Below are positions 1-64,000 of a stretch of 64,000 nucleotides of DNA, piece after piece. Under the pieces are notes generated by a model. The model searched no databases. It had not been told where the DNA came from and saw only the letters and a program-made list of their open reading frames with translations. The first letter of the stretch is position 1; each line of letters begins with the position of its first letter. The DNA comes from Cognatiluteimonas sedimenti (GTDB lineage: Bacteria; Pseudomonadota; Gammaproteobacteria; Xanthomonadales; Xanthomonadaceae): NCBI RefSeq assembly GCF_022808325.1, contig NZ_JALGCL010000001.1, positions 415,780-479,779 on the forward strand. Reading direction: 5' to 3'. A program made the translations under genes and the position numbers.

Positions 1-21
1 TCGATCCGGACGGAGCAGGTC

Positions 22-837
22 GTGATGCGGCTGCATAGGCTGCTGGCCTGCCTGGTGCTGGTCGGGATTGTCGTTTCCGGCTGCTCGCGACTGACCTTCG
101 TCAGGCCCAAGCTCGAGCGCGGCGAGTACACCCGAGTGGCACCGGAGTACACCGTGCGGGCCGCTCCGGGGGAGCAGAAGCGGGTGGCGGCGATGGACCA
201 GGTGGCGATGGCCGAACTCCACCTGCGCAATGGCCAGCTCGAGCAGGCGGAAGCCGCAGCCAATGCCGCGCTCAGGGCCGACCCGGCATCGGCCGATGCC
301 CACACGCTGCTGGCGATGATCGCCGAGCAGCGTGGCAACGCCGTCGACGCCGGAGCCCATTACGCCAAGGCCAGGGACCTGGCCCCGGCAAGCGGTACGG
401 TCCTCAACAATTACGGGGCATGGCTCTGCGGCAACGGCCGTGCCGGCGAATCGCTGGCGCTGTTCGACCGCGCCCTTGCCGACCCCGGCTACCGCACGCC
501 CGGCGCGGCGCTGGCCAATGCCGGTTCCTGCGCGTTGACGGCGGGGCAGGGCGCGCGTGCCGAGCGGGACCTGCGCCGCGCCTTGCAGTACGACCCCGAG
601 AGTCCGACCGCGCTGGCGGCGCTGGCGTTGCTCCAGTACCGCGCCGGGGACTACCTGCAGGCGCGCGCCTTCTCCGAGCGCAGGCTCGCCGCTGCACCAG
701 CCACGCCGCAGGTGTTGCAACTTGCGTCACAAATCGAGCAGAAACTCGGCGACACGACCGCGGCCGCTCGTTATGTTCAGCGAATCAGGACGGAGTTTCC
801 GCAAGCGCGGACGCCGTCAGGGGATCTGGGGCAATAG
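22..837 (+). CDS. pilW: Type IV pilus biogenesis lipoprotein PilF/PilW
   Basis: An outer-membrane pilotin-like lipoprotein that, in the PilF/PilW family, promotes assembly of the PilQ secretin for type IV pili. The 271-residue product starts with a short hydrophobic signal ending in a lipobox (V-V-S-G-C, Cys21) and continues with about five tetratricopeptide repeats from residue 60 to the end. GTG at 22 and ATG at 25 are both possible starts; GGAG at 12-15 precedes them. Its stop is directly followed by the rodZ ATG. The E. coli neighbourhood has the same pilW-rodZ order, which supports the name. The upstream gene lies outside the window. Confidence 0.85.
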   Translation: MMRLHRLLACLVLVGIVVSGCSRLTFVRPKLERGEYTRVAPEYTVRAAPGEQKRVAAMDQVAMAELHLRNGQLEQAEAAANAALRADPASADAHTLLAMIAEQRGNAVDAGAHYAKARDLAPASGTVLNNYGAWLCGNGRAGESLALFDRALADPGYRTPGAALANAGSCALTAGQGARAERDLRRALQYDPESPTALAALALLQYRAGDYLQARAFSERRLAAAPATPQVLQLASQIEQKLGDTTAAARYVQRIRTEFPQARTPSGDLGQ

Positions 838-1677
838 ATGAGCCAGGAAAATCCGAGCCAGCCCGGAGAATTCCGGCCGGATGACAGGGTGCCAGAGGGG
901 GACCGCGGCTGCGGTGCGCGCCTGCGCAAGGCCCGCGAAGCCGCCGGCCTCAGCCAGGCCGAAGTCGCTGCGCGGCTGAAGATGCCACTGCGGGTCGTGG
1001 ACTCGCTCGAGATCGAGGACTGGAGCCGCCTCGGCGCGCCGGTGTTCGTGCGCGGGCAGTTGCGCAGTTACGCGCGACTGCTTGGCCTGACCACCTCGCC
1101 CATGTTCGAGGCGTCCGGCGTGGCACCGGTGGAGCCACCAACGCTCACCCCGCGCACCTACACGCGCCCGCTGCAACGCTTCGCCGAGCAGGCCGCGCGC
1201 CGCTTCGTCTACATCGTGATGACGATCGCGATCGCGATCCCGGTGTGGCTGGCGACGCGCCCGCACCTGGCGGTGGTGTCGCACGATGCCGCGCCACTCG
1301 ACGTACCGGCGCTCGGCGCCGTCACCGAACCCGGCGACCGCGGTGCAGTCGCGGACGATCCGCATCCGCTGGTGGCGTCGCTGGCGCCGCTGCCGGCCCG
1401 GGAGGCGACCGCGCCGACGCTGTCGCTGCGCCTGGGTGGAGACAGCTGGGTGGAAGTCACCGCCCGCGACGGGCGCGTGCTGGAGCAGGGGCTGCTGCGC
1501 GCCGGCGAGCAGCGCAATTACGACGCCGGCGAAGTCGCCCGCATCGTGTTGGGCGATGCCGCCGCGGTGGAGGTCCGCAACCAGGGCCACAAGGCGGACC
1601 TGGCGCCGTACCTGCGCGCGAACGTTGCGCGCTTTACGGTATCCTCTGACGGTTCCCTCGCGCCCGCCGCCGACTGA
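838..1677 (+). CDS. rodZ: Cell-shape protein RodZ
   Basis: Bitopic inner-membrane protein that links MreB to the elongation machinery. The 279 residues show the RodZ plan: an N-terminal helix-turn-helix (about 24-90), a basic juxtamembrane stretch, one membrane span (about 123-140), a Pro/Ala-rich periplasmic linker and a C-terminal DUF4115 beta domain (about 193-270). It starts directly after the pilF stop codon with no intergenic bases, so translational coupling is likely. The following 83 bases contain a small GC hairpin (1684-1690 with 1694-1700). In E. coli rodZ is followed by ispG and hisS; both are absent here. Confidence 0.88.
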   Translation: MSQENPSQPGEFRPDDRVPEGDRGCGARLRKAREAAGLSQAEVAARLKMPLRVVDSLEIEDWSRLGAPVFVRGQLRSYARLLGLTTSPMFEASGVAPVEPPTLTPRTYTRPLQRFAEQAARRFVYIVMTIAIAIPVWLATRPHLAVVSHDAAPLDVPALGAVTEPGDRGAVADDPHPLVASLAPLPAREATAPTLSLRLGGDSWVEVTARDGRVLEQGLLRAGEQRNYDAGEVARIVLGDAAAVEVRNQGHKADLAPYLRANVARFTVSSDGSLAPAAD

Positions 1678-1760
1678 GTCCGTCGCGGCCCACGGCCGCG
1701 AGTCCAGTCCACCCCCGGCAGCAGCCGCCTGCGCCGGCCAACAGGCAGCATGGCAGCCGC

Positions 1761-2396
1761 ATGGCAATCGACGATCTTCTCGACGAACACGAACAGGGCG
1801 AGCGCGTACGCGGCTGGCTGCGCGACAACGGCGCCGGCCTGATCGGCGGCGTGGCCCTGGGGCTGGCGCTGATCTGGGGCTGGCAGTGGTGGCAGCAGCA
1901 GCGCGAGCACCAGCGCATGCAGGCCGGCGTGCAGTACCAGGCCGCGATCGACACCCTCAAGGCAGGCAACCTGGCGAAGGCGCAGCCACAGGTCGCGGCA
2001 TTGCCCGAAGGCACCTACCGCACGCTGGCGGCGATGGCGCTGGCGAAGGCGCAACTGGCCGCGGGCAAGCGCGACGACGCCATTGCCACGCTGCGCGCGG
2101 CCAAGGCGAAGGATCCGGGCATGGCGGCGATCATCAGCCAGCGCCTGGCGCGGCTCCTGATCGATGCCGGCAAGGCCAAGGACGCACTGGCAATGTTGCC
2201 CGCCGACAGCCGAGATCCGGAAACCCTGCAGGTCCGTGGCGACGCCTACAGCGCGCTTGGCCAGCAGTTGCAGGCGCAGGCCGCCTACGCCCAGGCCCTG
2301 ACCGGGCTGGAAGTCGGCTCGCCGCAACGCAACGTGGTCGAACTCAAACTTTCCGAGGTCGGCGGCATGCCGGCCAAGCCCGAGGCCCGCAGTTGA
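1761..2396 (+). CDS. yfgM: YfgM-type ancillary translocon protein
   Basis: Inner-membrane protein with a large periplasmic TPR-like domain. In E. coli YfgM associates with SecYEG and periplasmic chaperones such as PpiD. The 211 residues have a short cytoplasmic N-terminus, one Trp-rich membrane span (about 25-45) and a helical repeat domain of four or five TPR-like hairpins to the end. Its stop TGA overlaps the bamB ATG by one base (TGATG), which couples the two genes. The yfgM-bamB-der order is the conserved gammaproteobacterial one. Confidence 0.85.
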   Translation: MAIDDLLDEHEQGERVRGWLRDNGAGLIGGVALGLALIWGWQWWQQQREHQRMQAGVQYQAAIDTLKAGNLAKAQPQVAALPEGTYRTLAAMALAKAQLAAGKRDDAIATLRAAKAKDPGMAAIISQRLARLLIDAGKAKDALAMLPADSRDPETLQVRGDAYSALGQQLQAQAAYAQALTGLEVGSPQRNVVELKLSEVGGMPAKPEARS

Positions 2397-3607
2397 TGAA
2401 GCCCGCAGACACGCATTCCACATCGCACCCGCAGTTCTCCGGTTCCAGGATGGGCCTCGCGCTGCTGCTCGCCGGCGTGGTAGCGCTGGGTGGCTGCAGC
2501 ACGGTAAAGGGCTGGTTCGGCGGCAAGAGCAGCGATGCGCTGAAGCCCGCCAAGCTTACGGAGTTCACGCCGACGCTGACCGTCGGGAAGCTGTGGTCCG
2601 CCAGCGCCGGCGAGGGCGAAGGCCTGCTCGGCGCACGCCAGGGCCCGGCGATTGCCGATGGGCATGTCTATGCCGCCGCCGTGCACGGTGGAGTGCGCGC
2701 CTTCGACCTGCAGACAGGGCAGGCCCTGTGGCATTACGAAAGCGAGCTGCCGCTGTCCGGTGGCCCCGGCGTGGGCGACGGCGTGGTCGTGGTTGGCAGC
2801 CTGGAGGGCGACGTGGTCGCGCTCGATGCCGCGACCGGCACGCAGAAGTGGACGGCCAAGGTCGGCAGCGAAGTGGTCGCCGCGCCGGCCGTGGGGCAGG
2901 GCGTGGTGCTGGTGCGCTCCAACGATGGACGCGTCACCGCCTTCGACGAGGCCAGCGGCGAGCGTCGCTGGTTCTGGGAAAAGGAGACCCCGACCCTGAG
3001 CGTCCGCGGCAACGACGCGCCGCTGTTTGGCCCGGGCCTGGTTTTCGTCGGCAACGACGACGGCACGCTGTCGGCATTGGCGCTGGTCGACGGCCGGATG
3101 CTTTGGGAACAGACGGTGGCCGCCGACGAAGGCCGCAGCGAACTGGACCGCATGGCCGATGTCGACGGCACCCCGGTGCTCGACGGCACCACCCTGTACG
3201 CCACCAGCTACAAGAAGCAGACGATGGCAATCGACGGCCCCAGCGGGCAGCCGGTCTGGGCGCATGACGCCGGCGGTTCGGGGCGCGCCGCGGTCTCCCC
3301 GGATCGCGTGGTGGTTTCCGATCGCGACGGCACGGTCTGGGGCCTGGACAAGGCCAGCGGCGCGGCGCTGTGGCAACAGGCCGCGCTCGCGCGCCGCAAC
3401 GTCACCGGGCCGGCGATCCAGGGCGATTACGCCGTGGTCGGCGACTACGACGGCTACCTGCACTGGCTCAGGCTCGCCGATGGTGCGTTCGCCGCGCGCG
3501 TGGACGCCGCAGGCGACGCCATCCGCGCCAACCCGGTCGTGGTCGACGGCATCCTGGTCGTGCAGAGCACAGGCGGCGAACTCAGCGCCTGGCGCCTCGG
3601 GCAGTAA
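2396..3607 (+). CDS. bamB: Outer-membrane assembly lipoprotein BamB
   Basis: Lipoprotein subunit of the BAM complex that inserts beta-barrels into the outer membrane. From the ATG overlapping the yfgM stop it has 403 residues, with a lipobox Cys at residue 34 (L-G-G-C). A second ATG at 2450 would give a shorter, more typical lipoprotein signal. The remainder is an eight-bladed PQQ-type beta propeller with regular blade signatures such as AFD..TG...W and ALD..TG...W. A long GC hairpin follows the gene. Confidence 0.92.
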   Translation: MKPADTHSTSHPQFSGSRMGLALLLAGVVALGGCSTVKGWFGGKSSDALKPAKLTEFTPTLTVGKLWSASAGEGEGLLGARQGPAIADGHVYAAAVHGGVRAFDLQTGQALWHYESELPLSGGPGVGDGVVVVGSLEGDVVALDAATGTQKWTAKVGSEVVAAPAVGQGVVLVRSNDGRVTAFDEASGERRWFWEKETPTLSVRGNDAPLFGPGLVFVGNDDGTLSALALVDGRMLWEQTVAADEGRSELDRMADVDGTPVLDGTTLYATSYKKQTMAIDGPSGQPVWAHDAGGSGRAAVSPDRVVVSDRDGTVWGLDKASGAALWQQAALARRNVTGPAIQGDYAVVGDYDGYLHWLRLADGAFAARVDAAGDAIRANPVVVDGILVVQSTGGELSAWRLGQ

Positions 3608-3627
3608 CCGCCCCAGGCTGGTCTATC

Positions 3628-3660
3628 GCGACCCCGGGCGCCGTTGCCGCCCGGGGTCGC
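3628..3660. terminator. 13-bp GC hairpin between bamB and der
   Basis: Perfect inverted repeat: arms 3628-3640 and 3648-3660, 13 bp each, almost entirely G/C, with a 7-nt loop. It lies 21 nt after the bamB stop and 52 nt before the der start. Only three T residues (GCGTTTC) follow on the + strand, so it is a weak intrinsic terminator at best; it could attenuate or stabilise mRNA. Confidence 0.5.
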
Positions 3661-3712
3661 GCGTTTCAACCGCATCGTTCTCGTCCCACACTTTCCGGAA
3701 CGCACCCCTGTC

Positions 3713-5113
3713 ATGTTGCCCCTGGTCGCCCTGGTCGGACGCCCGAACGTCGGCAAGTCGACGTTGTTCAACGCGTTGACGCGCACGCGCGACGCGCTGG
3801 TGCACGACGCCCCGGGCGTGACCCGCGACCGCAACTACGGCGTTTGCCGGCTGGACGAATCGCGGCCCTTCGCGCTGGTGGACACCGGCGGCATCGCCGG
3901 CGTCGACGAGGGCCTGCAGGGGGCCACCGCACGCCAGTCGCGCGCGGCGGCCGAGGAAGCCGACCTCATCCTGTTCATCGTCGATGGCCGCGAAGGCGCT
4001 TCGACCATCGACGACGACATCCTCGCGTGGCTGCGCAAGGTGGCCAAGCCTACCTTCCTGGTCGTCAACAAGACCGACGGCATCGATGTCCCGGCCGCGC
4101 TCGCGGAATTCGCGCGCTACGGGATCAAGGACGTGCTGGCCGTGTCGTCGGCGCACAAGCAGGGTCTCGATGCGCTGCTGGCGAAGGTGCTGGCGCAACT
4201 GCCGGCCGATGGCGACGCGGAAATCCTCGACGACGATCCCGAACGGATACGCGTGGCCTTCGTCGGGCGCCCCAATGTCGGCAAGTCCACGCTGGTGAAC
4301 CGCATCCTCGGCGAGGAGCGGATGATCGCCTCCGACGTCCCGGGCACCACGCGCGATTCGATCGCGGTGGACCTGGAACGCGACGGCCGCAAGTACCGGC
4401 TGATCGACACCGCCGGCCTGCGCCGCCGCGGCAAGGTCGAGGAGGCGGTCGAGAAGTTCTCGGTGTTCAAGACGCTGCAGGCGATCGAGCAGTGCCAGGT
4501 CGCGGTGATCATGCTCGATGCCGGCGAAGGCGTGACCGACCAGGACGCGACCGTGCTCGGCGCAGTGCTCGATGCCGGGCGCGCGCTGGTGGTCGCGGTC
4601 AACAAGTGGGACGGTCAGAGCGACTACACGCGGCAGCAGACCGAAGCATTGCTGGCGCGCAAGCTCGCGTTCGTCGACTGGGCCGAGGCCGTGCGGATTT
4701 CCGCGCTGCACGGCTCCGGCCTGCGCGAGCTGTTCAAGGCGATCCATCGCGCCCACGCCTCGGCGACGCGCAAGTTCAGCACCGCCGACGTCACCAAGGC
4801 GCTGGAGATCGCCTACGAAACCAATCCCCCGCCGGTGGTGCGCGGGCATGTCGCCAAACTGCGCTTCGCGCATCCGGGCGGCGAGAATCCGCCGACGTTC
4901 ATCGTCCACGGCACCCGCCTGCGCACGCTGTCGGAGAGCTATCGCAGGTACCTGGAAAACTTCTTCCGCAAGCGTTTCAAGCTGGTGGGGACGCCGGTGC
5001 GGTTCGTGTTCAAGGAGGGCGACAACCCTTACAAGGACCGGAAGAACGTGCTGAGCGAACGCCAGGTGGCGAAGAAGCAACGCCTGATCCGGCACGCCAA
5101 GCGCGGGAAATGA
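3713..5113 (+). CDS. der: Ribosome-assembly GTPase Der (EngA)
   Basis: Essential tandem GTPase acting in 50S ribosomal subunit maturation. Two complete G domains are visible: G1 GRPNVGKS near residue 8 and again near residue 185, with NKTD and NKWD as the respective G4 motifs. A KH-like C-terminal domain follows, ending in a basic tail. The start is ATG 3713, giving [16 protein letters not shown]; an in-frame extension to 3644 would run through the hairpin and is unlikely. The predicted length is 466 residues, normal for the family. The stop overlaps the mobA start (ATGA). Confidence 0.95.
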
Positions 5114-5709
5114 GCGCGCCCGGCCAGGCGGCGCTGGCGCCGCACGCGGTCACCCTGGGCATTCTTGCCGGCGGCCGGGCCACTCGCCTCGGTGGCCGCG
5201 ACAAGGCGTGGCTGCAACGGGACGGCGTGCCGCAGGTCGTGCGCTGGCAACGCCATTTCTCAGCGCAGGTCCATGAAGTGCTGGCCAGCGCCAATGCCGG
5301 TCCGGCGGCCTACGCGGCGCAGGACCTGCGGGTCGTAGCCGATCGTGCGGGCGAAGGTGGCCCGCTTGCGGGGCTCGACGCGCTGGCGCACGCGTGCACG
5401 ACGCCGTGGCTGTTGACCCTGCCTGTGGACCTTGTCGGCGTCAACGAATGCCTCTTGCAGAGCCTGCATGCGGGCGCCGGCGGGAACGGTGCGTTCGCGC
5501 AGGACGACGATGGCCTGCAGCCGCTGGTGGCACTGTGGCGGACACAGGCGCTGCGCGATGCCGCAGGACAGGCGCTGGAAGCCGGGCAGTGGGCGGTCCA
5601 TCGCTTGCAGGCTGGCCTCGGCATGGCCTGCGTCCGCTTCGCCGGCGTACGCTTCGGCAACCTCAACACGCCCGATGACCTGCGCGCAGCGGGCATCCCC
5701 CTGCCATGA
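5110..5709 (+). CDS. mobA: Molybdenum cofactor guanylyltransferase MobA
   Basis: Transfers GMP from GTP to molybdopterin to make the MGD form of the cofactor. The 199-residue Rossmann-type nucleotidyltransferase carries the MobA signature LAGG..TRLGG.DK at residues 19-32 and a metal-binding aspartate region (LPVDLVG). The start overlaps der by 4 nt and the stop overlaps moeA by 4 nt, so the set is co-translated. No molybdoenzyme is encoded in the window. The L-P-V-D version of the usual P-C-D-x-P motif is slightly divergent. Confidence 0.87.
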
Positions 5710-6956
5710 ATCCAAGCATCGTCCCTGACTTCCCCAGCGGCCTGCCGTTCGAGCAGGCCCGCGCGATCGTGGCCGCGGTCGCCGCCGCGCAGCGGCTGCC
5801 CTCGCAAACGCTGGCGTTGGCCCGCGCGCACGGCCACGTGCTGGCGCAGGACGTGGTCGCGCCGATGGCATTGCCGTCGTTCGACAACAGTGCAATGGAT
5901 GGTTTCGCGGTGCGCCACGCGGACCTCGCCACCGACGCGGACAGCGCGCTGCAACTGGTGGGCGAACAGTTCGCGGGCCATTCGCTCGGCCTTGCGATCG
6001 GCCGGCGCCAATGCCTGCGGATCACCACCGGCGCGCCCTTGCCGGCTGGCGCCGATGCCATCGCGATCAAGGAGAGCGCGTGCGTCGACGGGAACCGGGT
6101 CGTCGTCCCCGCCGGCAGTGTCCGCCCTGGCGCGCATGTCCGCCGCACTGGCGAAGACGTGCGTGCCGGCGACCGCGTCCTGGAGGCCGGCTGGGTGATG
6201 AGCCCGGCGCGGATCGCGCTGGCCGCGTCGCTGGGCATCGGGCAGCTCGAGGTTGCGCGGCGGCCGACGGTCGCGGTGTTCACCACCGGCGATGAGCTGG
6301 TCGAACCGGGCATGGCGCTGCAACCCGGCCAGATCTACAACTCCAACCGCGAACTGCTGATGGGACTGTTGCGTGGGGACGGACTGGAGCCGACCGCCTG
6401 GCCGAGCCTGGCGGATGATCCCGCGCGCGTGGCCTCGATGCTGCAGGATGCCGCGTCGAGCTTCGATGTCGTGATCACCTGTGGCGCGGTTTCGGCCGGC
6501 GAGAAGGATCACATCCCGGCCCTGCTGCAACACCAGGCCGCGGCCGGGCGGGGGCGCATGCATTTCTGGAAGGTACGGATGAAGCCCGGCATGCCGCTGC
6601 TGTTCGCACAGCTCGAGCGCGCGCAATTGCTCTGCCTGCCGGGCAACCCGGTATCGGTACTGGCGACGTACCTGACGTTCGGCCGCGCCCTGCTGGACGG
6701 GTTGCAGGGCAGGCTGGAACCGCGCCCGCATTGGCACGCGCGACTGGCGAGTGCGTTCGACAAGCGCCACGCGCGGCGTGAGTTCCTGCGCGGGCGCCTG
6801 CTTCCGGGCGCGGACGGCACGCTGCAGGTGGCGCCCAATCCCGCCGATGGTTCGCATCGGCTCGCTGCCGCGGCGCAGTCCGACGCGCTGATCGTGCTGC
6901 CGGAAGGAGAGCACGCGTTCGTCGCCGGCGAACTGGTGGAAGTGCTGCCGTACTGA
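5706..6956 (+). CDS. moeA: Molybdopterin molybdenumtransferase MoeA
   Basis: Inserts molybdate into adenylylated molybdopterin. The 416 residues contain the standard MoeA domains: N-terminal regions around SFDNSAMDGFAV, the MoCF-binding domain with TTGDELVEPG and CGAVSAGEKDHI, then LPGNPVSVLATY and a C-terminal beta-barrel domain. The length matches the family (about 405-420). It overlaps mobA by 4 nt and is followed after 39 nt by moeB, forming a cofactor-maturation cluster. Confidence 0.94.
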   Translation: MNPSIVPDFPSGLPFEQARAIVAAVAAAQRLPSQTLALARAHGHVLAQDVVAPMALPSFDNSAMDGFAVRHADLATDADSALQLVGEQFAGHSLGLAIGRRQCLRITTGAPLPAGADAIAIKESACVDGNRVVVPAGSVRPGAHVRRTGEDVRAGDRVLEAGWVMSPARIALAASLGIGQLEVARRPTVAVFTTGDELVEPGMALQPGQIYNSNRELLMGLLRGDGLEPTAWPSLADDPARVASMLQDAASSFDVVITCGAVSAGEKDHIPALLQHQAAAGRGRMHFWKVRMKPGMPLLFAQLERAQLLCLPGNPVSVLATYLTFGRALLDGLQGRLEPRPHWHARLASAFDKRHARREFLRGRLLPGADGTLQVAPNPADGSHRLAAAAQSDALIVLPEGEHAFVAGELVEVLPY

Positions 6957-6983
6957 CGGCGGCCACGCCTGCGCCGAACGGCG

Positions 6984-6989
6984 GATAAT
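6984..6989 (+). promoter_or_regulatory. -10-like GATAAT six bases before moeB ATG
   Basis: GATAAT sits exactly six bases upstream of the moeB ATG, so transcription would start at or next to the start codon and give a leaderless mRNA. No convincing -35 hexamer is seen 16-18 bp upstream, and there is no Shine-Dalgarno sequence. The same spacing recurs before the DUF1249 gene and both copL genes. Confidence 0.4.
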
Positions 6990-6995
6990 GCCGGC

Positions 6996-8123
6996 ATGGA
7001 GATCCGCGAACTCAGCCCCGCCCAGGCGCTGGCACGCTTGCACGCCGGTGCCCTGCTGGTCGACGTGCGCGCCGGGCACGAACGCGCGCTGGGCATGGCC
7101 GCGGGCGCCCGCGGCATCGCCCGCGAAGAACTGGAAGCCGCGCCCGGGCAGTACCTGCCCGACCCGGATGCGGAGATCGTGTTGATCTGCCAGGGCGGTC
7201 GCCGCTCGCAGCTCGCCGCCCAAGCCCTGGCGGCCCGCGGGTACCGCAACCTGTGCTCGGTTGCCGGTGGCACCGCGGCCTGGGAAACCGCGGACTTGCC
7301 GATGCTGCGCCCCGGGATCGATGCCGATTTCGGCGAACGTTATTCGCGCCACCTGCGCCTGCCGGAGGTGGGCCTGCAGGGCCAGCAGCGGCTGGAGGCG
7401 ACGCGGATGCTGCTGCTCGGCGCCGGTGGCCTGGGCTCTCCGGCCGCGTTCTACCTGGCGGCCGCGGGGGTCGGCACGCTGCGAATTGTCGACGACGACG
7501 TGGTCGATCGCAGCAACCTGCAGCGCCAGATCCTGCACACCGAGGCGCGGATCGGCGTGGCCAAGGTCGAATCCGCCGCCGCCGCGCTGTCGGCGCTCAA
7601 TCCACGGACCCGGGTCGAGCCGCTCGCCGAGCGCGTCAGCAGCGACAACGTCGAGCGCGTGCTCGACGGCGTCGACGTGGTGCTCGACGGCGGCGACAAT
7701 TTCGCGGTGCGTTACTTGCTCAACGATGCCTGCGTGAAGCTGGGCAAGCCGCTGGTGCACGGTGCAGTGCATCGCTTCGAAGGCCAAGTCAGCGTGTTCG
7801 ACGCCGGCCGCCAGCGCGGAAGGGCGCCGTGCTATCGCTGCCTGTTCCCGGACCCGCCGCCACCGGAGGCCGCGCCCAACTGCAGCGAAGCCGGGGTGCT
7901 CGGCGTCCTGCCCGGCGTGATCGGCATGCTTCAGGCGACCGAGGCGCTCAAGCTGGCGCTGGGGCTGGGCGAATCACTGGCCGGGCGCCTGCTGCATTTC
8001 GATGCCCTGGCGATGCGTTTCCGGGAAACGCGGCTGGCGCCGGATCCCGATTGCCCGGTCTGCGCGGCCGGCAGGCCGTTCCCCGGCTATATTGATTACG
8101 CGAGGTTCTGTTCCGGGCAGTGA
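6996..8123 (+). CDS. moeB: Rhodanese-MoeB/ThiF fusion, adenylyltransferase
   Basis: E1-like enzyme expected to adenylylate the C-terminus of MoaD or ThiS and assist sulfur loading. The 375-residue product fuses an N-terminal rhodanese domain (about 1-105, catalytic loop C-Q-G-G-R-R-S) to a ThiF/MoeB Rossmann domain (from about residue 115). Visible features are the nucleotide loop GAGGLGSP, DxDVVDxSNLQRQ, the Cys of NCSEAGVLG and zinc pairs CYRC and CPVC. Fusions usually carry rhodanese at the C-terminus (MOCS3-like), so the N-terminal order is notable though not unique. It follows moeA. Confidence 0.87.
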   Translation: MEIRELSPAQALARLHAGALLVDVRAGHERALGMAAGARGIAREELEAAPGQYLPDPDAEIVLICQGGRRSQLAAQALAARGYRNLCSVAGGTAAWETADLPMLRPGIDADFGERYSRHLRLPEVGLQGQQRLEATRMLLLGAGGLGSPAAFYLAAAGVGTLRIVDDDVVDRSNLQRQILHTEARIGVAKVESAAAALSALNPRTRVEPLAERVSSDNVERVLDGVDVVLDGGDNFAVRYLLNDACVKLGKPLVHGAVHRFEGQVSVFDAGRQRGRAPCYRCLFPDPPPPEAAPNCSEAGVLGVLPGVIGMLQATEALKLALGLGESLAGRLLHFDALAMRFRETRLAPDPDCPVCAAGRPFPGYIDYARFCSGQ

Positions 8124-8176
8124 CCAATCGGTGCGCCGGGAATCTGCCCACGCACCCGTCTCAGGGAGGAGATCGC

Positions 8177-9187
8177 ATGGAAATGCTCCGCGTGCATCGC
8201 ATTCTTCCAGCCTTGCTGCTGCTGGCGATGCTGTCACTGGCGGCGGGCAAGGCCACCGCCGCAGGCGTGTGCACGCAGGCGCCGGCAACGCCGGACAGCC
8301 TGGCCGCGCGCATCGCCGCGATCGCCTGCCGGGAGAACACCCTCTGGTTCAGCCCCTTCATCGACGCGCAGGGCCGCATGGCCAGCATGACCGTGTCCGA
8401 AGCCGAGACCGCGCGCCTGGACGACGGCGCCACCCCCGCCTGGAAGCGGGTCGCCGACTACTGGCGTGGCAGCGGACTGCTCTGGGGCATGGGTAATTCG
8501 GCCGGCGCATCGGAATGCGGCTACGCCACCAACGACGGCTATCCGTCGCCGGCCTGCCGTGCGTTCCTGGTCGACAAGCCGTGGTCGGCGGCATTCGTCT
8601 CGTACGTGATGGTGCAGGCCGGAGTCCCGGGATTCCGGCCCTCGGCCAGCCACGTCGATTACGTTCGCGATGCCTACGTGCATCCGGACAGCAGCCCGTA
8701 CACGTTCGCCGACCCGGATACGACCGCGCCCGCAATCGGCGACCTGCTGTGCTACGTGCGCGGGAGCAGCACGGTGGCCGGATACGCCGGCCTGACGGCC
8801 TTCCTCGGTGCCGATCCGAATGGGGGGCTGGCGATGCATTGCGACATCGCCGTCGCCGCCAGCCCGGCGCGGGACAAGCTCTACCTGGTCGGCGGCAACG
8901 TGCTGCAGGGCGTCACCCTGCGTACCCTGCCGCTCAATCGCAACGGCCTGTTCTGGGCGTTGCCGCGCGGCAGCAACCTCGGGTGCGCGCCCGGCAGCGA
9001 AGCAAGCTGCAGCTTCAACCGCCAGAACTGGGCGGTGCTGCTCAAGCTCAAGCCGCTGCAGCCGTTGCGCAGCGCGCCGCTTCCGCAGCCGCCGACGACG
9101 CAATGCTGCGTGAACTGCGTGGTCGGTTCCGGGGTGCCGCGCTGCCCTGCGCAGGGCGCCGGCCGCAGCCTGCTACCCGGGCGCTGA
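8177..9187 (+). CDS. Secreted DUF2272 domain protein
   Basis: Exported protein of unknown function. The chosen start is ATG 8177, preceded by a strong GGGAGGAG at 8165-8172; an in-frame ATG-like start at 8120 would precede that site and is rejected. An N-terminal signal peptide (about 1-28) is followed by a DUF2272 region with PWSAAFVSYVM and a Cys-rich C-terminal tail (TQCCVNCVVG). DUF2272 resembles NlpC/P60-like amidase folds, so a cell-wall role is possible but unproven. The last 15 nt overlap the convergent small zinc-ribbon gene. Confidence 0.75.
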   Translation: MEMLRVHRILPALLLLAMLSLAAGKATAAGVCTQAPATPDSLAARIAAIACRENTLWFSPFIDAQGRMASMTVSEAETARLDDGATPAWKRVADYWRGSGLLWGMGNSAGASECGYATNDGYPSPACRAFLVDKPWSAAFVSYVMVQAGVPGFRPSASHVDYVRDAYVHPDSSPYTFADPDTTAPAIGDLLCYVRGSSTVAGYAGLTAFLGADPNGGLAMHCDIAVAASPARDKLYLVGGNVLQGVTLRTLPLNRNGLFWALPRGSNLGCAPGSEASCSFNRQNWAVLLKLKPLQPLRSAPLPQPPTTQCCVNCVVGSGVPRCPAQGAGRSLLPGR

Positions 9188-9379
9188 AGTCGTCGGCCGA
9201 CGCCGCGGCCGCGGCTTGGCGCGCGGATCGATCTCCACGCCCAGCACCGCGTGGCAATGGATGCAGCTGTAACTCAGGCAGCGGGCCTTGCTTTCCCCGC
9301 CTACCAGCCCGACGACGCTCTCGACGTCGACATGCAATACCCGCTGCCCGCACTTCGGGCACAGTCCCGCGATCGACAT
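9173..9379 (-). CDS. Small zinc-finger-like protein
   Basis: A 68-residue protein of unknown role. Four cysteines are spaced C-X2-C-X23-C-X4-C (Cys7, 10, 34, 39), with a further Cys42 and His43, followed by a basic, Pro/Arg-rich tail. That spacing is close to the Ogr/Delta zinc finger of P2-like phages, but the flanking sequence is not clearly related. It lies just downstream of the DUF1244 gene on the same strand (22-nt gap) and may share its transcript. Probably nucleic-acid or metal binding; function not assigned. Confidence 0.55.
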   Translation of the reverse strand: MSIAGLCPKCGQRVLHVDVESVVGLVGGESKARCLSYSCIHCHAVLGVEIDPRAKPRPRRRPTTSAPG

Positions 9380-9401
9380 GCCTGTTCCCCCTCGTGTCGT
9401 T

Positions 9402-9707
9402 TCACTGCCGCTGCCTGGCGGCCTCGAATGCCGCCAGCTGTTCCGGGGTCGCGTCCTTCTGGTGGCGCTGCTTCCATTGCACGAACGGTTCGCCGTAGAC
9501 CGCTTCGCGTGCCTCGTCCCGGGTCATCTCGATGCCGCGCGCCTGCGCCGCCTCGCGATACCAGTCCGCCAGGCAGTTGCGGCAGAAGCCGGCGTGGATC
9601 ATCAGGTCGATGTTCTGCACGTCCGCGCGCTCGTGCAGCAGGTGCCGCAGCAGGCGGCGGAAGGCGGCCGCCTCGACCTGCGTGGTCTCGTGATCGATCT
9701 GGGTCAT
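9402..9707 (-). CDS. DUF1244 family protein
   Basis: A 101-residue protein matching the small DUF1244 family, recognised by the core [13 protein letters not shown] and the [11 protein letters not shown] segment. It is helical, with two cysteines in C-x-x-C form, which may bind metal. The start is ATG at 9707 (complement). A much longer in-frame extension to 10673 runs antisense through folD and is dismissed. It is divergent from folD. Function unknown. Confidence 0.8.
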
Positions 9708-9764
9708 GCTGGCCGCCTGCCCATGCGGGGCGTCGTGTAGCACGCGTATGCGTATGGGCGATAA

Positions 9765-12230
<2,466 letters not shown>

Positions 12231-12327
12231 GGCCGGCACGTCCGTGCGGGGCGGCGCCAGCCGCGAGCCGTTCCCGACACCACCATCGCAACGAGAGTTC
12301 GCGGCGGAAGCCGCTCCCAAGGCGTCC

Positions 12328-14390
<2,063 letters not shown>

Positions 14391-14455
14391 GTCGCGGCAG
14401 CCGCGCATGGAGGCAGCGGTATGATGCCGCGACCCGGGACACCGACCGCGAGCCC

Positions 14456-15025
14456 ATGCAGACACCGAACGGAAGCAGCCACGAAGGACGCCTGGTCTGG
14501 ATCGACCTGGAGATGACCGGGCTCGATACCGACCGCGATTCGATCCTGGAAATCGCCACCGTGGTCACCGACTCCCAGCTCAACGTGCTGGCCGAAGGGC
14601 CGGAACTGGCGATCGCCCATCCCTTGGCGGCGCTGGAAGCGATGGACGACTGGAACCGCAGGCAGCACGGCAAGTCCGGGCTGTGGCGGCGGGTGCTGGA
14701 GGAGGGTGTTGCGATGGCCGACGCCGAGTCGCGCACGCTGGCGTTCCTCGCGCAATGGGTGCCGGCCAATGCCTCGCCGATGTGCGGCAACTCGATCTGC
14801 CAGGACCGCCGCTTCCTGCACCGGCAGATGCCGGCGCTGGAGCGCTTCTTCCATTATCGCAACCTCGACGTCAGCACGATCAAGGAGCTGGCACGGCGCT
14901 GGGCGCCGCAGGTGCTGGCGGGCGTGAAGAAGGAAGCCGCGCACACGGCACTGAGCGACGTGCACGATTCGATCGACGAGCTGCGCCATTACCGCGCCGC
15001 GATGGGGGCCTTCGCGGGGCCGTAG
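14456..15025 (+). CDS. orn: Oligoribonuclease Orn
   Basis: 3'-5' exonuclease that degrades diribonucleotides, including pGpG from c-di-GMP turnover. It has the DEDDh exonuclease residues: DLEMTGLD (Asp17, Glu19), [11 protein letters not shown] and [10 protein letters not shown]. At 189 residues the length is normal. ATG 14456 begins [22 protein letters not shown]; the in-frame extension upstream overlaps tadA and is rejected. Confidence 0.95.
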
Positions 15026-15043
15026 CCGCGTCTGCGCCCGGGC

Positions 15044-15973
15044 CTACTCCGGGTCGGCAGCCGGGCGGTGTTGCGGGCTGTCGAGCCCGGTGCGCTCGGC
15101 GCGGTCGCCGCGCAACAGCCGAGGTTGGCCGCCGCCGGCCGCGTCGGGGGCAGCGTGGTGGAACATGTGCACGTCGCGTTGCGGGAACGGGATGCTGATG
15201 CCGGCATCGTCGAAGGCGTGCTTGATCCGCTCGGTCAGCTCGCACCTGGTGACGAAATGGTCGTCGTTGCTGACATGGCAGCGGATGCCCAGTTGCACGC
15301 TGCTGTCGCCCAGCGCGTAGACCAGGACGTCGGGCTCCGGCCGGGGCAGCACCCGCGGGTCGCCGCGCATCACCGCCAGCGCCGCGGCGCGCGCGGCCTC
15401 GATATCGTCCTGGTAGCCGATGCCGACCACCAGTTCGATCCGGCGCATCGTGTCTGGCGTCAGGTTGACGATCGAGTCGGCGGTAATGAGGCTGTTGGGC
15501 AGCACGATGGCCTGGTTGTCGGCGCCACGCAGCCGGGTCTGGAAGATGCTGACCTGCTCGACCTTGCCGGTCGCGCCGGCGATGGTGACGATGTCGCCAA
15601 CACGAAATGGCTTGAGCGACACCAGCATCACGCCCGAGGCGATGTTGGACAGCGAATCCTTCAGCGCCAAGCCTATCGCCAGGCCGGCTGCGCCGAGCAC
15701 CGCGATCATCGAGGTCATCGGCACCCCGATCACCTGCAGCGACGCCAGCACCAGCACCACCAGCAGGACCACGTAGGCGACCTTGCGCAGGAACAGCACC
15801 GCGGTTGGCTCCACCTCGGCCCGGGCCAGGCCTTTCTCCGCGATCCCGGCGATCCAGCGCGCCACGCGCATCCCCACCAGCAACAGCAGCAAGGCAAGCA
15901 GGGCGCGCACGCCCCAGCCCATCGCGAGGGTGTGCCAGTTGCCCGGTTGCACGGAATCCAGCCAGCTCTCCAA
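15044..15973 (-). CDS. mscS: Small-conductance mechanosensitive channel (MscS family)
   Basis: Inner-membrane channel that releases solutes on hypo-osmotic shock. The 309 residues have three membrane spans (about 19-40, 62-85, 88-115); the third carries the Ala/Gly-rich pore pattern GAAGLAIGLALKDSLSNIASG. A beta domain and an alpha/beta C-terminal domain follow. The last 30 residues are a polar, Pro/Arg-rich extension. The gene is downstream of ppsA on the same strand (90 nt away). Confidence 0.88.
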   Translation of the reverse strand: MESWLDSVQPGNWHTLAMGWGVRALLALLLLLVGMRVARWIAGIAEKGLARAEVEPTAVLFLRKVAYVVLLVVLVLASLQVIGVPMTSMIAVLGAAGLAIGLALKDSLSNIASGVMLVSLKPFRVGDIVTIAGATGKVEQVSIFQTRLRGADNQAIVLPNSLITADSIVNLTPDTMRRIELVVGIGYQDDIEAARAAALAVMRGDPRVLPRPEPDVLVYALGDSSVQLGIRCHVSNDDHFVTRCELTERIKHAFDDAGISIPFPQRDVHMFHHAAPDAAGGGQPRLLRGDRAERTGLDSPQHRPAADPE

Positions 15974-15997
15974 GTCGTGCTCCTCGTTCGTATGCTG

Positions 15998-16022
15998 CAG
16001 CGCCCCGCGGGGCGGGGCGCTG
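15998..16022. terminator. 10-bp GC hairpin between ppsA and mscS
   Basis: Inverted repeat with arms 15998-16007 and 16013-16022 (CAGCGCCCCG against CGGGGCGCTG) and a 5-nt loop, 42 nt after the ppsA stop. No T-run follows on either strand, so termination would be inefficient; partial read-through to mscS is possible. Confidence 0.4.
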
Positions 16023-16063
16023 GTCGATCGCGCCGGGTCAGCGCGATGCTTGCGGCGCTGGCG

Positions 16064-18454
16064 TCATCGCGCTGCCTTGGACTTCGCCAGCGCCAGCCAC
16101 GTATCGACCACGGTGTCGGGATTCAACGACACCGATTCGATGCCCTGATCCATCAGCCATTGCGCCAGGTCCGGATGGTCGCTCGGACCCTGGCCGCAGA
16201 TGCCGACGTACTTGCCACGCGCGCGCGCGGTGGAAATCGCCATCGACAGCAGCTTCTTCACCGCCGGGTCGCGTTCGTCGAACAACCCGGCGACGATCGC
16301 CGAATCGCGGTCCAGGCCCAGCGTCAACTGGGTCAGGTCGTTGGAGCCGATCGAGAAACCATCGAAGATATCGAGGAACTCGTCCGCCAGCAGCGCATTG
16401 GACGGCACCTCGCACATCATGATGATCTTCAGTCCGGCTTCGCCCTGGCGCAGGCCGTTCTCGGCCAGCACCTCGATCACCCTGCGGCCCTCGTCGAGCG
16501 TGCGCACGAACGGGATCATCACCCACAGGTTGTCGAGCCCCATCTCGTTGCGGACCTTGAGCACCGCGCGGCATTCCAGCGCGAAGGCGTCCTTGAACGA
16601 CGGGTCGACGTAGCGGCTTGCGCCGCGGAAGCCGATCATCGGGTTTTCCTCGTGCGGCTCGTATTTCGCGCCGCCGAGCAGGTTGGCGTATTCGTTGGAC
16701 TTGAAATCCGACAGGCGCACGATCACCGGCTTGGGCGCGACCGATGCGGTGATGGTGGCGATGCCCTCGGCGAGGCGGTCGACGTAGAAGTCCACGGGGC
16801 TGGCGTAGCCTGCGATCTTCGCGTCGATCTTCTGCCGCATGGCCGCGTCCTGCTGGTCGTATTCCAGCAGCGCCTTTGGATGCACGCCGATGTGGCTTGC
16901 GATGATCATCTCCAGGCGTGCCAGGCCGATGCCTGCGTTGGGCAGCATGCCGAAGTCGAAGGCGCGGTCCGGGTTTGCCACGTTCATCATGATCTTCAAC
17001 GGCGCCGGCGGCATGTTGCCGAGGTCGGTGGTGGTGCGCTCGAAGGGCAGGGCGCCGGCATAGATGTAGCCGGTGTCGCCCTCGGCGCAGCTGACCGTGA
17101 CCGTGGCGCCGTCCGTCATCCGCTCGAGCGCGTCACCGGTGCCGACGACCGCCGGCACCCCGAGCTCGCGGGCGATGATCGCCGCGTGGCAGGTGCGGCC
17201 GCCGCGGTTGGTGACGATGGCGGCGGCGCGCTTCATCACCGGCTCCCAGTCCGGGTCGGTCATGTCGGCGACCAGGACGTCGCCGGGCTGGACGTGGTTC
17301 ATGTCCTCCAGCGAGCGCACCACGCGGGCGACGCCGCTGCCGATCTTCTGGCCGATGGCGCGGCCCTCGGCGACGACTTCGCCGCGCTGCTGCAACGTGT
17401 AGCGCTCGATCTGGTTGGCGTGGCCGCGCGACTTCACGGTCTCGGGGCGCGCCTGCAGGATGTAGAGCTTGCCGCTGACGCCGTCCTTGCCCCATTCGAT
17501 GTCCATCGGGCGGTCGTAATGCTGCTCGATCACCAGCGCCTGCCTGGCCAGTTCGTGCACGTCGGCGTCGCTGATCGAGAAGCTGCCGCGCAGGTCCGCC
17601 GGTGTCTCCTCGGTGCGCACGCGCTCGCCGGGTTGGTCCGAATACACCATCCGCAGTTGCTTGGCGCCGATCGAGCGGCGCAGGATCGCGGGCTTTCCCT
17701 GGCGCAGGGTCGGCTTGTAGACGTAGAACTCGTCGGGATTGACGGCGCCCTGCACGACCATCTCGCCCAGGCCGTAGCTGGCGGTGATGAACACCACGTC
17801 GCGGAAGCCGGATTCGGTGTCCAGGGTGAACAGCACGCCGGACGCGCCGACGTCCGAACGCACCATCAGCTGCACGCCGGCCGAGAGGAACACGTCCTCG
17901 TGCTTGAAGCCGTGGTGCACGCGATAGGCGATGGCGCGGTCGTTGTAGAGGCTGGCGAAGACTTCCTTGACCTTGCGCACGACGTCGTCGGCGCCGGTGA
18001 CGTTGAGGAAGGTTTCCTGCTGGCCGGCGAACGAGGCATCGGGCAGGTCTTCGGCAGTGGCCGAGGAACGCACCGCGACCGCGACCTCGCCGCCACCGTT
18101 GTCCGCGCACAGCCGTGCATAGGCGTCGCGGATGTCGCGGTCCAGTTCCGGCTGCAGCGGCGCATCAATCACCCAGCCGCGGATCTCGCCACCGGCCGCG
18201 GTCAACGCGGGCACGTCCTCGACGTCCAGCGACGCGAGCCGATCGAAGATCCGCTGGTGCAGGTCGTTGTGGGCGATGAAGGCCTTGAAGGCGTCGGCGG
18301 TGGTCGCGAACCCGCCGGGCACCGAAACCCCAAGCCCGGCGAGTTCGCCGATCATCTCGCCGAGCGAGGAATTCTTGCCGCCCACCTGGGCGAGGTCGGT
18401 CAGGCGCAGGTCGTGCAGCCAGCGGATGTTGTTGCTCGAAGCGGGGGCGCTCAA
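16064..18454 (-). CDS. ppsA: Phosphoenolpyruvate synthase PpsA, TTG start
   Basis: Converts pyruvate and ATP to PEP, AMP and phosphate for gluconeogenesis. Domains in order: ATP-binding PPDK_N ([11 protein letters not shown] near the N-terminus), phosphohistidine swivel ([10 protein letters not shown]) and PEP-utilising TIM barrel ([24 protein letters not shown]). The start is a TTG at 18454, because GGAG lies eight bases upstream and it gives 796 residues beginning near [10 protein letters not shown]. The in-frame ATG at 18517 would add an unrelated N-terminus. It is divergent from its regulator ppsR. Confidence 0.92.
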
Positions 18455-18576
18455 GGCGTAACTCCAGGGGTCGAGGCGGGGATGCTGCGGCGGAAAGGCC
18501 GGACAGGCGCCGGCCAAGCCGCTATTTTAGCAACCCGGCCCGCCGCGGCGCTCGCCGCACCACCCCTGGAGTCCAC

Positions 18577-19398
18577 ATGTCCGACCTGCGCCCGGTGTTC
18601 TACGTCTCCGACGGCACCGGCATCACGGCCGAGACCATCGGCCACAGCCTGCTGACCCAGTTCGCCAACGTCCGTTTCGCGACCGATCGCATCCCGTTCG
18701 TGGACACGCTGGACAAGGCGCAGGCCGCGGCCGCGAAGATCCGCGAGGCCGGGGCGCAGGCCGGATGGCGCCCGGTGGTGGTGAATTCCTGCGTGGACCC
18801 GGCGCTCAATGCCGTGCTCGCCGAAAGCGGTGCGCTGATGCTGGACGTGTTCGCGCCCTTCATCGAGCCGCTGGAGCGCGAACTGGGCATGCAGCGGCAG
18901 TCGCAGGTGGGGCGCGCGCACGGCATGGTCGATTTCGAGAGCTACCACCGCCGCATCAACGCCATGAACTACGCGCTGGCGCACGACGACGGCGTCAGCA
19001 TGGACTACAGCGAGGCCGACCTGATCCTGGTCGGGGTGTCTCGCGCCGGCAAGACCCCCACCTGCGTGTACCTGGCGCTGCACCACGGCGTGCGCGCGGC
19101 GAACTATCCGCTGACCGAGGAAGACCTGGATTCGGACCGCCTGCCGGCCAGGCTGCGGCCGTTCCGCAACAAGATCTTCGGACTGACCATCGACCCGGTG
19201 CGGCTGCAGCAGATCCGCCAGGAGCGCCGGCCGAATTCGCGCTACGCGCAACTGGATACGTGCAAGCGCGAGGTCGCCCAGGCAGAGGCGCTGTTGCGTA
19301 CCGAGGGCATACAGACACTCAGCACCACGCATGCCTCGATCGAGGAAATATCGAGCCGGGTGCTGGAAGTGCTGGGAATCAACCGCGAGATGTACTGA
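18577..19398 (+). CDS. ppsR: PEP synthase regulatory kinase/phosphorylase PpsR
   Basis: DUF299-family bifunctional enzyme that inactivates PpsA by ADP-dependent threonine phosphorylation and reactivates it by phosphate-dependent dephosphorylation. The 273 residues show the family N-terminus [15 protein letters not shown] and the P-loop-like GVSRAGKT at 153-160. It is transcribed divergently from ppsA across a 122-bp gap containing TAAAAT on the - strand (18524-18529), a possible ppsA -10. Confidence 0.94.
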
Positions 19399-19511
19399 CG
19401 GGGAGCCGCGTTTGCGTGCCGTGGCCAGTCGCGGCATTGCACCGCCATAGAACGCCACGTTAGGCCCGCGCACGTGATCCGTCAATGCTGCCGGAGCCGC
19501 TTTTTCGCGTG

Positions 19512-19517
19512 TAGGAT
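19512..19517 (+). promoter_or_regulatory. -10-like TAGGAT six bases before DUF1249 ATG
   Basis: TAGGAT ends exactly six bases before the ATG at 19524, and no Shine-Dalgarno sequence is present. This suggests a leaderless transcript, as for moeB and both copL genes. No good -35 element is seen. Confidence 0.4.
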
Positions 19518-19523
19518 CGGGCC

Positions 19524-20003
19524 ATGGCCCAGGTACTTTCCCGCGTCGCACGCATCCCCACGATCAGCCGTTTCGGCTGGTTGATGGGGCTGTACGCGGA
19601 GAACTTCACCCTGCTGACGCGACTGTTCGAACCGGCGGACCTGGCGGCCGGCAGCTACCTGTCCAGCATCGGCGACGGGCTGGACCTTCGGCTGGAACTG
19701 GTGGCGCAACACGCCTACACCACCGAGCTGCGGATGACCTATGCATTGCGAGACCCGGTCACCGGGGAGGCGGATCCTTCGGCGTTTTTGCGCCTGTACC
19801 GCGATGCGCGCCAGGTCGAGGCCACCCATTGCTACCTGGGGCGGCGCTGGCAGGACGTGATCGGCATGTACCCGCCGCCCGCGGCGGTGCTCGACCATCG
19901 CATGCGGATGAATACGTTCCTGGGCAAGTGGCTGCATTACCTGGGTGAACGCGGCCACGGTGTCGCAACACTGCAGCGCATCGGCACGCTCAGCGCGGCC
20001 TGA
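19524..20003 (+). CDS. DUF1249 (YqiB-like) protein
   Basis: A 159-residue cytoplasmic protein of the DUF1249 family, recognised by its N-terminus (LYAENFTLLTRLF) and the Y-region LRMTYALRD, with no signal peptide or membrane segment. In enterobacteria the YqiB relative is encoded near cpdA and nudF, but its role is unknown. Here it stands alone between ppsR and convergent tRNA genes, and the hairpin at 20036-20059 lies just downstream. Confidence 0.75.
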   Translation: MAQVLSRVARIPTISRFGWLMGLYAENFTLLTRLFEPADLAAGSYLSSIGDGLDLRLELVAQHAYTTELRMTYALRDPVTGEADPSAFLRLYRDARQVEATHCYLGRRWQDVIGMYPPPAAVLDHRMRMNTFLGKWLHYLGERGHGVATLQRIGTLSAA

Positions 20004-20027
20004 GCCTGTCCCTGTCGCACGACGGCG

Positions 20028-20059
20028 CAAAAAAAACGGGCCCGCCGAAGCGGGCCCGT
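20028..20059 (-). terminator. Rho-independent terminator of the tRNA operon
   Basis: Read on the - strand this is a perfect 10-bp stem (arms 20050-20059 and 20036-20045), a TTCG tetraloop and a run of eight or nine T residues (20028-20036). It ends the tRNA-Ala/tRNA-Glu transcript 13 nt after tRNA-Glu. On the + strand the stem could also stop DUF1249 transcription, but it lacks a U-tract in that direction. Confidence 0.9.
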
Positions 20060-20071
20060 CGATGTCGCAGA

Positions 20072-20147
20072 TGGCGTCCCCAAGGGGATTCGAACCCCTG
20101 TCGCCGCCGTGAAAGGGCAGTGTCCTAGGCCTCTAGACGATGGGGAC
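20072..20147 (-). tRNA. tRNA-Glu (anticodon TTC)
   Basis: The 76-nt cloverleaf reads GTCCCCA at the 5' end paired with TGGGGAC at the 3' end, with discriminator G and encoded CCA. The anticodon loop C-T-T-T-C-A-C presents TTC, and the T-loop GTTCGAATC is standard. It is downstream of tRNA-Ala in the same operon and directly before the terminator. Confidence 0.96.
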
Positions 20148-20215
20148 CTGATGCATCGATCGTTGAGTTCAAAAACCCGGCCGTAGCCGGGTCGTTGCAA
20201 CGGGTTTCACAGTAT

Positions 20216-20291
<76 letters not shown>

Positions 20292-20336
20292 ACGCGCTGG
20301 AAAGCGGGAAAGTCTATCCGGCCGCCTCGGCCAGCG

Positions 20337-21608
20337 TCAAGCCGCGTACGCACCCGGATCGGTGGCGGCCGGGTCGACCGGCAGGTGTATCCGCAGCAAC
20401 CTCCGCGTCGGGTCCTCTTCCAGCCGCCAACCGATCTGCGTCGCGAGCCTGCCGACCAGGGTCATGCCGAGGCCGCGATCGCCATCACCCGACACTTCCG
20501 GGGATAGCGCGACATCGGCATCCCCGGCCACGAATTCCAGCGTGATCGCGGCAGCGTCGACATGGGCGAGGAGGTGCCCCGGGACGCCCGGGGGCACCAG
20601 TCGCCGCACGATCCCGTTCAGCACGAGCGAGGCTTCGCGCGGCGGCAGGCTCACGACCGGTTCGCCCTGGCCATCGACCTGCGGATGCAGGTGGCCGTCG
20701 CGGGTCGCGTCGGCGGCCGCAAGGCGATCGCGCACCCAGTCGCGCAGGGCCACGGTTTCGCTGGCGCCGACTCGGCGCCGCGCCAGGCCGAGCAACGCGT
20801 CGAGCAGCTCCGACAGTTGCCGTACCCCGCGATCCAGCCGCTGCAACCGCGGCCGCAACGCCGGCATCCCGGCTGCGTCCTCGACCAGCAGCTCGGTGGC
20901 ACCGCGCACCACCGCGACCGGGGTGCGCAATTCGTGGCTGGCGTCGGCGAAGAAGCTGTGCTCGGCATCGCGCGCATCCACCAGCCGGGCCTGGTAATCG
21001 TCGATGGCCCTGGCCAGGCGCCCGAGTTCGTCGCGCGGCAGCCCGGCGGCCAGGTCGGTGCGCGCCGGTGCGGTCGGCAATCCTTCGACCACGTCCGCGA
21101 GCCGGCGCACCGGTCCGACCACGGCTCCCGACAACAGCCAGCCCAGCCACGCACCGACAAGCGTGCCGAGCACCACGATCGCGCCCAGTACCGCCTCGAT
21201 GTAGCGCTCCAGCCGCTCGATGTCGGAGATGTTGATGACGAAGTAAAGCCGCCCGACATCGGTATCGAAGACCCCCATGTGCAGGCCATCCTGGTCCTCG
21301 TGCAGCGATTCGTGCACGCCCGGCGGCAATGCCGCCAGCGCGTCGGGCACCTGACCGCTACCGTCCTTGTGGCGCACGTAGCCATTGAGGCGACTGCTGC
21401 GCGGCAGGATCGCGTCGGGCTCGCCGCGCAGGCGCGCGGCGTAGTCCTCCGCCTGGCTGCCGAGCATTTCCTCGATCAGCAGGAGCTCGTAGCGTTCGGC
21501 GATGAACGACACCATCGCCGCGAACAGCACGCTCATCAGCAGCCCCAGCACGATGAACAGCAGGGTGACCCGCATCCGCAGGGGCAGGGCCAGCGCGCGC
21601 CTAAGCAT
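20337..21608 (-). CDS. Sensor histidine kinase
   Basis: Membrane sensor of a two-component system. The 423 residues have two membrane spans (about 13-36 and 138-162) flanking a periplasmic sensor of about 100 residues, then HAMP-like and dimerisation regions with phospho-acceptor His225 in FFADASHELRTP. The C-terminal ATPase part is divergent: the N-box is reduced to L-V-L-N-G-I-V-R-R-L and the glycine motif to GDGDRGLGMTLVGRLA. Kinase activity is therefore plausible but not assured. It overlaps the response regulator gene by 8 nt. The signal is unknown. Confidence 0.82.
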   Translation of the reverse strand: MLRRALALPLRMRVTLLFIVLGLLMSVLFAAMVSFIAERYELLLIEEMLGSQAEDYAARLRGEPDAILPRSSRLNGYVRHKDGSGQVPDALAALPPGVHESLHEDQDGLHMGVFDTDVGRLYFVINISDIERLERYIEAVLGAIVVLGTLVGAWLGWLLSGAVVGPVRRLADVVEGLPTAPARTDLAAGLPRDELGRLARAIDDYQARLVDARDAEHSFFADASHELRTPVAVVRGATELLVEDAAGMPALRPRLQRLDRGVRQLSELLDALLGLARRRVGASETVALRDWVRDRLAAADATRDGHLHPQVDGQGEPVVSLPPREASLVLNGIVRRLVPPGVPGHLLAHVDAAAITLEFVAGDADVALSPEVSGDGDRGLGMTLVGRLATQIGWRLEEDPTRRLLRIHLPVDPAATDPGAYAA

Positions 21609-22302
21609 GGTCGCCCACCAGCCGGTAACCGATGCCGTGCACGGTCTGGATCAGGGCGCCGTCGAACGGCTTGTCCACCAGCGCACGCAGTTCGTAGATG
21701 TGCGTGTGCAGCGCGCGCGCGTCGCCGTCGTGCCGTGGCCAGACCTGCTCCATCAGCGCGCGTTGCGAGACCACGCCGGGCGAGCGGCGCAGCAGCAGTT
21801 CCAGGATCGCCGCCTGCGCCCGCGTCAGCGGGATCGAACGGCCGCCGCGCGTGGCGATCATCGACGCCGGGTCGAAGCGCAGCCCGCCGACCATCATCGC
21901 CGCGTCGGCGGGTGGGCGGGCGCGACGGAGCAGGGCGCCGATGCGCGCTTCCAGTTCCTTCAGCTCGAACGGCTTGACCATGTAGTCATCGGCGCCCTCG
22001 GCAAAACCCTTGAGCTTGTCGTCCAGGGTGTCGCGCGCGGTCAGCATCAGCACCGGCGTGCCGCGCCCGGCTTCGCGCAAGCGCCGGCACAGGTCCAGGC
22101 CGTCCAGCCTCGGCAGGCCAAGGTCGAGCACGATCACGTCGAAGGTGCCGCGCATCGCATGCAGCAGCCCCGAAGCACCGTCGGCGGCATGGTCGACCTC
22201 GTAGCCGCGGCGCTCGAGGAAGTCCCAGATGTTTGCGGCGATGTCGTGCTGGTCCTCGACGACCAGGACACGCCCGATCGGCGCGCTTGCGGTTGACGGC
22301 AT
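21601..22302 (-). CDS. OmpR/PhoP-family response regulator
   Basis: DNA-binding partner of the adjacent kinase. The receiver domain (about 10-125) has acidic pocket V-V-E-D, phospho-acceptor Asp60 (VLDLGLP) and the conserved Lys of DDYMVKPFE. The C-terminal winged helix ends in TVHGIGYRL, typical of PhoP/QseB-type regulators. ATG 22302 is the start (233 aa); the in-frame extension to 22425 crosses the probable promoter. It is divergent from the LtaS-like gene, which may be a target. Confidence 0.9.
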   Translation of the reverse strand: MPSTASAPIGRVLVVEDQHDIAANIWDFLERRGYEVDHAADGASGLLHAMRGTFDVIVLDLGLPRLDGLDLCRRLREAGRGTPVLMLTARDTLDDKLKGFAEGADDYMVKPFELKELEARIGALLRRARPPADAAMMVGGLRFDPASMIATRGGRSIPLTRAQAAILELLLRRSPGVVSQRALMEQVWPRHDGDARALHTHIYELRALVDKPFDGALIQTVHGIGYRLVGDHA

Positions 22303-22365
22303 GTAGGAAGACTGGCGGTCGGCGGGAAAGGATGCAGTGGCGTCGCGATGCGGGTTAACGCGCGG

Positions 22366-22382
22366 CTGAGATTCGCCTGAGA
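22366..22382. promoter_or_regulatory. 11-bp-spaced direct repeat CTGAGA-N5-CTGAGA
   Basis: Two CTGAGA hexamers at 22366-22371 and 22377-22382 are one helical turn apart in the 152-bp gap between the response regulator and the LtaS-like gene. OmpR-family regulators typically bind such repeats, so this is a candidate autoregulatory or shared operator. Confidence 0.35.
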
Positions 22383-22454
22383 ACAGCTTACCGCGCAGTC
22401 GCCAAGCTGCGGGAAGCCGCGTCACCGCACGCGCCGCCCACCCGGACCTGCCCG

Positions 22455-24467
22455 ATGCCGCTGCGCCTGTTTTTCGCGCGTTCGCTTGCCACGCGCTACC
22501 GCCCGCTCGCCTGGCTGCTGGGCGTGTTCCTGCTGGCCTCGACCCTGACCCGGCTGGTGTTGCTGGTCCGGACCGGGGCGGGCGTGGCGCCGAGTGCGGC
22601 CCACTGGTTGTCGGTGTTCGGGATCGGCCTGGGATACGACCTGCTGACCTTCGTCTACTTCGCGTGGCCGCTGGTGCTGCTGCTGTGGCTGCTGCCGCGG
22701 CGCTGGTACGGCGCGCGCCCCGGACGCTGGTCGGTGGCCGCGCTGGGCTGGCTGCTGGTCGCCGCCTGCCTGTTCATCGCGGTCGCGGAGTGGACGTTCT
22801 GGGAGGAATTCCAGACCCGCTTCAATTTCATCGCCGTCGACTACCTCGTCTACACCACCGAGGTGATCGGCAACATCCGCGAGTCCTACCCCGTGCCGGC
22901 GATCCTGGCGGTGCTGTTCGTGGCGACCTGCGCGCTGTGCTGGTGGGGTCGGGCCTGGCTGCTGCCGCGGCCCGGGGACGGCATGCGCCTGGGCCGCCGC
23001 ACGCTGGTGACGCTGGCGTGGCTGGCGGCCACCCTGCTCGGCACCTGGCTGGTCGACGCCGACATGAAGAACCGTTCCGGCAACGAGTACGTCAACGCGC
23101 TCGCCGGCAACGGCATCTACCAGTTCTTCGCCGCCTACCGCAGCGCCAGCATCGACTACGCGAAGTTCTACAGCAGCCAACCCGACCGGGAGGCGTTCGA
23201 GGGCCTGCGCGCGCAGCTCAGGTCCCCGGACAGCAGTTTCACCAGCGCCAATCCCTACGACATCACCCGCCGCATCCATGCCCGGCGCCCGCAACGACGG
23301 CTCAACGTGGTGCTGGTCAGCGTCGAAAGCCTGTCGGCGAGCTTTTCGAAGGATTTCGGAGGCAACCTCGACCTGACCCCGCAGCTTGACGCACTGGGCA
23401 GGCAAAGCCTGGTGTTCGACAACCTGTACGCAACCGGCACCCGCACCGTGCGCGGGCTGGAAGCGCTGTCGTTGTCGGTGCCGCCGACCCCGGGCGAATC
23501 GATCGTCAAGCGCCCGCACAACGAAGGGTTGTTCAGCCTGGCCAGCGTGTTCAACCGCAAGGGCTACGTGTCCGAATTCCTGTATGGCGGCTACGGCGCC
23601 TTCGACAACATGAACTATTTCTTCGCCCACAACGGCTACCTGATCCGCGACCGCGAGAGCATCCCCGCCAAGAGCATCCACCACGCCAACATCTGGGGCG
23701 TGGCCGACGAAGACCTCTACACCATGGCGCTGGGCGAGTTCGATCGCCTGCATGCCGGCGGCACCCCGTTCTTCGCCCACGTCATGACCACCTCCAACCA
23801 CCGCCCGTACACGTTCCCGCAGGGCAGGGTGGATTACCCGCAGGGCAAGCGCGACAGCGCAGTGGCCTACACCGACTGGGCGCTCGGCGATTTCATCGAG
23901 CGCGCGCGCAGCAAGCCCTGGTTCGCGGACACGGTGTTCGTGATCACCGCCGACCACTGCGCTTCCAGCGGCGGCATCGCAACGCTGCCGACCTTCCGCT
24001 ACCACATCCCCTTGTGGATCTATTCGCCCGCGCATATCGCGCCGCGACGGGTGGAGCGGATGCTGAGCCAGATCGACATCCCGCCGACGATCCTCGGGCT
24101 GCTCGGCTTCGACTACACCACCCGCTTCTACGGCCAGGACGTGTTCGCGCTGGAGCCGGGGCGCGAGCGTGCCTTCATCGGCAACTACCAGCAACTGGGC
24201 TATCTCAGCCACGACCGCCTGGTCGAACTGGGCCCCAACCAGAGCGTGCGCGAGGTGCGGCCGGACTACGTCGACGACAGGGAGCAGCCGCCGGTCGCAA
24301 TCGATCCAGAACTTGCCGGGCAGGCCGTGCGCTACTACCAGACTGCCAGCTTCCGCTTCGCCCGCGGGCTCATGGGCGTGGACACCTCAGACGACAGCGG
24401 CGCGGCACGGGTGGCGCGCGAGGAAGGCGAGGCGACGGCCCTCGGCGTGCGCGGAAGTTCGCGCTGA
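22455..24467 (+). CDS. LtaS-like membrane phosphoglycerol/phosphoethanolamine transferase
   Basis: Alkaline-phosphatase-superfamily membrane enzyme. The 670 residues start with about five membrane spans (residues 1-205), followed by a periplasmic sulfatase-type domain from about 280. It has metal-ligand motifs VESLS and T-A-D-H-C and a candidate catalytic threonine in ATGTRT (326-331). In gram-negatives such LtaS-family proteins may move phosphoglycerol or related groups onto glycans or lipid A; the substrate here is unknown. It is divergent from a PhoP-like regulator, suggesting envelope-stress control. Confidence 0.8.
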   Translation: MPLRLFFARSLATRYRPLAWLLGVFLLASTLTRLVLLVRTGAGVAPSAAHWLSVFGIGLGYDLLTFVYFAWPLVLLLWLLPRRWYGARPGRWSVAALGWLLVAACLFIAVAEWTFWEEFQTRFNFIAVDYLVYTTEVIGNIRESYPVPAILAVLFVATCALCWWGRAWLLPRPGDGMRLGRRTLVTLAWLAATLLGTWLVDADMKNRSGNEYVNALAGNGIYQFFAAYRSASIDYAKFYSSQPDREAFEGLRAQLRSPDSSFTSANPYDITRRIHARRPQRRLNVVLVSVESLSASFSKDFGGNLDLTPQLDALGRQSLVFDNLYATGTRTVRGLEALSLSVPPTPGESIVKRPHNEGLFSLASVFNRKGYVSEFLYGGYGAFDNMNYFFAHNGYLIRDRESIPAKSIHHANIWGVADEDLYTMALGEFDRLHAGGTPFFAHVMTTSNHRPYTFPQGRVDYPQGKRDSAVAYTDWALGDFIERARSKPWFADTVFVITADHCASSGGIATLPTFRYHIPLWIYSPAHIAPRRVERMLSQIDIPPTILGLLGFDYTTRFYGQDVFALEPGRERAFIGNYQQLGYLSHDRLVELGPNQSVREVRPDYVDDREQPPVAIDPELAGQAVRYYQTASFRFARGLMGVDTSDDSGAARVAREEGEATALGVRGSSR

Positions 24468-24510
24468 AGGCTGGGCCCGGGTCCACGTAGCGACGCGCCG
24501 GGCCCGCGGT

Positions 24511-24516
24511 TAGAGT
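24511..24516 (+). promoter_or_regulatory. -10-like TAGAGT six bases before copL
   Basis: TAGAGT followed by six bases and the copL ATG, with no Shine-Dalgarno; the second copL (60,795, - strand) has the identical hexamer and spacing. A GC inverted repeat (24473-24480 with 24498-24505) precedes it and may end the upstream gene. This suggests a leaderless copL mRNA. Confidence 0.5.
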
Positions 24517-24522
24517 GGCGGC

Positions 24523-24942
24523 ATGTCGCCCTGGCCGTTCCTGTCGCGCGTGCTGCTCAGCCTCGCCCTCGTCGTGAACGCGGTGGCGCCGGTTGCGGCG
24601 TCGACCAGCGTGCCGATGGCACGGGTACAGCCAGCGACCGTCGCGGCCCATGGCGATGGGGCGGCGGCGCGCATGCCATGCCACCAGCAACGGCACGCAA
24701 CTGTCGCGAGCGCGGCTGCCCCGTCGGCGGCCATGCCGGCGCCCGACGACACGACGCAACCTGCTCCGGACAGCTGCGCGCCGGGCCCCTGCGCTTGCGC
24801 CTGCGTGCATCCCGGCCAGGCCGCGCTGCCGGCGCTTGCGATGACGCTGGAGCGGGTCCGCCCTCGATTGGCCAGCGGCGCGTTGCCACTGGCCCACGGC
24901 GCTCCCGCGTTGCGCCACCCGATCCGGCCTCCGATTGCCTAG
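24523..24942 (+). CDS. copL: CopL-family copper-responsive leader protein (left copy)
   Basis: CopL lies directly upstream of copAB in xanthomonads and is needed for copper-inducible expression of copAB. The 139 residues have an N-terminal hydrophobic signal (about 1-26), a Met/His/Ala-rich middle with MPCHQQ, and a Cys cluster CAPGPCACACVH that could bind Cu(I). The conserved C-terminus is H-x-I-R-P-P-I. The gene begins the left copper module; copA follows after 101 nt. Whether the protein, or its translation through the Cys cluster, does the regulating is not settled by sequence. Confidence 0.8.
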   Translation: MSPWPFLSRVLLSLALVVNAVAPVAASTSVPMARVQPATVAAHGDGAAARMPCHQQRHATVASAAAPSAAMPAPDDTTQPAPDSCAPGPCACACVHPGQAALPALAMTLERVRPRLASGALPLAHGAPALRHPIRPPIA

Positions 24943-24951
24943 GTATGGTGC

Positions 24952-24967
24952 AGCGCCGACCGGCGCT
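24952..24967 (+). promoter_or_regulatory. Hairpin in the copL-copA leader
   Basis: AGCGCCG at 24952-24958 pairs with CGGCGCT at 24961-24967 in the 101-nt copL-copA gap, nine bases after the copL stop. The right-arm copL-copA gap also contains hairpins, of different sequence. A translation-linked attenuator is one explanation. Confidence 0.35.
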
Positions 24968-25043
24968 CATCCGCCTGCGCGCATCCGCGATGGTTGCCGT
25001 CGCTGCGCGCAGATCGACACCCCGATGCTGTAACGGAGTTCCC

Positions 25044-26795
25044 ATGTCATCCACCCTGTTGAGTCACGACGGGCCGCGCCTGCCGTCGCGACGCCGCTTC
25101 GTGCAAGGCATCGCCGCCGGCGGTGCCGTCGCCAGCCTCGGCCTGTGGCCCGGCCCCGCATGGGCACTCGGCACGCGCGGCCAGCCCGGCGTGTTGTCCG
25201 GCACCGAGTTCGACCTGGTCATCGGCGAAACCCCGATGAACTTCACCGGGCGGACGCGCGCGGCAGTCACCGTCAATGGCTCGCTGCCGGCGCCGCTGTT
25301 GCGCTGGCGCGAAGGCACGACTGTCAACCTGCGCGTCTCCAACGCGTTGCCCGCCGGTTCGATCCACGGCCACGAGACCTCGATCCATTGGCACGGCATC
25401 CTGTTGCCGGCCAACATGGACGGCGTGCCGGGGCTGAGTTTCGCGGGCATCGGCCGCGGCGAGACCTACCACTACCGCTTCACCGTGAAACAGGCGGGAA
25501 CCTACTGGTACCACAGCCATTCCGCGTTCCAGGAACAGGCGGGGCTTTATGGCCCGCTGGTGATCGATCCGGTCGAACCGGAACCGTTCGCGTTCGATCG
25601 CGACTACGTGGTGATGCTCACGGACTGGACCGACCTGGATCCCACCGCGTTGTTCGCGCGGCTGAAGAAGATGTCGGACTACGACAACTACTACAAGCGC
25701 ACCGTCGGCGATTTCGTCCGCGACGCCTCGAAGGAGGGGTTGCGGGCAACGCTGGCCGACCGCGGCATGTGGGGGCGGATGCGGATGACGCCGACCGACC
25801 TGTCGGACGTCAACGGCAACACCTACACCTACCTGATGAACGGAACGACCGCGCTCGGCAACTGGACCGGCCTGTTCCGCAGCGGCGAGAAGGTCCGCCT
25901 GCGCTTCATCAACGGCTCGTCGATGACCCACTTCGACGTGCGCATCCCCGGCCTGAAGATGACCGTGGTCGCCGCAGACGGCCAGTACGTGCACCCGGTG
26001 ACGGTGGACGAATTCCGCATCGCCACGGCGGAGACCTACGACGTGATCGTCGAGCCTTCCGGGCAGGACGCCTTCACCATTTTTGCCCAGGACATGGGTC
26101 GCACCGGCCATGTCAGCGGCACCCTGGCGGTGCGCGAGGGGTTGCGCGCGCCGGTGCCGGCGCTGGATGCACGCCCGATCCTGCGCATGTCGGACATGGG
26201 CCATGGCGGGATGGGGCAGGGCGGCCACGACATGGCGGGCATGGACCACGCCGGCCACGCGATGGCCACGATGCAGCAGCACCCGGCGAGCGAGGCCGGC
26301 AACCCGCTGGTCGACATGCAGACGATGGCGCCGGTGCCCAAACTCGAGGACCCGGGGATCGGCCTGCGCGACAACGGCCGCACGGTACTGAACTACGCGA
26401 TGCTGCGCAGCGCTTTCGACGATCCCGATGGCCGCGAGCCAGGTCGCGAGATCGAGCTGCACCTCACCGGCCACATGGAAAAGTTCGCCTGGGGCTTCGA
26501 TGGCCGGAAGTTCTCCGACGTCGAACCGCTGCGGTTCAACTACGGCGAGCGCCTGCGGATCGTGCTGGTGAACGACACCATGATGACCCATCCGATCCAC
26601 CTGCACGGCATGTGGAGCGACCTGGAGGACGAAGGCGGCAACTTCCACGTGCGCAAGCACACCATCGACATGCCGCCGGGCAGCAGGCGCAGCTATCGCG
26701 TGCGTGCCGATGCGCTCGGGCAATGGGCCTACCACTGCCACCTGCTGTACCACATGGAAGCCGGCATGATGCGGCAGGTGTCGGTGGAGGAATGA
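25044..26795 (+). CDS. copA: Periplasmic multicopper oxidase CopA (left copy)
   Basis: Copper-resistance multicopper oxidase that oxidises or sequesters Cu(I) in the periplasm. A Tat signal with S-R-R-R-F-V at 15-20 exports the folded protein. The 583 residues contain all copper clusters: HWHG (115-118), WYHSHS, HPIHLHG and the H-C-H...H....M type 1 site (HCH at 564-566). A Met/His-rich insert (DMGHGGMGQGGHDMAGMDHAGH) may bind extra copper. ATG 25044, with CGGAG upstream, is the start. It overlaps copB by 4 nt. Confidence 0.95.
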   Translation: MSSTLLSHDGPRLPSRRRFVQGIAAGGAVASLGLWPGPAWALGTRGQPGVLSGTEFDLVIGETPMNFTGRTRAAVTVNGSLPAPLLRWREGTTVNLRVSNALPAGSIHGHETSIHWHGILLPANMDGVPGLSFAGIGRGETYHYRFTVKQAGTYWYHSHSAFQEQAGLYGPLVIDPVEPEPFAFDRDYVVMLTDWTDLDPTALFARLKKMSDYDNYYKRTVGDFVRDASKEGLRATLADRGMWGRMRMTPTDLSDVNGNTYTYLMNGTTALGNWTGLFRSGEKVRLRFINGSSMTHFDVRIPGLKMTVVAADGQYVHPVTVDEFRIATAETYDVIVEPSGQDAFTIFAQDMGRTGHVSGTLAVREGLRAPVPALDARPILRMSDMGHGGMGQGGHDMAGMDHAGHAMATMQQHPASEAGNPLVDMQTMAPVPKLEDPGIGLRDNGRTVLNYAMLRSAFDDPDGREPGREIELHLTGHMEKFAWGFDGRKFSDVEPLRFNYGERLRIVLVNDTMMTHPIHLHGMWSDLEDEGGNFHVRKHTIDMPPGSRRSYRVRADALGQWAYHCHLLYHMEAGMMRQVSVEE

Positions 26796-27835
26796 ACGCC
26801 ATGGACGCATCCGCAAAGACAAGCCGGGCGGCAATGCCGGGCGCCGCGCTCCTGGCCCTGCTGCCATTCACGGCGATGGCGCAGGTCGATCACGCCACCA
26901 TGTCCATGCCGACGCCGCCGCAGGCTGCGCCGCAGGTGACGCCAGTCACGCAACCCGCACCGGTGCCCGACCATGCCACGATGGATCATGCAGCAATGGA
27001 GCATGCTGCAGCGGACGATGCGGCAAAGGACCAGGCCGCAACGGCCGTGCCAGACCACGCCACCATGGACCACGCGGCCATGGGGCACGACATGGATGCC
27101 ATGCCCGCCATCGCACAGACCAGGCCGATAACGCCCATCCCGCAGGTCACCGACGCCGATCGCGCCGCCGCCGTACCTCCACCCGCCGACCATCCGGTGC
27201 ACGACAACGGCATCTACAGCTATCTGCTGTTCAACCGGCTCGAAACCTGGGATGCCGATCCCGGAAGCGGGCTGGCGTGGGAAGGGCAGGGCTGGATTGG
27301 CACCGACCTCAACCGGCTGTGGTTGCGCAGCGAAGGCGAGCAGGTCCATGGGCGCCTGCACTCGGCTGACCTGGAGGCGCTGTATGGACACGCCATCAGT
27401 CCCTGGTGGGACTTCGTCGCCGGCATCCGCCACGACTTCAAGCCGGGTTCTGCGCAGGATTTCCTGGCGGTCGGCGTGATGGGATTGTCGCCTTACAAGT
27501 TCGAAGTGTCGGCGACCGCCTATATCGGCCAGGCCGGGCAATCGGAGGCCCGGATCGAAGTCGAATACGAGTCATTGCTCACCAACCGATTGATCCTGCA
27601 GCCGCTGGTCGAGGTCAATGTCTTCGGCAAGGACGACGCGCGGCGCGGTATCGGCTCCGGGCTTGGAACGGTCGAAGCGGAGCTGCGGCTGCGTTACGAA
27701 TTCACCCGCCGCTTCGCCCCGTACGTCGGGCTGGTCCACGAACGCGCGTTTGGGCGCACCGCCGACCTGCGCCGCGCGGAAGGCGAAAGCGCCGACGATA
27801 CCCGCCTTGTAGCGGGCGTGCGCATCTGGTTCTGA
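26792..27835 (+). CDS. copB: Outer-membrane copper resistance protein CopB (left copy)
   Basis: Outer-membrane protein of the PcoB/CopB family. The 347 residues carry a signal peptide (to about residue 30), then repeated Met/His motifs such as DHATMDHAAMEHA and DHATMDHAAMGHD that should bind copper, and a beta-barrel domain from about residue 140 ending in the outer-membrane C-terminal phenylalanine (V-R-I-W-F). ATG 26792 overlaps the copA stop; ATG 26801 is a minor alternative. Confidence 0.93.
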   Translation: MNAMDASAKTSRAAMPGAALLALLPFTAMAQVDHATMSMPTPPQAAPQVTPVTQPAPVPDHATMDHAAMEHAAADDAAKDQAATAVPDHATMDHAAMGHDMDAMPAIAQTRPITPIPQVTDADRAAAVPPPADHPVHDNGIYSYLLFNRLETWDADPGSGLAWEGQGWIGTDLNRLWLRSEGEQVHGRLHSADLEALYGHAISPWWDFVAGIRHDFKPGSAQDFLAVGVMGLSPYKFEVSATAYIGQAGQSEARIEVEYESLLTNRLILQPLVEVNVFGKDDARRGIGSGLGTVEAELRLRYEFTRRFAPYVGLVHERAFGRTADLRRAEGESADDTRLVAGVRIWF

Positions 27836-27874
27836 CACCCGGCGATATCGGGACGAACAATGGAGATCACTGAC

Positions 27875-28375
27875 ATGAAAAGCCTCGCGCTTGCACCCGC
27901 GTTGCTCGGCCTCGCCCTGGCCCTGGCGAGTTGTACGCCAACCTCCGCCGCGCCGGGCAGCACTAGCGACGACGCGCGGCCCGTCACCGCCGCCGCAAAA
28001 CTCCCGCTGGTGGTGGTCCACAAGAACGCATCCTGCGGATGCTGCAACGACTGGATCGAGCACGTGCGCGCGGCCGGCTTCCGGGTACAGGTGCGCAACG
28101 AGGTCAACCTGAACCCGATCAAGGAGCGGGTCGGCGTGCCGCTCGGCAAGGGCTCCTGCCACACCGCCGAGGTTGACGGCTATTTCGTCGAAGGCCATGT
28201 ACCGGCAGCGGACATCAAGCGACTGCTCGCCGAACGCCCCGCAGCCAGGGGCCTGGTCCTGCCGGGCATGCCGATCGGATCGCCGGGCATGGAATCGCCG
28301 GACGGCCGCAGCCAGCCGTACACGGTCGAACTGGTCGGTTTCGATGGCGGCACATCGGCGTTTTCCCGGCACTGA
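27875..28375 (+). CDS. DUF411 metal-binding lipoprotein (left copy)
   Basis: Small exported DUF411 protein, a family found in copper and silver resistance clusters. The thioredoxin-like domain has HKNASCGCC, CHTA and the VEGHVPA segment, with Cys and Met/His residues likely to bind metal. The N-terminus has a lipobox-like L-A-S-C near residue 20. ATG 27875 is preferred over 27860 because TGGAGAT lies at a proper distance before it. A paralogue is at 55,768-56,286. The exact role is unknown. Confidence 0.75.
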   Translation: MKSLALAPALLGLALALASCTPTSAAPGSTSDDARPVTAAAKLPLVVVHKNASCGCCNDWIEHVRAAGFRVQVRNEVNLNPIKERVGVPLGKGSCHTAEVDGYFVEGHVPAADIKRLLAERPAARGLVLPGMPIGSPGMESPDGRSQPYTVELVGFDGGTSAFSRH

Positions 28376-28395
28376 AGCGACCGGGTGCGCAGGGC

Positions 28396-28427
28396 TTGAC
28401 TCTGGACCATGGTCAAGGGTGCAGACT
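28396..28427 (+). promoter_or_regulatory. MerR-type promoter TTGACT-N20-CAGACT (left)
   Basis: The -35 TTGACT (28396-28401) and the -10 CAGACT (28422-28427) are 20 bp apart, the overlong spacer used by MerR-family activators. The spacer holds a dyad centred on GACCATGGTC (28405-28414). The merR ATG is six bases after the -10, implying a leaderless transcript. The right-arm merR has the same hexamers, spacing and dyad core. Confidence 0.75.
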
Positions 28428-28433
28428 GCACGC

Positions 28434-28850
28434 ATGAAGATCGGAACGTTGGCCCGGGAAGCCGGGGTCGCCATCGACACGGTGCGCTACTACGAGCGGC
28501 AGGGACTGCTGCCGCCGCCGCAGCGCAGTGCGTCCGGATATCGCCAGCACGGGAAGGACGACGTCGCGCGGCTGCGTTTCATTCGCCGCTCCAAGGGGCT
28601 GGGGTTCACCCTCGAGGAGATCCGCGAACTGCTGGACCTTTCCGGCCGCCGCGACGTGGACATGGCCGGCATGAAGGCGGCCGCGATCCAGAAGCTCGCC
28701 GGGATCGACGAAAAACTTTCCGAACTGCAACGCGTGCGTGCCGGGCTGGAGGCGCTGGTGGCGTCCTGCCCGGGACACGGCGCGCTCGAACACTGCCCGA
28801 TCCTGGATGCGCTGGCCGGTGACCGGCCCGCCGGAGAACGACATGAGTGA
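28434..28850 (+). CDS. MerR-family copper-type regulator (left copy)
   Basis: MerR/CueR-like activator. The 138 residues have the MerR winged helix ([26 protein letters not shown]), a dimerisation coiled coil and a C-terminal metal loop [10 protein letters not shown]. The loop is C-X8-C rather than the C-X7-C of E. coli CueR, and a Met appears to occupy the position of CueR Ser77, so metal specificity is not certain. Context with a copper ATPase (8-nt overlap) argues for Cu(I)/Ag(I). Confidence 0.85.
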
Positions 28851-31188
28851 CCCGCACGCCCACCACCATCATGGCCATGGCCACGAGCACGCCACCACGA
28901 TCGATCCGGTGTGCGGCATGGCCGTGGATCCGGCGAAGACGCCGCACCACGCGACCCACGAAGGCCTGGAATACCACTTCTGCAATCCGCGTTGCCGCGA
29001 GAAGTTCGTTGCCGAGCCCGGCAAATACCTGGCTCCGCGGGATTCGCAACCTGTGGAGGCCGCGCCGGCCGGCACCACCTACACCTGCCCGATGCACCCG
29101 GAAATCCGGCAGCCGGGTCCGGGCACGTGCCCGATCTGCGGCATGGCGCTGGAACCGGAGATGCCGAGCCTGGACGACGGCGAGAACCCGGAACTGCGGG
29201 ACTTCGGTCGCCGCTTCTGGTGGACGCTGCCGCTGAGCGCCATCGTGCTGGTGCTGGCGATGTTCGGGCAGCACTTCCCGGCGCTGGACGCCGCCGCGCG
29301 CACCTGGCTGGAGTTCGCACTGGCCACGCCGGTGGTGCTGTGGGCTGGCCGGCCGTTCTTCGAGCGCTGGTGGCAATCGATCCGCAACCGCAGCCCCAAC
29401 ATGTGGACCCTGATCGGCACCGGCGTCGGCGCCGCCTACGGCTACAGCGTGGTCGCAACCGTGGCGCCGGGCCTGTTCCCGGCCTCGTTCCACGAGCACG
29501 GGCGCGTGGGCGTCTACTTCGAGGCCGCTGCGGTGATCGTGTCGCTGACCCTGCTGGGGCAGTTGCTGGAACTGCGCGCGCGCTCGAAGACATCGGCCGC
29601 GATCAAGGCGTTGCTTGGGCTGGCGCCCAAGACCGCGCGGCGCATCGAAGCCGACGGCAGCGAAACCGACATCCCGCTCGAGCACGTGCACGTCGGCGAC
29701 CGGCTGCGCGTACGTCCCGGCGAAAAGGTGCCGGTCGACGGCACCGTGCTCGAAGGCCGCTCCAGCATCGACGAATCCATGCTCACCGGCGAACCGATCC
29801 CGGTGGGGAAGGGGGAGGGCGACCAGCTCATCGGCGCCACCCTCAACGGCACCGGCGCGCTGGTGATGCGCGCCGAGCAGGTCGGTTCGGCCACGGTGCT
29901 GGCGCAGATCGTGCAGATGGTGGCGCAGGCCCAGCGCTCGCGCGCGCCGATGCAGCGCATGGCCGACAAGGTCGCATACTGGTTCGTGCTGGCCGTGTTC
30001 GCGGTCGCGCTGGCGACGTTCGTGGCATGGGGCCTGTTCGGCCCGGATCCATCGTGGACCTATGCCGTGCTCAACGCGGTCTCGGTGCTGATCATCGCCT
30101 GTCCCTGTGCGCTCGGACTGGCCACGCCGATGTCGATCATGGTGGCCAGTGGCCGCGCCGCGCACGGCGGCGTGCTGTTCCGCGACGCCGAGGCGATCGA
30201 GCGCTTGCGGGCAATCGATACGCTGGTGGTCGACAAGACCGGAACCCTGACCGAAGGCCGCGCTGCCTTCCGCGAAGTGCTGCCGGCACCGGGCATCGAT
30301 GCGGACGATGTGCTGCGCCTGGCCGCCAGCCTGGACCAGGGCAGCGAACATCCGTTGGCCGAAGCGATCGTCGCCGCCGCGCGGGATCGCGGCATGGCGC
30401 TGTCGCCGGTGGACGAGTTCGATTCGGTCACCGGGCAGGGAGTACGCGGCCGGGTGTCGGGGCAGGCATTGCTGCTGGGCAACGGCAGCCTGATGCGGGA
30501 CGCGGGGATCGATGTCGCGGAGTTGAGCGCACGCGCGGAAGCGCTACGGCGCGCGGGCGCAAGCGTCATGTTCCTTGCCGCCGATGGCCGCGCCCGGGGC
30601 GTGGTCGCGGTGGCCGACCCGGTCAAGAAGAGCACTCCGGCGGCACTGGCCGCGTTGCGCGCCGACGGCATACGCATCGTGATGGCGACGGGCGATGCGC
30701 AGGGCACCGCGGCTGCTGTCGCCGACGCGCTCGGCATCGACGAGGTGCATGGCGAAGTCCGTCCCGGCGACAAGGTCGCCCTGGTCAGGCGACTGCAGGC
30801 GCAGGGCCGGCGCGTGGCGATGGCCGGCGACGGCATCAACGACGCGCCGGCGCTCGCGGCGGCCGATGTCGGCATCGCCATGGGCACCGGTACCGACGTG
30901 GCGATGTCGACCGCGCAGGTGACCCTGGTCAAGGGCGACCTGCGGCGGATCGTCACCGCGCGCCGGATTTCCCGTGACACCGTGGGCAACATGAAGCAGA
31001 ACCTGGGCTTTGCCTTCCTTTACAACGCGATCGGCGTGCCGCTCGCCGCAGGCGTCCTGTACCCGGCGTTCGGCGTGCTGCTCAGCCCGATGATCGCGGC
31101 GCTGGCGATGAGCCTCAGTTCGGTCTCGGTGGTGGCCAATGCCTTGCGCCTGGGGCGGGATGCGTCGGGGCCTCGGGTTGACGCCTGA
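28843..31188 (+). CDS. YHS-domain Cu(I)-exporting P1B-type ATPase (left copy)
   Basis: Inner-membrane copper exporter of 781 residues. It has no CxxC ferredoxin-like domain. It starts with a His tract ([12 protein letters not shown]), then a YHS domain ([10 protein letters not shown]...[12 protein letters not shown]) and a second Cys-rich motif (YTCPMHPEI.........CPICGM). About eight membrane spans follow with the transport motif C-P-C, actuator TGEP, phosphorylation DKTGTLT, HP locus SEHPLAEA and hinge [11 protein letters not shown] 28843 overlaps merR. A close paralogue lies at 51,976-54,399, and the C-terminus of another at 31,767. Confidence 0.93.
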
Positions 31189-31278
31189 GGCCTGGACCGA
31201 GCTCGCCGCCGCGCGAACGGCGGGGGCGGCGGTTCCTGCTGGCGGACCACTTGCCATGCCTGATCGGGGGCTGATGAA
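31189..31278. other. GC-rich spacer after left ATPase
   Basis: No gene is supported. Runs of GCC/GGC (31204-31232) can fold into an imperfect hairpin that may end ATPase transcription, but no T-run follows. Confidence 0.4.
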
Positions 31279-31306
31279 ACTTCGCATAATGCCTATTATG
31301 TAAAGC
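31279..31306 (+). other. dif-like XerC/XerD recombination site
   Basis: A 28-bp block with left arm ACTTCGCATAA, a 6-bp centre TGCCTA and right arm TTATGTAAAGC. The left arm carries the xanthomonad dif core TTCGCATAA. The right arm matches the gammaproteobacterial XerD consensus TTATGTTAAAT at 8 of 11 positions, and CATAAT/ATTATG form a perfect inverted repeat around the centre. The sequence is strikingly AT-rich within GC-rich DNA. It may be a Xer site used by an integrated element, a decayed copy, or the chromosomal dif. Confidence 0.6.
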
Positions 31307-31328
31307 ATGATAACAGATCGTCCGATCT

Positions 31329-31600
31329 TGGCCGTGTCGGCGTCCCCTCATTGATGGCGCTGCCCGCTTGATCGTGTCGTGACCCCAGTTGCTGGCGCGT
31401 CCTTACACCCGCCCCCGGTTAGATCAACGAGTTGCGGATACCTGGTGGAACAGATGGTGCCAGGACATGTTGGCGCCCCTCCCTTGATTGTGTCGCGTCC
31501 CGTAATCGTGGCGCGTCCTTTGTGGTCGGATTGCACCCGTGAACATGGCGCCTTCCGTTTTCGCTGCCCGAAAGAATCCCTTGAACGTGGCGCGTCCCTT
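31329..31600 (+). repeat. Array of degenerate ~20-bp repeats
   Basis: About nine copies or half-copies of a unit resembling CTTGATCGTGTCGCGTCCC begin near 31329, 31351, 31368, 31388, 31465, 31483, 31502, 31540 and 31580. The best are CTTGATTGTGTCGCGTCCCG (31483) and GTAATCGTGGCGCGTCCTTT (31502). Spacing is irregular, so this is not CRISPR. It resembles arrays of transposase-binding sites at the ends of some insertion elements (IS21-like or Tn7-like), but no transposase is adjacent. Short ORFs across it on both strands look like chance frames. Confidence 0.6.
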
Positions 31601-31766
31601 GCCCAATTTCCGGCGGCACTCCGTGGCTTGGGGCGGCGTGCCTGCCTGACTTCATTCGCGTCGAAGTTGGGTAAGACGGGCGGTCATTCCCGAGGCGGAA
31701 AACTCGAACGTGATTCGATCGCCGACCTTCGTGCGAGATCGTGTCGATGACGCCAGTCGCCCGGTT

Positions 31767-32042
31767 GGAAACATGAAACAGAACCTCGGGTTTGCATTCG
31801 CCTACAACGCCGTCGGAGTGCCGATCGCCGCCGGCGTTCTTTACCCAGTGTTCGGCCTGCTACTGAGCCCGATGGTTGCGGCGCTGGCCATGAGCCTGAG
31901 CTCGGTATCGGTGGTGGCCAATGCACTTCGCCTTCAAGTCGACCGCCGTACCGTCCTCGCCGACCACATCTGTGCCGCGCCGGCCCCTGCGCCTGGCCAA
32001 GGACTGACTTGGATCAATTGCATCGGTTCTGGTAAGAGGTAA
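31767..32042 (+). pseudogene. C-terminal remnant of a copper P1B-type ATPase
   Basis: The frame encodes [20 protein letters not shown] and the rest of the last two membrane spans, through [14 protein letters not shown], closely matching the C-termini of the ATPases at 28,843 and 51,976 but diverged from both. Everything upstream of Gly-Asn-Met is missing; before about 31,766 the sequence is unrelated. An odd tail of about 30 residues runs to the stop at 32042. It is the 3' stump of a third ATPase gene, cut by the event that placed the repeat array beside it. Confidence 0.85.
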
Positions 32043-32051
32043 GCTCACGCC

Positions 32052-32474
32052 ATGGTCCGCATCCGCCATCGGAACTGGTTCCAGCGCACCGCCCTCCTCG
32101 CGATGGCGGCGCTGCTCTGGTCCCAGTTCGTGCTTGCAGGCCACGGCGAGTGCCTGGATCTCCCAGGCACGCCGGCGGCGTTTGTGGCTGCCGCCACCGA
32201 CACCCAGCACGACCATGGCCACGGCTGCGATGCCGAGCTCCCCTCGGCGAGCAAGGCACTGTGCGACGCGCACTGCACCGAGGGTGACCTCTCGGCGGAC
32301 AGTGGACGCATCCCTTTGATTCCGCCGCTGCTCGCCGAAGCCTGGTTCTCCTGGCTTGCAATCGCCGCGATTGCGGATGCTGCGCCAAGTGTCACGGCTA
32401 CATGGGTGGATTCGCCGCCCAGACCCGCCTGGCACCGACCTACCGCCCATCCAGCGGCGCTCCTGCTGATCTGA
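32052..32474 (+). CDS. Small His/Cys-rich exported protein upstream of cusCBA
   Basis: Unrecognised 140-residue protein. It has an N-terminal hydrophobic segment (about 12-30) that should act as signal or anchor, then a stretch with H-D-H-G-H-G-C-D and C-D-A-H-C-T that looks suited to bind metal, and a second hydrophobic stretch around 95-112. Small proteins of this sort often precede heavy-metal RND operons. Its position 131 nt before the outer-membrane gene suggests a role in sensing or chaperoning copper; no family is claimed. Confidence 0.6.
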   Translation: MVRIRHRNWFQRTALLAMAALLWSQFVLAGHGECLDLPGTPAAFVAAATDTQHDHGHGCDAELPSASKALCDAHCTEGDLSADSGRIPLIPPLLAEAWFSWLAIAAIADAAPSVTATWVDSPPRPAWHRPTAHPAALLLI

Positions 32475-32604
32475 TGCCCGGGACGCTGACTGCTCCGCAC
32501 GTCCGTGCGGCGCAGTCCTGTGCGTTCGCGCCGTGGCTGCATCACGGCATGTGTTCCTGCCCTCGTCCGAGCGACCTGCGTCGCGCCGGCCAAAGGACAC
32601 TGAT

Positions 32605-33927
32605 ATGGCATCCCCGTTCGATCGACTGCAGGCCGGGCGCCTGCACCCTCGCCCGCTGTTCCGCCGCCGGCCACCGCTCCGGCACCTGCTTCCCTGCGTG
32701 CTCGCCGGCGCCTTGTGGACGCTGGCGCTGCCCGTTACCGCAACCGAACCCGTCCCAGGGCACAGTCTCGAGTCGATCCGCGCCTGGGTCCTCGAACACA
32801 ACCCCGAGCTGCGGGCACTGGACTTCGAGGCCCAAGCCGCCGAAGCACGGATTCTGCCGGCGGGCGCCCTGCCCGACCCGATGGCCTCCGTTGGATTCCG
32901 CGGCCTGGATCCAGACAAGCCCTGGCGCACCGCCGGTGCCGAGCGCCAGGTCGACTACGCGGTACGCCAGCGTTTCCCCCTCTGGGGCAAGCGCGGCCTG
33001 GCACGCACCGCGGCCAGCCAGGACGCGGTCGCGATCGGGCTCGATCGCCTCACAACTGCGCGCGACCTGCTGGCCGACGCCGAGACGGCCTACGCACGCT
33101 ACTGGCATGCCGATCAGGCCGTGGCTGTACTCGATCGCCGCATCGCCCTGCTCCGCCAGGTCGAAGAGATGGCCGGCGTGCGCTACGCCCTGGGCCGCGC
33201 GGCGCAGCAAGATGCCATCCGCGCCCAGGTCGAGCAGACCAGCCTCCAGCGCGAGCGGATCGAACGCCTCGCGACCAAGCAGGAGGCGGCTGCCACCTTG
33301 AACGCGGTGTTGGGGCGCCGGTCCGATGCACCGCTGGCGACTCCCGATGAGGCGCCGCGCCTCGTCGTCCACAGCGCCTCGCTCGCCGCGGCACTGGATG
33401 GCGCCGATGCGCACCCCGCTGTGCGCTCGCAGCAGGCCCGCGCCGAATCCGCGCACACGAACGTGGTGCTGCAGCGTCGCAACCGCTTTCCCGACATCAC
33501 CGTGGGCGTGGGCGCAATGCAACTCGGCAACGGCCTCGAAAGCACCGAGCTGATGCTGGAGGTCGAGATCCCGTTCCAGCAGCGTGCACGCCGCGAACGC
33601 GAGCGCGAATCGCGCCTGCTCGAAGAAGCGGCCCTGGCCCGCAGGGATGCCACGTTGCGCGCCGTCGAAGAACGCGGTGCCTCCGCTTGGGCGCAGTGGA
33701 CCAGCGCACGCGAGCGCCGCGGGCTGATCGAGAACACGCTGCTGCCGCAGGCCGACGCCACCTGGCAGTCCGCACTGGCCAGCTACCAAGTCGGCGAAGT
33801 CGACTTCGGGACGCTGCTCGAAGCACTCAATGAATGGCAGGGCGCCGACCTCGCACGGGTCGATGCATTGCGTGACGAATTGTTGGGCGCCGCCGCCGTG
33901 CGCGCCATCGAAGGAGATATCCGATGA
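32605..33927 (+). CDS. CusC/CzcC-type outer-membrane efflux protein
   Basis: TolC-like outer-membrane channel of the heavy-metal RND pump. The 440 residues have a basic N-terminus with a signal peptide (to about residue 47) and two OEP repeats rich in long coiled-coil helices. ATG 32605 is chosen because AAAGGA precedes it; the in-frame extension to 32533 lacks support. A small hairpin (32495-32500 with 32505-32510) lies upstream. It overlaps the adaptor gene by 4 nt. Confidence 0.88.
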   Translation: MASPFDRLQAGRLHPRPLFRRRPPLRHLLPCVLAGALWTLALPVTATEPVPGHSLESIRAWVLEHNPELRALDFEAQAAEARILPAGALPDPMASVGFRGLDPDKPWRTAGAERQVDYAVRQRFPLWGKRGLARTAASQDAVAIGLDRLTTARDLLADAETAYARYWHADQAVAVLDRRIALLRQVEEMAGVRYALGRAAQQDAIRAQVEQTSLQRERIERLATKQEAAATLNAVLGRRSDAPLATPDEAPRLVVHSASLAAALDGADAHPAVRSQQARAESAHTNVVLQRRNRFPDITVGVGAMQLGNGLESTELMLEVEIPFQQRARRERERESRLLEEAALARRDATLRAVEERGASAWAQWTSARERRGLIENTLLPQADATWQSALASYQVGEVDFGTLLEALNEWQGADLARVDALRDELLGAAAVRAIEGDIR

Positions 33928-35303
33928 CCCGTGTCCAGACCCTGTCGCTCGCCATCGGCGTCGCACTCGCCGCCCTCGTCGTCGGCTGGATGGCCGGCCG
34001 CGCGACGAACGATTCCCCGACCGCAGCCACGTCCGCCGAGGCGCCGGCCGCGGAACGCAAAGTGCTCTATTACCGCAATCCCATGGGCCTCCCCGACACC
34101 TCACCGGTGCCGAAGAAGGACCCGATGGGCATGGACTACGTCCCGGTCTACGCCGGCGACGCGCCTGCCGCGACGCCGGGAACGGTGGTGATGCCACCCG
34201 ACAAGGTGCAGGCGCTGGGCGTGCGTACCGAAGCGGTCCGGCACGCAGTCTTGGCTGCGACCGTGCGCACCAGCGGCACCGTCGAGGTCGACGAGACCCG
34301 GCAGTACGCGATCGCGCCGCGCTTCGAAGGTTGGGTCGAACGGCTGTACGCGAACCAGACCGGCATGCGGGTCCACGCGGGGCAACCGCTGCTGTCCGTT
34401 TACAGCCCGCAGCTGGCCGCGGCGCAGCAGGAATATCGGCTGGCCGACGAGACCGCCCGCAGGCTGGCGGCATCCGACCCCGCGAGCGCGGCCTCGATGG
34501 TCCGGCTGCGCGCCGCCGCCCGCACCCGTCTGCGAAACTGGGAAATCAGCGACGCGCAGCTCGGCAAGACGGGACTGGTGCTCACCGCACCGGCGGACGC
34601 GGTCGTGATCGAGAAGCCGGTGGTCCAGGGCGCGCGCTTCGAGCCCGGCGAGACCATCCTGCGCCTGGCCGACCTGTCGACGGTGTGGGTGATCGCCAAG
34701 GTCCCGGCAGCGCAGGCCGCGGGCATCAAGCCCGGCCAGGCGGCCCGGTTTGAAACCGTGGCCCTGCCCGGCCAGGTGGCCGAGGGCGAAGTCACCTTCG
34801 TGCAGCCCGTCATCGATGCGCAGACGCGCACCGTGGATGTGCGCATTGCCCTGCCCAACCCCGACGGCGACCTGCGTCCCGGGCTCTACGGAACGGTGCT
34901 GCTTGAGGAGCCGGGGGCGGGGCCGGTCCTGACCGTCCCGCGCTCCGCCGTGCTCGACAGCGGCACGCGCCAGGTGGTGCTGATCGAAACCGGTCCTGGC
35001 CGCTTCGCACCGCGAGATGTCACCCTGGGTCGCCGCGGTGGCGATCGGATCGAGATCCTCGACGGACTGGCCGAGGGCGAGCAGGTCGTGGTCTCCGCGA
35101 ACTTCCTGATCGACGCCGAAAGCAACCTGCAGTCGGCGCTGGAGGGTCTTGGCGGTCATGCAGGACATGGCACGCCCTCGGGCACCAGCGAGGATTCACA
35201 ACCCGAGTCCGGCGATGGCGTCTCCGATCCGCACGCAGGTCATTCCATGCCGGCCACCCAGGAGGAGACTCCGCGCTCCCCCACCGGCCACGAGGGGCAC
35301 TGA
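33924..35303 (+). CDS. cusB: CusB-type periplasmic adaptor with metal-binding N-terminus
   Basis: Membrane-fusion adaptor of 459 residues. After an N-terminal anchor/signal (about 9-29) there is a YHS-like metal site L-Y-Y-R-N-P-M-G...KKDPMGMDYVPVY that corresponds to the Met site with which CusB passes Cu(I) or Ag(I) to CusA. Barrel-sandwich and beta-barrel domains follow. The C-terminal 50 residues are rich in His and Met (HAGHGTPSG...HAGHSMP...GHEGH), an extra metal-binding tail. A single base separates its stop from the cusA ATG. Confidence 0.9.
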   Translation: MTRVQTLSLAIGVALAALVVGWMAGRATNDSPTAATSAEAPAAERKVLYYRNPMGLPDTSPVPKKDPMGMDYVPVYAGDAPAATPGTVVMPPDKVQALGVRTEAVRHAVLAATVRTSGTVEVDETRQYAIAPRFEGWVERLYANQTGMRVHAGQPLLSVYSPQLAAAQQEYRLADETARRLAASDPASAASMVRLRAAARTRLRNWEISDAQLGKTGLVLTAPADAVVIEKPVVQGARFEPGETILRLADLSTVWVIAKVPAAQAAGIKPGQAARFETVALPGQVAEGEVTFVQPVIDAQTRTVDVRIALPNPDGDLRPGLYGTVLLEEPGAGPVLTVPRSAVLDSGTRQVVLIETGPGRFAPRDVTLGRRGGDRIEILDGLAEGEQVVVSANFLIDAESNLQSALEGLGGHAGHGTPSGTSEDSQPESGDGVSDPHAGHSMPATQEETPRSPTGHEGH

Positions 35304-35304
35304 C

Positions 35305-38300
35305 ATGCTGGCCCGTCTCATCGAATGGTCGGTCCGCAACGTCTTCCTGGTGCTGGTGATGACGCTGGCGATCGTGGCCGGCGGCATCTACGCGCTGATG
35401 CAGACCCCGCTGGACGCGCAACCGGACCTGTCGGATGTCCAGGTGATCGTGTTCACCGAGTATCCGGGACAAGCGCCCCAGGTGGTCGAGGACCAGATCA
35501 CCTACCCGCTGACCAGCGCCCTGCTCTCGGTGCCCAAGTCGAAGGACGTCCGCGGCTTCTCGTTCTTCGGTGCCTCGTTCATCTACGTCATCTTCGAGGA
35601 AGGGACGGATCTCTACTGGGCGCGCTCGCGCGTGCTCGAGAACCTGAACGTCGCCTCGAAGAACTTGCCGGCCGGCGTGGCACCCGCACTGGGCCCCGAC
35701 GCCACAGGCGTAGGCTGGGTCTACCAGTACGTCCTCAAGAGCGACCGCCACTCGCTGGACGAGTTGCGCGCCATGCAGGACTGGTACCTGCGCTACCAGC
35801 TCACTACCGCGCCCGGCGTGGCCGAGGTCGCCAGCGTCGGCGGCTTCGTGCGCCAGTACTCGATCACCGTTGATCCGGTCCGGCTGCGCGAGTTCGACAT
35901 CCCGATTTCACGGGTGTCCGAGGTGATCGCCGAGAGCAACCGCGACGTCGGCGGCCGCGTGATCGAGATGGCCGAGACCGAGTACATGGTGCGGGGCCGT
36001 GGCTACCTGCGCGGCATCAAGGACATCGAGAGCCTGGTGCTGCGCGCCGAAGGAGGCGCACCGGTGCTGATCGGCGACGTCGCCCGGGTCGAACTGGTGC
36101 CCGACGAGCGCCGTGGCATCGCCGACCTGAACGGCGACGGCGATGTCGTGGCCGGGATTGTCATTGCGCGATTCGGCGAGAACGCCCTGGCCGTGATCGG
36201 TGGGGTGAAGGACAAGATCGCGGAACTTGCACGAGGATTGCCCGAAGGCGTCAGCGTCCAGGCGGTCTACGACCGCTCCGACCTCATCGTGCGTGCGATC
36301 AAGACGCTGCGCACGACACTGTTCGAGGAGAGTCTGATCGTCGCGCTGGTGTGCCTGCTGTTCCTGTTCCATGCGCGCAGCGCGCTGGTCGCGATCGTCA
36401 TGCTGCCGGTCGGCGTGCTGATCGCGGTGATCGCGATGCGTGCGCTGGGCATGAACTCCAACATCATGAGCCTGGGCGGCATCGCGATCTCGATCGGCGT
36501 GATGGTGGACGCGGCGATCGTGATGATCGAAAACGCGCACAAGCACATCGAACGCTCCGACGGCTCCCGCAGCCGGGCCCAGGTGATCATCGACGCCTGC
36601 CGCGAGGTCGGGCCGGCGCTGTTCTTCAGCCTGATGATCATCACCGTCTCCTTCCTTCCGGTGTTCGCCCTGGAGGCGCAGGAAGGCCGCCTGTTCAAGC
36701 CTCTGGCTTTCACCAAGACGTTTGCCATGGCGGGTGGAGCCCTGCTGTCGGTGACGCTCGTCCCCGTGCTCATGTTGTTGTTCGTGCGCGGCAAGATCGT
36801 GCCCGAGCAGAAGAATCCAGTGAACCGGTTCCTGGTCGCGCTCTACCGCCCGGTGATCAATGTCGTACTCAGGCACCGGATGGCCACGATCGCGATCGCG
36901 CTGGTCGCCCTGTTCGCCAGCCTGTGGCCCGCGTCGCGCCTGGGCAGCGAGTTCATGCCCACGCTCAACGAGGGCACGCTCCTGTACATGCCGGCATCGC
37001 TCCCAGGCATGTCGGTGACCAAAGCATCGGAGCTGCTGCAGCAGCAGGACCGGATCATCAAGGGCTTCCCGGAAGTGGAATCCGTCTTCGGCAAGGCCGG
37101 GCGCGCCCTGACAGCGACCGACCCCGCGCCCCTGGAGATGTTCGAGACAACCATCAACCTCAAGCCCGAGGGCGAATGGCGCGACGGAATGACCACCGAC
37201 AAGCTCATCGCCGAGATGGATGAGGCGCTGAAGTTCCCGGGGGTCGCCAACTCGTGGACGATGCCGATCAAGGCGCGCACCGACATGCTGGCCACCGGCA
37301 TCCGCACGCCGGTCGGGATCAAGCTCTTCGGCACCGACCTCGAGCAGCTCGATGCCCTGGCGACCGAGATCGAAGCGGTCGTGCGCGAGGTGCCGGGGAC
37401 GACCAGCGCATTCGCCGAACGCCTGACCGGCGCCTACTACCTCGACATCACCCCCAACCTGCACAGCCTGGCCCAGTACGGCGTGACCCTGGGCGAGGTC
37501 CAGGACGTGGTGGCAGCCGCGCTGGGCGGCGAGATCGTCACCACCATCCTCCAGGGCCGTGAGCGCTTCAGCGCAATCGTGCGCTATCCGCGCGAGCTGC
37601 GCGACGACCCGCACCGTATCGGCAGCCAAGTCCTGGTGCCCGTGCCCGGCGGCGCGCAGGTGCCCCTCGGCGAGCTGGCGCGAATCGAGGTCACGAAAGG
37701 GGCGCCGAGCATCCGCACCGAAAACGCGATGCTGGCGGCCTACATCTACGTCGATACGCGCGAAAGCGACCTGGGTCGTTACGTGCAGGCTGCGCAGAAT
37801 GCGGTCGCCGAACAGGTGCAGTTCCCACCCGGCTACTACGTGACCTGGAGCGGGCAGTACGAGTACATGCAGCGCGCCGCCGAAAAGATGCGCGTCGTCG
37901 TCCCGGTGACGCTGGCGTTGATCTTCTTGCTGCTGTACCTCAACTTCCGCCGCGTCACCGAGTCGCTGATCGTGATGCTGTCGGTACCGTTCGCACTCGT
38001 CGGCGGCGTGTGGCTGATGTGGCTGCTCGACTACAACGTCAGCGTCGCGGTGATCGTGGGCTTCATCGCGCTGGCCGGCGTCGCCGCGGAAACCGGCGTG
38101 GTGATGCTGATCTACCTTGACCACGCGCTCGAGGCGCGTGCCGCGCAGCGTCGGGCCGAAGGCCGCTCTCTGGATGCACGCGACCTCCGCGAGGCGATCA
38201 TCGAAGGCGCGGTCGACCGCGTGCGCCCGAAGATGATGACCGTGGTCGCGATCATGGCCGGCCTGCTGCCGATCATGTGGAGCAGCGGCACAGGCTCCGA

Positions 38301-38445
38301 GGTCATGCGTCGCATCGCCGCGCCGATGGTGGGCGGCATGGTCTCGTCTACGGTTCTGACGCTGGTGGTGATCCCGGCGCTGTACTCGCTGATCAAACAG
38401 CGGCAACTGGCCAGGACGCCACCAATCCACAGGAGTAGTCCATGA
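35305..38445 (+). CDS. cusA: CusA-type Cu(I)/Ag(I) RND transporter
   Basis: Proton-driven inner-membrane pump of 1046 residues with twelve spans and the heavy-metal-efflux signature (N-terminal RNVFLVLVMTLAI, VPKSKDVRGFSFFG). The three methionines that form the CusA metal site are conserved: Met562 (LLYMPASLPG), Met612 (LEMFETT) and Met661 (TDMLATG), with the same spacing as E. coli CusA 573/623/672. This argues for Cu/Ag rather than Co/Zn/Cd. Its stop overlaps the metallo-hydrolase start by 4 nt. Confidence 0.93.
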   Translation: MLARLIEWSVRNVFLVLVMTLAIVAGGIYALMQTPLDAQPDLSDVQVIVFTEYPGQAPQVVEDQITYPLTSALLSVPKSKDVRGFSFFGASFIYVIFEEGTDLYWARSRVLENLNVASKNLPAGVAPALGPDATGVGWVYQYVLKSDRHSLDELRAMQDWYLRYQLTTAPGVAEVASVGGFVRQYSITVDPVRLREFDIPISRVSEVIAESNRDVGGRVIEMAETEYMVRGRGYLRGIKDIESLVLRAEGGAPVLIGDVARVELVPDERRGIADLNGDGDVVAGIVIARFGENALAVIGGVKDKIAELARGLPEGVSVQAVYDRSDLIVRAIKTLRTTLFEESLIVALVCLLFLFHARSALVAIVMLPVGVLIAVIAMRALGMNSNIMSLGGIAISIGVMVDAAIVMIENAHKHIERSDGSRSRAQVIIDACREVGPALFFSLMIITVSFLPVFALEAQEGRLFKPLAFTKTFAMAGGALLSVTLVPVLMLLFVRGKIVPEQKNPVNRFLVALYRPVINVVLRHRMATIAIALVALFASLWPASRLGSEFMPTLNEGTLLYMPASLPGMSVTKASELLQQQDRIIKGFPEVESVFGKAGRALTATDPAPLEMFETTINLKPEGEWRDGMTTDKLIAEMDEALKFPGVANSWTMPIKARTDMLATGIRTPVGIKLFGTDLEQLDALATEIEAVVREVPGTTSAFAERLTGAYYLDITPNLHSLAQYGVTLGEVQDVVAAALGGEIVTTILQGRERFSAIVRYPRELRDDPHRIGSQVLVPVPGGAQVPLGELARIEVTKGAPSIRTENAMLAAYIYVDTRESDLGRYVQAAQNAVAEQVQFPPGYYVTWSGQYEYMQRAAEKMRVVVPVTLALIFLLLYLNFRRVTESLIVMLSVPFALVGGVWLMWLLDYNVSVAVIVGFIALAGVAAETGVVMLIYLDHALEARAAQRRAEGRSLDARDLREAIIEGAVDRVRPKMMTVVAIMAGLLPIMWSSGTGSEVMRRIAAPMVGGMVSSTVLTLVVIPALYSLIKQRQLARTPPIHRSSP

Positions 38446-39827
38446 ACAACGAAACCAACCCCACCCTCCAGTTCCTCGGTGCCGCGGGCACCGTCACAGG
38501 CTCGCGCTACCTGGTCGAGGCCAACGGCCAGCGCGTGCTGGTGGACTGCGGCCTGTTCCAAGGCTACAAGCAGCTGCGCGAGCGCAACTGGGCCCCGTTT
38601 CCGGTCGATCCGGCGTCAATCGATGCGGTGGTCCTTACCCACGCGCACCTGGATCATTCGGGCTACCTCCCAGCGTTGGTCAAGCAGGGGTTCCGCGGCC
38701 GGATCCACTGCACCCAGGGTAGCGTGGCCCTCTGCGGCCTGCTGCTTCCCGACAGCGGACACCTGCTCGAAGAAGAGGCCAAGTATGCGGCCCGCAAGGG
38801 CTACTCCAAGCACAAGGAACCACGACCGCTTTACACCGAGGATGACGCACGCCGCAGCCTGAAGCAGCTCACTGGACATGATTATGGTCGCGACATCGAG
38901 ATCGCATCAGGCGTCTCGGTCCGCTTCCATCCTGCCGGCCACATCCTGGGCGCTGCCCACGTCAGCCTGGACGTCCAGGGCCAGCGCCTGCACTTCAGTG
39001 GCGACCTGGGGCGACAGCAGGAGTCGCTGATGAATCCGCCAACGCCCCTGCCCGCCTGTGACGTCCTGGTCTGCGAGTCCACATACGGCAATCGCGAACA
39101 CGTTCCGATCGACCAGGAGGCGGAGCTGGCTCCCATCATCCGCCGCGTCGCAGCCCGCGGGGGTGTGATCGTCATCCCCGCCTTTGCCATCGGACGCGCC
39201 CAGGCGCTCATGCTGCATATCGCCCGGTTGCGTGAGCGCAAGGAGATCCCGCGCGTGCCGGTCTACCTCAACAGCCCGATGGCGATCAACGCGACCCGGC
39301 ACTACCACGCCCATCATTCCGACCACCACGTGTCCGAAGAGGACTGCCAGCGGATGTTCGACGTGGCCACTTTCGTCAACACGGTGGATGAGTCGAAGGC
39401 ACTCAACCGCCAGCGCGGGCCGATGATCATCATCTCGGCCAGCGGCATGATCACCGGCGGGCGCGTGCTGCACCACATCGAGGCATTCGGCCAGGATGAC
39501 CGCAACGCGATCCTGCTGGCGGGCTACCAGGCCGGCGGAACACGCGGTGCCGCACTGGCGGCGGGAAAGCGCACCTTGCGCATGTTCGGCCGCGAGATCC
39601 CGATTCGTGCCGAGGTGGTGCAGCTGGAGGGCTTTTCCGGCCACGCCGACGCCGGGGAACTCCTCGACTGGATGCGCACCGCGCCGTCCGCGCCGCGCGT
39701 CGTCTACCTCACCCACGGCGAGCCCGACGCAGCCGACACGCTGCGCGGGCGCGTGCAGCGCGAGCTGGGCTGGCGCGCGCGCGTGCCGGAGCACCTGGAG
39801 CAGGTTGGCCTGGAGGATGTGCGGTGA
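38442..39827 (+). CDS. Beta-CASP metallo-beta-lactamase-fold hydrolase
   Basis: 461-residue protein of the RNA-processing exonuclease type (YSH1/RNase J relatives). The zinc motif is THAHLDHSG, further ligands lie in G-H-I-L-G-A-A-H and FSGDLG, and the beta-CASP part includes FAIGRAQ, NSPMA, SASGMITGGR and GFSGHADAGEL. The likely activity is ribonuclease, but bacterial members next to AMP phosphorylases are uncharacterised. It overlaps cusA and the phosphorylase gene by 4 nt each, tying it to the efflux operon. Confidence 0.85.
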   Translation: MNNETNPTLQFLGAAGTVTGSRYLVEANGQRVLVDCGLFQGYKQLRERNWAPFPVDPASIDAVVLTHAHLDHSGYLPALVKQGFRGRIHCTQGSVALCGLLLPDSGHLLEEEAKYAARKGYSKHKEPRPLYTEDDARRSLKQLTGHDYGRDIEIASGVSVRFHPAGHILGAAHVSLDVQGQRLHFSGDLGRQQESLMNPPTPLPACDVLVCESTYGNREHVPIDQEAELAPIIRRVAARGGVIVIPAFAIGRAQALMLHIARLRERKEIPRVPVYLNSPMAINATRHYHAHHSDHHVSEEDCQRMFDVATFVNTVDESKALNRQRGPMIIISASGMITGGRVLHHIEAFGQDDRNAILLAGYQAGGTRGAALAAGKRTLRMFGREIPIRAEVVQLEGFSGHADAGELLDWMRTAPSAPRVVYLTHGEPDAADTLRGRVQRELGWRARVPEHLEQVGLEDVR

Positions 39828-41335
39828 CGACGCCGGGCCACACCCGCCTGCGCGTCACCCGTGCCGGCATCGACACCTACCAGCAGCCGGTGGTCTATAT
39901 GCACCGCGACTGCGAAGTCTGCCGTTCGGAAGGATTTGTCGCGATGACGCGCGTGAGGCTGGCCGTCGGTACGCGCACGCTGGTGGCGACGCTGAACGTG
40001 GTCGTCGACGCCCGGCTTGGTCTGGACGAGGTGGCCCTGTCGGAGGCCGCGTGGACGCTGCTCGATCCCGTGTCCGATGCCCTCGCCTCGGTGCGGCATG
40101 CGGAACCCGCGTCGTCGGTAGGCGCGCTCCGTGCCAAAGTGTTCGGGGCGCGGTTGGATGACACGCAGTACCTCGCCTTGGTGCAGGACGTGATGGAAAG
40201 CCGGTTGTCGGACCTGGAGCTTGCCGCGTTCGTCACGGCCAGTGCGGGTGACCGCCTGGACCACGCGGAAACCACGGCGCTGACGCGGGCGATGATCGCT
40301 GTCGGCCAACGCCTGGACTGGGGCGAAGGCCCGGTGCTGGACAAGCACTGCGTGGGCGGCTTGCCGGGCAATCGCACCACCCCGATCGTGGTGGCCATCG
40401 TGGCTGCGCTGGGCTACCGCATTCCAAAAACGTCCTCGCGCGCAATCACCTCGCCCGCGGGCACCGCCGACACGATGGAAGTGATGGCGCCGGTGGCGCT
40501 CGACCTGGCTGCGATGCAGCGGGTGGTGGAGCGCGAGGGCGGCTGCATCGTCTGGGGCGGCAACGTGCGCCTGAGCCCGGCCGACGACATCCTGATCAGG
40601 GTCCAGCGGCCGCTGGACTTCGACAGCGACGGCCAGCTGGTTGCCAGCGTACTGTCGAAGAAGATCGCCGCGGGCTCAACTCACGTGCTGATCGACATGC
40701 CGGTAGGGCCGACCGCCAAGGTGCGTGGTGAGGCCGCGGCGCACAGCCTTGGCGCACGGCTTGCACACACCGCGGACGCGCTTGGATTGCACATGGGCAT
40801 CCATCGCTCAGACGGTACCCAGCCGGTGGGTCGGGGAATCGGTCCGGCGCTTGAAGCGCACGATGTGCTCAAGGTGCTGCGCAACGCCGCCGATGCCCCC
40901 GCAGACCTCCGCGAACGCGCACTTGCGCTGTCCGCGGCGCTGCTGGACATGGCACCGGGCAGCAACGCCGCCACCGGACTGGAGCGCGCGCGCAGCGTGC
41001 TGGATTCCGGGGCGGCGCTGGCCAAATTCCTGGCGATCTGCGAGGCCCAGGGGGGCTTCCGCGAACCGCAACGCGCAGCATTCACCGCCGACGTTCCGGC
41101 AACCGCATCGGGCCGGATCGCGGCGATCGACAACCGTAGCCTGGCCAAGCTGGCCAAACTGGCTGGCGCACCGACTTCCCCCACGGCCGGCCTCGAGACC
41201 GGTCTGCGCGTCGGCGATATGGTCGAGCGCGGACAGCCCCTGATGACATTGCATGCGGAGTCTCCGGGAGAACTGGCTTACGCCCTTGAGCACGCTCCGA
41301 CATTGCAACCCTTTGCCCTCGCGGAGATCCCATGA
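39824..41335 (+). CDS. AMP-phosphorylase/thymidine-phosphorylase-like enzyme
   Basis: 503-residue nucleoside phosphorylase II superfamily protein of the archaeal AMP-phosphorylase type rather than E. coli DeoA type. It has the extra N-terminal barrel domain (residues 1-85) and the phosphate loop KHCVGGLPGNRTT, whereas DeoA has KHSTGG. Archaeal relatives convert AMP and phosphate to ribose 1,5-bisphosphate and adenine. A SSRAITSPAGTAD segment completes the active site. It starts with GTG overlapping the metallo-hydrolase stop. The substrate here is not proven; NCBI-style names often say thymidine phosphorylase family. Confidence 0.85.
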   Translation: MTTPGHTRLRVTRAGIDTYQQPVVYMHRDCEVCRSEGFVAMTRVRLAVGTRTLVATLNVVVDARLGLDEVALSEAAWTLLDPVSDALASVRHAEPASSVGALRAKVFGARLDDTQYLALVQDVMESRLSDLELAAFVTASAGDRLDHAETTALTRAMIAVGQRLDWGEGPVLDKHCVGGLPGNRTTPIVVAIVAALGYRIPKTSSRAITSPAGTADTMEVMAPVALDLAAMQRVVEREGGCIVWGGNVRLSPADDILIRVQRPLDFDSDGQLVASVLSKKIAAGSTHVLIDMPVGPTAKVRGEAAAHSLGARLAHTADALGLHMGIHRSDGTQPVGRGIGPALEAHDVLKVLRNAADAPADLRERALALSAALLDMAPGSNAATGLERARSVLDSGAALAKFLAICEAQGGFREPQRAAFTADVPATASGRIAAIDNRSLAKLAKLAGAPTSPTAGLETGLRVGDMVERGQPLMTLHAESPGELAYALEHAPTLQPFALAEIP

Positions 41336-42246
41336 ACCGTGTACTGATGCCGTTCCCGGCCGATGCGGCGTTGGCGGGTACCTTCGCCACGCCCTTGCAC
41401 GCGCGGGTTTCACCAGTGGCCTGGCGGCATTTCCCCGATGGCGAGTCGCTGGTCGCCTTGGACGACGCGCTGGGCGGCGCCGATGTGGCGATCCTGGCCA
41501 GCCTGCGCCACGCAGATGCCCAGGCCCTCCCGTTGCGCTTCGCCGCCAGGACGGCGCGCGAGTTCGGGGCGCGCTCGGTCGGCTTGATCGCACCCTATCT
41601 GGGCTATATGCGCCAGGACACCCGCTTCCATCCCGGCGAGGCGGTCAGTACGCCACTGTTCGCGCAGTTCCTCGAAGAGGCCTTCGACTGGCTGGTGACC
41701 GTGGACCCGCACCTGCATCGCGTCGAGCGCCTGCAGTTGCTGTACCGGATTCCGACGGCCCACGTGTCGGCGACGCCGGCCGTGGCCCGCTGGATCGCAG
41801 AGACGGTCCCCGACGCGGTGCTGATCGGCCCCGACAGCGAGAGCGAGCAATGGGTCGAGGACATCGCCGCCCGCTCCGGCATGCCCTGGCAGGTGCTGGC
41901 CAAGGAACGCTATGGCGACTACGACGTGCGCGTGAGCCTGCCCGACCCGCAGGCGGTGGCCGGCCGTACCCCGGTCCTGATCGACGACATCGTGTCGTCC
42001 GGCAACACGATCCTGGAAACCCTCGCGCACCTGCGTCGATTGTCGCTGCCGCCGCCGTTGCTGGTCGCCATCCATCCGGTGTTCGCGGGCGATGCCTATA
42101 CCCGTCTGCAGGAAGCGGGCCTGGCCCGCATCGTGAGCACCGACACCATTGCCCACCCGTCAAACGCGATCGCGCTGGGTGCGGACCTCGCCGCCGCGGC
42201 ATCGAGCCTGATGACTGCTTCGACCGATTCCCCGGAGGACCCATGA
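41332..42246 (+). CDS. Divergent ribose-phosphate pyrophosphokinase-like protein
   Basis: 304-residue phosphoribosyltransferase-fold protein related to PRPP synthetase. It keeps FPDGE, APYLGYMRQDTRF (catalytic flexible loop region), VDPHLHR and the PRPP-binding loop VLIDDIVSSGNT. The normal ATP/regulatory segments are partly changed, for example GPDSESEQWV in place of a canonical GPD..A. Expected reaction: ribose 5-phosphate and ATP to PRPP and AMP; an altered pentose substrate is possible. It overlaps both neighbours by 4 nt. Confidence 0.82.
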   Translation: MNRVLMPFPADAALAGTFATPLHARVSPVAWRHFPDGESLVALDDALGGADVAILASLRHADAQALPLRFAARTAREFGARSVGLIAPYLGYMRQDTRFHPGEAVSTPLFAQFLEEAFDWLVTVDPHLHRVERLQLLYRIPTAHVSATPAVARWIAETVPDAVLIGPDSESEQWVEDIAARSGMPWQVLAKERYGDYDVRVSLPDPQAVAGRTPVLIDDIVSSGNTILETLAHLRRLSLPPPLLVAIHPVFAGDAYTRLQEAGLARIVSTDTIAHPSNAIALGADLAAAASSLMTASTDSPEDP

Positions 42247-44705
42247 ACCTGCATCTCAACTGCTGCACCGCCGACCAGCTGTCGGCCGCCGAGCGCCAGC
42301 GGATCCTTGAACTCGCCGACGCCCACCGGCAGGCCGATCCGCAGTTCGCTCACTGGGCGGCCGGCTACGGGGTGATCCGACATGACCCGCTTACCCAGCT
42401 GCGCGTCCGCCAGATGGTGCACGAGCTGGTCGTCCTGGGCCGCACGCCCGATCCCGGCACCGCATGGCAGCGGCTTGCCGCGGCCGACCGTGTCACCAGC
42501 GCCGGCATGTGGCTGGTGGCGCACATGACCTACAGCCAGCGCGTCCGTACCGACGGTGCGGCCCTCGAGGCCGATGACTTCAAGCCCACGCCCGAAGGCC
42601 ACACCGGCGGGTCCCTCAACATGGTGCCCGCCTATGCCGGCTACCTGTTGATGGACGCTCTGGATGGCGTCACCCGCGCGTGGATAATGGGCCAGGGGCA
42701 CTGCGTGGCCGCTATCGACGCGCTGAACCTGCTGGTTGGCAACATGACTGACCGGCACGCCGAACGTTACGACCGGTCCGACGCGGGGCTGAGCCGGTTT
42801 GTCGGCGACTTCTACGCCTACGCCCTCAATCCGGACGGAACGCCGGCGTCGCCCCTGGGATCCCACGTCAATGCGCACACCGCCGGGGGCGTGATGGAAG
42901 GCGGCTATCTCGGCTTTGCCGAGCTGCAGTACGTGCATGCGCCGCTGAAGGACGAACGCCTGGTGGCGTTCCTCAGCGATGGTGCGTTCGAGGAACAGCG
43001 TGGCAGCGACTGGGCGCCGCGCTGGTGGCGTGCCGAGGACAGTGGACTGGTCAGCCCCATCATCATCCTCAACGGGCGGCGCATCGAACAGCGCAGCCAG
43101 ATCACGCAGCAGGGCGGCGAGCGCTGGTTGGACCGGCACCTGCGACTGAACGGCTTTGATCCGATCGCGCTGGACGGGCGCGATCCGGCCAGCATCGCGT
43201 GGGGCATCCACGTGATGGAGTCGCGCCTGCAGGCGGGCGCCGTCCCCGATGCCGACGTGCGGCTACCCTATGGCATCGCCGAGACCATGAAGGGCTTCGG
43301 CTTCCCCGGCGCAGGCACAAACGCCTCGCACAACCTGCCGCTGCCCGGGAATCCGGCGATTGATGCCGGGGCACGCGCACTCTTCAATGAAGGCGCTGCG
43401 GCACTGTTCGTGGCCGCGTCCGAGCTCGGGGAGGCTGTGGCCGCACTCAACAGCCACGATCTCCAGCAGCGCGTGCGCGAACGCGACCATGCGCTGGCCG
43501 ATCGTCAGGTGGACCCGCCCCGCGTTCCGGCGATTGCCGACCGCACCGTCGGCGGTGAGAGCTCGCCAATGATCGCGCTCGACGAGCAGTTCGTCGCCAT
43601 CGCCGAAGCGAACCCGGGGCTGCGCGTGCGCGTGGGCAATCCCGACGAGCTGCGCAGCAACAAGCTCGACCGCACCTTGGACACGATGAAGCACCGGGTG
43701 CACGAACCGGAACCCGGCGTCGCCGAATCGCCGACCGGCGCGGTCATCACCGCGCTCAACGAGGAAGCCGTCGTCTGCGCGGCGCTCGGCAACAAGGGCG
43801 GGCTGAACCTGGTGGTGACCTACGAGGCGTTCGCGCCGAAGATGCTCGGCGCCGTGCGCCAGGAACTGATCTTCGCCCGTCATCAGGCCCAGGCGGGGCG
43901 ACCGCCCGGCTGGCTGGGCGTCCCGCTGGTGCTGACTTCCCACACCTGGGAGAACGCAAAAAACGAACAGTCCCACCAGGATCCGACCATGGCCGAGGCG
44001 CTCCTGGGCGAAATGGCCGACATCTCGCGCGTGGTGTTTCCCCCGGACGCCAACGGCGCCGCTGCAGCCCTCGCCCGCGCCTACGCTCAGCGGGGCACGG
44101 TCACCGCCCTGGTGGTCCCGAAGCGGCCTGTGCCCCATGAGTTGACACCACAGCAGGCCAAGGCGTTGGCCGATACCGGAGCGACGTGCCTGGCCGGCGA
44201 TCCGGCGACGGCGGCGATCCTGCTGGTTGCCACCGGCGCGTATCAGCTGCAGGAAGTGCACCGCGCGCAGGTGCGTCTGGCCGAACGCAGTGTGCCGGCA
44301 GCGATCCTCTATCTCGGCGAGCCCGGCCGGTTCCGCACGCCACGCGATCCGGAGGAGGCGCGGTACGTGCACTCCGACAGCGCGGTCCAGGCGCTGTTCC
44401 CGGCGGAACGGCCGCGCGTATTCGTCACCCACACCCGCCCCGAGCCCTTCCTCGGTGCGCTGCGCCGGCTTGACACCGGCCCGGCCACCACCGCGGCGTT
44501 GGGCTTCGTCAACCGCGGCGGCACGCTGGACGTGCCGGGGCTGCTGTTCGCCAACCGCAGTACCTGGGCGCACGTGGTCGACGCGGCCGCAGGCGTACTC
44601 GGCAAGTCCCGTGGCAGCCTGTTGACCGAAGCGGAGCTGGCGGCAGTGGATGGTCGGGGCGATCCGGCCACCATCCTGCGCCCTGCAATGGGTCCGGCAT
44701 CGTGA
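42243..44705 (+). CDS. Divergent phosphoketolase
   Basis: 820-residue thiamine-diphosphate enzyme. The TPP motif is SDGAFEEQRGSDW with Asp246, then L-N-G with Asn277. Phosphoketolase features include EGHTGGSLN, GSHVNAHTAGG..EGGYLGF, NASHNLPLP and VFVTHTRPEP. The family splits xylulose 5-phosphate or fructose 6-phosphate with phosphate into acetyl phosphate plus an aldose phosphate. The sequence is far from the lactic/bifidobacterial type and some databases label the clade xylulose 5-phosphate 3-epimerase, so activity is provisional. An acetate kinase encoded downstream (48,532) would use its product. Confidence 0.8.
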   Translation: MNLHLNCCTADQLSAAERQRILELADAHRQADPQFAHWAAGYGVIRHDPLTQLRVRQMVHELVVLGRTPDPGTAWQRLAAADRVTSAGMWLVAHMTYSQRVRTDGAALEADDFKPTPEGHTGGSLNMVPAYAGYLLMDALDGVTRAWIMGQGHCVAAIDALNLLVGNMTDRHAERYDRSDAGLSRFVGDFYAYALNPDGTPASPLGSHVNAHTAGGVMEGGYLGFAELQYVHAPLKDERLVAFLSDGAFEEQRGSDWAPRWWRAEDSGLVSPIIILNGRRIEQRSQITQQGGERWLDRHLRLNGFDPIALDGRDPASIAWGIHVMESRLQAGAVPDADVRLPYGIAETMKGFGFPGAGTNASHNLPLPGNPAIDAGARALFNEGAAALFVAASELGEAVAALNSHDLQQRVRERDHALADRQVDPPRVPAIADRTVGGESSPMIALDEQFVAIAEANPGLRVRVGNPDELRSNKLDRTLDTMKHRVHEPEPGVAESPTGAVITALNEEAVVCAALGNKGGLNLVVTYEAFAPKMLGAVRQELIFARHQAQAGRPPGWLGVPLVLTSHTWENAKNEQSHQDPTMAEALLGEMADISRVVFPPDANGAAAALARAYAQRGTVTALVVPKRPVPHELTPQQAKALADTGATCLAGDPATAAILLVATGAYQLQEVHRAQVRLAERSVPAAILYLGEPGRFRTPRDPEEARYVHSDSAVQALFPAERPRVFVTHTRPEPFLGALRRLDTGPATTAALGFVNRGGTLDVPGLLFANRSTWAHVVDAAAGVLGKSRGSLLTEAELAAVDGRGDPATILRPAMGPAS

Positions 44706-44730
44706 GCCGGCCGGCCAGGGCCTCGCGCTG

Positions 44731-46323
44731 ATGGCGGGCACCGTGCGACGCGGAGGGCAGATCGCCTGGGCCGGACTCAAGCTCGGAGTCGCCGTGCTGC
44801 GCCTGCGCCGACGCGCACCTGACCGGCTTCCCGCCTACGTCAGCGCCACCCTGGTGGGGCTGGGTACCACCTTCGTCAAACTGGGCCAGGGTTTGAGCCT
44901 GCGCTGGGACCTGCTGCCGGCACTTTATCGCAATGCGCTGTCGCAGTTGCACAGCGACGTGCCGGCATTTCCTGCGGACCAGGCCAGACACATGGTCGAA
45001 CAGGCGTTTGGTGCACCGGTCGACGCGCTCTTCGCCAGCTTCGATGACAGGCCCTTGGCCGCGGCGTCGGTGGCCCAGATCCACCCTGCGCGCATGCATG
45101 ACGGTCGGGACGTCGTCGTCAAGATCACCCGCCCTGGCATTCATGCCCAGGTGCAGGCCGATCTGCGGCTCCTGCGGCGCACGATGCGCGTCGCCCAATG
45201 GCTCTGGCCGCCACTGAAGCGACACCGCCCGCTCGAACTCGTGGACGAATTGGGCGCATTCCTGCGCGACGAGATCGACATGCGCCACGAGGCGCAGAAC
45301 ATGCGGCGCATGGCCAGGGTGCTTGATACCCTGCCCGGCATCACCCAGCCGCATGTCGTCGAGCCATACGCCAGCCGCGACGTGTTGGTCCAGGATCGAA
45401 GCCACGGCACCCGCCTGAAGGCCGCGTACGGCACGGCGGCCGCGCCCGCGCTGGCAAGGGCGCTGCTCGATGCCTACGTGCATCAGCTCTTCGGCGCCGG
45501 CGTATTCCATGCCGATCCGCATCCGGGGAACCTGTTCTTCTTCGGCGACGGTCGCCTGTGCCTGCATGACTTTGGCTCGATCGGCGTGCTCGACCCGGCA
45601 TCCCGGCTCGCGCTTGGCAGCATGGTCGAGGCCATCGCCGCCGACGACGCCGAAGGCGTGCTGGATGCGGCGATCGCGCTTGGCTTCTTCCCCCCGCAGG
45701 TCGAGCGACGCTCGCATGTGCGCGAGATCCATCTGATCCTGTCCGAAATGGCCAGCCGCCCGCTGGCGGAGTGGTCCATTGCCGAGGCGATCTGGCGCGT
45801 GGCACGCATTGGGCAAGGTGCCGGCTTCCGGCTTCCGGCCCACCTGCTGTCCCTGATCCGGACGTTGTTCCTGGTCGAGAACACGCTGCGGGCACTGGAT
45901 CCGGATCTGGACCTGCTGGGGACGCTGTCGGCACAGGCTGCCGGGATCGCCGACATCGCCGATGCCAGCCGCCCCGGCGGCAACAGGCCGCTCGCCATGC
46001 GGCTGGCCCGCACTGCGCGCCAGCTTCCACAGATCGCCACCGACCTATTGCGGCAGGCGCAGCTGAGCGACGGAAGGCCCGCTTTTTCCGTGCACCATCA
46101 TGGCTTGACCTCCACGCAGGAGGCACTCGCGCGCACCGGCAACCGGCTCGCGCTGGCACTGATCACCCTGGGCCTCTACGTGAGCGGCGCGCTGTTGAGC
46201 CTGCATTCCGACGGCCCGCAGGTATTCGGCCACATGCCTTTCCTGGCGGTCGTGGCCTTCACCGCGGCAGGGTTGCTCTCGCTGCGGCTGGTCGCGGCCA
46301 TCGCCAGATCGGGGCATCTGTGA
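44731..46323 (+). CDS. UbiB/ABC1-family atypical kinase
   Basis: 530-residue atypical kinase-like membrane protein. The UbiB signatures are present: KLGQGLSLRWDLLP (KxGQ-type), AAASVAQIHPA, FHADPHPGN and LHDFGSIG. Two C-terminal hydrophobic segments (about 470-525) should be membrane anchors, as in UbiB. The usual role is supporting ubiquinone biosynthesis as an ATPase; a stress-specific paralogue is likely, since no ubi genes are nearby. ATG 44731 is used; the in-frame extension to 44650 overlaps the phosphoketolase. Confidence 0.85.
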   Translation: MAGTVRRGGQIAWAGLKLGVAVLRLRRRAPDRLPAYVSATLVGLGTTFVKLGQGLSLRWDLLPALYRNALSQLHSDVPAFPADQARHMVEQAFGAPVDALFASFDDRPLAAASVAQIHPARMHDGRDVVVKITRPGIHAQVQADLRLLRRTMRVAQWLWPPLKRHRPLELVDELGAFLRDEIDMRHEAQNMRRMARVLDTLPGITQPHVVEPYASRDVLVQDRSHGTRLKAAYGTAAAPALARALLDAYVHQLFGAGVFHADPHPGNLFFFGDGRLCLHDFGSIGVLDPASRLALGSMVEAIAADDAEGVLDAAIALGFFPPQVERRSHVREIHLILSEMASRPLAEWSIAEAIWRVARIGQGAGFRLPAHLLSLIRTLFLVENTLRALDPDLDLLGTLSAQAAGIADIADASRPGGNRPLAMRLARTARQLPQIATDLLRQAQLSDGRPAFSVHHHGLTSTQEALARTGNRLALALITLGLYVSGALLSLHSDGPQVFGHMPFLAVVAFTAAGLLSLRLVAAIARSGHL

Positions 46324-46399
46324 CCAGCCGTAGCACGGAACATCGGGAATGGCCCGACCTCCCGGCAGCCTGTTATAGAACCACTGATCTAACTCCCCG

Positions 46400-46418
46400 C
46401 TGATGCCCACTGCATCAG
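46400..46418. promoter_or_regulatory. 7-bp stem-loop before the CPH-type ATPase
   Basis: CTGATGC (46400-46406) and GCATCAG (46412-46418) form a perfect stem with loop CCACT, 21 nt before the ATPase ATG and just ahead of its AGGAAGG ribosome site. It could be an operator dyad or an mRNA structure. A second promoter for the 3' half of the operon may lie here. Confidence 0.35.
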
Positions 46419-46439
46419 TGCATCCAGGAAGGCAGACCC

Positions 46440-48512
46440 ATGACGCAACACAATCATCATCAAGATCATCAGACGCGTGGCGAGCAACCGCCGCATTCCC
46501 GCAGGGGTGCTGATGGCGACGTCCATGCCGGGCACGACAAGCATGCCGGCCACAGCGTGGCGAGTTTCCGCGACAAGTTCTGGCTCACGCTGCTGCTGAC
46601 CATTCCCACTGTGATCTGGAGCGGAATGATCCAGCACTGGTTCGACTACACCGCACCACGGTTCCCGGGGTCGGTGTACATCCCGGCGATATTCGGCACG
46701 ATCGTGTACTTCTACGGCGGCTCGCCGTTCCTCCGCGGCGGATACCACGAGCTGAGAAATCGCCTGCCCGGAATGATGACGCTGATCTCGCTGGCGATCA
46801 CCGTCGCCTTCCTCTACAGCGCGTTGGTCACGCTCGGCGTTGTCGAGGGATTGGACCTGTGGTGGGAGCTGGCGACGCTGGTGGCGATCATGTTGCTTGG
46901 CCACTGGATCGAGATGCGTTCGATCAACCAGGCACAGGGCGCTCTCAAGGAGCTAGCAAAGCTGCTGCCTGACATGGCGGTTCGGTTGGATGAGGCCGGC
47001 AACACGAAGGAGGTCCCTGTCGCAGACCTGAAACGCGGCGACCTGCTGCTCATCAGGCCCGGCGCGAGTGTTCCTGCCGACGGCGTAGTGAAGGAAGGGA
47101 CCAGTGCCGTCAACGAAGCCATGATCACCGGTGAGTCCAAGCCGATGGACAAGTCTGCCGGCGACCAGGTGATCGCCGGCACCGTCAACGGACAGGGCTC
47201 GCTGCGTATCGAGGTAACGGGAACCGGCGACGAGACCGCGCTCGCGGGCATCATGCGCCTCGTCGAGCAGGCGCAAACGTCTCGCTCGCGCGCCCAGGCC
47301 CTGGCGGACCGGGCGGCGTTCTACCTCACGATCATCGCCATCGTCTCCGCCGCCATCACCGCCATCGCCTGGCCACTCCTCGGTCGGCCGTGGAGCTTCA
47401 CGATCGAGCGCGTCGTGACCGTGCTCGTGATCGCCTGCCCCCATGCGCTGGGCCTGGCCATCCCGCTGGTGACCGCCATCTCGACCACGATTGGCGCACG
47501 CAACGGCCTGCTCGTGCGCGATCGACGCGGCCTCGAAGAGGCTCGTCTCCTGGACACGGTGGTATTCGACAAGACCGGTACGCTCACCCTCGGGTCGCAC
47601 CGCGTCGTGAAGACCACTGCCACCGATGGCCTCACCGACGACGAGGTGCTTCGCGTGGCCGCGTCCGTCCAGCGCGACGCCGAACATCCGATCGCGCAGG
47701 CGCTGATGACCAGTGCAAAGGAACACGGCATCGACATTCCGATGTCGCAAGGTTTCGAGTCCATGCCGGGACGCGGCGTGCGCGCAGTCGTCGAGGGGCG
47801 TCCGCTGCACGTTGGCGGACCGGGGCTCTTGAGGATGCTCGCCGTCGAACCGCCGGAGACACTGCGACGGGCCGCCGAAGCCGCGGCGGCCGATGGTCAG
47901 TCTGCAACCTATCTGGTGGAAGGTGACCGGGTGCTCGCCGTGTTTGCGATCGCTGATGCCATCCGTCCCGAATCCTTCGAGGCCGTCAAGCGTCTGCACG
48001 ACGGCGGACTCGAGGTTGTCCTGCTGACTGGTGATTCCACGGCAGTCGGCAACGCGGTCGGGAAAGAGCTCAATATCGACACCGTCTTTGCGGAGGTATT
48101 GCCCGAGGACAAGGTGGCGAAGATCGAGGAGCTGCAGGCGCAGGGCAAGCGCGTTGCCATGGTGGGTGACGGCGTCAATGACGCGCCGGCGCTGCTCACG
48201 TCCGACGTCGGCATCGCCATCGGCACAGGGACGGACGTCGCGGTCGAGGCCGGCGACGTCGTACTCGTGCGCAGCGACCCGCGCGACGTGCCGGCGATCA
48301 TCGAATTGAGCAAGGCGACCTATCGCAAGATGATCCAGAACCTGTGGTGGGCTGCCGGTTACAACGTTGTCGCCATTCCGTTGGCGGCTGGCGTTCTCGC
48401 CCCATGGGGGATCCTGCTGCAACCCGCGCTCGGGGCGGTGCTCATGTCGCTGAGTACCATTGTCGTGGCGATCAATGCGCAGCTCTTGCGCCGGGCCGTG
48501 CCGTCCCGATGA
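46440..48512 (+). CDS. CopB-type (CPH) heavy-metal P1B-ATPase
   Basis: 690-residue membrane ATPase of the CPH subgroup (P1B-3), distinct from the two CPC-type ATPases in the window. A His-rich N-terminus (MTQHNHHQDHQ...HAGHDKHAGH) replaces metal-binding domains; the motifs include TGES, C-P-H-A-L-G-L-A-I-P, DKTGTLT, AEHPIAQA and GDGVNDAP. P1B-3 ATPases are linked to Cu(II)/Cu(I)/Ag export, some of them in cuproenzyme or resistance settings. A strong AGGAAGG precedes ATG 46440. Confidence 0.9.
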   Translation: MTQHNHHQDHQTRGEQPPHSRRGADGDVHAGHDKHAGHSVASFRDKFWLTLLLTIPTVIWSGMIQHWFDYTAPRFPGSVYIPAIFGTIVYFYGGSPFLRGGYHELRNRLPGMMTLISLAITVAFLYSALVTLGVVEGLDLWWELATLVAIMLLGHWIEMRSINQAQGALKELAKLLPDMAVRLDEAGNTKEVPVADLKRGDLLLIRPGASVPADGVVKEGTSAVNEAMITGESKPMDKSAGDQVIAGTVNGQGSLRIEVTGTGDETALAGIMRLVEQAQTSRSRAQALADRAAFYLTIIAIVSAAITAIAWPLLGRPWSFTIERVVTVLVIACPHALGLAIPLVTAISTTIGARNGLLVRDRRGLEEARLLDTVVFDKTGTLTLGSHRVVKTTATDGLTDDEVLRVAASVQRDAEHPIAQALMTSAKEHGIDIPMSQGFESMPGRGVRAVVEGRPLHVGGPGLLRMLAVEPPETLRRAAEAAAADGQSATYLVEGDRVLAVFAIADAIRPESFEAVKRLHDGGLEVVLLTGDSTAVGNAVGKELNIDTVFAEVLPEDKVAKIEELQAQGKRVAMVGDGVNDAPALLTSDVGIAIGTGTDVAVEAGDVVLVRSDPRDVPAIIELSKATYRKMIQNLWWAAGYNVVAIPLAAGVLAPWGILLQPALGAVLMSLSTIVVAINAQLLRRAVPSR

Positions 48513-48531
48513 ACATGACTTGGCGACATCT

Positions 48532-49635
48532 GTGACCACGCGTCGGCTTCTTGCGCTCAACGTGGGCTCGTCCACCCTCAAGGGCGCGTCCTATCTGTTC
48601 AACGCCGAGGGAACCGGCGCGCAGTCTCGTCTGGTCGAGCGCTCCCGGGCCGAGATCCCAGTCGGCATGGATGCGCAGGAGCGCCTTGCCACCTTGCTCG
48701 AGACATTGTCTGAGCCCGCACTCGGCCCCGACGTGGTGGTCCATCGGATCGTACATGGCGGTGACTTGCACGAGGCGCGCGAACTCGACGAAGACGTGCT
48801 CGCGAAACTGGATGCATTGGTGCCGTTCGCACCCCTGCACCAACCCGTAGCCCTTGCGTTCGCACGTGCCGCGCGTCTGCAATGGCCTCGAGCCCGCCAA
48901 GGCGTGGCCTTCGACACCGACTTCCACGCTTCACTCGCACCCTGGAGTCGGCGCCTGCCCATCCCGGAAACATGGGATGGGCTCGGCATCCGCCGCTACG
49001 GTTTTCACGGACTCGCCTTTGCCTCCGCGCTGCGAATCGTAGCCAGCCACGACGCCGGAATCCTGACGAGCCGCGCCGTCTTCGTCCATCTGGGGGGCGG
49101 CTGCAGCGTCTGCGCCGTCCAGGACGGCCAGAGCCGCGACACCACCATGGCGCTTACGCCGTTGGGTGGAATCCCGAGCCCTACCCGCTCCGGGGATCTC
49201 GATCCGGGTGTGTTGCTGTACCTGCTGCGGCACGCGCGTCTGGATGCGCAGGCCATTGAAGATCGCCTTTCCCGCACTGCAGGTCTTGCCGGAATCGCCG
49301 GGCATGGCGACATGCGCGTGCTGCTCGCCGATCCCAGCCCGCAGGCCCAGCTTGCCGTGGAGCTGTTTGCAGTCCGGATTGCGCAGTCGATCGCGGCCAT
49401 GGCCACGGGAATCGGCGGACTCGACCATGTCGTCTTTTCCGGCGGCATCGGCCATCGCGCGCCGGTTCTGCGGGCTCGCATCGTCGCGCGCTTGAGCTGG
49501 CTCGGCCTGGCGCTGGCTCCTGCCGACAATGAGGTTGGAGCCGTGAGGATCCACAGCGGGATCGGACCGGTGATATGGAACGTCGCGATCGATGAGGAGC
49601 GCGAACTGGCTGAATCCGCGCTGGCCTGGTTCTAG
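48532..49635 (+). CDS. ackA: Acetate kinase (short form)
   Basis: Acetate kinase family protein of 367 residues, shorter than the usual ~400. Motifs are LNVGSSTLK, HRIVHGGD, FDTDFHASLA, RYGFHGLA, HLGGGCSVCAVQDG and TPLGGIPSPTRSGDLDP. Canonical acetate kinases read RYGFHGTSH and HLGNG.S, so several positions are substituted (GLAFAS, GGGC). It probably still makes ATP and acetate from acetyl phosphate supplied by the phosphoketolase. GTG 48532 is chosen as start since it gives the family N-terminus; it follows the ATPase by 19 nt. Confidence 0.85.
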   Translation: MTTRRLLALNVGSSTLKGASYLFNAEGTGAQSRLVERSRAEIPVGMDAQERLATLLETLSEPALGPDVVVHRIVHGGDLHEARELDEDVLAKLDALVPFAPLHQPVALAFARAARLQWPRARQGVAFDTDFHASLAPWSRRLPIPETWDGLGIRRYGFHGLAFASALRIVASHDAGILTSRAVFVHLGGGCSVCAVQDGQSRDTTMALTPLGGIPSPTRSGDLDPGVLLYLLRHARLDAQAIEDRLSRTAGLAGIAGHGDMRVLLADPSPQAQLAVELFAVRIAQSIAAMATGIGGLDHVVFSGGIGHRAPVLRARIVARLSWLGLALAPADNEVGAVRIHSGIGPVIWNVAIDEERELAESALAWF

Positions 49636-49670
49636 CCCCGGCACAATCCCAGCGCCCGCTCAGGCGACGA

Positions 49671-50948
49671 TCACTCGCCGATCAGTGGCGTCGTCAGCAC
49701 TGCTGCGAATCCACCGCCGGGGGTACGCATGTTCGTGGTCTGGCCCTGATACAACCTGGCCGCGAACAGCAGCACACCCGCCTCGGACGCGAAGCAGCGC
49801 ACATCCGCCTTGAGGGACTGGCCCCCATGCACGATCCGCATGCTCGGTGGCGAGAAGGCCTGTGCGATGTAGGTCGCCGACGCCATCGACTCCCACGTCC
49901 GCCGGGTGAGCTTGTCGCCCCGATAACTCCCGCGACTGCCGAACCCTGCTGCAGGCTTGAAGAAGTAGCCGTTGCGCGCTACCCACAGCGCATCCCGGTT
50001 TCCGGGCACCACTTCAACCGTGGGCGGGATCACCTGGGCCAGCAGGTCCGCCGAGCCCGCATCCACCCCGAACCCGCCGATCAAGGTCGGGTCTCCAAGC
50101 ACCGCAAGGTTGCGCTTGTCGGCGAACAACGCGTGCGCACGTGGATGCGGGGTGAATGCGACGTTCCCCGCCAGGTAAGCCTGACGAAGGTTTGCATGCG
50201 AAGCTTCCTCGAGCGCGAAATCGGTCAACCGGTTGTAGACCATGTCGATCCGGCCATGGGCATCTGCAAGCCCGTCCGGGCCAAGGCTCAGTTCCTCGGG
50301 TGCGCGTATCACGCAGTCCACCCCATGCTCCTGGAATGCGTCCGCGTACAACTCGAACTCCGGGTAAAGGAACTGCTCCCGCGGGGCGCTGTCCACGATC
50401 GCCTGACGCGCAGGCGCGCGGCCGAACTGCTGCCGGGCATCGTCCAGCCAGGCGGCGACAGCCGCGTTGCGGGCCTTCGCCGTCGTTGTCCAGGTGGTCC
50501 ACGCAGCCGGCGCGCAAGACCGCACGCCATTGAGCAGCACTGCATTGAGGAGCAACCCGCCCGGATTGGTGTTGATCTCGATAAGCCGCGGACCGTCGGC
50601 GGTCAAGTGAAAGTCCAGCCCCAGGACACCACCCGTTGAGCCCGGATCGTGTATTGCGACTTCGGGGGCCCATTGCAGGACGTGCTGGCGGTATCGCGGA
50701 GTGGCGGCGGCGTCGAAGACCGCCGCCGCGACTCGCCCCATGGCGTCCAACGCCGCGCGGTCAACGAACAGGGCGTAGGGTGAAAACAGGTTCGCGTGCA
50801 CTTTTGGATCTGTCGTGAACGCAGGAAACACACCCCGAATCGACTCGTGCAGACCAAGGATGTCGACCACTTCGCATGCGCACCGCTGGTTGAGCAGCGC
50901 ACCCACCAAGGTGGCGCAGTCGAGATCGCAGCCTGCCTGTGCAGTCAT
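49671..50948 (-). CDS. Putative circularly permuted ATP-grasp protein
   Basis: Unnamed 425-residue protein. A Mg/ATP-grasp-like motif L-I-E-I-N-T-N-P-G-G lies in the first half (about residue 150), while the lysine/glycine-rich loop F-F-K-P-A-A-G-F-G-S-R-G and the L-K-A-D-V-R segment come in the C-terminal third. In ordinary ATP-grasp enzymes the order is reversed, so this resembles the circularly permuted class. Function would be ATP-dependent ligation of a carboxylate to an amine or thiol; substrate unknown. Start is ATG 50948. It converges on ackA with a 35-nt gap. Confidence 0.55.
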   Translation of the reverse strand: MTAQAGCDLDCATLVGALLNQRCACEVVDILGLHESIRGVFPAFTTDPKVHANLFSPYALFVDRAALDAMGRVAAAVFDAAATPRYRQHVLQWAPEVAIHDPGSTGGVLGLDFHLTADGPRLIEINTNPGGLLLNAVLLNGVRSCAPAAWTTWTTTAKARNAAVAAWLDDARQQFGRAPARQAIVDSAPREQFLYPEFELYADAFQEHGVDCVIRAPEELSLGPDGLADAHGRIDMVYNRLTDFALEEASHANLRQAYLAGNVAFTPHPRAHALFADKRNLAVLGDPTLIGGFGVDAGSADLLAQVIPPTVEVVPGNRDALWVARNGYFFKPAAGFGSRGSYRGDKLTRRTWESMASATYIAQAFSPPSMRIVHGGQSLKADVRCFASEAGVLLFAARLYQGQTTNMRTPGGGFAAVLTTPLIGE

Positions 50949-51102
50949 TATCGGGGTCCGGTCAACCACAACATGAATTGTGCTGCTGGATCGGCGGACA
51001 TGGCACTGTTCCGAACGAGCAGAACACACAGCAGTCAACCGTCAGCGGGCGCAGTACTGTCCCGCAGTCGACGCACTCTGCTACTGCGCTCGGGCCATCG
51101 GC

Positions 51103-51582
51103 CTACTGCCCCTTCGCCAGCATTGCCTTCATCTGCGCGATCTCGGCCCGTTGCGAGATGACGATCTCCTGGCACAGCCGCAGGATCTCCGGGTCGCTCG
51201 ACCTGGCCTGCTCGCACATCAGGATAGCGCCTGCGTGGTGCGGGATCATCGATCGCAGGAACTGGCGGTCGGTGACACCGGCCTGCTGCCGGATGCCGAA
51301 CCAGCACCCGACCATGAGGACCACGGCGCCCCCAGCCAGCAAGGCATTGCGACGCTTGTTCGGATACATCCGCGCCATCAGCGCCAATTCGATGAGCAGC
51401 ATCGGCGCGGCCATCAGCCCCGCCATGTAGGCCTGGTTGACGCTGTTGAAGACGTTCTCGAAGCGATTCACCATCGCGTACATGAGGATGTACATGGCGA
51501 TGAACGACAACAACACCATCGCGATCAAACGCCCATAGTGCCCTTGCTTGCCCTGCATTTCTTCGTGCATGTGCTGCTGCAT
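51103..51582 (-). CDS. Membrane-anchored DUF305 protein
   Basis: 159-residue protein with a Met/His-rich N-terminus (MQQHMHEEMQGKQGH), three hydrophobic segments (about 18-37, 50-70, 80-97) and a C-terminal DUF305 motif SMIPHHAGAILMCEQA. DUF305 four-helix proteins accompany copper-resistance genes and are presumed to bind copper through the HH and Met residues. A consensus AGGAGGT sits eight bases before the ATG, one of the strongest ribosome sites in the window. Confidence 0.78.
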   Translation of the reverse strand: MQQHMHEEMQGKQGHYGRLIAMVLLSFIAMYILMYAMVNRFENVFNSVNQAYMAGLMAAPMLLIELALMARMYPNKRRNALLAGGAVVLMVGCWFGIRQQAGVTDRQFLRSMIPHHAGAILMCEQARSSDPEILRLCQEIVISQRAEIAQMKAMLAKGQ

Positions 51583-51650
51583 GACCCACCTCCTGTGTCG
51601 TTGAAGTAATAGCGTGGCGGCAATCCCGAAGGATCACCGCCCCGCTCGAC

Positions 51651-51947
51651 CTACATCTTCTGCAAAGCCGTGAACTCCTCGCGGCTCAGGCTGCCGTTCC
51701 TGTCGGCATCAACCATGGACGCATGAGCGGCCATCGGATGCTTGACCAACTCTTCCTTGGACAGCTGGCCGTCCTTGTTCGTGTCGAGCGCATCGAACGC
51801 CTTGGCAATGTCGTCGGACCCTGTGGGGGTCGGCGCCGCGATATTCCCCGTCGGGGCTGCATGCGCATGGGCGTGCGATTGCGGGGATGCGATGGCGTTT
51901 CCGGTGGAAAACACCATGGTCAGCAGCAAAAGTGAAACCTGTTTCAT
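51651..51947 (-). CDS. Exported EF-hand protein
   Basis: 98-residue protein with a signal peptide (about 1-20), a His/Ala-rich linker and two EF-hand loops: DTNKDGQLSKEE and DADRNGSLSREE. Calcium binding is expected from intact loop positions 1, 3, 5 and 12. EF-hand proteins next to copper ATPases are recurrent in xanthomonads, but their role in copper handling is unknown. The longer in-frame start (52,043) overlaps the ATPase 3' end and is not used; GGAG precedes ATG 51947. Confidence 0.75.
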   Translation of the reverse strand: MKQVSLLLLTMVFSTGNAIASPQSHAHAHAAPTGNIAAPTPTGSDDIAKAFDALDTNKDGQLSKEELVKHPMAAHASMVDADRNGSLSREEFTALQKM

Positions 51948-51975
51948 CGATGAACTCCATTGGGGGAAAGCGAAC

Positions 51976-54399
51976 CTAGTGACAGGAGCCGCTGCGTGCC
52001 GGTTCGGGGCGCGCAGAACTTTGCGGGGAAGATGCGTGGACACGGCCCAAACGCAAGGCGTTGGTCACGACCGAGACCGAGCTCAAGCTCATCGCCAGCG
52101 CGGCAATCATCGGACTCAGCAGCAGGCCGAACGCGGGGTACAGCACGCCGGCGGCCACCGGCACCCCGATCGCGTTGTAGAGGAAGGCGAAGCCAAGGTT
52201 CTGTTTCATGTTCGCCACGGTCTGCTCGGAGATCTCTCTCGCCTGCAGGATGCGCCGCAGATCGCCCTTGACCAGAGTCACCTGGGCGCTGGACATGGCG
52301 ACGTCCGTGCCGCTGCCCATGGCAATACCGACGTCGGCGGCCGCAAGCGCGGGCGCGTCGTTGATGCCGTCGCCAGCCATCGCCACGCGCCGGCCTTCAG
52401 CCTTCAGGCGCTGGATGAGGGCGACCTTGTCCTGGGGGCGGACGCCGCCGTGCACCTCGTCGATGCCGAGCGTACGTCCGACGGCCTGGGCTGTCGCCTC
52501 GGCGTCGCCGGAGGCCATGACGATGCGCAACCCCTCGGCACGCAGTGCATTAAGTGCCGGCAAGGTCGACGCCTTGACCGGGTCGGCGACCGCGATGGTT
52601 CCGGCCAGGTGCCCGTCGACCGCCAGGAACATGACACTGGCGCCCTGCCCGCGCAGCCGATCCGCATCGTCCTGCAGCGGAGCGGGATTGGCGCCGGCCT
52701 CTGCCATCAGGGCGGCATTGCCCAAGGCCAGGGCCCGGCCTTCAACGTCGCCGCGCACACCCATGCCGGTGACGGAGTCGAACGCTTCAGCCGAAGACAA
52801 CGGCAGCCCGCGGCGTCGGGCCTCGGCGACGATCGCCGCGGCCAGCGGATGCTCGCTCCCCTGTTCCAGGCTGGCGGCCAGGCGCAGCACTTCCGTCTCG
52901 TCGAATCCTGCGCTGGCAACCGCTTCACGGAAGGCCGGCCGTCCCTCCGTCAGGGTGCCGGTCTTGTCGACCACGAGCGTGTCGATCGTCCGCAGCCGCT
53001 CGATCGCTTCGGCATCGCGGAACAGCACGCCGGCATGCGCTGCACGGCCGGTCGCCACCATGATCGACATCGGCGTGGCCAGGCCCAGCGCGCACGGACA
53101 GGCGATGATCAGCACCGAGACCGCATTGAGTACCGCGTACGTCCAGGAAGGCTCCGGTCCGAACAGGCCCCAGCCCAAGAAGGTGGCCACCGCCGCGGCG
53201 AGCACCGCGAGCACGAACCAGAACGACACCTTGTCGGCCATGCGCTGCATCGGCGCCCGCGAACGCTGTGCCTGTGCGACCAGCTGCACGATCTGCGCCA
53301 GCACCGTGTCCGAACCGACCTTCTCGGCGCGGATGACCAGGCTACCGGTGCCATTGATGGTCGCGCCGATCGCCTTGTCGCCCGCGGTCTTCTCGACTGG
53401 GATGGGCTCGCCGGTGAGCATCGATTCATCGATGCTCGACCTGCCCTCTTCCACCACGCCATCCACCGGCACTTTCTCGCCCGGGCGGACGCGCAGGCGG
53501 TCGCCCACGTGTACATGCTCGAGCGGAATGTCGTCTTCGGTGCCGTTGGCATTGAGGCGGCGCGCGGTCTTCGGCGCGAGTCCGAGCAACGCCTTGATCG
53601 CGGCCGAGGTTTTCGAGCGCGCACGCAGCTCCAGGAGTTGTCCCAGCAGGGTCAGCGACACAATCACCGCGGCAGCTTCGAAGTAGACACCGACCCGGCC
53701 GTGCTCGCGGAACGAGGCCGGGAACAGGTCCGGCGCGATCGTGGCGACCACGCTGTAACCGAACGCCGCGGCCACGCCGATGCCGATCAGGGTGAACATG
53801 TTGGGGCTGCGGTTGCGGATCGACTGCACGCAGCGCTCGAAGAATGGCCAGCCGGCCCAGAGGACCACTGGCGCACTCAGGGCGAACTCAAGCCACGTCC
53901 GTGCAGGCGTCGTCAGTGCCGGAACGTAATGGCCGAACATGGCGAGCAACAGCACGGTGGCGCTCAGCGGCAACGTCCACCAGAAGCGGCGGCCGAAATC
54001 GCGCAGCTCCGGATTCTCTTCATCCTCCAGGCTCGGCATCTCGGGTTCGAGCGCCATGCCGCAGATCGGGCAGGTTCCGGGACCTTCCTGGCGGATCTCT
54101 GGGTGCATCGGGCAGGTGTAGATCGTGCCCGCCGTGGCCGGCGCAGCGGCGGCCGGCTCCTTGGACGGCGAGAGGTATTTCTCCGGATCTGCGATGAACT
54201 TCTCACGACAACGCGCCGAGCAGAAGTGGTACTCGCTACCGACGTGCTCGGCATGGTGCGGCGTCGTGGCCGGATCGACCTGCATGCCGCAGACCGGATC
54301 GGTCACCTTTGGAATGTCTGCCGACGCTTGCTGCTTTGTTGCACAGCAACTGTGGCCCGCGTGCTCGTGGTCGTGGCTGGTGTGGTTCGAAGCGTTCAC
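51976..54399 (-). CDS. YHS-domain Cu(I)-exporting P1B-type ATPase (right copy)
   Basis: 807-residue paralogue of the left ATPase (28,843-31,188), with the same layout: N-terminal [14 protein letters not shown] domain ([10 protein letters not shown]...[12 protein letters not shown]), [15 protein letters not shown], membrane spans, C-P-C, DKTGTLT and GDGINDAP. The C-terminus adds a tail [11 protein letters not shown] with Cys-His. The start is the GTG at 54399: a GGAGGAA lies at optimal distance and GTGA overlaps the merR stop; an upstream ATG at 54435 would overlap merR by 40 nt. Confidence 0.92.
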
Positions 54400-54794
54400 G
54401 GCTGTTCCTCCACCAGGGCGTGCAGGATCGGGCAACGTTCCAGGGCGCCATGCCCCGGGCAGGCTGTGATCAGCGTTTGCAGGCCGTCGCGAATACGCGT
54501 CAGTTCGGTAAGCTTGGTCTCGACATCGGCCAGCTTCTCGGTCGCTGCCGTCTTCAGGCCGCCCATGTCGTCATCGCGGCGCCCGGAGAGCGCCAGGAGA
54601 TCGCGGATCTCCTCCAGCGTGAATCCCAGCGCCTTGGCGCGGCGCACAAACTGAAGACGCCCCACGTCGCCCGACACATAGCTCCGGTAACCCGATGCCT
54701 GACGTGCAGGCTCAGGCAACAATCCCTGGCGTTCGTAATACCGCACGGTGTCGATGCTGACGCCGGCGCGTTGCGCGAGCTCGCCGATTTTCAT
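54396..54794 (-). CDS. MerR-family copper-type regulator (right copy)
   Basis: 132-residue paralogue of the left MerR regulator. It has [26 protein letters not shown], a dimerisation helix and the metal loop [10 protein letters not shown] (C-X8-C). As in the left copy a Met seems to stand where CueR has Ser77. ATG 54794 is used because the longer frame starting at 54848 would begin inside the promoter spacer. It is coupled to the ATPase by a 4-nt overlap and divergent from a DUF305 gene. Confidence 0.85.
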
Positions 54795-54829
54795 GTGGAC
54801 CTCAGGGCCTTGGCAGTGGTGAGGCCAGT

Positions 54830-54861
54830 AGTCTGTAGTCTGGACCATGGTCCAGAGTCAA
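54830..54861 (-). promoter_or_regulatory. MerR-type promoter TTGACT-N20-CAGACT (right)
   Basis: On the - strand TTGACT (54856-54861) and CAGACT (54830-54835) are separated by 20 bp; the spacer holds a perfect 16-bp palindrome CTGGACCATGGTCCAG (54840-54855). It drives the right merR-ATPase pair. Hexamers, spacing and dyad core match the left promoter at 28,396. Confidence 0.75.
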
Positions 54862-54939
54862 GCCCTGGCTGCCAGAGATTCATTCGGTCTCCAAGTCCTG
54901 CGTGAGAAGAGATGTTTTCCCACTGAAGGAGCCGACACC

Positions 54940-55293
54940 ATGACCACTAGGACCAACCTCGTCGCCGCGGTGCTGCTGATCGCGACCGTATTCGGGACAT
55001 TTGCCTGTGCCCAGCAGCAGACCAAGGCATCGCCGCCCTTGTCGAGCCAGTCCAACGCGGCGTCGATGGAGATGCGCAAGGCCATGATGCAAGGCCAGTC
55101 GATGTCGATGCCGATGACCGGAGATGTCGACAAGGACTTCGCGACCATGATGACCATGCATCACCGCCAGGCGATCGCCATGATCGATGTTTACCTGCAG
55201 CATGGCGATGACGCCGAACTCAGGGCGCTGGCGCAGCACATGAAGCAGGCGCAGCAGAAGGAAATCATCGAAATGGCTCCGCACAAAAAATAG
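54940..55293 (+). CDS. Secreted Met-rich DUF305 protein
   Basis: 117-residue periplasmic or lipid-linked protein (hydrophobic leader 1-22 ending in F-A-C). The mature part is rich in Met (MEMRKAMMQGQSMSMPM) and contains the DUF305 core MMTMHHRQAIAMIDVYLQHG, a likely Cu(I) scavenger. GAAGGAG precedes ATG 54940; the in-frame start at 54847 lies in the operator. It is the only + strand gene of the right arm. Confidence 0.8.
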   Translation: MTTRTNLVAAVLLIATVFGTFACAQQQTKASPPLSSQSNAASMEMRKAMMQGQSMSMPMTGDVDKDFATMMTMHHRQAIAMIDVYLQHGDDAELRALAQHMKQAQQKEIIEMAPHKK

Positions 55294-55300
55294 GCAAAGG

Positions 55301-55331
55301 CGCCTCGTAGCGGAAGTCCGACCACGAGGCG
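55301..55331. terminator. Hairpin between convergent DUF305 and Cys-rich genes
   Basis: CGCCTCGT (55301-55308) pairs with ACGAGGCG (55324-55331) across a 15-nt loop, lying between converging genes. No strong T-run is present on the + side, so it may act as a weak bidirectional terminator. Confidence 0.4.
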
Positions 55332-55339
55332 ATTCACGA

Positions 55340-55693
55340 CTATTGTGCTGCCATGGCCGCGCAGCTCTGGGCGCAACGTCGGCAGATCTCCGCGCAGTGC
55401 GTCATCTCGGGATCGGCCATGGCTTCGCAGTCGGCGGCACACTGATCGCACACCTGCGCGCAGGCCCCGCAGATCACGGGATGTACCGCGGACCCACGCA
55501 GCATCGCCGAAGCGCTGGTGGCACAGATATCGGCGCAACTTGTCAGCAATGCGATGTGCTCTGGCGCCGCGTGTTTACCTCCCTTTTCGAGGCAGTAATT
55601 GATCGTCTCCAGGCAGATCGCATGGCACTGCGTGCAGTTGTCGATGCAGTCGTTCATGGCTTGGGGCCGGTGTTCTGCGGAATGGTGCGTCAT
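55340..55693 (-). CDS. Four-helix Cys-rich copper-binding protein (Csp-like)
   Basis: 117-residue cytoplasmic protein with about fifteen cysteines in C-x3-C and related helical spacings (MNDCIDNCTQCHAICLETINYC, CADICATS, CGACAQVCDQCAADC, HCAEICRRCAQSC). This pattern matches four-helix bundle copper storage proteins (Csp family), which bind many Cu(I) ions with thiolates along the bundle core. There is no signal peptide, as in the cytosolic Csp3 type. AAAGGA precedes the ATG. Confidence 0.85.
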   Translation of the reverse strand: MTHHSAEHRPQAMNDCIDNCTQCHAICLETINYCLEKGGKHAAPEHIALLTSCADICATSASAMLRGSAVHPVICGACAQVCDQCAADCEAMADPEMTHCAEICRRCAQSCAAMAAQ

Positions 55694-55767
55694 GTTGTTT
55701 TCCTTTCATGTCGAAAACGGGCGTAATGCGGCGCGCTCGCGTCACCGTCCCCGGTACAACTGGCCAC

Positions 55768-56286
55768 TCAATGCTGTGCAAAGGTGGTGGCCTCCCCCTG
55801 TTGGCCGATGAGTTCCACCGTGTAGGGCTGCGCGCTTCCGTCAGGAACCTCCATGCCGGGTGATCCCAACGGCATACCGGGCAGCACCAGTCCTTTGGCG
55901 GCTGGTCGTTCCGCCAGCAATCGCTTGATATCCGCCGCCGGCACGTGGCCCTCGACGAAATAGCCGCCGATTTCGGCGGTGTGGCAGGAGCCCTTGCCCG
56001 CCGGGATGCCCAGCCGCGTCTTGATCAGGTCCAGGTTATCCACATCGTGGACCTCGACGCGGAACCCGTTTGCACGCATGCGCTCGACCCAAGCGCCGCA
56101 GCAGCCGCAACTGGCGTTCTTGGTGACCACCATCACTGGCCACTGCCCCTGCACGGCGGGCACCGGAACAGCCCCGAGCAGCGACCGTTGGTTTGTTGCG
56201 GGGCCCGGCGATTGCGGCGATCGCGTGCACGCGGTGCTCGCCGTAATGACAAGCGCGACGGCGGTGAGGAGAAATCGTCGTTGCAT
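55768..56286 (-). CDS. DUF411 metal-binding lipoprotein (right copy)
   Basis: 172-residue paralogue of the left DUF411 protein: TKNASCGCCGAW, GKGSCHTAEIGGYFVEGHVPA and GLVLPGMPLGSPGME are shared. The N-terminus has a lipobox-like S-T-A-C. ATG 56286 is used because GGGAG lies six bases upstream; upstream ATGs at 56292 and 56301 are close alternatives. Likely a periplasmic copper carrier of unknown partner. Confidence 0.75.
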   Translation of the reverse strand: MQRRFLLTAVALVITASTACTRSPQSPGPATNQRSLLGAVPVPAVQGQWPVMVVTKNASCGCCGAWVERMRANGFRVEVHDVDNLDLIKTRLGIPAGKGSCHTAEIGGYFVEGHVPAADIKRLLAERPAAKGLVLPGMPLGSPGMEVPDGSAQPYTVELIGQQGEATTFAQH

Positions 56287-56297
56287 GTCCATCTCCC

Positions 56298-57359
56298 TCA
56301 TGGCTGGAGCGGCTGGGAAACCCAGTCCACTTGTGTGATGAGCCAACCATTCGGCGCTTTTTTAAGGGTGAGCATTTCGCTGCTGAGCACGGCCACCGGT
56401 TCGCCGTGGTGCGTGGTTCGCACCTGACTCCGGCTGCCGACCATTGCGGTGTCGCCCATGGCCATGGAGCCAATGTCGACGGGCCGGATATCGGCATCCT
56501 TCAGGAAGGCGATGTCGTGATTGAGGTGACTGGCGGCGTAGGCCTCTCGCGACTGGGTCTCGCCGCCTTCATGGATGACTACCTCGGGTGCGAGTAGCGC
56601 CAGGACAACCTGGCGATCGCCGCGCTTGAGCGCCTCGTGGAACGCTTTGGCGGCCGATTCGGCGGCCGGCACGGCGTTCGCCGCCAATCCAGCCATGGAA
56701 ATGGTCGACGCGGCCGGGTCCGATGCCTCATGGCCGGCGTCGCCTGCTTCGTGCGCATGACCGTCTTGTTCGCTTTCGCCATGGGATTCGCCGCCGCCAG
56801 CGTGTTCGTCCTCCATGCCGGCATGCATGTGGTCCTCGTCCTCCGCCGGCGGCTTGCCGCCGAGCGCCGCGTACTGCGTAGGGGTCATGCCGGGCAGCTT
56901 CTGGAGGAAGGCGACCATGTCCCAGATCTGATCGTCGGTATGGGTCTTCCCCCACGCCGGCATGGCCGACATCTTGATGCCGTGCTTGATGATCCAGAAG
57001 CTGCGTTTCGGGTCCTGGTTTGCGAGCGTCGTCAGATTCGGCGGCATCGGATAGAGCCCGGGCCGGATCTCGGTGTCCTCCACGCCGGGTGCCAGGTGGC
57101 AACCGGTGCACATGGCGCTGTAGTTCACGGCGCCGAGTCGAATACGTTGCGGATCCTCGAGGTTGGGTACGGCGACATCCACCATCCGCGCGCCGATGGA
57201 GTGTTCGCGCAGGTTGTCGATCAACATGCGGGTCGGTGCCCAGTGCGGATCGTCCGCACCGATGTTGTATAGGCCGGACCAGACGAAGCCGCCAATGCCG
57301 ATGGCGAGCACGCCGATAGCGATGCCGGCAGCCAGTAGGTGACGCTGATGGTTCTTCAT
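56298..57359 (-). CDS. Cytochrome c fused to an NTF2-like (SnoaL/DUF4440) domain
   Basis: 353-residue two-domain protein. An N-terminal signal/anchor (about 8-30) precedes a class I cytochrome c with heme motif C-T-G-C-H (84-88) and distal Met in K-M-S-A-M-P-A-W-G. A His/Glu/Asp-rich linker follows (about 170-210; HMHAGMEDEHAGG..HGESEQDGHAH), then an NTF2-like domain (about 235-353). Cytochromes near copper oxidases may exchange electrons with them; the linker may bind copper. The NTF2-like domain has no known role here. It lies 28 nt downstream of copB. Confidence 0.78.
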   Translation of the reverse strand: MKNHQRHLLAAGIAIGVLAIGIGGFVWSGLYNIGADDPHWAPTRMLIDNLREHSIGARMVDVAVPNLEDPQRIRLGAVNYSAMCTGCHLAPGVEDTEIRPGLYPMPPNLTTLANQDPKRSFWIIKHGIKMSAMPAWGKTHTDDQIWDMVAFLQKLPGMTPTQYAALGGKPPAEDEDHMHAGMEDEHAGGGESHGESEQDGHAHEAGDAGHEASDPAASTISMAGLAANAVPAAESAAKAFHEALKRGDRQVVLALLAPEVVIHEGGETQSREAYAASHLNHDIAFLKDADIRPVDIGSMAMGDTAMVGSRSQVRTTHHGEPVAVLSSEMLTLKKAPNGWLITQVDWVSQPLQP

Positions 57360-57387
57360 GGCAATGATCCCCATTGAAAGTGTCGTG

Positions 57388-58458
57388 TCAAAACCACAGG
57401 CGCAAGCCTGCGACGATGCGGGTGTCTTCGGTCGACTCGTGCTCTGCGCGGCGCAGGTCGGCCGTGCCGCCGAACGCACGCTCATGGACGATGCCGATGT
57501 AGGGCGCAAACCGGCGCGTGAACTCGTAACGCAGGCGCAAGCCGGCTTCGAACGTGCTCAGCCCGGAGCCAATGCCGCGGCGCGGATCGTCCTTCCCGTA
57601 GAGGTTCGCTTCGACCCGCTCCTGCAGGATCAGACGATTGGTGAACAGGGTTTCGTACTCGGCCTCCAGTCGGGCAGCCGTCTGCCCGCCCTGCCCCAGA
57701 TAGGCGGTCGCGGCGACCTCGAACTTGTACGGCGCCAGTCCCATGACGCCAATGGCGGCAAAATCCTGGGCGCCGCCGGGTTTGAAATCGTGGCGCACGC
57801 CAGTGACCACATCCCACCAGGGACTGAAACTGTGGCCATACAGCACCTCGAGATCGGCCGATTCCAGGCGGCCATCGACCTGCTCGCCTTCGCTACGCAG
57901 CCACAGGCGATTGAGGTCGGTGCCGAACCAGGCTTGGCCTTCCCATGCGAGGCCCGTGCCCGGGTCGGCCGACCAACCTTCCAGGCGATCAAACAGGACG
58001 TAGGACTGGACCGTGTTGTCGTGGACAGGATGGTCGGCAGGCGGTGGCTCCGCGGCGGCTCGATCGGCATCGGTGAGCGCGGGGATCGGCGTACGCGGTT
58101 GCGTGGGCGCCGACATGTTCATGGCGCCGTGATCCATCGGCATCGTCATGCCACCCGTGTCCATCGTGCCCATGTCGTGCCCCATGGCGCTGTGGTCCAT
58201 GGGCATGTCCTGCGTCGACGCGGCCGGCGGCGTTGCCTGCTCGACCGGTGCCTGCGTCACAGGCACTGACGCCGTCGGTTTCTTCTTCTGGTCTACGGAC
58301 CGCTTGTCCGGGGAAGGTGCTGGCGCAGGCATGGGCATCTGCATGCCGGCATGGCCGGCGTGCTGTGCCAGCGCGGGGAGCGGCACCAGCAACGCACCCA
58401 GGACGGCGGCCAACGCGTAGTGGCATCCGGACGGTTTGAAGTCGCGCATGGTGTTCAT
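57388..58458 (-). CDS. copB: Outer-membrane copper resistance protein CopB (right copy)
   Basis: 356-residue paralogue of the left CopB. After a signal peptide (to about 31) a Met/His-rich segment (HAGHAGMQMPMPAP and DMPMDHSAMGHDMGTMDTGGMTMPMDHGAMNM) precedes the beta-barrel domain, which ends in L-R-L-W-F, the outer-membrane C-terminal Phe. ATG 58458 overlaps the copA stop by 4 nt. Confidence 0.93.
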   Translation of the reverse strand: MNTMRDFKPSGCHYALAAVLGALLVPLPALAQHAGHAGMQMPMPAPAPSPDKRSVDQKKKPTASVPVTQAPVEQATPPAASTQDMPMDHSAMGHDMGTMDTGGMTMPMDHGAMNMSAPTQPRTPIPALTDADRAAAEPPPADHPVHDNTVQSYVLFDRLEGWSADPGTGLAWEGQAWFGTDLNRLWLRSEGEQVDGRLESADLEVLYGHSFSPWWDVVTGVRHDFKPGGAQDFAAIGVMGLAPYKFEVAATAYLGQGGQTAARLEAEYETLFTNRLILQERVEANLYGKDDPRRGIGSGLSTFEAGLRLRYEFTRRFAPYIGIVHERAFGGTADLRRAEHESTEDTRIVAGLRLWF

Positions 58459-60263
58459 TCCTCCACCCGTACCTGCCGCATCATTCCGGCTTCCATGTGG
58501 TAGAGCAGATGGCAGTGGTAGGCCCAGCTGCCCAGGGCGTCGGCGCGCACGCGGTAGCTTCGCTTGCTGCCTGGCGGCATGTCGATGGTGTGCTTGCGCA
58601 GGTGGAAATTGCCGCCTTCGTCCTCCAGGTCGCTCCACATGCCGTGCAGGTGGATCGGGTGGGTCATCATCGAATCGTTGACCAGCACGATCCGCAGGCG
58701 CTCGCCATAGTTGAAACGCAACGGTTCGGCATCGGAGAACTTCTTGCCGTCGAACCCCCAGGCGAACTTCTCCATGTGCCCGGTCAGGTGCAGCTCGACC
58801 TCGCGGCCAGGGTCCCGGCCGTCGGGATCCTCGAACGCGCTGCGCAGCATGGCGTAGCTCAGGACCGTGCGGCCGTTGTCGCGCAGGCCGATGCCGGGAT
58901 CCTCGAGCTTCGGGGTCGGCGCCATCGTCTGCATGTCGACCAGGGGATTGCCGGTTTCACTGGCCGGGTGTTGCTGCATCGCCATGGCGCCCACGGCCAT
59001 CCCGGGCATCGACGGCATGGCATGCGTCATGCCCGGCATCGAGGCCATGTCGTGCCCCTCGCTCATGCCGGACATGCCGCCATGGTCCATGCCACCCATC
59101 CCCATGTCGCCCATGCTCAGGATCGGCCGTGGGTCGACCGCCGGGATCGGCGCCCGCAGTCCCTCGCGCACGGCCAGGGTGCCGCTGACGTAGCCGGTGC
59201 GGCCCATGTCCTGGGCGAAAATGGTGAAGGCATCCTGGCCTGACGGTTCGACGATCACATCGAAGGTTTCGGCGGTCGCGATCCGGAACTCGTCGACCGT
59301 CACCGGATGCACATACTGGCCGTCGGCGGCGACCACGGTCATCTTCAATCCGGGGATGCGCACGTCGAAGTGGGTCATCGACGAGCCGTTGATGAAGCGC
59401 AGGCGGATCTTCTCGCCGGAACGGAACAGGCCGGTCCAGTTGCCCAGCGAGGTCGTGCCGTTCATCAGGTAGGTATAGGTGTTGCCGTTGACGTCCGACA
59501 GGTCGGTCGGCGTCATCCGCATCGAACCCCACATCCGGCGATCAGCAACGGTAGCGGCCAGCCCGTCGCGCTGCGTATCGTCGAAGAAGTCGCCGACAGT
59601 GCGCTTGGCGTAATTGTCGTAATCCGACATTTTCTTCAGGCGCGAGAACAGCGCGGTGGGATCCAGGTCCGTCCAGTCGGTCAGCATCACCACGTAATCG
59701 CGGTCGAAGGCGAACGGCTCCGGATCGATCGGATCGATCACCAATGGTCCGTAAAGGCCCGCCTGCTCCTGGAACGCCGAATGGCTGTGGTACCAGTAGG
59801 TGCCGGCCTGCCGGACCTGGAAGCGGTAGTGATAGGTCTCGCCCGGATGGATGCCGGCGAAGCTGAGGCCGGGGACCCCATCCATGTTTGCCGGCAGCAG
59901 GATCCCATGCCAGTGGATCGAGGTTTCGTGGCCGTGGATCGAGTTTGGCGGCAGCGCATTGGAGACCCGCAGGTTGACCGTCGTGCCCTCGCGCCAGCGC
60001 AGCAGCGGCGCTGGCAACGAACCGTTTACCGTGATGGCCGGGCGGGTGCGCCCGGTGAAGTTCACCGGCGTCTCGCCGATAGCCAGATCGAACTCGGTGC
60101 CAGCGAGGACAGTGAGCTGGCCGGGCGATTTCATCGCCCAGATGGCCTTGGGCCAGAGTCCGAGACCGGCGATTGCCCCGCCGGCCGCCAGGCCCTGGAC
60201 GAAACGGCGCCTGGAAACCCCAGAGGGACCATTGGCCTTGCGGCCGGAGAAGTCGGATGACAT
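58455..60263 (-). CDS. copA: Periplasmic multicopper oxidase CopA (right copy)
   Basis: 602-residue paralogue of the left CopA. The Tat motif S-R-R-R-F-V at residues 17-22 directs export. Copper ligands HWHG, WYHSHS, HPIHLHG and HCHLLYHMEAGM are all present. The Met/His-rich insert is longer than in the left copy (MGDMGMGGMDHGGMSGMSEGH...), which accounts for most of the 19-residue difference. It lies 115 nt downstream of copL. Confidence 0.95.
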   Translation of the reverse strand: MSSDFSGRKANGPSGVSRRRFVQGLAAGGAIAGLGLWPKAIWAMKSPGQLTVLAGTEFDLAIGETPVNFTGRTRPAITVNGSLPAPLLRWREGTTVNLRVSNALPPNSIHGHETSIHWHGILLPANMDGVPGLSFAGIHPGETYHYRFQVRQAGTYWYHSHSAFQEQAGLYGPLVIDPIDPEPFAFDRDYVVMLTDWTDLDPTALFSRLKKMSDYDNYAKRTVGDFFDDTQRDGLAATVADRRMWGSMRMTPTDLSDVNGNTYTYLMNGTTSLGNWTGLFRSGEKIRLRFINGSSMTHFDVRIPGLKMTVVAADGQYVHPVTVDEFRIATAETFDVIVEPSGQDAFTIFAQDMGRTGYVSGTLAVREGLRAPIPAVDPRPILSMGDMGMGGMDHGGMSGMSEGHDMASMPGMTHAMPSMPGMAVGAMAMQQHPASETGNPLVDMQTMAPTPKLEDPGIGLRDNGRTVLSYAMLRSAFEDPDGRDPGREVELHLTGHMEKFAWGFDGKKFSDAEPLRFNYGERLRIVLVNDSMMTHPIHLHGMWSDLEDEGGNFHLRKHTIDMPPGSKRSYRVRADALGSWAYHCHLLYHMEAGMMRQVRVEE

Positions 60264-60285
60264 GGAAACTCCGCGGAAAGCATCA

Positions 60286-60314
60286 GGCTCTGGACGAGCC
60301 TTACGGGGATCCCC
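60286..60314 (-). promoter_or_regulatory. Two hairpins in the right copL-copA leader
   Basis: A 5-bp stem (60286-60290 with 60296-60300) and the palindrome GGGGATCCCC (60305-60314) lie in the 115-nt leader between copL and copA. The left-arm leader has a different hairpin, so structure rather than sequence may be conserved; attenuation linked to copL translation is possible. Confidence 0.35.
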
Positions 60315-60378
60315 GCCCGCACGGCGATACCGCGAGCGGACAGGGATGATCAGGCGCCAAGGGACGCCGAAGGGACGC

Positions 60379-60795
60379 TTAGCCGATGGGAGGTCGGATC
60401 AGATGCGGCAGCGCGGGGGCTGCATGGGACATCGGCAGCCGCCGGATCGCGAGATTGCGATTCGGAACGGGCGCAGCTCGCTGAAGCGAGGGGAGCGCCA
60501 CGGCAGCGACGTGCGCGCACGCGCAGGTGCAAGCGCCGGATTTACAGCAGTCCGGAACAGGGGCCTTTCCTGACGGAAGAGGGCCACTGGGAACGTGCTG
60601 GGTGTCGGCGGCCGTTTGAGCGACCTGATGCTCGTGACACGGCATTCCGGTGCTCGCCACTTTGGGCGACGCTGCGTGCTCCGCCGTGGATACCTGATCA
60701 ACATGCATGCGGGTGGCCGCCACCGCGCCCCCTACCCCATTCAGGATAAGGGCGATGCTGACAAGCACACGCAGCAAGGTCGGCCAAGCTTTCAT
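60379..60795 (-). CDS. copL: CopL-family copper-responsive leader protein (right copy)
   Basis: 138-residue CopL relative at the head of the right copLAB unit. A signal-like segment (about 8-26), a middle region with MPCHEHQ, the Cys cluster C-C-K-S-G-A-C-T-C-A-C-A-H and the C-terminal H-L-I-R-P-P-I are shared with the left copy, although the overall sequence is diverged. It is transcribed leftwards and begins the right copper module. Confidence 0.8.
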   Translation of the reverse strand: MKAWPTLLRVLVSIALILNGVGGAVAATRMHVDQVSTAEHAASPKVASTGMPCHEHQVAQTAADTQHVPSGPLPSGKAPVPDCCKSGACTCACAHVAAVALPSLQRAAPVPNRNLAIRRLPMSHAAPALPHLIRPPIG

Positions 60796-60801
60796 CGGCT
60801 T

Positions 60802-60807
60802 ACTCTA
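60802..60807 (-). promoter_or_regulatory. -10-like TAGAGT six bases before right copL
   Basis: TAGAGT on the - strand, six bases before ATG and with no Shine-Dalgarno, mirrors the left copL exactly. Upstream is an imperfect dyad (C-C-C-T-C-C-A-G-G-G near 60820-60829) that could be an activator site; no clear -35. Confidence 0.5.
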
Positions 60808-60972
60808 TCCCACGTCTCGCCCTGGAGGGTACAGGCCGGATGAAGTCTGGATGACCTCAAGGGTTTGGGCCGACGATGCCGGCAACGTCTAGTTTGGAGC
60901 GTCGGTAACAGGCCCAAGGAAACGAGTATTTGCACAGGTTGCGCACCCTCTCGAGGTGCTTGGGATGAAAAC

Positions 60973-61269
60973 ATGGGGCGAATAGACTTTGAAGGCTGGA
61001 ACACGCAGATCGATGATCTGAAGGAACTTAACGGCGCACCGGAAGTTCGAAGGCTCGGTCTGGAGTTCAAACAATTTCCAGGGCTGATAACAGCATCCAG
61101 GGCCGGCAATGTTGCCGCTTATTACCTGATCCTCCAAGAGGTCAGAAACCGGCTTGTATCCGGCGGTTTCGCTGTCACTGTCGTGCTAAGTACTGGAGAA
61201 CGGCGAAGCATTGAAATGACCAGGGACTACGTCTTTGAGGATGGCAAGAACATTTCGGACTTGTTCTAG
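60973..61269 (+). CDS. Hypothetical protein
   Basis: Unrecognised 98-residue soluble protein without signal peptide, membrane span or obvious motif. Its codon use is clearly less GC-rich than that of the core genes (many A/T-ending codons), which suggests recent transfer. ATG 60973 follows GGGATGAAAAC, a weak ribosome site; the in-frame extension to 60865 is not supported. It is divergent from copL and may be a passenger of the mobile region. Confidence 0.5.
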   Translation: MGRIDFEGWNTQIDDLKELNGAPEVRRLGLEFKQFPGLITASRAGNVAAYYLILQEVRNRLVSGGFAVTVVLSTGERRSIEMTRDYVFEDGKNISDLF

Positions 61270-61283
61270 CAAGCCTCCTCGCC

Positions 61284-61490
61284 CTAGTACCCCAGGAGAT
61301 GGGCGAAACTTTCGGTCTTCTGACACGCGACGGAATTTTTCGGCGCCTCGAGCAATTGTTCCCGGTCGCTGGGCGTCATGTCCGGCGAGTCCGCGAGCGC
61401 CATGAAGGCATCATTCCATGCCTGATGACATTGCAAAGCCGGCCGCCCCATTACAGCCGCGGTGAAAAGGGAACCTCCTGCGAGGATCAA
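61284..61490 (-). CDS. Small hypothetical protein coupled to TnsA-like gene
   Basis: 68-residue frame whose ATG overlaps the stop of the TnsA-like gene by 4 nt (ATGA), the usual sign of translational coupling. The first third is hydrophobic, the rest polar with S-P-D-M-T-P-S-D-R-E-Q-L-L. No family recognised; it could be a spurious frame. Confidence 0.35.
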   Translation of the reverse strand: MILAGGSLFTAAVMGRPALQCHQAWNDAFMALADSPDMTPSDREQLLEAPKNSVACQKTESFAHLLGY

Positions 61491-61936
61491 TACTCGGTGA
61501 GGATGACTGTGGCGAAGCCGAGCTGCTCCCGGATCGCGCGGTGGTGCCGGGCGAGGTCCGCAGCGACGTCGTCCAGCTTGGACTCGGGTTTGACTTCGAT
61601 CACCGTCCAGCGATCGAATCCAAGGCGGACCAGCCAGGACGGCTGGTCCACGAACACCGCAAGCAGGTCCGGGGTGTAACGGCGCCGCAGGCCTTTTTCC
61701 TCGTCCCAGTAGGTCAGCGTGAACGGCTGGCTGTGCAAAGCGATCAGGCCAGGCGTACGCGTCAGCAACCTCGTGGCCCGAGCCTCAAGGCCGCTCTCGA
61801 CATCGATGGACTGACTCGGGGGGCGCCACGGCACGCGACCGCAGAGATGACGTGCGTGCGAGAGCGGGATCTTGCGGGCGCACCAGGTAATGCGGGGGTC
61901 CGTGCTGGACGCCGCAGCTTTCGATTGATGATTCAT
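61487..61936 (-). CDS. TnsA-like endonuclease
   Basis: 149-residue protein resembling the N-terminal nuclease domain of Tn7 TnsA, which cuts the 5' ends of the transposon. The restriction-like active site is visible: Glu48/Glu51 in D-V-E-S-G-L-E, Asp90 in R-R-Y-T-P-D-L-L, and Glu114-x-Lys116 in V-I-E-V-K-P. The C-terminal TnsA domain is short or missing (TnsA of Tn7 is ~270 aa), and no TnsB, TnsC or TniQ lies nearby. Probably an orphan left by a Tn7-like element, or a stand-alone nuclease. Confidence 0.62.
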   Translation of the reverse strand: MNHQSKAAASSTDPRITWCARKIPLSHARHLCGRVPWRPPSQSIDVESGLEARATRLLTRTPGLIALHSQPFTLTYWDEEKGLRRRYTPDLLAVFVDQPSWLVRLGFDRWTVIEVKPESKLDDVAADLARHHRAIREQLGFATVILTEY

Positions 61937-62009
61937 GATGATTTCTCAGACAAAGGAATTGAGCCGATCGAAATCGGGCCGAGATTGACCATCGGTTAGA
62001 TGTGCATGG

Positions 62010-63485
62010 GTGTTCCCCTTCCTGAAGAGGCGTCCATGTCGGATTCCGCGCGGCCTATCCGCCGCGGATCGCTCAGCCTTGAGCTACTCGACGAAGGTCT
62101 CCGGCAAGCGCGTGAATCTGCTTGCCGCGGCGGCGTCGAGGGACAGCCACCCTGGCCCATCCAAAGCGGCGGGCAAGTTAGACGCGGTCGAGAAAACGCA
62201 TGCCTTTGCGGAGGCACGCCGGGTCATGGATGAGGCCCGAGATCCGGAGCGCGGGGCCCGGCAGCGGCCTGAGGGGCGGCTGGCGGCCGCGAATCTACGC
62301 CTATTTTTCGCGGGAACTGTCAACGGCGATGCGGCGCAAACGAGCGCGTCTAACTTTGTCGTGCCCAAATCCATGGTTCCGTTGATGCCCAGCTACGCGC
62401 AACGAGGGCACATGGAATCTTTATCCGATCGACTGGGCGCAGTCTTCGCGCTGGCGTATCAGCGTTGCACCGGCCAGACGTTGCCCGACGAATTGTCTGC
62501 CTCGCTCCAGCAGGAGCTTTGCCGGGGCCTCGGGCTGCGAACCCGCCGGAGCCTGGCGACATACCTTCGGCACTGGATGGGTTGGTGGCACGCCCAGAAG
62601 CGCAGTGGCTTGGCGGGAACGCCCGCCGCGATTGAGGCGTACATCGCCCATCAGGATAAGGAAGGGACTCTCCCTGCCTTGGTGGGGCCCCGCGTTTGGG
62701 CCATCGGGCGCGTGCTCGGGGTTTTGTCTTGGCCGGACCCGGCGGCCGAGCCCGTGGTGCGGCGCGTTCGGCGAGCATCCGGGTATGCAAACGAAACGCG
62801 CAAGCTCCAACCGCGCCTGGTTACTCCGCTGGGTTGGCAGCAGATTCAAGGAACTATTTCGCTGACCAACCAATATTCAGCTGAAGAGGTCAGAACACTC
62901 GCGGCGCTGTTGCTCTGCTATGAAACGATGGCTCGGAACGATCAGATCTTCGGCTTCAAATTTGAAGGAAAGTGGATCGTTCCTCCAGCAAGCCGAAATG
63001 ACCTGTGCCGGCTACGCAAGGGGGGCATGATTCATCTTCAGCCCGACTCCAGAGGCAAGGGCAAACGCAGCGTGCATCTGTCGCAGGCGACCATGGCGTG
63101 GCTCGAACGTTCGATCCTCCTTTGGCCAGGCGAAGGCGGCCCACTCTTTCGCGCAAAGGGAGGAGGCGCATGGACTTCCGCAAGATGGAAACACGCGTTT
63201 CGGCGGTTCATGGAAGGGCAGCATCTACACGCCTATAGCCCCTCCTCGATGCGCCTGGGCAAGGCGCGAGATCTCCTGCAGCAAGGCGCTCATGTGCTCG
63301 ATGTCCAGGAAGCTGCCGGATGGTGCGTAACGGGGCCCGTTCTTCGAATCCTTCCACGATCAGGCGGGGTCAACCTCAAGGGCGACCAAACCGAAGACGA
63401 AAACGCGTTCCGGGTGCCCGATCGGCTTCGAATGCCGAGAGACATGCACACCGGGGACCTGTTTGGCCACCTCGCCCATGGATAA
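62010..63485 (+). CDS. Degenerate tyrosine-recombinase-like integrase
   Basis: About 491 residues from GTG 62010; the true start may be later (ATG 62225 or 62372). The C-terminal half resembles a phage-integrase domain: Arg309 in Y-E-T-M-A-R-N-D-Q-I and Arg415 in S-P-S-S-M-R-L-G-K-A-R-D-L-L-Q-Q-G, followed by H-V-L-D-V-Q-E-A-A-G-W. The canonical histidines appear replaced (Ser412 and a Trp), and no nucleophilic tyrosine is evident after V-L-R-I-L. It is either inactive or belongs to a divergent clade. Its lower GC (about 62.8-63.0 kb) sets it apart from the core. Confidence 0.5.
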   Translation: MFPFLKRRPCRIPRGLSAADRSALSYSTKVSGKRVNLLAAAASRDSHPGPSKAAGKLDAVEKTHAFAEARRVMDEARDPERGARQRPEGRLAAANLRLFFAGTVNGDAAQTSASNFVVPKSMVPLMPSYAQRGHMESLSDRLGAVFALAYQRCTGQTLPDELSASLQQELCRGLGLRTRRSLATYLRHWMGWWHAQKRSGLAGTPAAIEAYIAHQDKEGTLPALVGPRVWAIGRVLGVLSWPDPAAEPVVRRVRRASGYANETRKLQPRLVTPLGWQQIQGTISLTNQYSAEEVRTLAALLLCYETMARNDQIFGFKFEGKWIVPPASRNDLCRLRKGGMIHLQPDSRGKGKRSVHLSQATMAWLERSILLWPGEGGPLFRAKGGGAWTSARWKHAFRRFMEGQHLHAYSPSSMRLGKARDLLQQGAHVLDVQEAAGWCVTGPVLRILPRSGGVNLKGDQTEDENAFRVPDRLRMPRDMHTGDLFGHLAHG

Positions 63486-63584
63486 AACCACACGACCTTC
63501 ATGGAGGGAACCCGCCGTCGCAGCGGTCATTTCCGTCCGATGGCTCCTCCAACGGAGGCTCCCCGTCAGGACCCGGCTACTTCC

Positions 63585-63854
63585 CTATTCGTCGGGCCAG
63601 GTAAACCCGGTGCTGTACCGGAGGGGACCGAATCTGCACTGCTCAACCCACGAGGGGTGCCTGGATGGGGGCTCGAGCCCACAGGCCGGATCCGAGATCG
63701 CCATCGAGTCCAACTGCTCGATGGTCGGAAAATGTCGCGCGATGCCGACTGCGCGTCGCCTGGTCTGAAGAGGAAGCGACTTGTCCCGCGCTAGCTCAAT
63801 CAGGAAGCCGCCCGCCCAGACCAGGGCCCTGGAACGTTCGTCTGGCATGGTCAT
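63585..63854 (-). CDS. BPSL0761-like small protein
   Basis: 89-residue protein whose first 55 residues (T-M-P-D-E-R-S-R-A-L, then A-G-G-F-L-I-E-L and R-A-V-G-I-A-R-H-F-P) resemble the BPSL0761 family, common on integrative elements and of unknown function. The C-terminal 35 residues have no clear match and may include frame degeneration. It supports a mobile origin for the right edge. Confidence 0.5.
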   Translation of the reverse strand: MTMPDERSRALVWAGGFLIELARDKSLPLQTRRRAVGIARHFPTIEQLDSMAISDPACGLEPPSRHPSWVEQCRFGPLRYSTGFTWPDE

Positions 63855-64000
63855 CGGCTGGTCCTCTACGTGCGGTTCGGTCAGGGTTGGCTGGCACCGT
63901 CGCAGCGATTGCGACCCCCTGACGGCCCCAAGAACCAGGTTCGGAGATGGAGCTATGCCGCCTCGTCGTGGTCTTGGCCGACGTGGTCCGTGGGTGGGTC
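63855..64000. other. No gene recognised
   Basis: The final bases hold no supported gene, repeat or RNA; a + strand frame at 63665-63922 lies antisense to the BPSL0761-like gene and lacks any family signal. Confidence 0.4.

Follow-up and report, generated by a model that had tools for sequence, protein, structure and literature searches.

A probable chromosomal dif site, reversed relative to its conserved flanks, between facing copper modules in Cognatiluteimonas sedimenti

The chromosomal dif sites of Xanthomonas campestris and other proteobacteria, as described in the sections cited here, have an 11-6-11 layout with a conserved XerD arm, are intergenic and AT-rich, and lie near the peak of the cumulative GC skew (PMC2731167, PMC3025954). 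In the part of PMC2680272 cited, GGGNAGGG is given as the octamer (KOPS) that orients FtsK in E. coli, and for Yersinia a preference for dif orientation is reported (PMC2483231, section 15). Sites of this kind are also targets of IMEX and filamentous phages (PMC5357621), while in Acinetobacter resistance genes lie beside dif in modules flanked by Xer sites (PMC12907356), as far as the cited portions of these accounts go. The site considered here lies in the window, a stretch of 64,000 nt (C1:415780–479779) from the 2,738,243-bp, 6-contig genome of C. sedimenti. It shares the layout, the XerD arm, the intergenic, AT-rich setting and the nearness to the skew peak, and is set among copper genes (Table 1).

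An earlier note on this DNA had described a dif-like 28-bp block between the left copper module and a repeat array, and had read it as a XerCD site of a mobile element or, alternatively, as the chromosomal dif. The block is real, and reads ACTTCGCATAA (31279–31289, the XerC arm), TGCCTA (31290–31295, the 6-base centre) and TTATGTAAAGC (31296–31306, the XerD arm), the arms being named after the published proteobacterial dif in the part of PMC2731167 cited. Gene and repeat coordinates bear out its placement, the stop of the copper P-type ATPase gene (copA) being 90 bp upstream and a repeat-bearing stretch of 460 bp, its direct repeats degenerate, lying directly beyond. A search of the 2.74-Mb genome with TNCGCATAANNNNNNTTATGTNAA, allowing up to 3 mismatches, gave one place with 0 mismatches; a second row was the same site on the other strand with 3 mismatches, and a backwards control pattern also gave 1 match. 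A dif match elsewhere in the genome, with which the earlier note had advised a comparison, was not present within 3 mismatches, and the site is unique in the genome. A weight matrix was built from 20 dif sites, this one among them, and in a scan of 400 kb around dif it found one site above 6 bits, the present one, at 44 bits. Ten of 20 fetched stretches, those of G068, G134 and eight island genomes, served for their dif letters only. An AT-rich block within a region of 67% GC, with a hairpin fold no better than that of shuffled sequences, might be a palindrome arisen by chance; however, the full 11-6-11 match is single in the genome and lies at the KOPS switch described below, which leaves this origin a negligible probability. 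The single 0-mismatch place in 2.74 Mb and the sole 400-kb site above 6 bits put the dif beyond chance. The idea of a hairpin serving as a single-strand attP was rejected (DNA fold z of -0.19), and an Rfam scan reported two tRNAs at 20075–20291 only, with no Rfam feature at dif.

Matches to dif with up to 2 mismatches were found in 54 of 60 genomes, the own genome counted, 8 of which had more than one. With up to 1 mismatch, 266 of 297 genomes, again counting the own, had a match, exactly one in 264 of them and two each in G032 and G266. Two of the eight other genomes of the genus (G003 and G006) lacked a dif within 2 mismatches. The centre TGCCTA is common to the congeners G001, G004, G005 and G007, and the XerD arm TTATGTAAAGC to G002.

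Table 1. Features of the dif region, in window coordinates
Feature	Position	Strand	Basis or remark
ppsR	18577–19398	+	NCBIfam NF049928 above cut-off; orients dif across the family
Left copper module	24678–31188	+	Pfam/NCBIfam; genes face dif
Multicopper oxidase, left module	24678–26795	+	
Copper P-type ATPase (copA), left module	28738–31188	+	
Chromosomal dif (probable)	31279–31306	+	Single genome copy, 44-bit matrix score, inside KOPS switch interval
Anonymous stretch with degenerate direct repeats	31307–31769	.	Between dif and copA remnant
3′ remnant of second copA	31770–31990	+	82–84% to 3′ ends of left and right copA
cus operon	32052–38445	+	Pfam; transcribed away from dif
Small protein, cus operon	32052–32474	+	
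Outer-membrane channel, cus operon	32533–33927	+	
CusB-type protein	33924–35303	+	
CusA-type protein	35272–38445	+	
Right copper module	51976–60263	-	Self-comparison, Pfam; inverted relative to left module; genes face dif
Copper P-type ATPase, right module	51976–54435	-	
Multicopper oxidase, right module	58455–60263	-	

Forward and reverse occurrences of GGGNAGGG numbered 37 and 3 in the 200 kb left of dif, and 2 and 43 on the right, so that 80 of the 85 across 400 kb were directed at dif; the single best switch interval (C1:446212–448646, 2.4 kb) contained dif (C1:447060). When no motif was presupposed, GGGCAGGG was the most strand-biased octamer among those with at least 40 occurrences (24:1 left of dif, 1:35 right). 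KOPS polarity tracks dif rather than gene strand, since KOPS were dif-directed at 45:2 in those long open frames whose transcription runs towards dif, at 29:3 in those with transcription away from it and at 6:0 between frames. The cumulative GC skew, an inflection of which had been proposed as a check, had its maximum at the boundary of a 10-kb bin, roughly 10 kb to the left of dif, and dropped beyond dif, on a noisy curve with reversals 110–120 kb to the right; dif thus stands at the switch of both KOPS and skew. In a profile search with the XerD model, a match above the cut-off was obtained at C2:937 and a second Xer match at C5:186095, the protein of which is read as a probable XerC. An FtsK gamma domain above the cut-off is encoded at C1:497192–497374, about 50 kb from dif.

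Uniqueness in the genome, usually one copy per genome in relatives, the KOPS switch and a GC-skew maximum about 10 kb away strongly favour the second of the two readings in the earlier note. On this sequence evidence the site is very probably (roughly 0.93) the chromosomal dif of this genome, where XerC and XerD, driven by FtsK and KOPS, would resolve chromosome dimers. FtsK, steered by GGGNAGGG on both arms, would pump the terminus towards dif and trigger the two recombinases, dimer resolution being expected from what holds in the family. As the probable dif, the site would fix the replication terminus of the genome.

The first reading of the earlier note, which made the site an end of an Xer-mobilised element, was not supported. 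An IMEX or dif-module attached here could have brought the copper genes, which directly adjoin dif and are horizontally spread: 21 further genomes within the family encode a CusA with 93–97% identity to that of the window, so that the cus island has moved, and filamentous prophages use dif within the family (G258). However, neither a second dif nor, apart from dif's own palindrome, a 10- or 11-base half-site with up to 1 mismatch was present in the 80 kb formed by the window and the 16 kb that follow it, and the 9-base XerD core was matched with 1 mismatch at two places only, 771 and 13868, both a long way from the island. The genes beside dif are copper genes and not those of a phage or element, no Zot-family match was obtained in the nine genomes of the genus (own included), and CusA of at least 75% identity was found 4–390 kb from dif, at many distances. 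Simple Xer integration preserves the orientation of dif, and the reversal described below would therefore not be explained. Such an element is a very improbable source of the copper genes, and the false lead of Xer mobility is removed.

A prophage at dif looks quite different from the copper locus. In G258, of another genus, a filamentous prophage (L135 1984–10028) adjoins dif. An inverted repeat of about 260 bp, with a degraded dif keeping the XerD arm and centre, lies 7.75 kb from the dif of that genome, and Rep_trans and Zot-like genes lie in the interval. The dif of G258 is also reversed relative to ppsR. In the window, an open frame at 62010–63485 matched phage integrases below the Pfam cut-off (E 3e-4) and possibly encodes an integrase of the island. 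In a plasmid search with 31150–32100, the best 20 of 357 matches covered the 3′ end of copA only.

The block of genes with ppsR was held by 7 of 16 compared neighbourhoods (G001, G005, G007, G008, G010, G016 and G025), always on the XerD side of dif, and in the window ppsR lies left of dif, on the XerC side. In G001, G002, G005, G007 and G008, the opposite flank aligns with window sequence to the right of dif, from +46 to +47 kb. These alignments show that, against the arrangement in relatives, dif is reversed with respect to the conserved flanks on both sides. Since both flanks map to opposite sides of dif, the dif-bearing segment is turned in a terminus that elsewhere keeps a largely collinear order, apart from one more break in G007, 5 kb from the dif of that genome. 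A wider survey took in 150 of the 266 genomes with dif and 150 of the 289 with ppsR, the dif places of G013, G016 and G034 being added from the 60-genome survey at up to 2 mismatches. Among the matches listed, at least 57 genomes had ppsR and dif on one contig, and 37, the own genome counted, had them within 100 kb; of the latter, again among the matches listed, 31 were canonical, 5 had ppsR on the XerC side (the own genome, G068, G091, G221 and G258) and 1 had ppsR pointing away. With 5 of 37 so arranged, reversal of dif is uncommon but recurrent in the family. In G091, 9.5 kb of the XerD-side flank is common to G020 in the same orientation, though their ppsR genes are on opposite sides, which places the rearrangement outside this flank; between G221 and G206, G270 or G157, nothing of 200 bp or longer was in common within 10 kb. 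No report of a locally reversed dif, or of dif beside copper islands, was among the papers listed in a literature search. A dif reversed locally raises the question of whether its orientation matters at all.

An assembly error at the inverted copper modules might mimic such a reversal, as inverted repeats of 6–8 kb flank the dif segment. However, the two copies (25.1–31.2 kb forward against 52.0–60.2 kb reverse) are only 75–88% identical, in pieces longer than 300 bp, and unlikely to be confused, and dif lies on a 1.42-Mb contig in an assembly of 6 contigs. This explanation is very unlikely on these grounds; KOPS do not discriminate here, because both orientations of dif suit them.

On either side of the reversed dif is a copper module, and the two face one another. 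Within the left module is a region which we take to be CopB-like, for which no protein-family match was obtained. The anonymous stretch beyond dif contains direct repeats 74% alike (31352–31404 and 31468–31520) and three 25-mers (at 31480, 31498 and 31577). It had no match in the 8 other genomes of the genus, and across the 297 genomes of the family only matches of 24–40 bp, in 5 others; the repeats around GTGGCGCGTCC are possibly the scar of a lost transposon end. In G141 and G268 the counterpart of the copA remnant is continuous with an open copA frame, which leads straight into cus, and a decayed second copA follows an intact one in G137, G112 and G010 as well (L078, L079 and L082), with no dif in the gap. 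The proposal of a link between the adjoining dif and the loss of the front part of the second copA was withdrawn, the gene having decayed likewise in these three genomes without dif there. Directly after cusA, genes resembling those for a beta-CASP nuclease, a phosphorylase and a PRPP synthetase (38442–42246) are partly common to islands of other genera; for the nuclease, Cas14 type VII was the best-matching NCBIfam model, at far less than the cut-off.

Recombination between the oppositely facing copper modules would invert dif and cusCBA as one segment, and because dif is at the edge of that segment, KOPS would still point at it afterwards. The chance that dif and cusCBA were inverted as a unit in this way is about even or lower. 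G005 likewise has the small gene and cusCBA beside dif, on the XerD side, an arrangement as in the window which supports their moving as a unit. Against inversion, the modules, with the divergence given above, have no clear recent gene conversion, and G005 does not simply mirror the window in its gene order. Inversion is also made less certain by the order copA, remnant, cus in G137, which in G112 and G010 is preceded by the oxidase, with no dif in the gap in any of the three. Since the same order exists without dif in G112 and G010, dif may instead have ended up within a copper island of standard order, or with a half of one on either side. Divergence from G112 is unequal (oxidase and copA 77–84%, cus 91%), which suggests separate histories for the two sides flanking dif. 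The closeness of dif and cus in G005, G190 and G087, together with the reversed orientation in the window, would also fit a dif that arrived together with the cus island, from a donor with dif beside cus, and replaced the native one. However, the centre and XerD arm are those of congeners, as listed above, and a native origin is simpler for that reason; import is unlikely.

The cusCBA operon of the window type clusters near dif in the family. CusA searches gave 117 rows, which are matches, some genomes having two: 43 without a listed dif, 43 with dif on another contig and 31 with dif on the same contig. At 75% identity or more there were 49 rows (15, 15 and 19, respectively). Among the matches listed, 16 of these 19, the own genome included, were within 75 kb of dif (linear distances throughout), and all 19 were transcribed away from dif, on either side of it; the 16 fall in 7 genera. 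Below 75%, 9 of 12 listed matches were within 75 kb and 5 of 12 were transcribed away. Arsenic Acr3, compared for distance alone whereas CusA was compared for distance and direction, had 2 of 15 listed matches within 75 kb and 3 of 15 within 100 kb. With rows on other contigs counted as far, the proportions were 16 of 34 for CusA and 2 of 61 for Acr3 among the matches listed (Fisher 4e-7, indicative only, as are all Fisher values here, the genomes being related).

KOPS in 20 fetched islands ran opposite to the cusA strand in a ratio of 80:6. The exceptions belong to G085 (two, within cus), G190 (three) and G091 (one), the latter two having theirs elsewhere in their 20 kb, and they count against a KOPS filter. 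Both oxidase-to-copA modules of the window, which face dif, carried KOPS on the gene strand, at 6:0 in the left and 2:0 in the right (8:0 in all, including two overlapping pairs in the left). In homologous modules facing outward the ratio was 0:5 (two in G141, two in G087 and one in G137); those of G112 and a piece in G005 had no KOPS, and five homologous modules without an assigned direction had 0:3. KOPS polarity in homologous copper modules thus follows their orientation to dif, on small counts (8:0 versus 0:5, Fisher 0.0008). Such polarity is predicted by the AIMS/KOPS filter on gene transfer near the terminus, as put forward in the part of PMC5993296 cited. A joint reading, which is tentative and has somewhat less than even odds, is that the dif zone of the family is a preferred home of cusCBA, with the operon pointing away from dif, that KOPS filter the orientation of islands, so that modules facing dif have opposite KOPS, and that dif could be flipped without harm because KOPS polarity is preserved. 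Homologous modules facing towards and away from dif offer a natural experiment for the filter, by which a known idea becomes testable, namely that the survival of acquired DNA near dif is decided by KOPS polarity.

Compared with described dif sites, the window site has the centre TGCCTA, versus TGTATA or TGCATA common in the surveyed relatives, and is reversed to the neighbouring conserved genes and set between copper genes. With the IMEX and filamentous phages in the cited part of PMC5357621 it has the target sequence in common, and a Zot prophage at dif does exist in the family (G258); in contrast to those elements, the window has a single site, no adjoining phage genes and no half-site. Resistance genes beside dif recall the Acinetobacter dif/pdif modules, but these, in the portion of PMC12907356 cited, are flanked by Xer sites, whereas the window has one site only. 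As in the cited part of the AIMS/KOPS work (PMC5993296), islands near dif mostly carry permissive KOPS; the differences from what is given there are that one operon type is fixed in direction here (19 of 19 listed matches pointing away) and that KOPS polarity is opposite between homologous modules of the two orientations. The dif itself is an ordinary, important site, and its reversed setting and copper-island surroundings are the noteworthy part.
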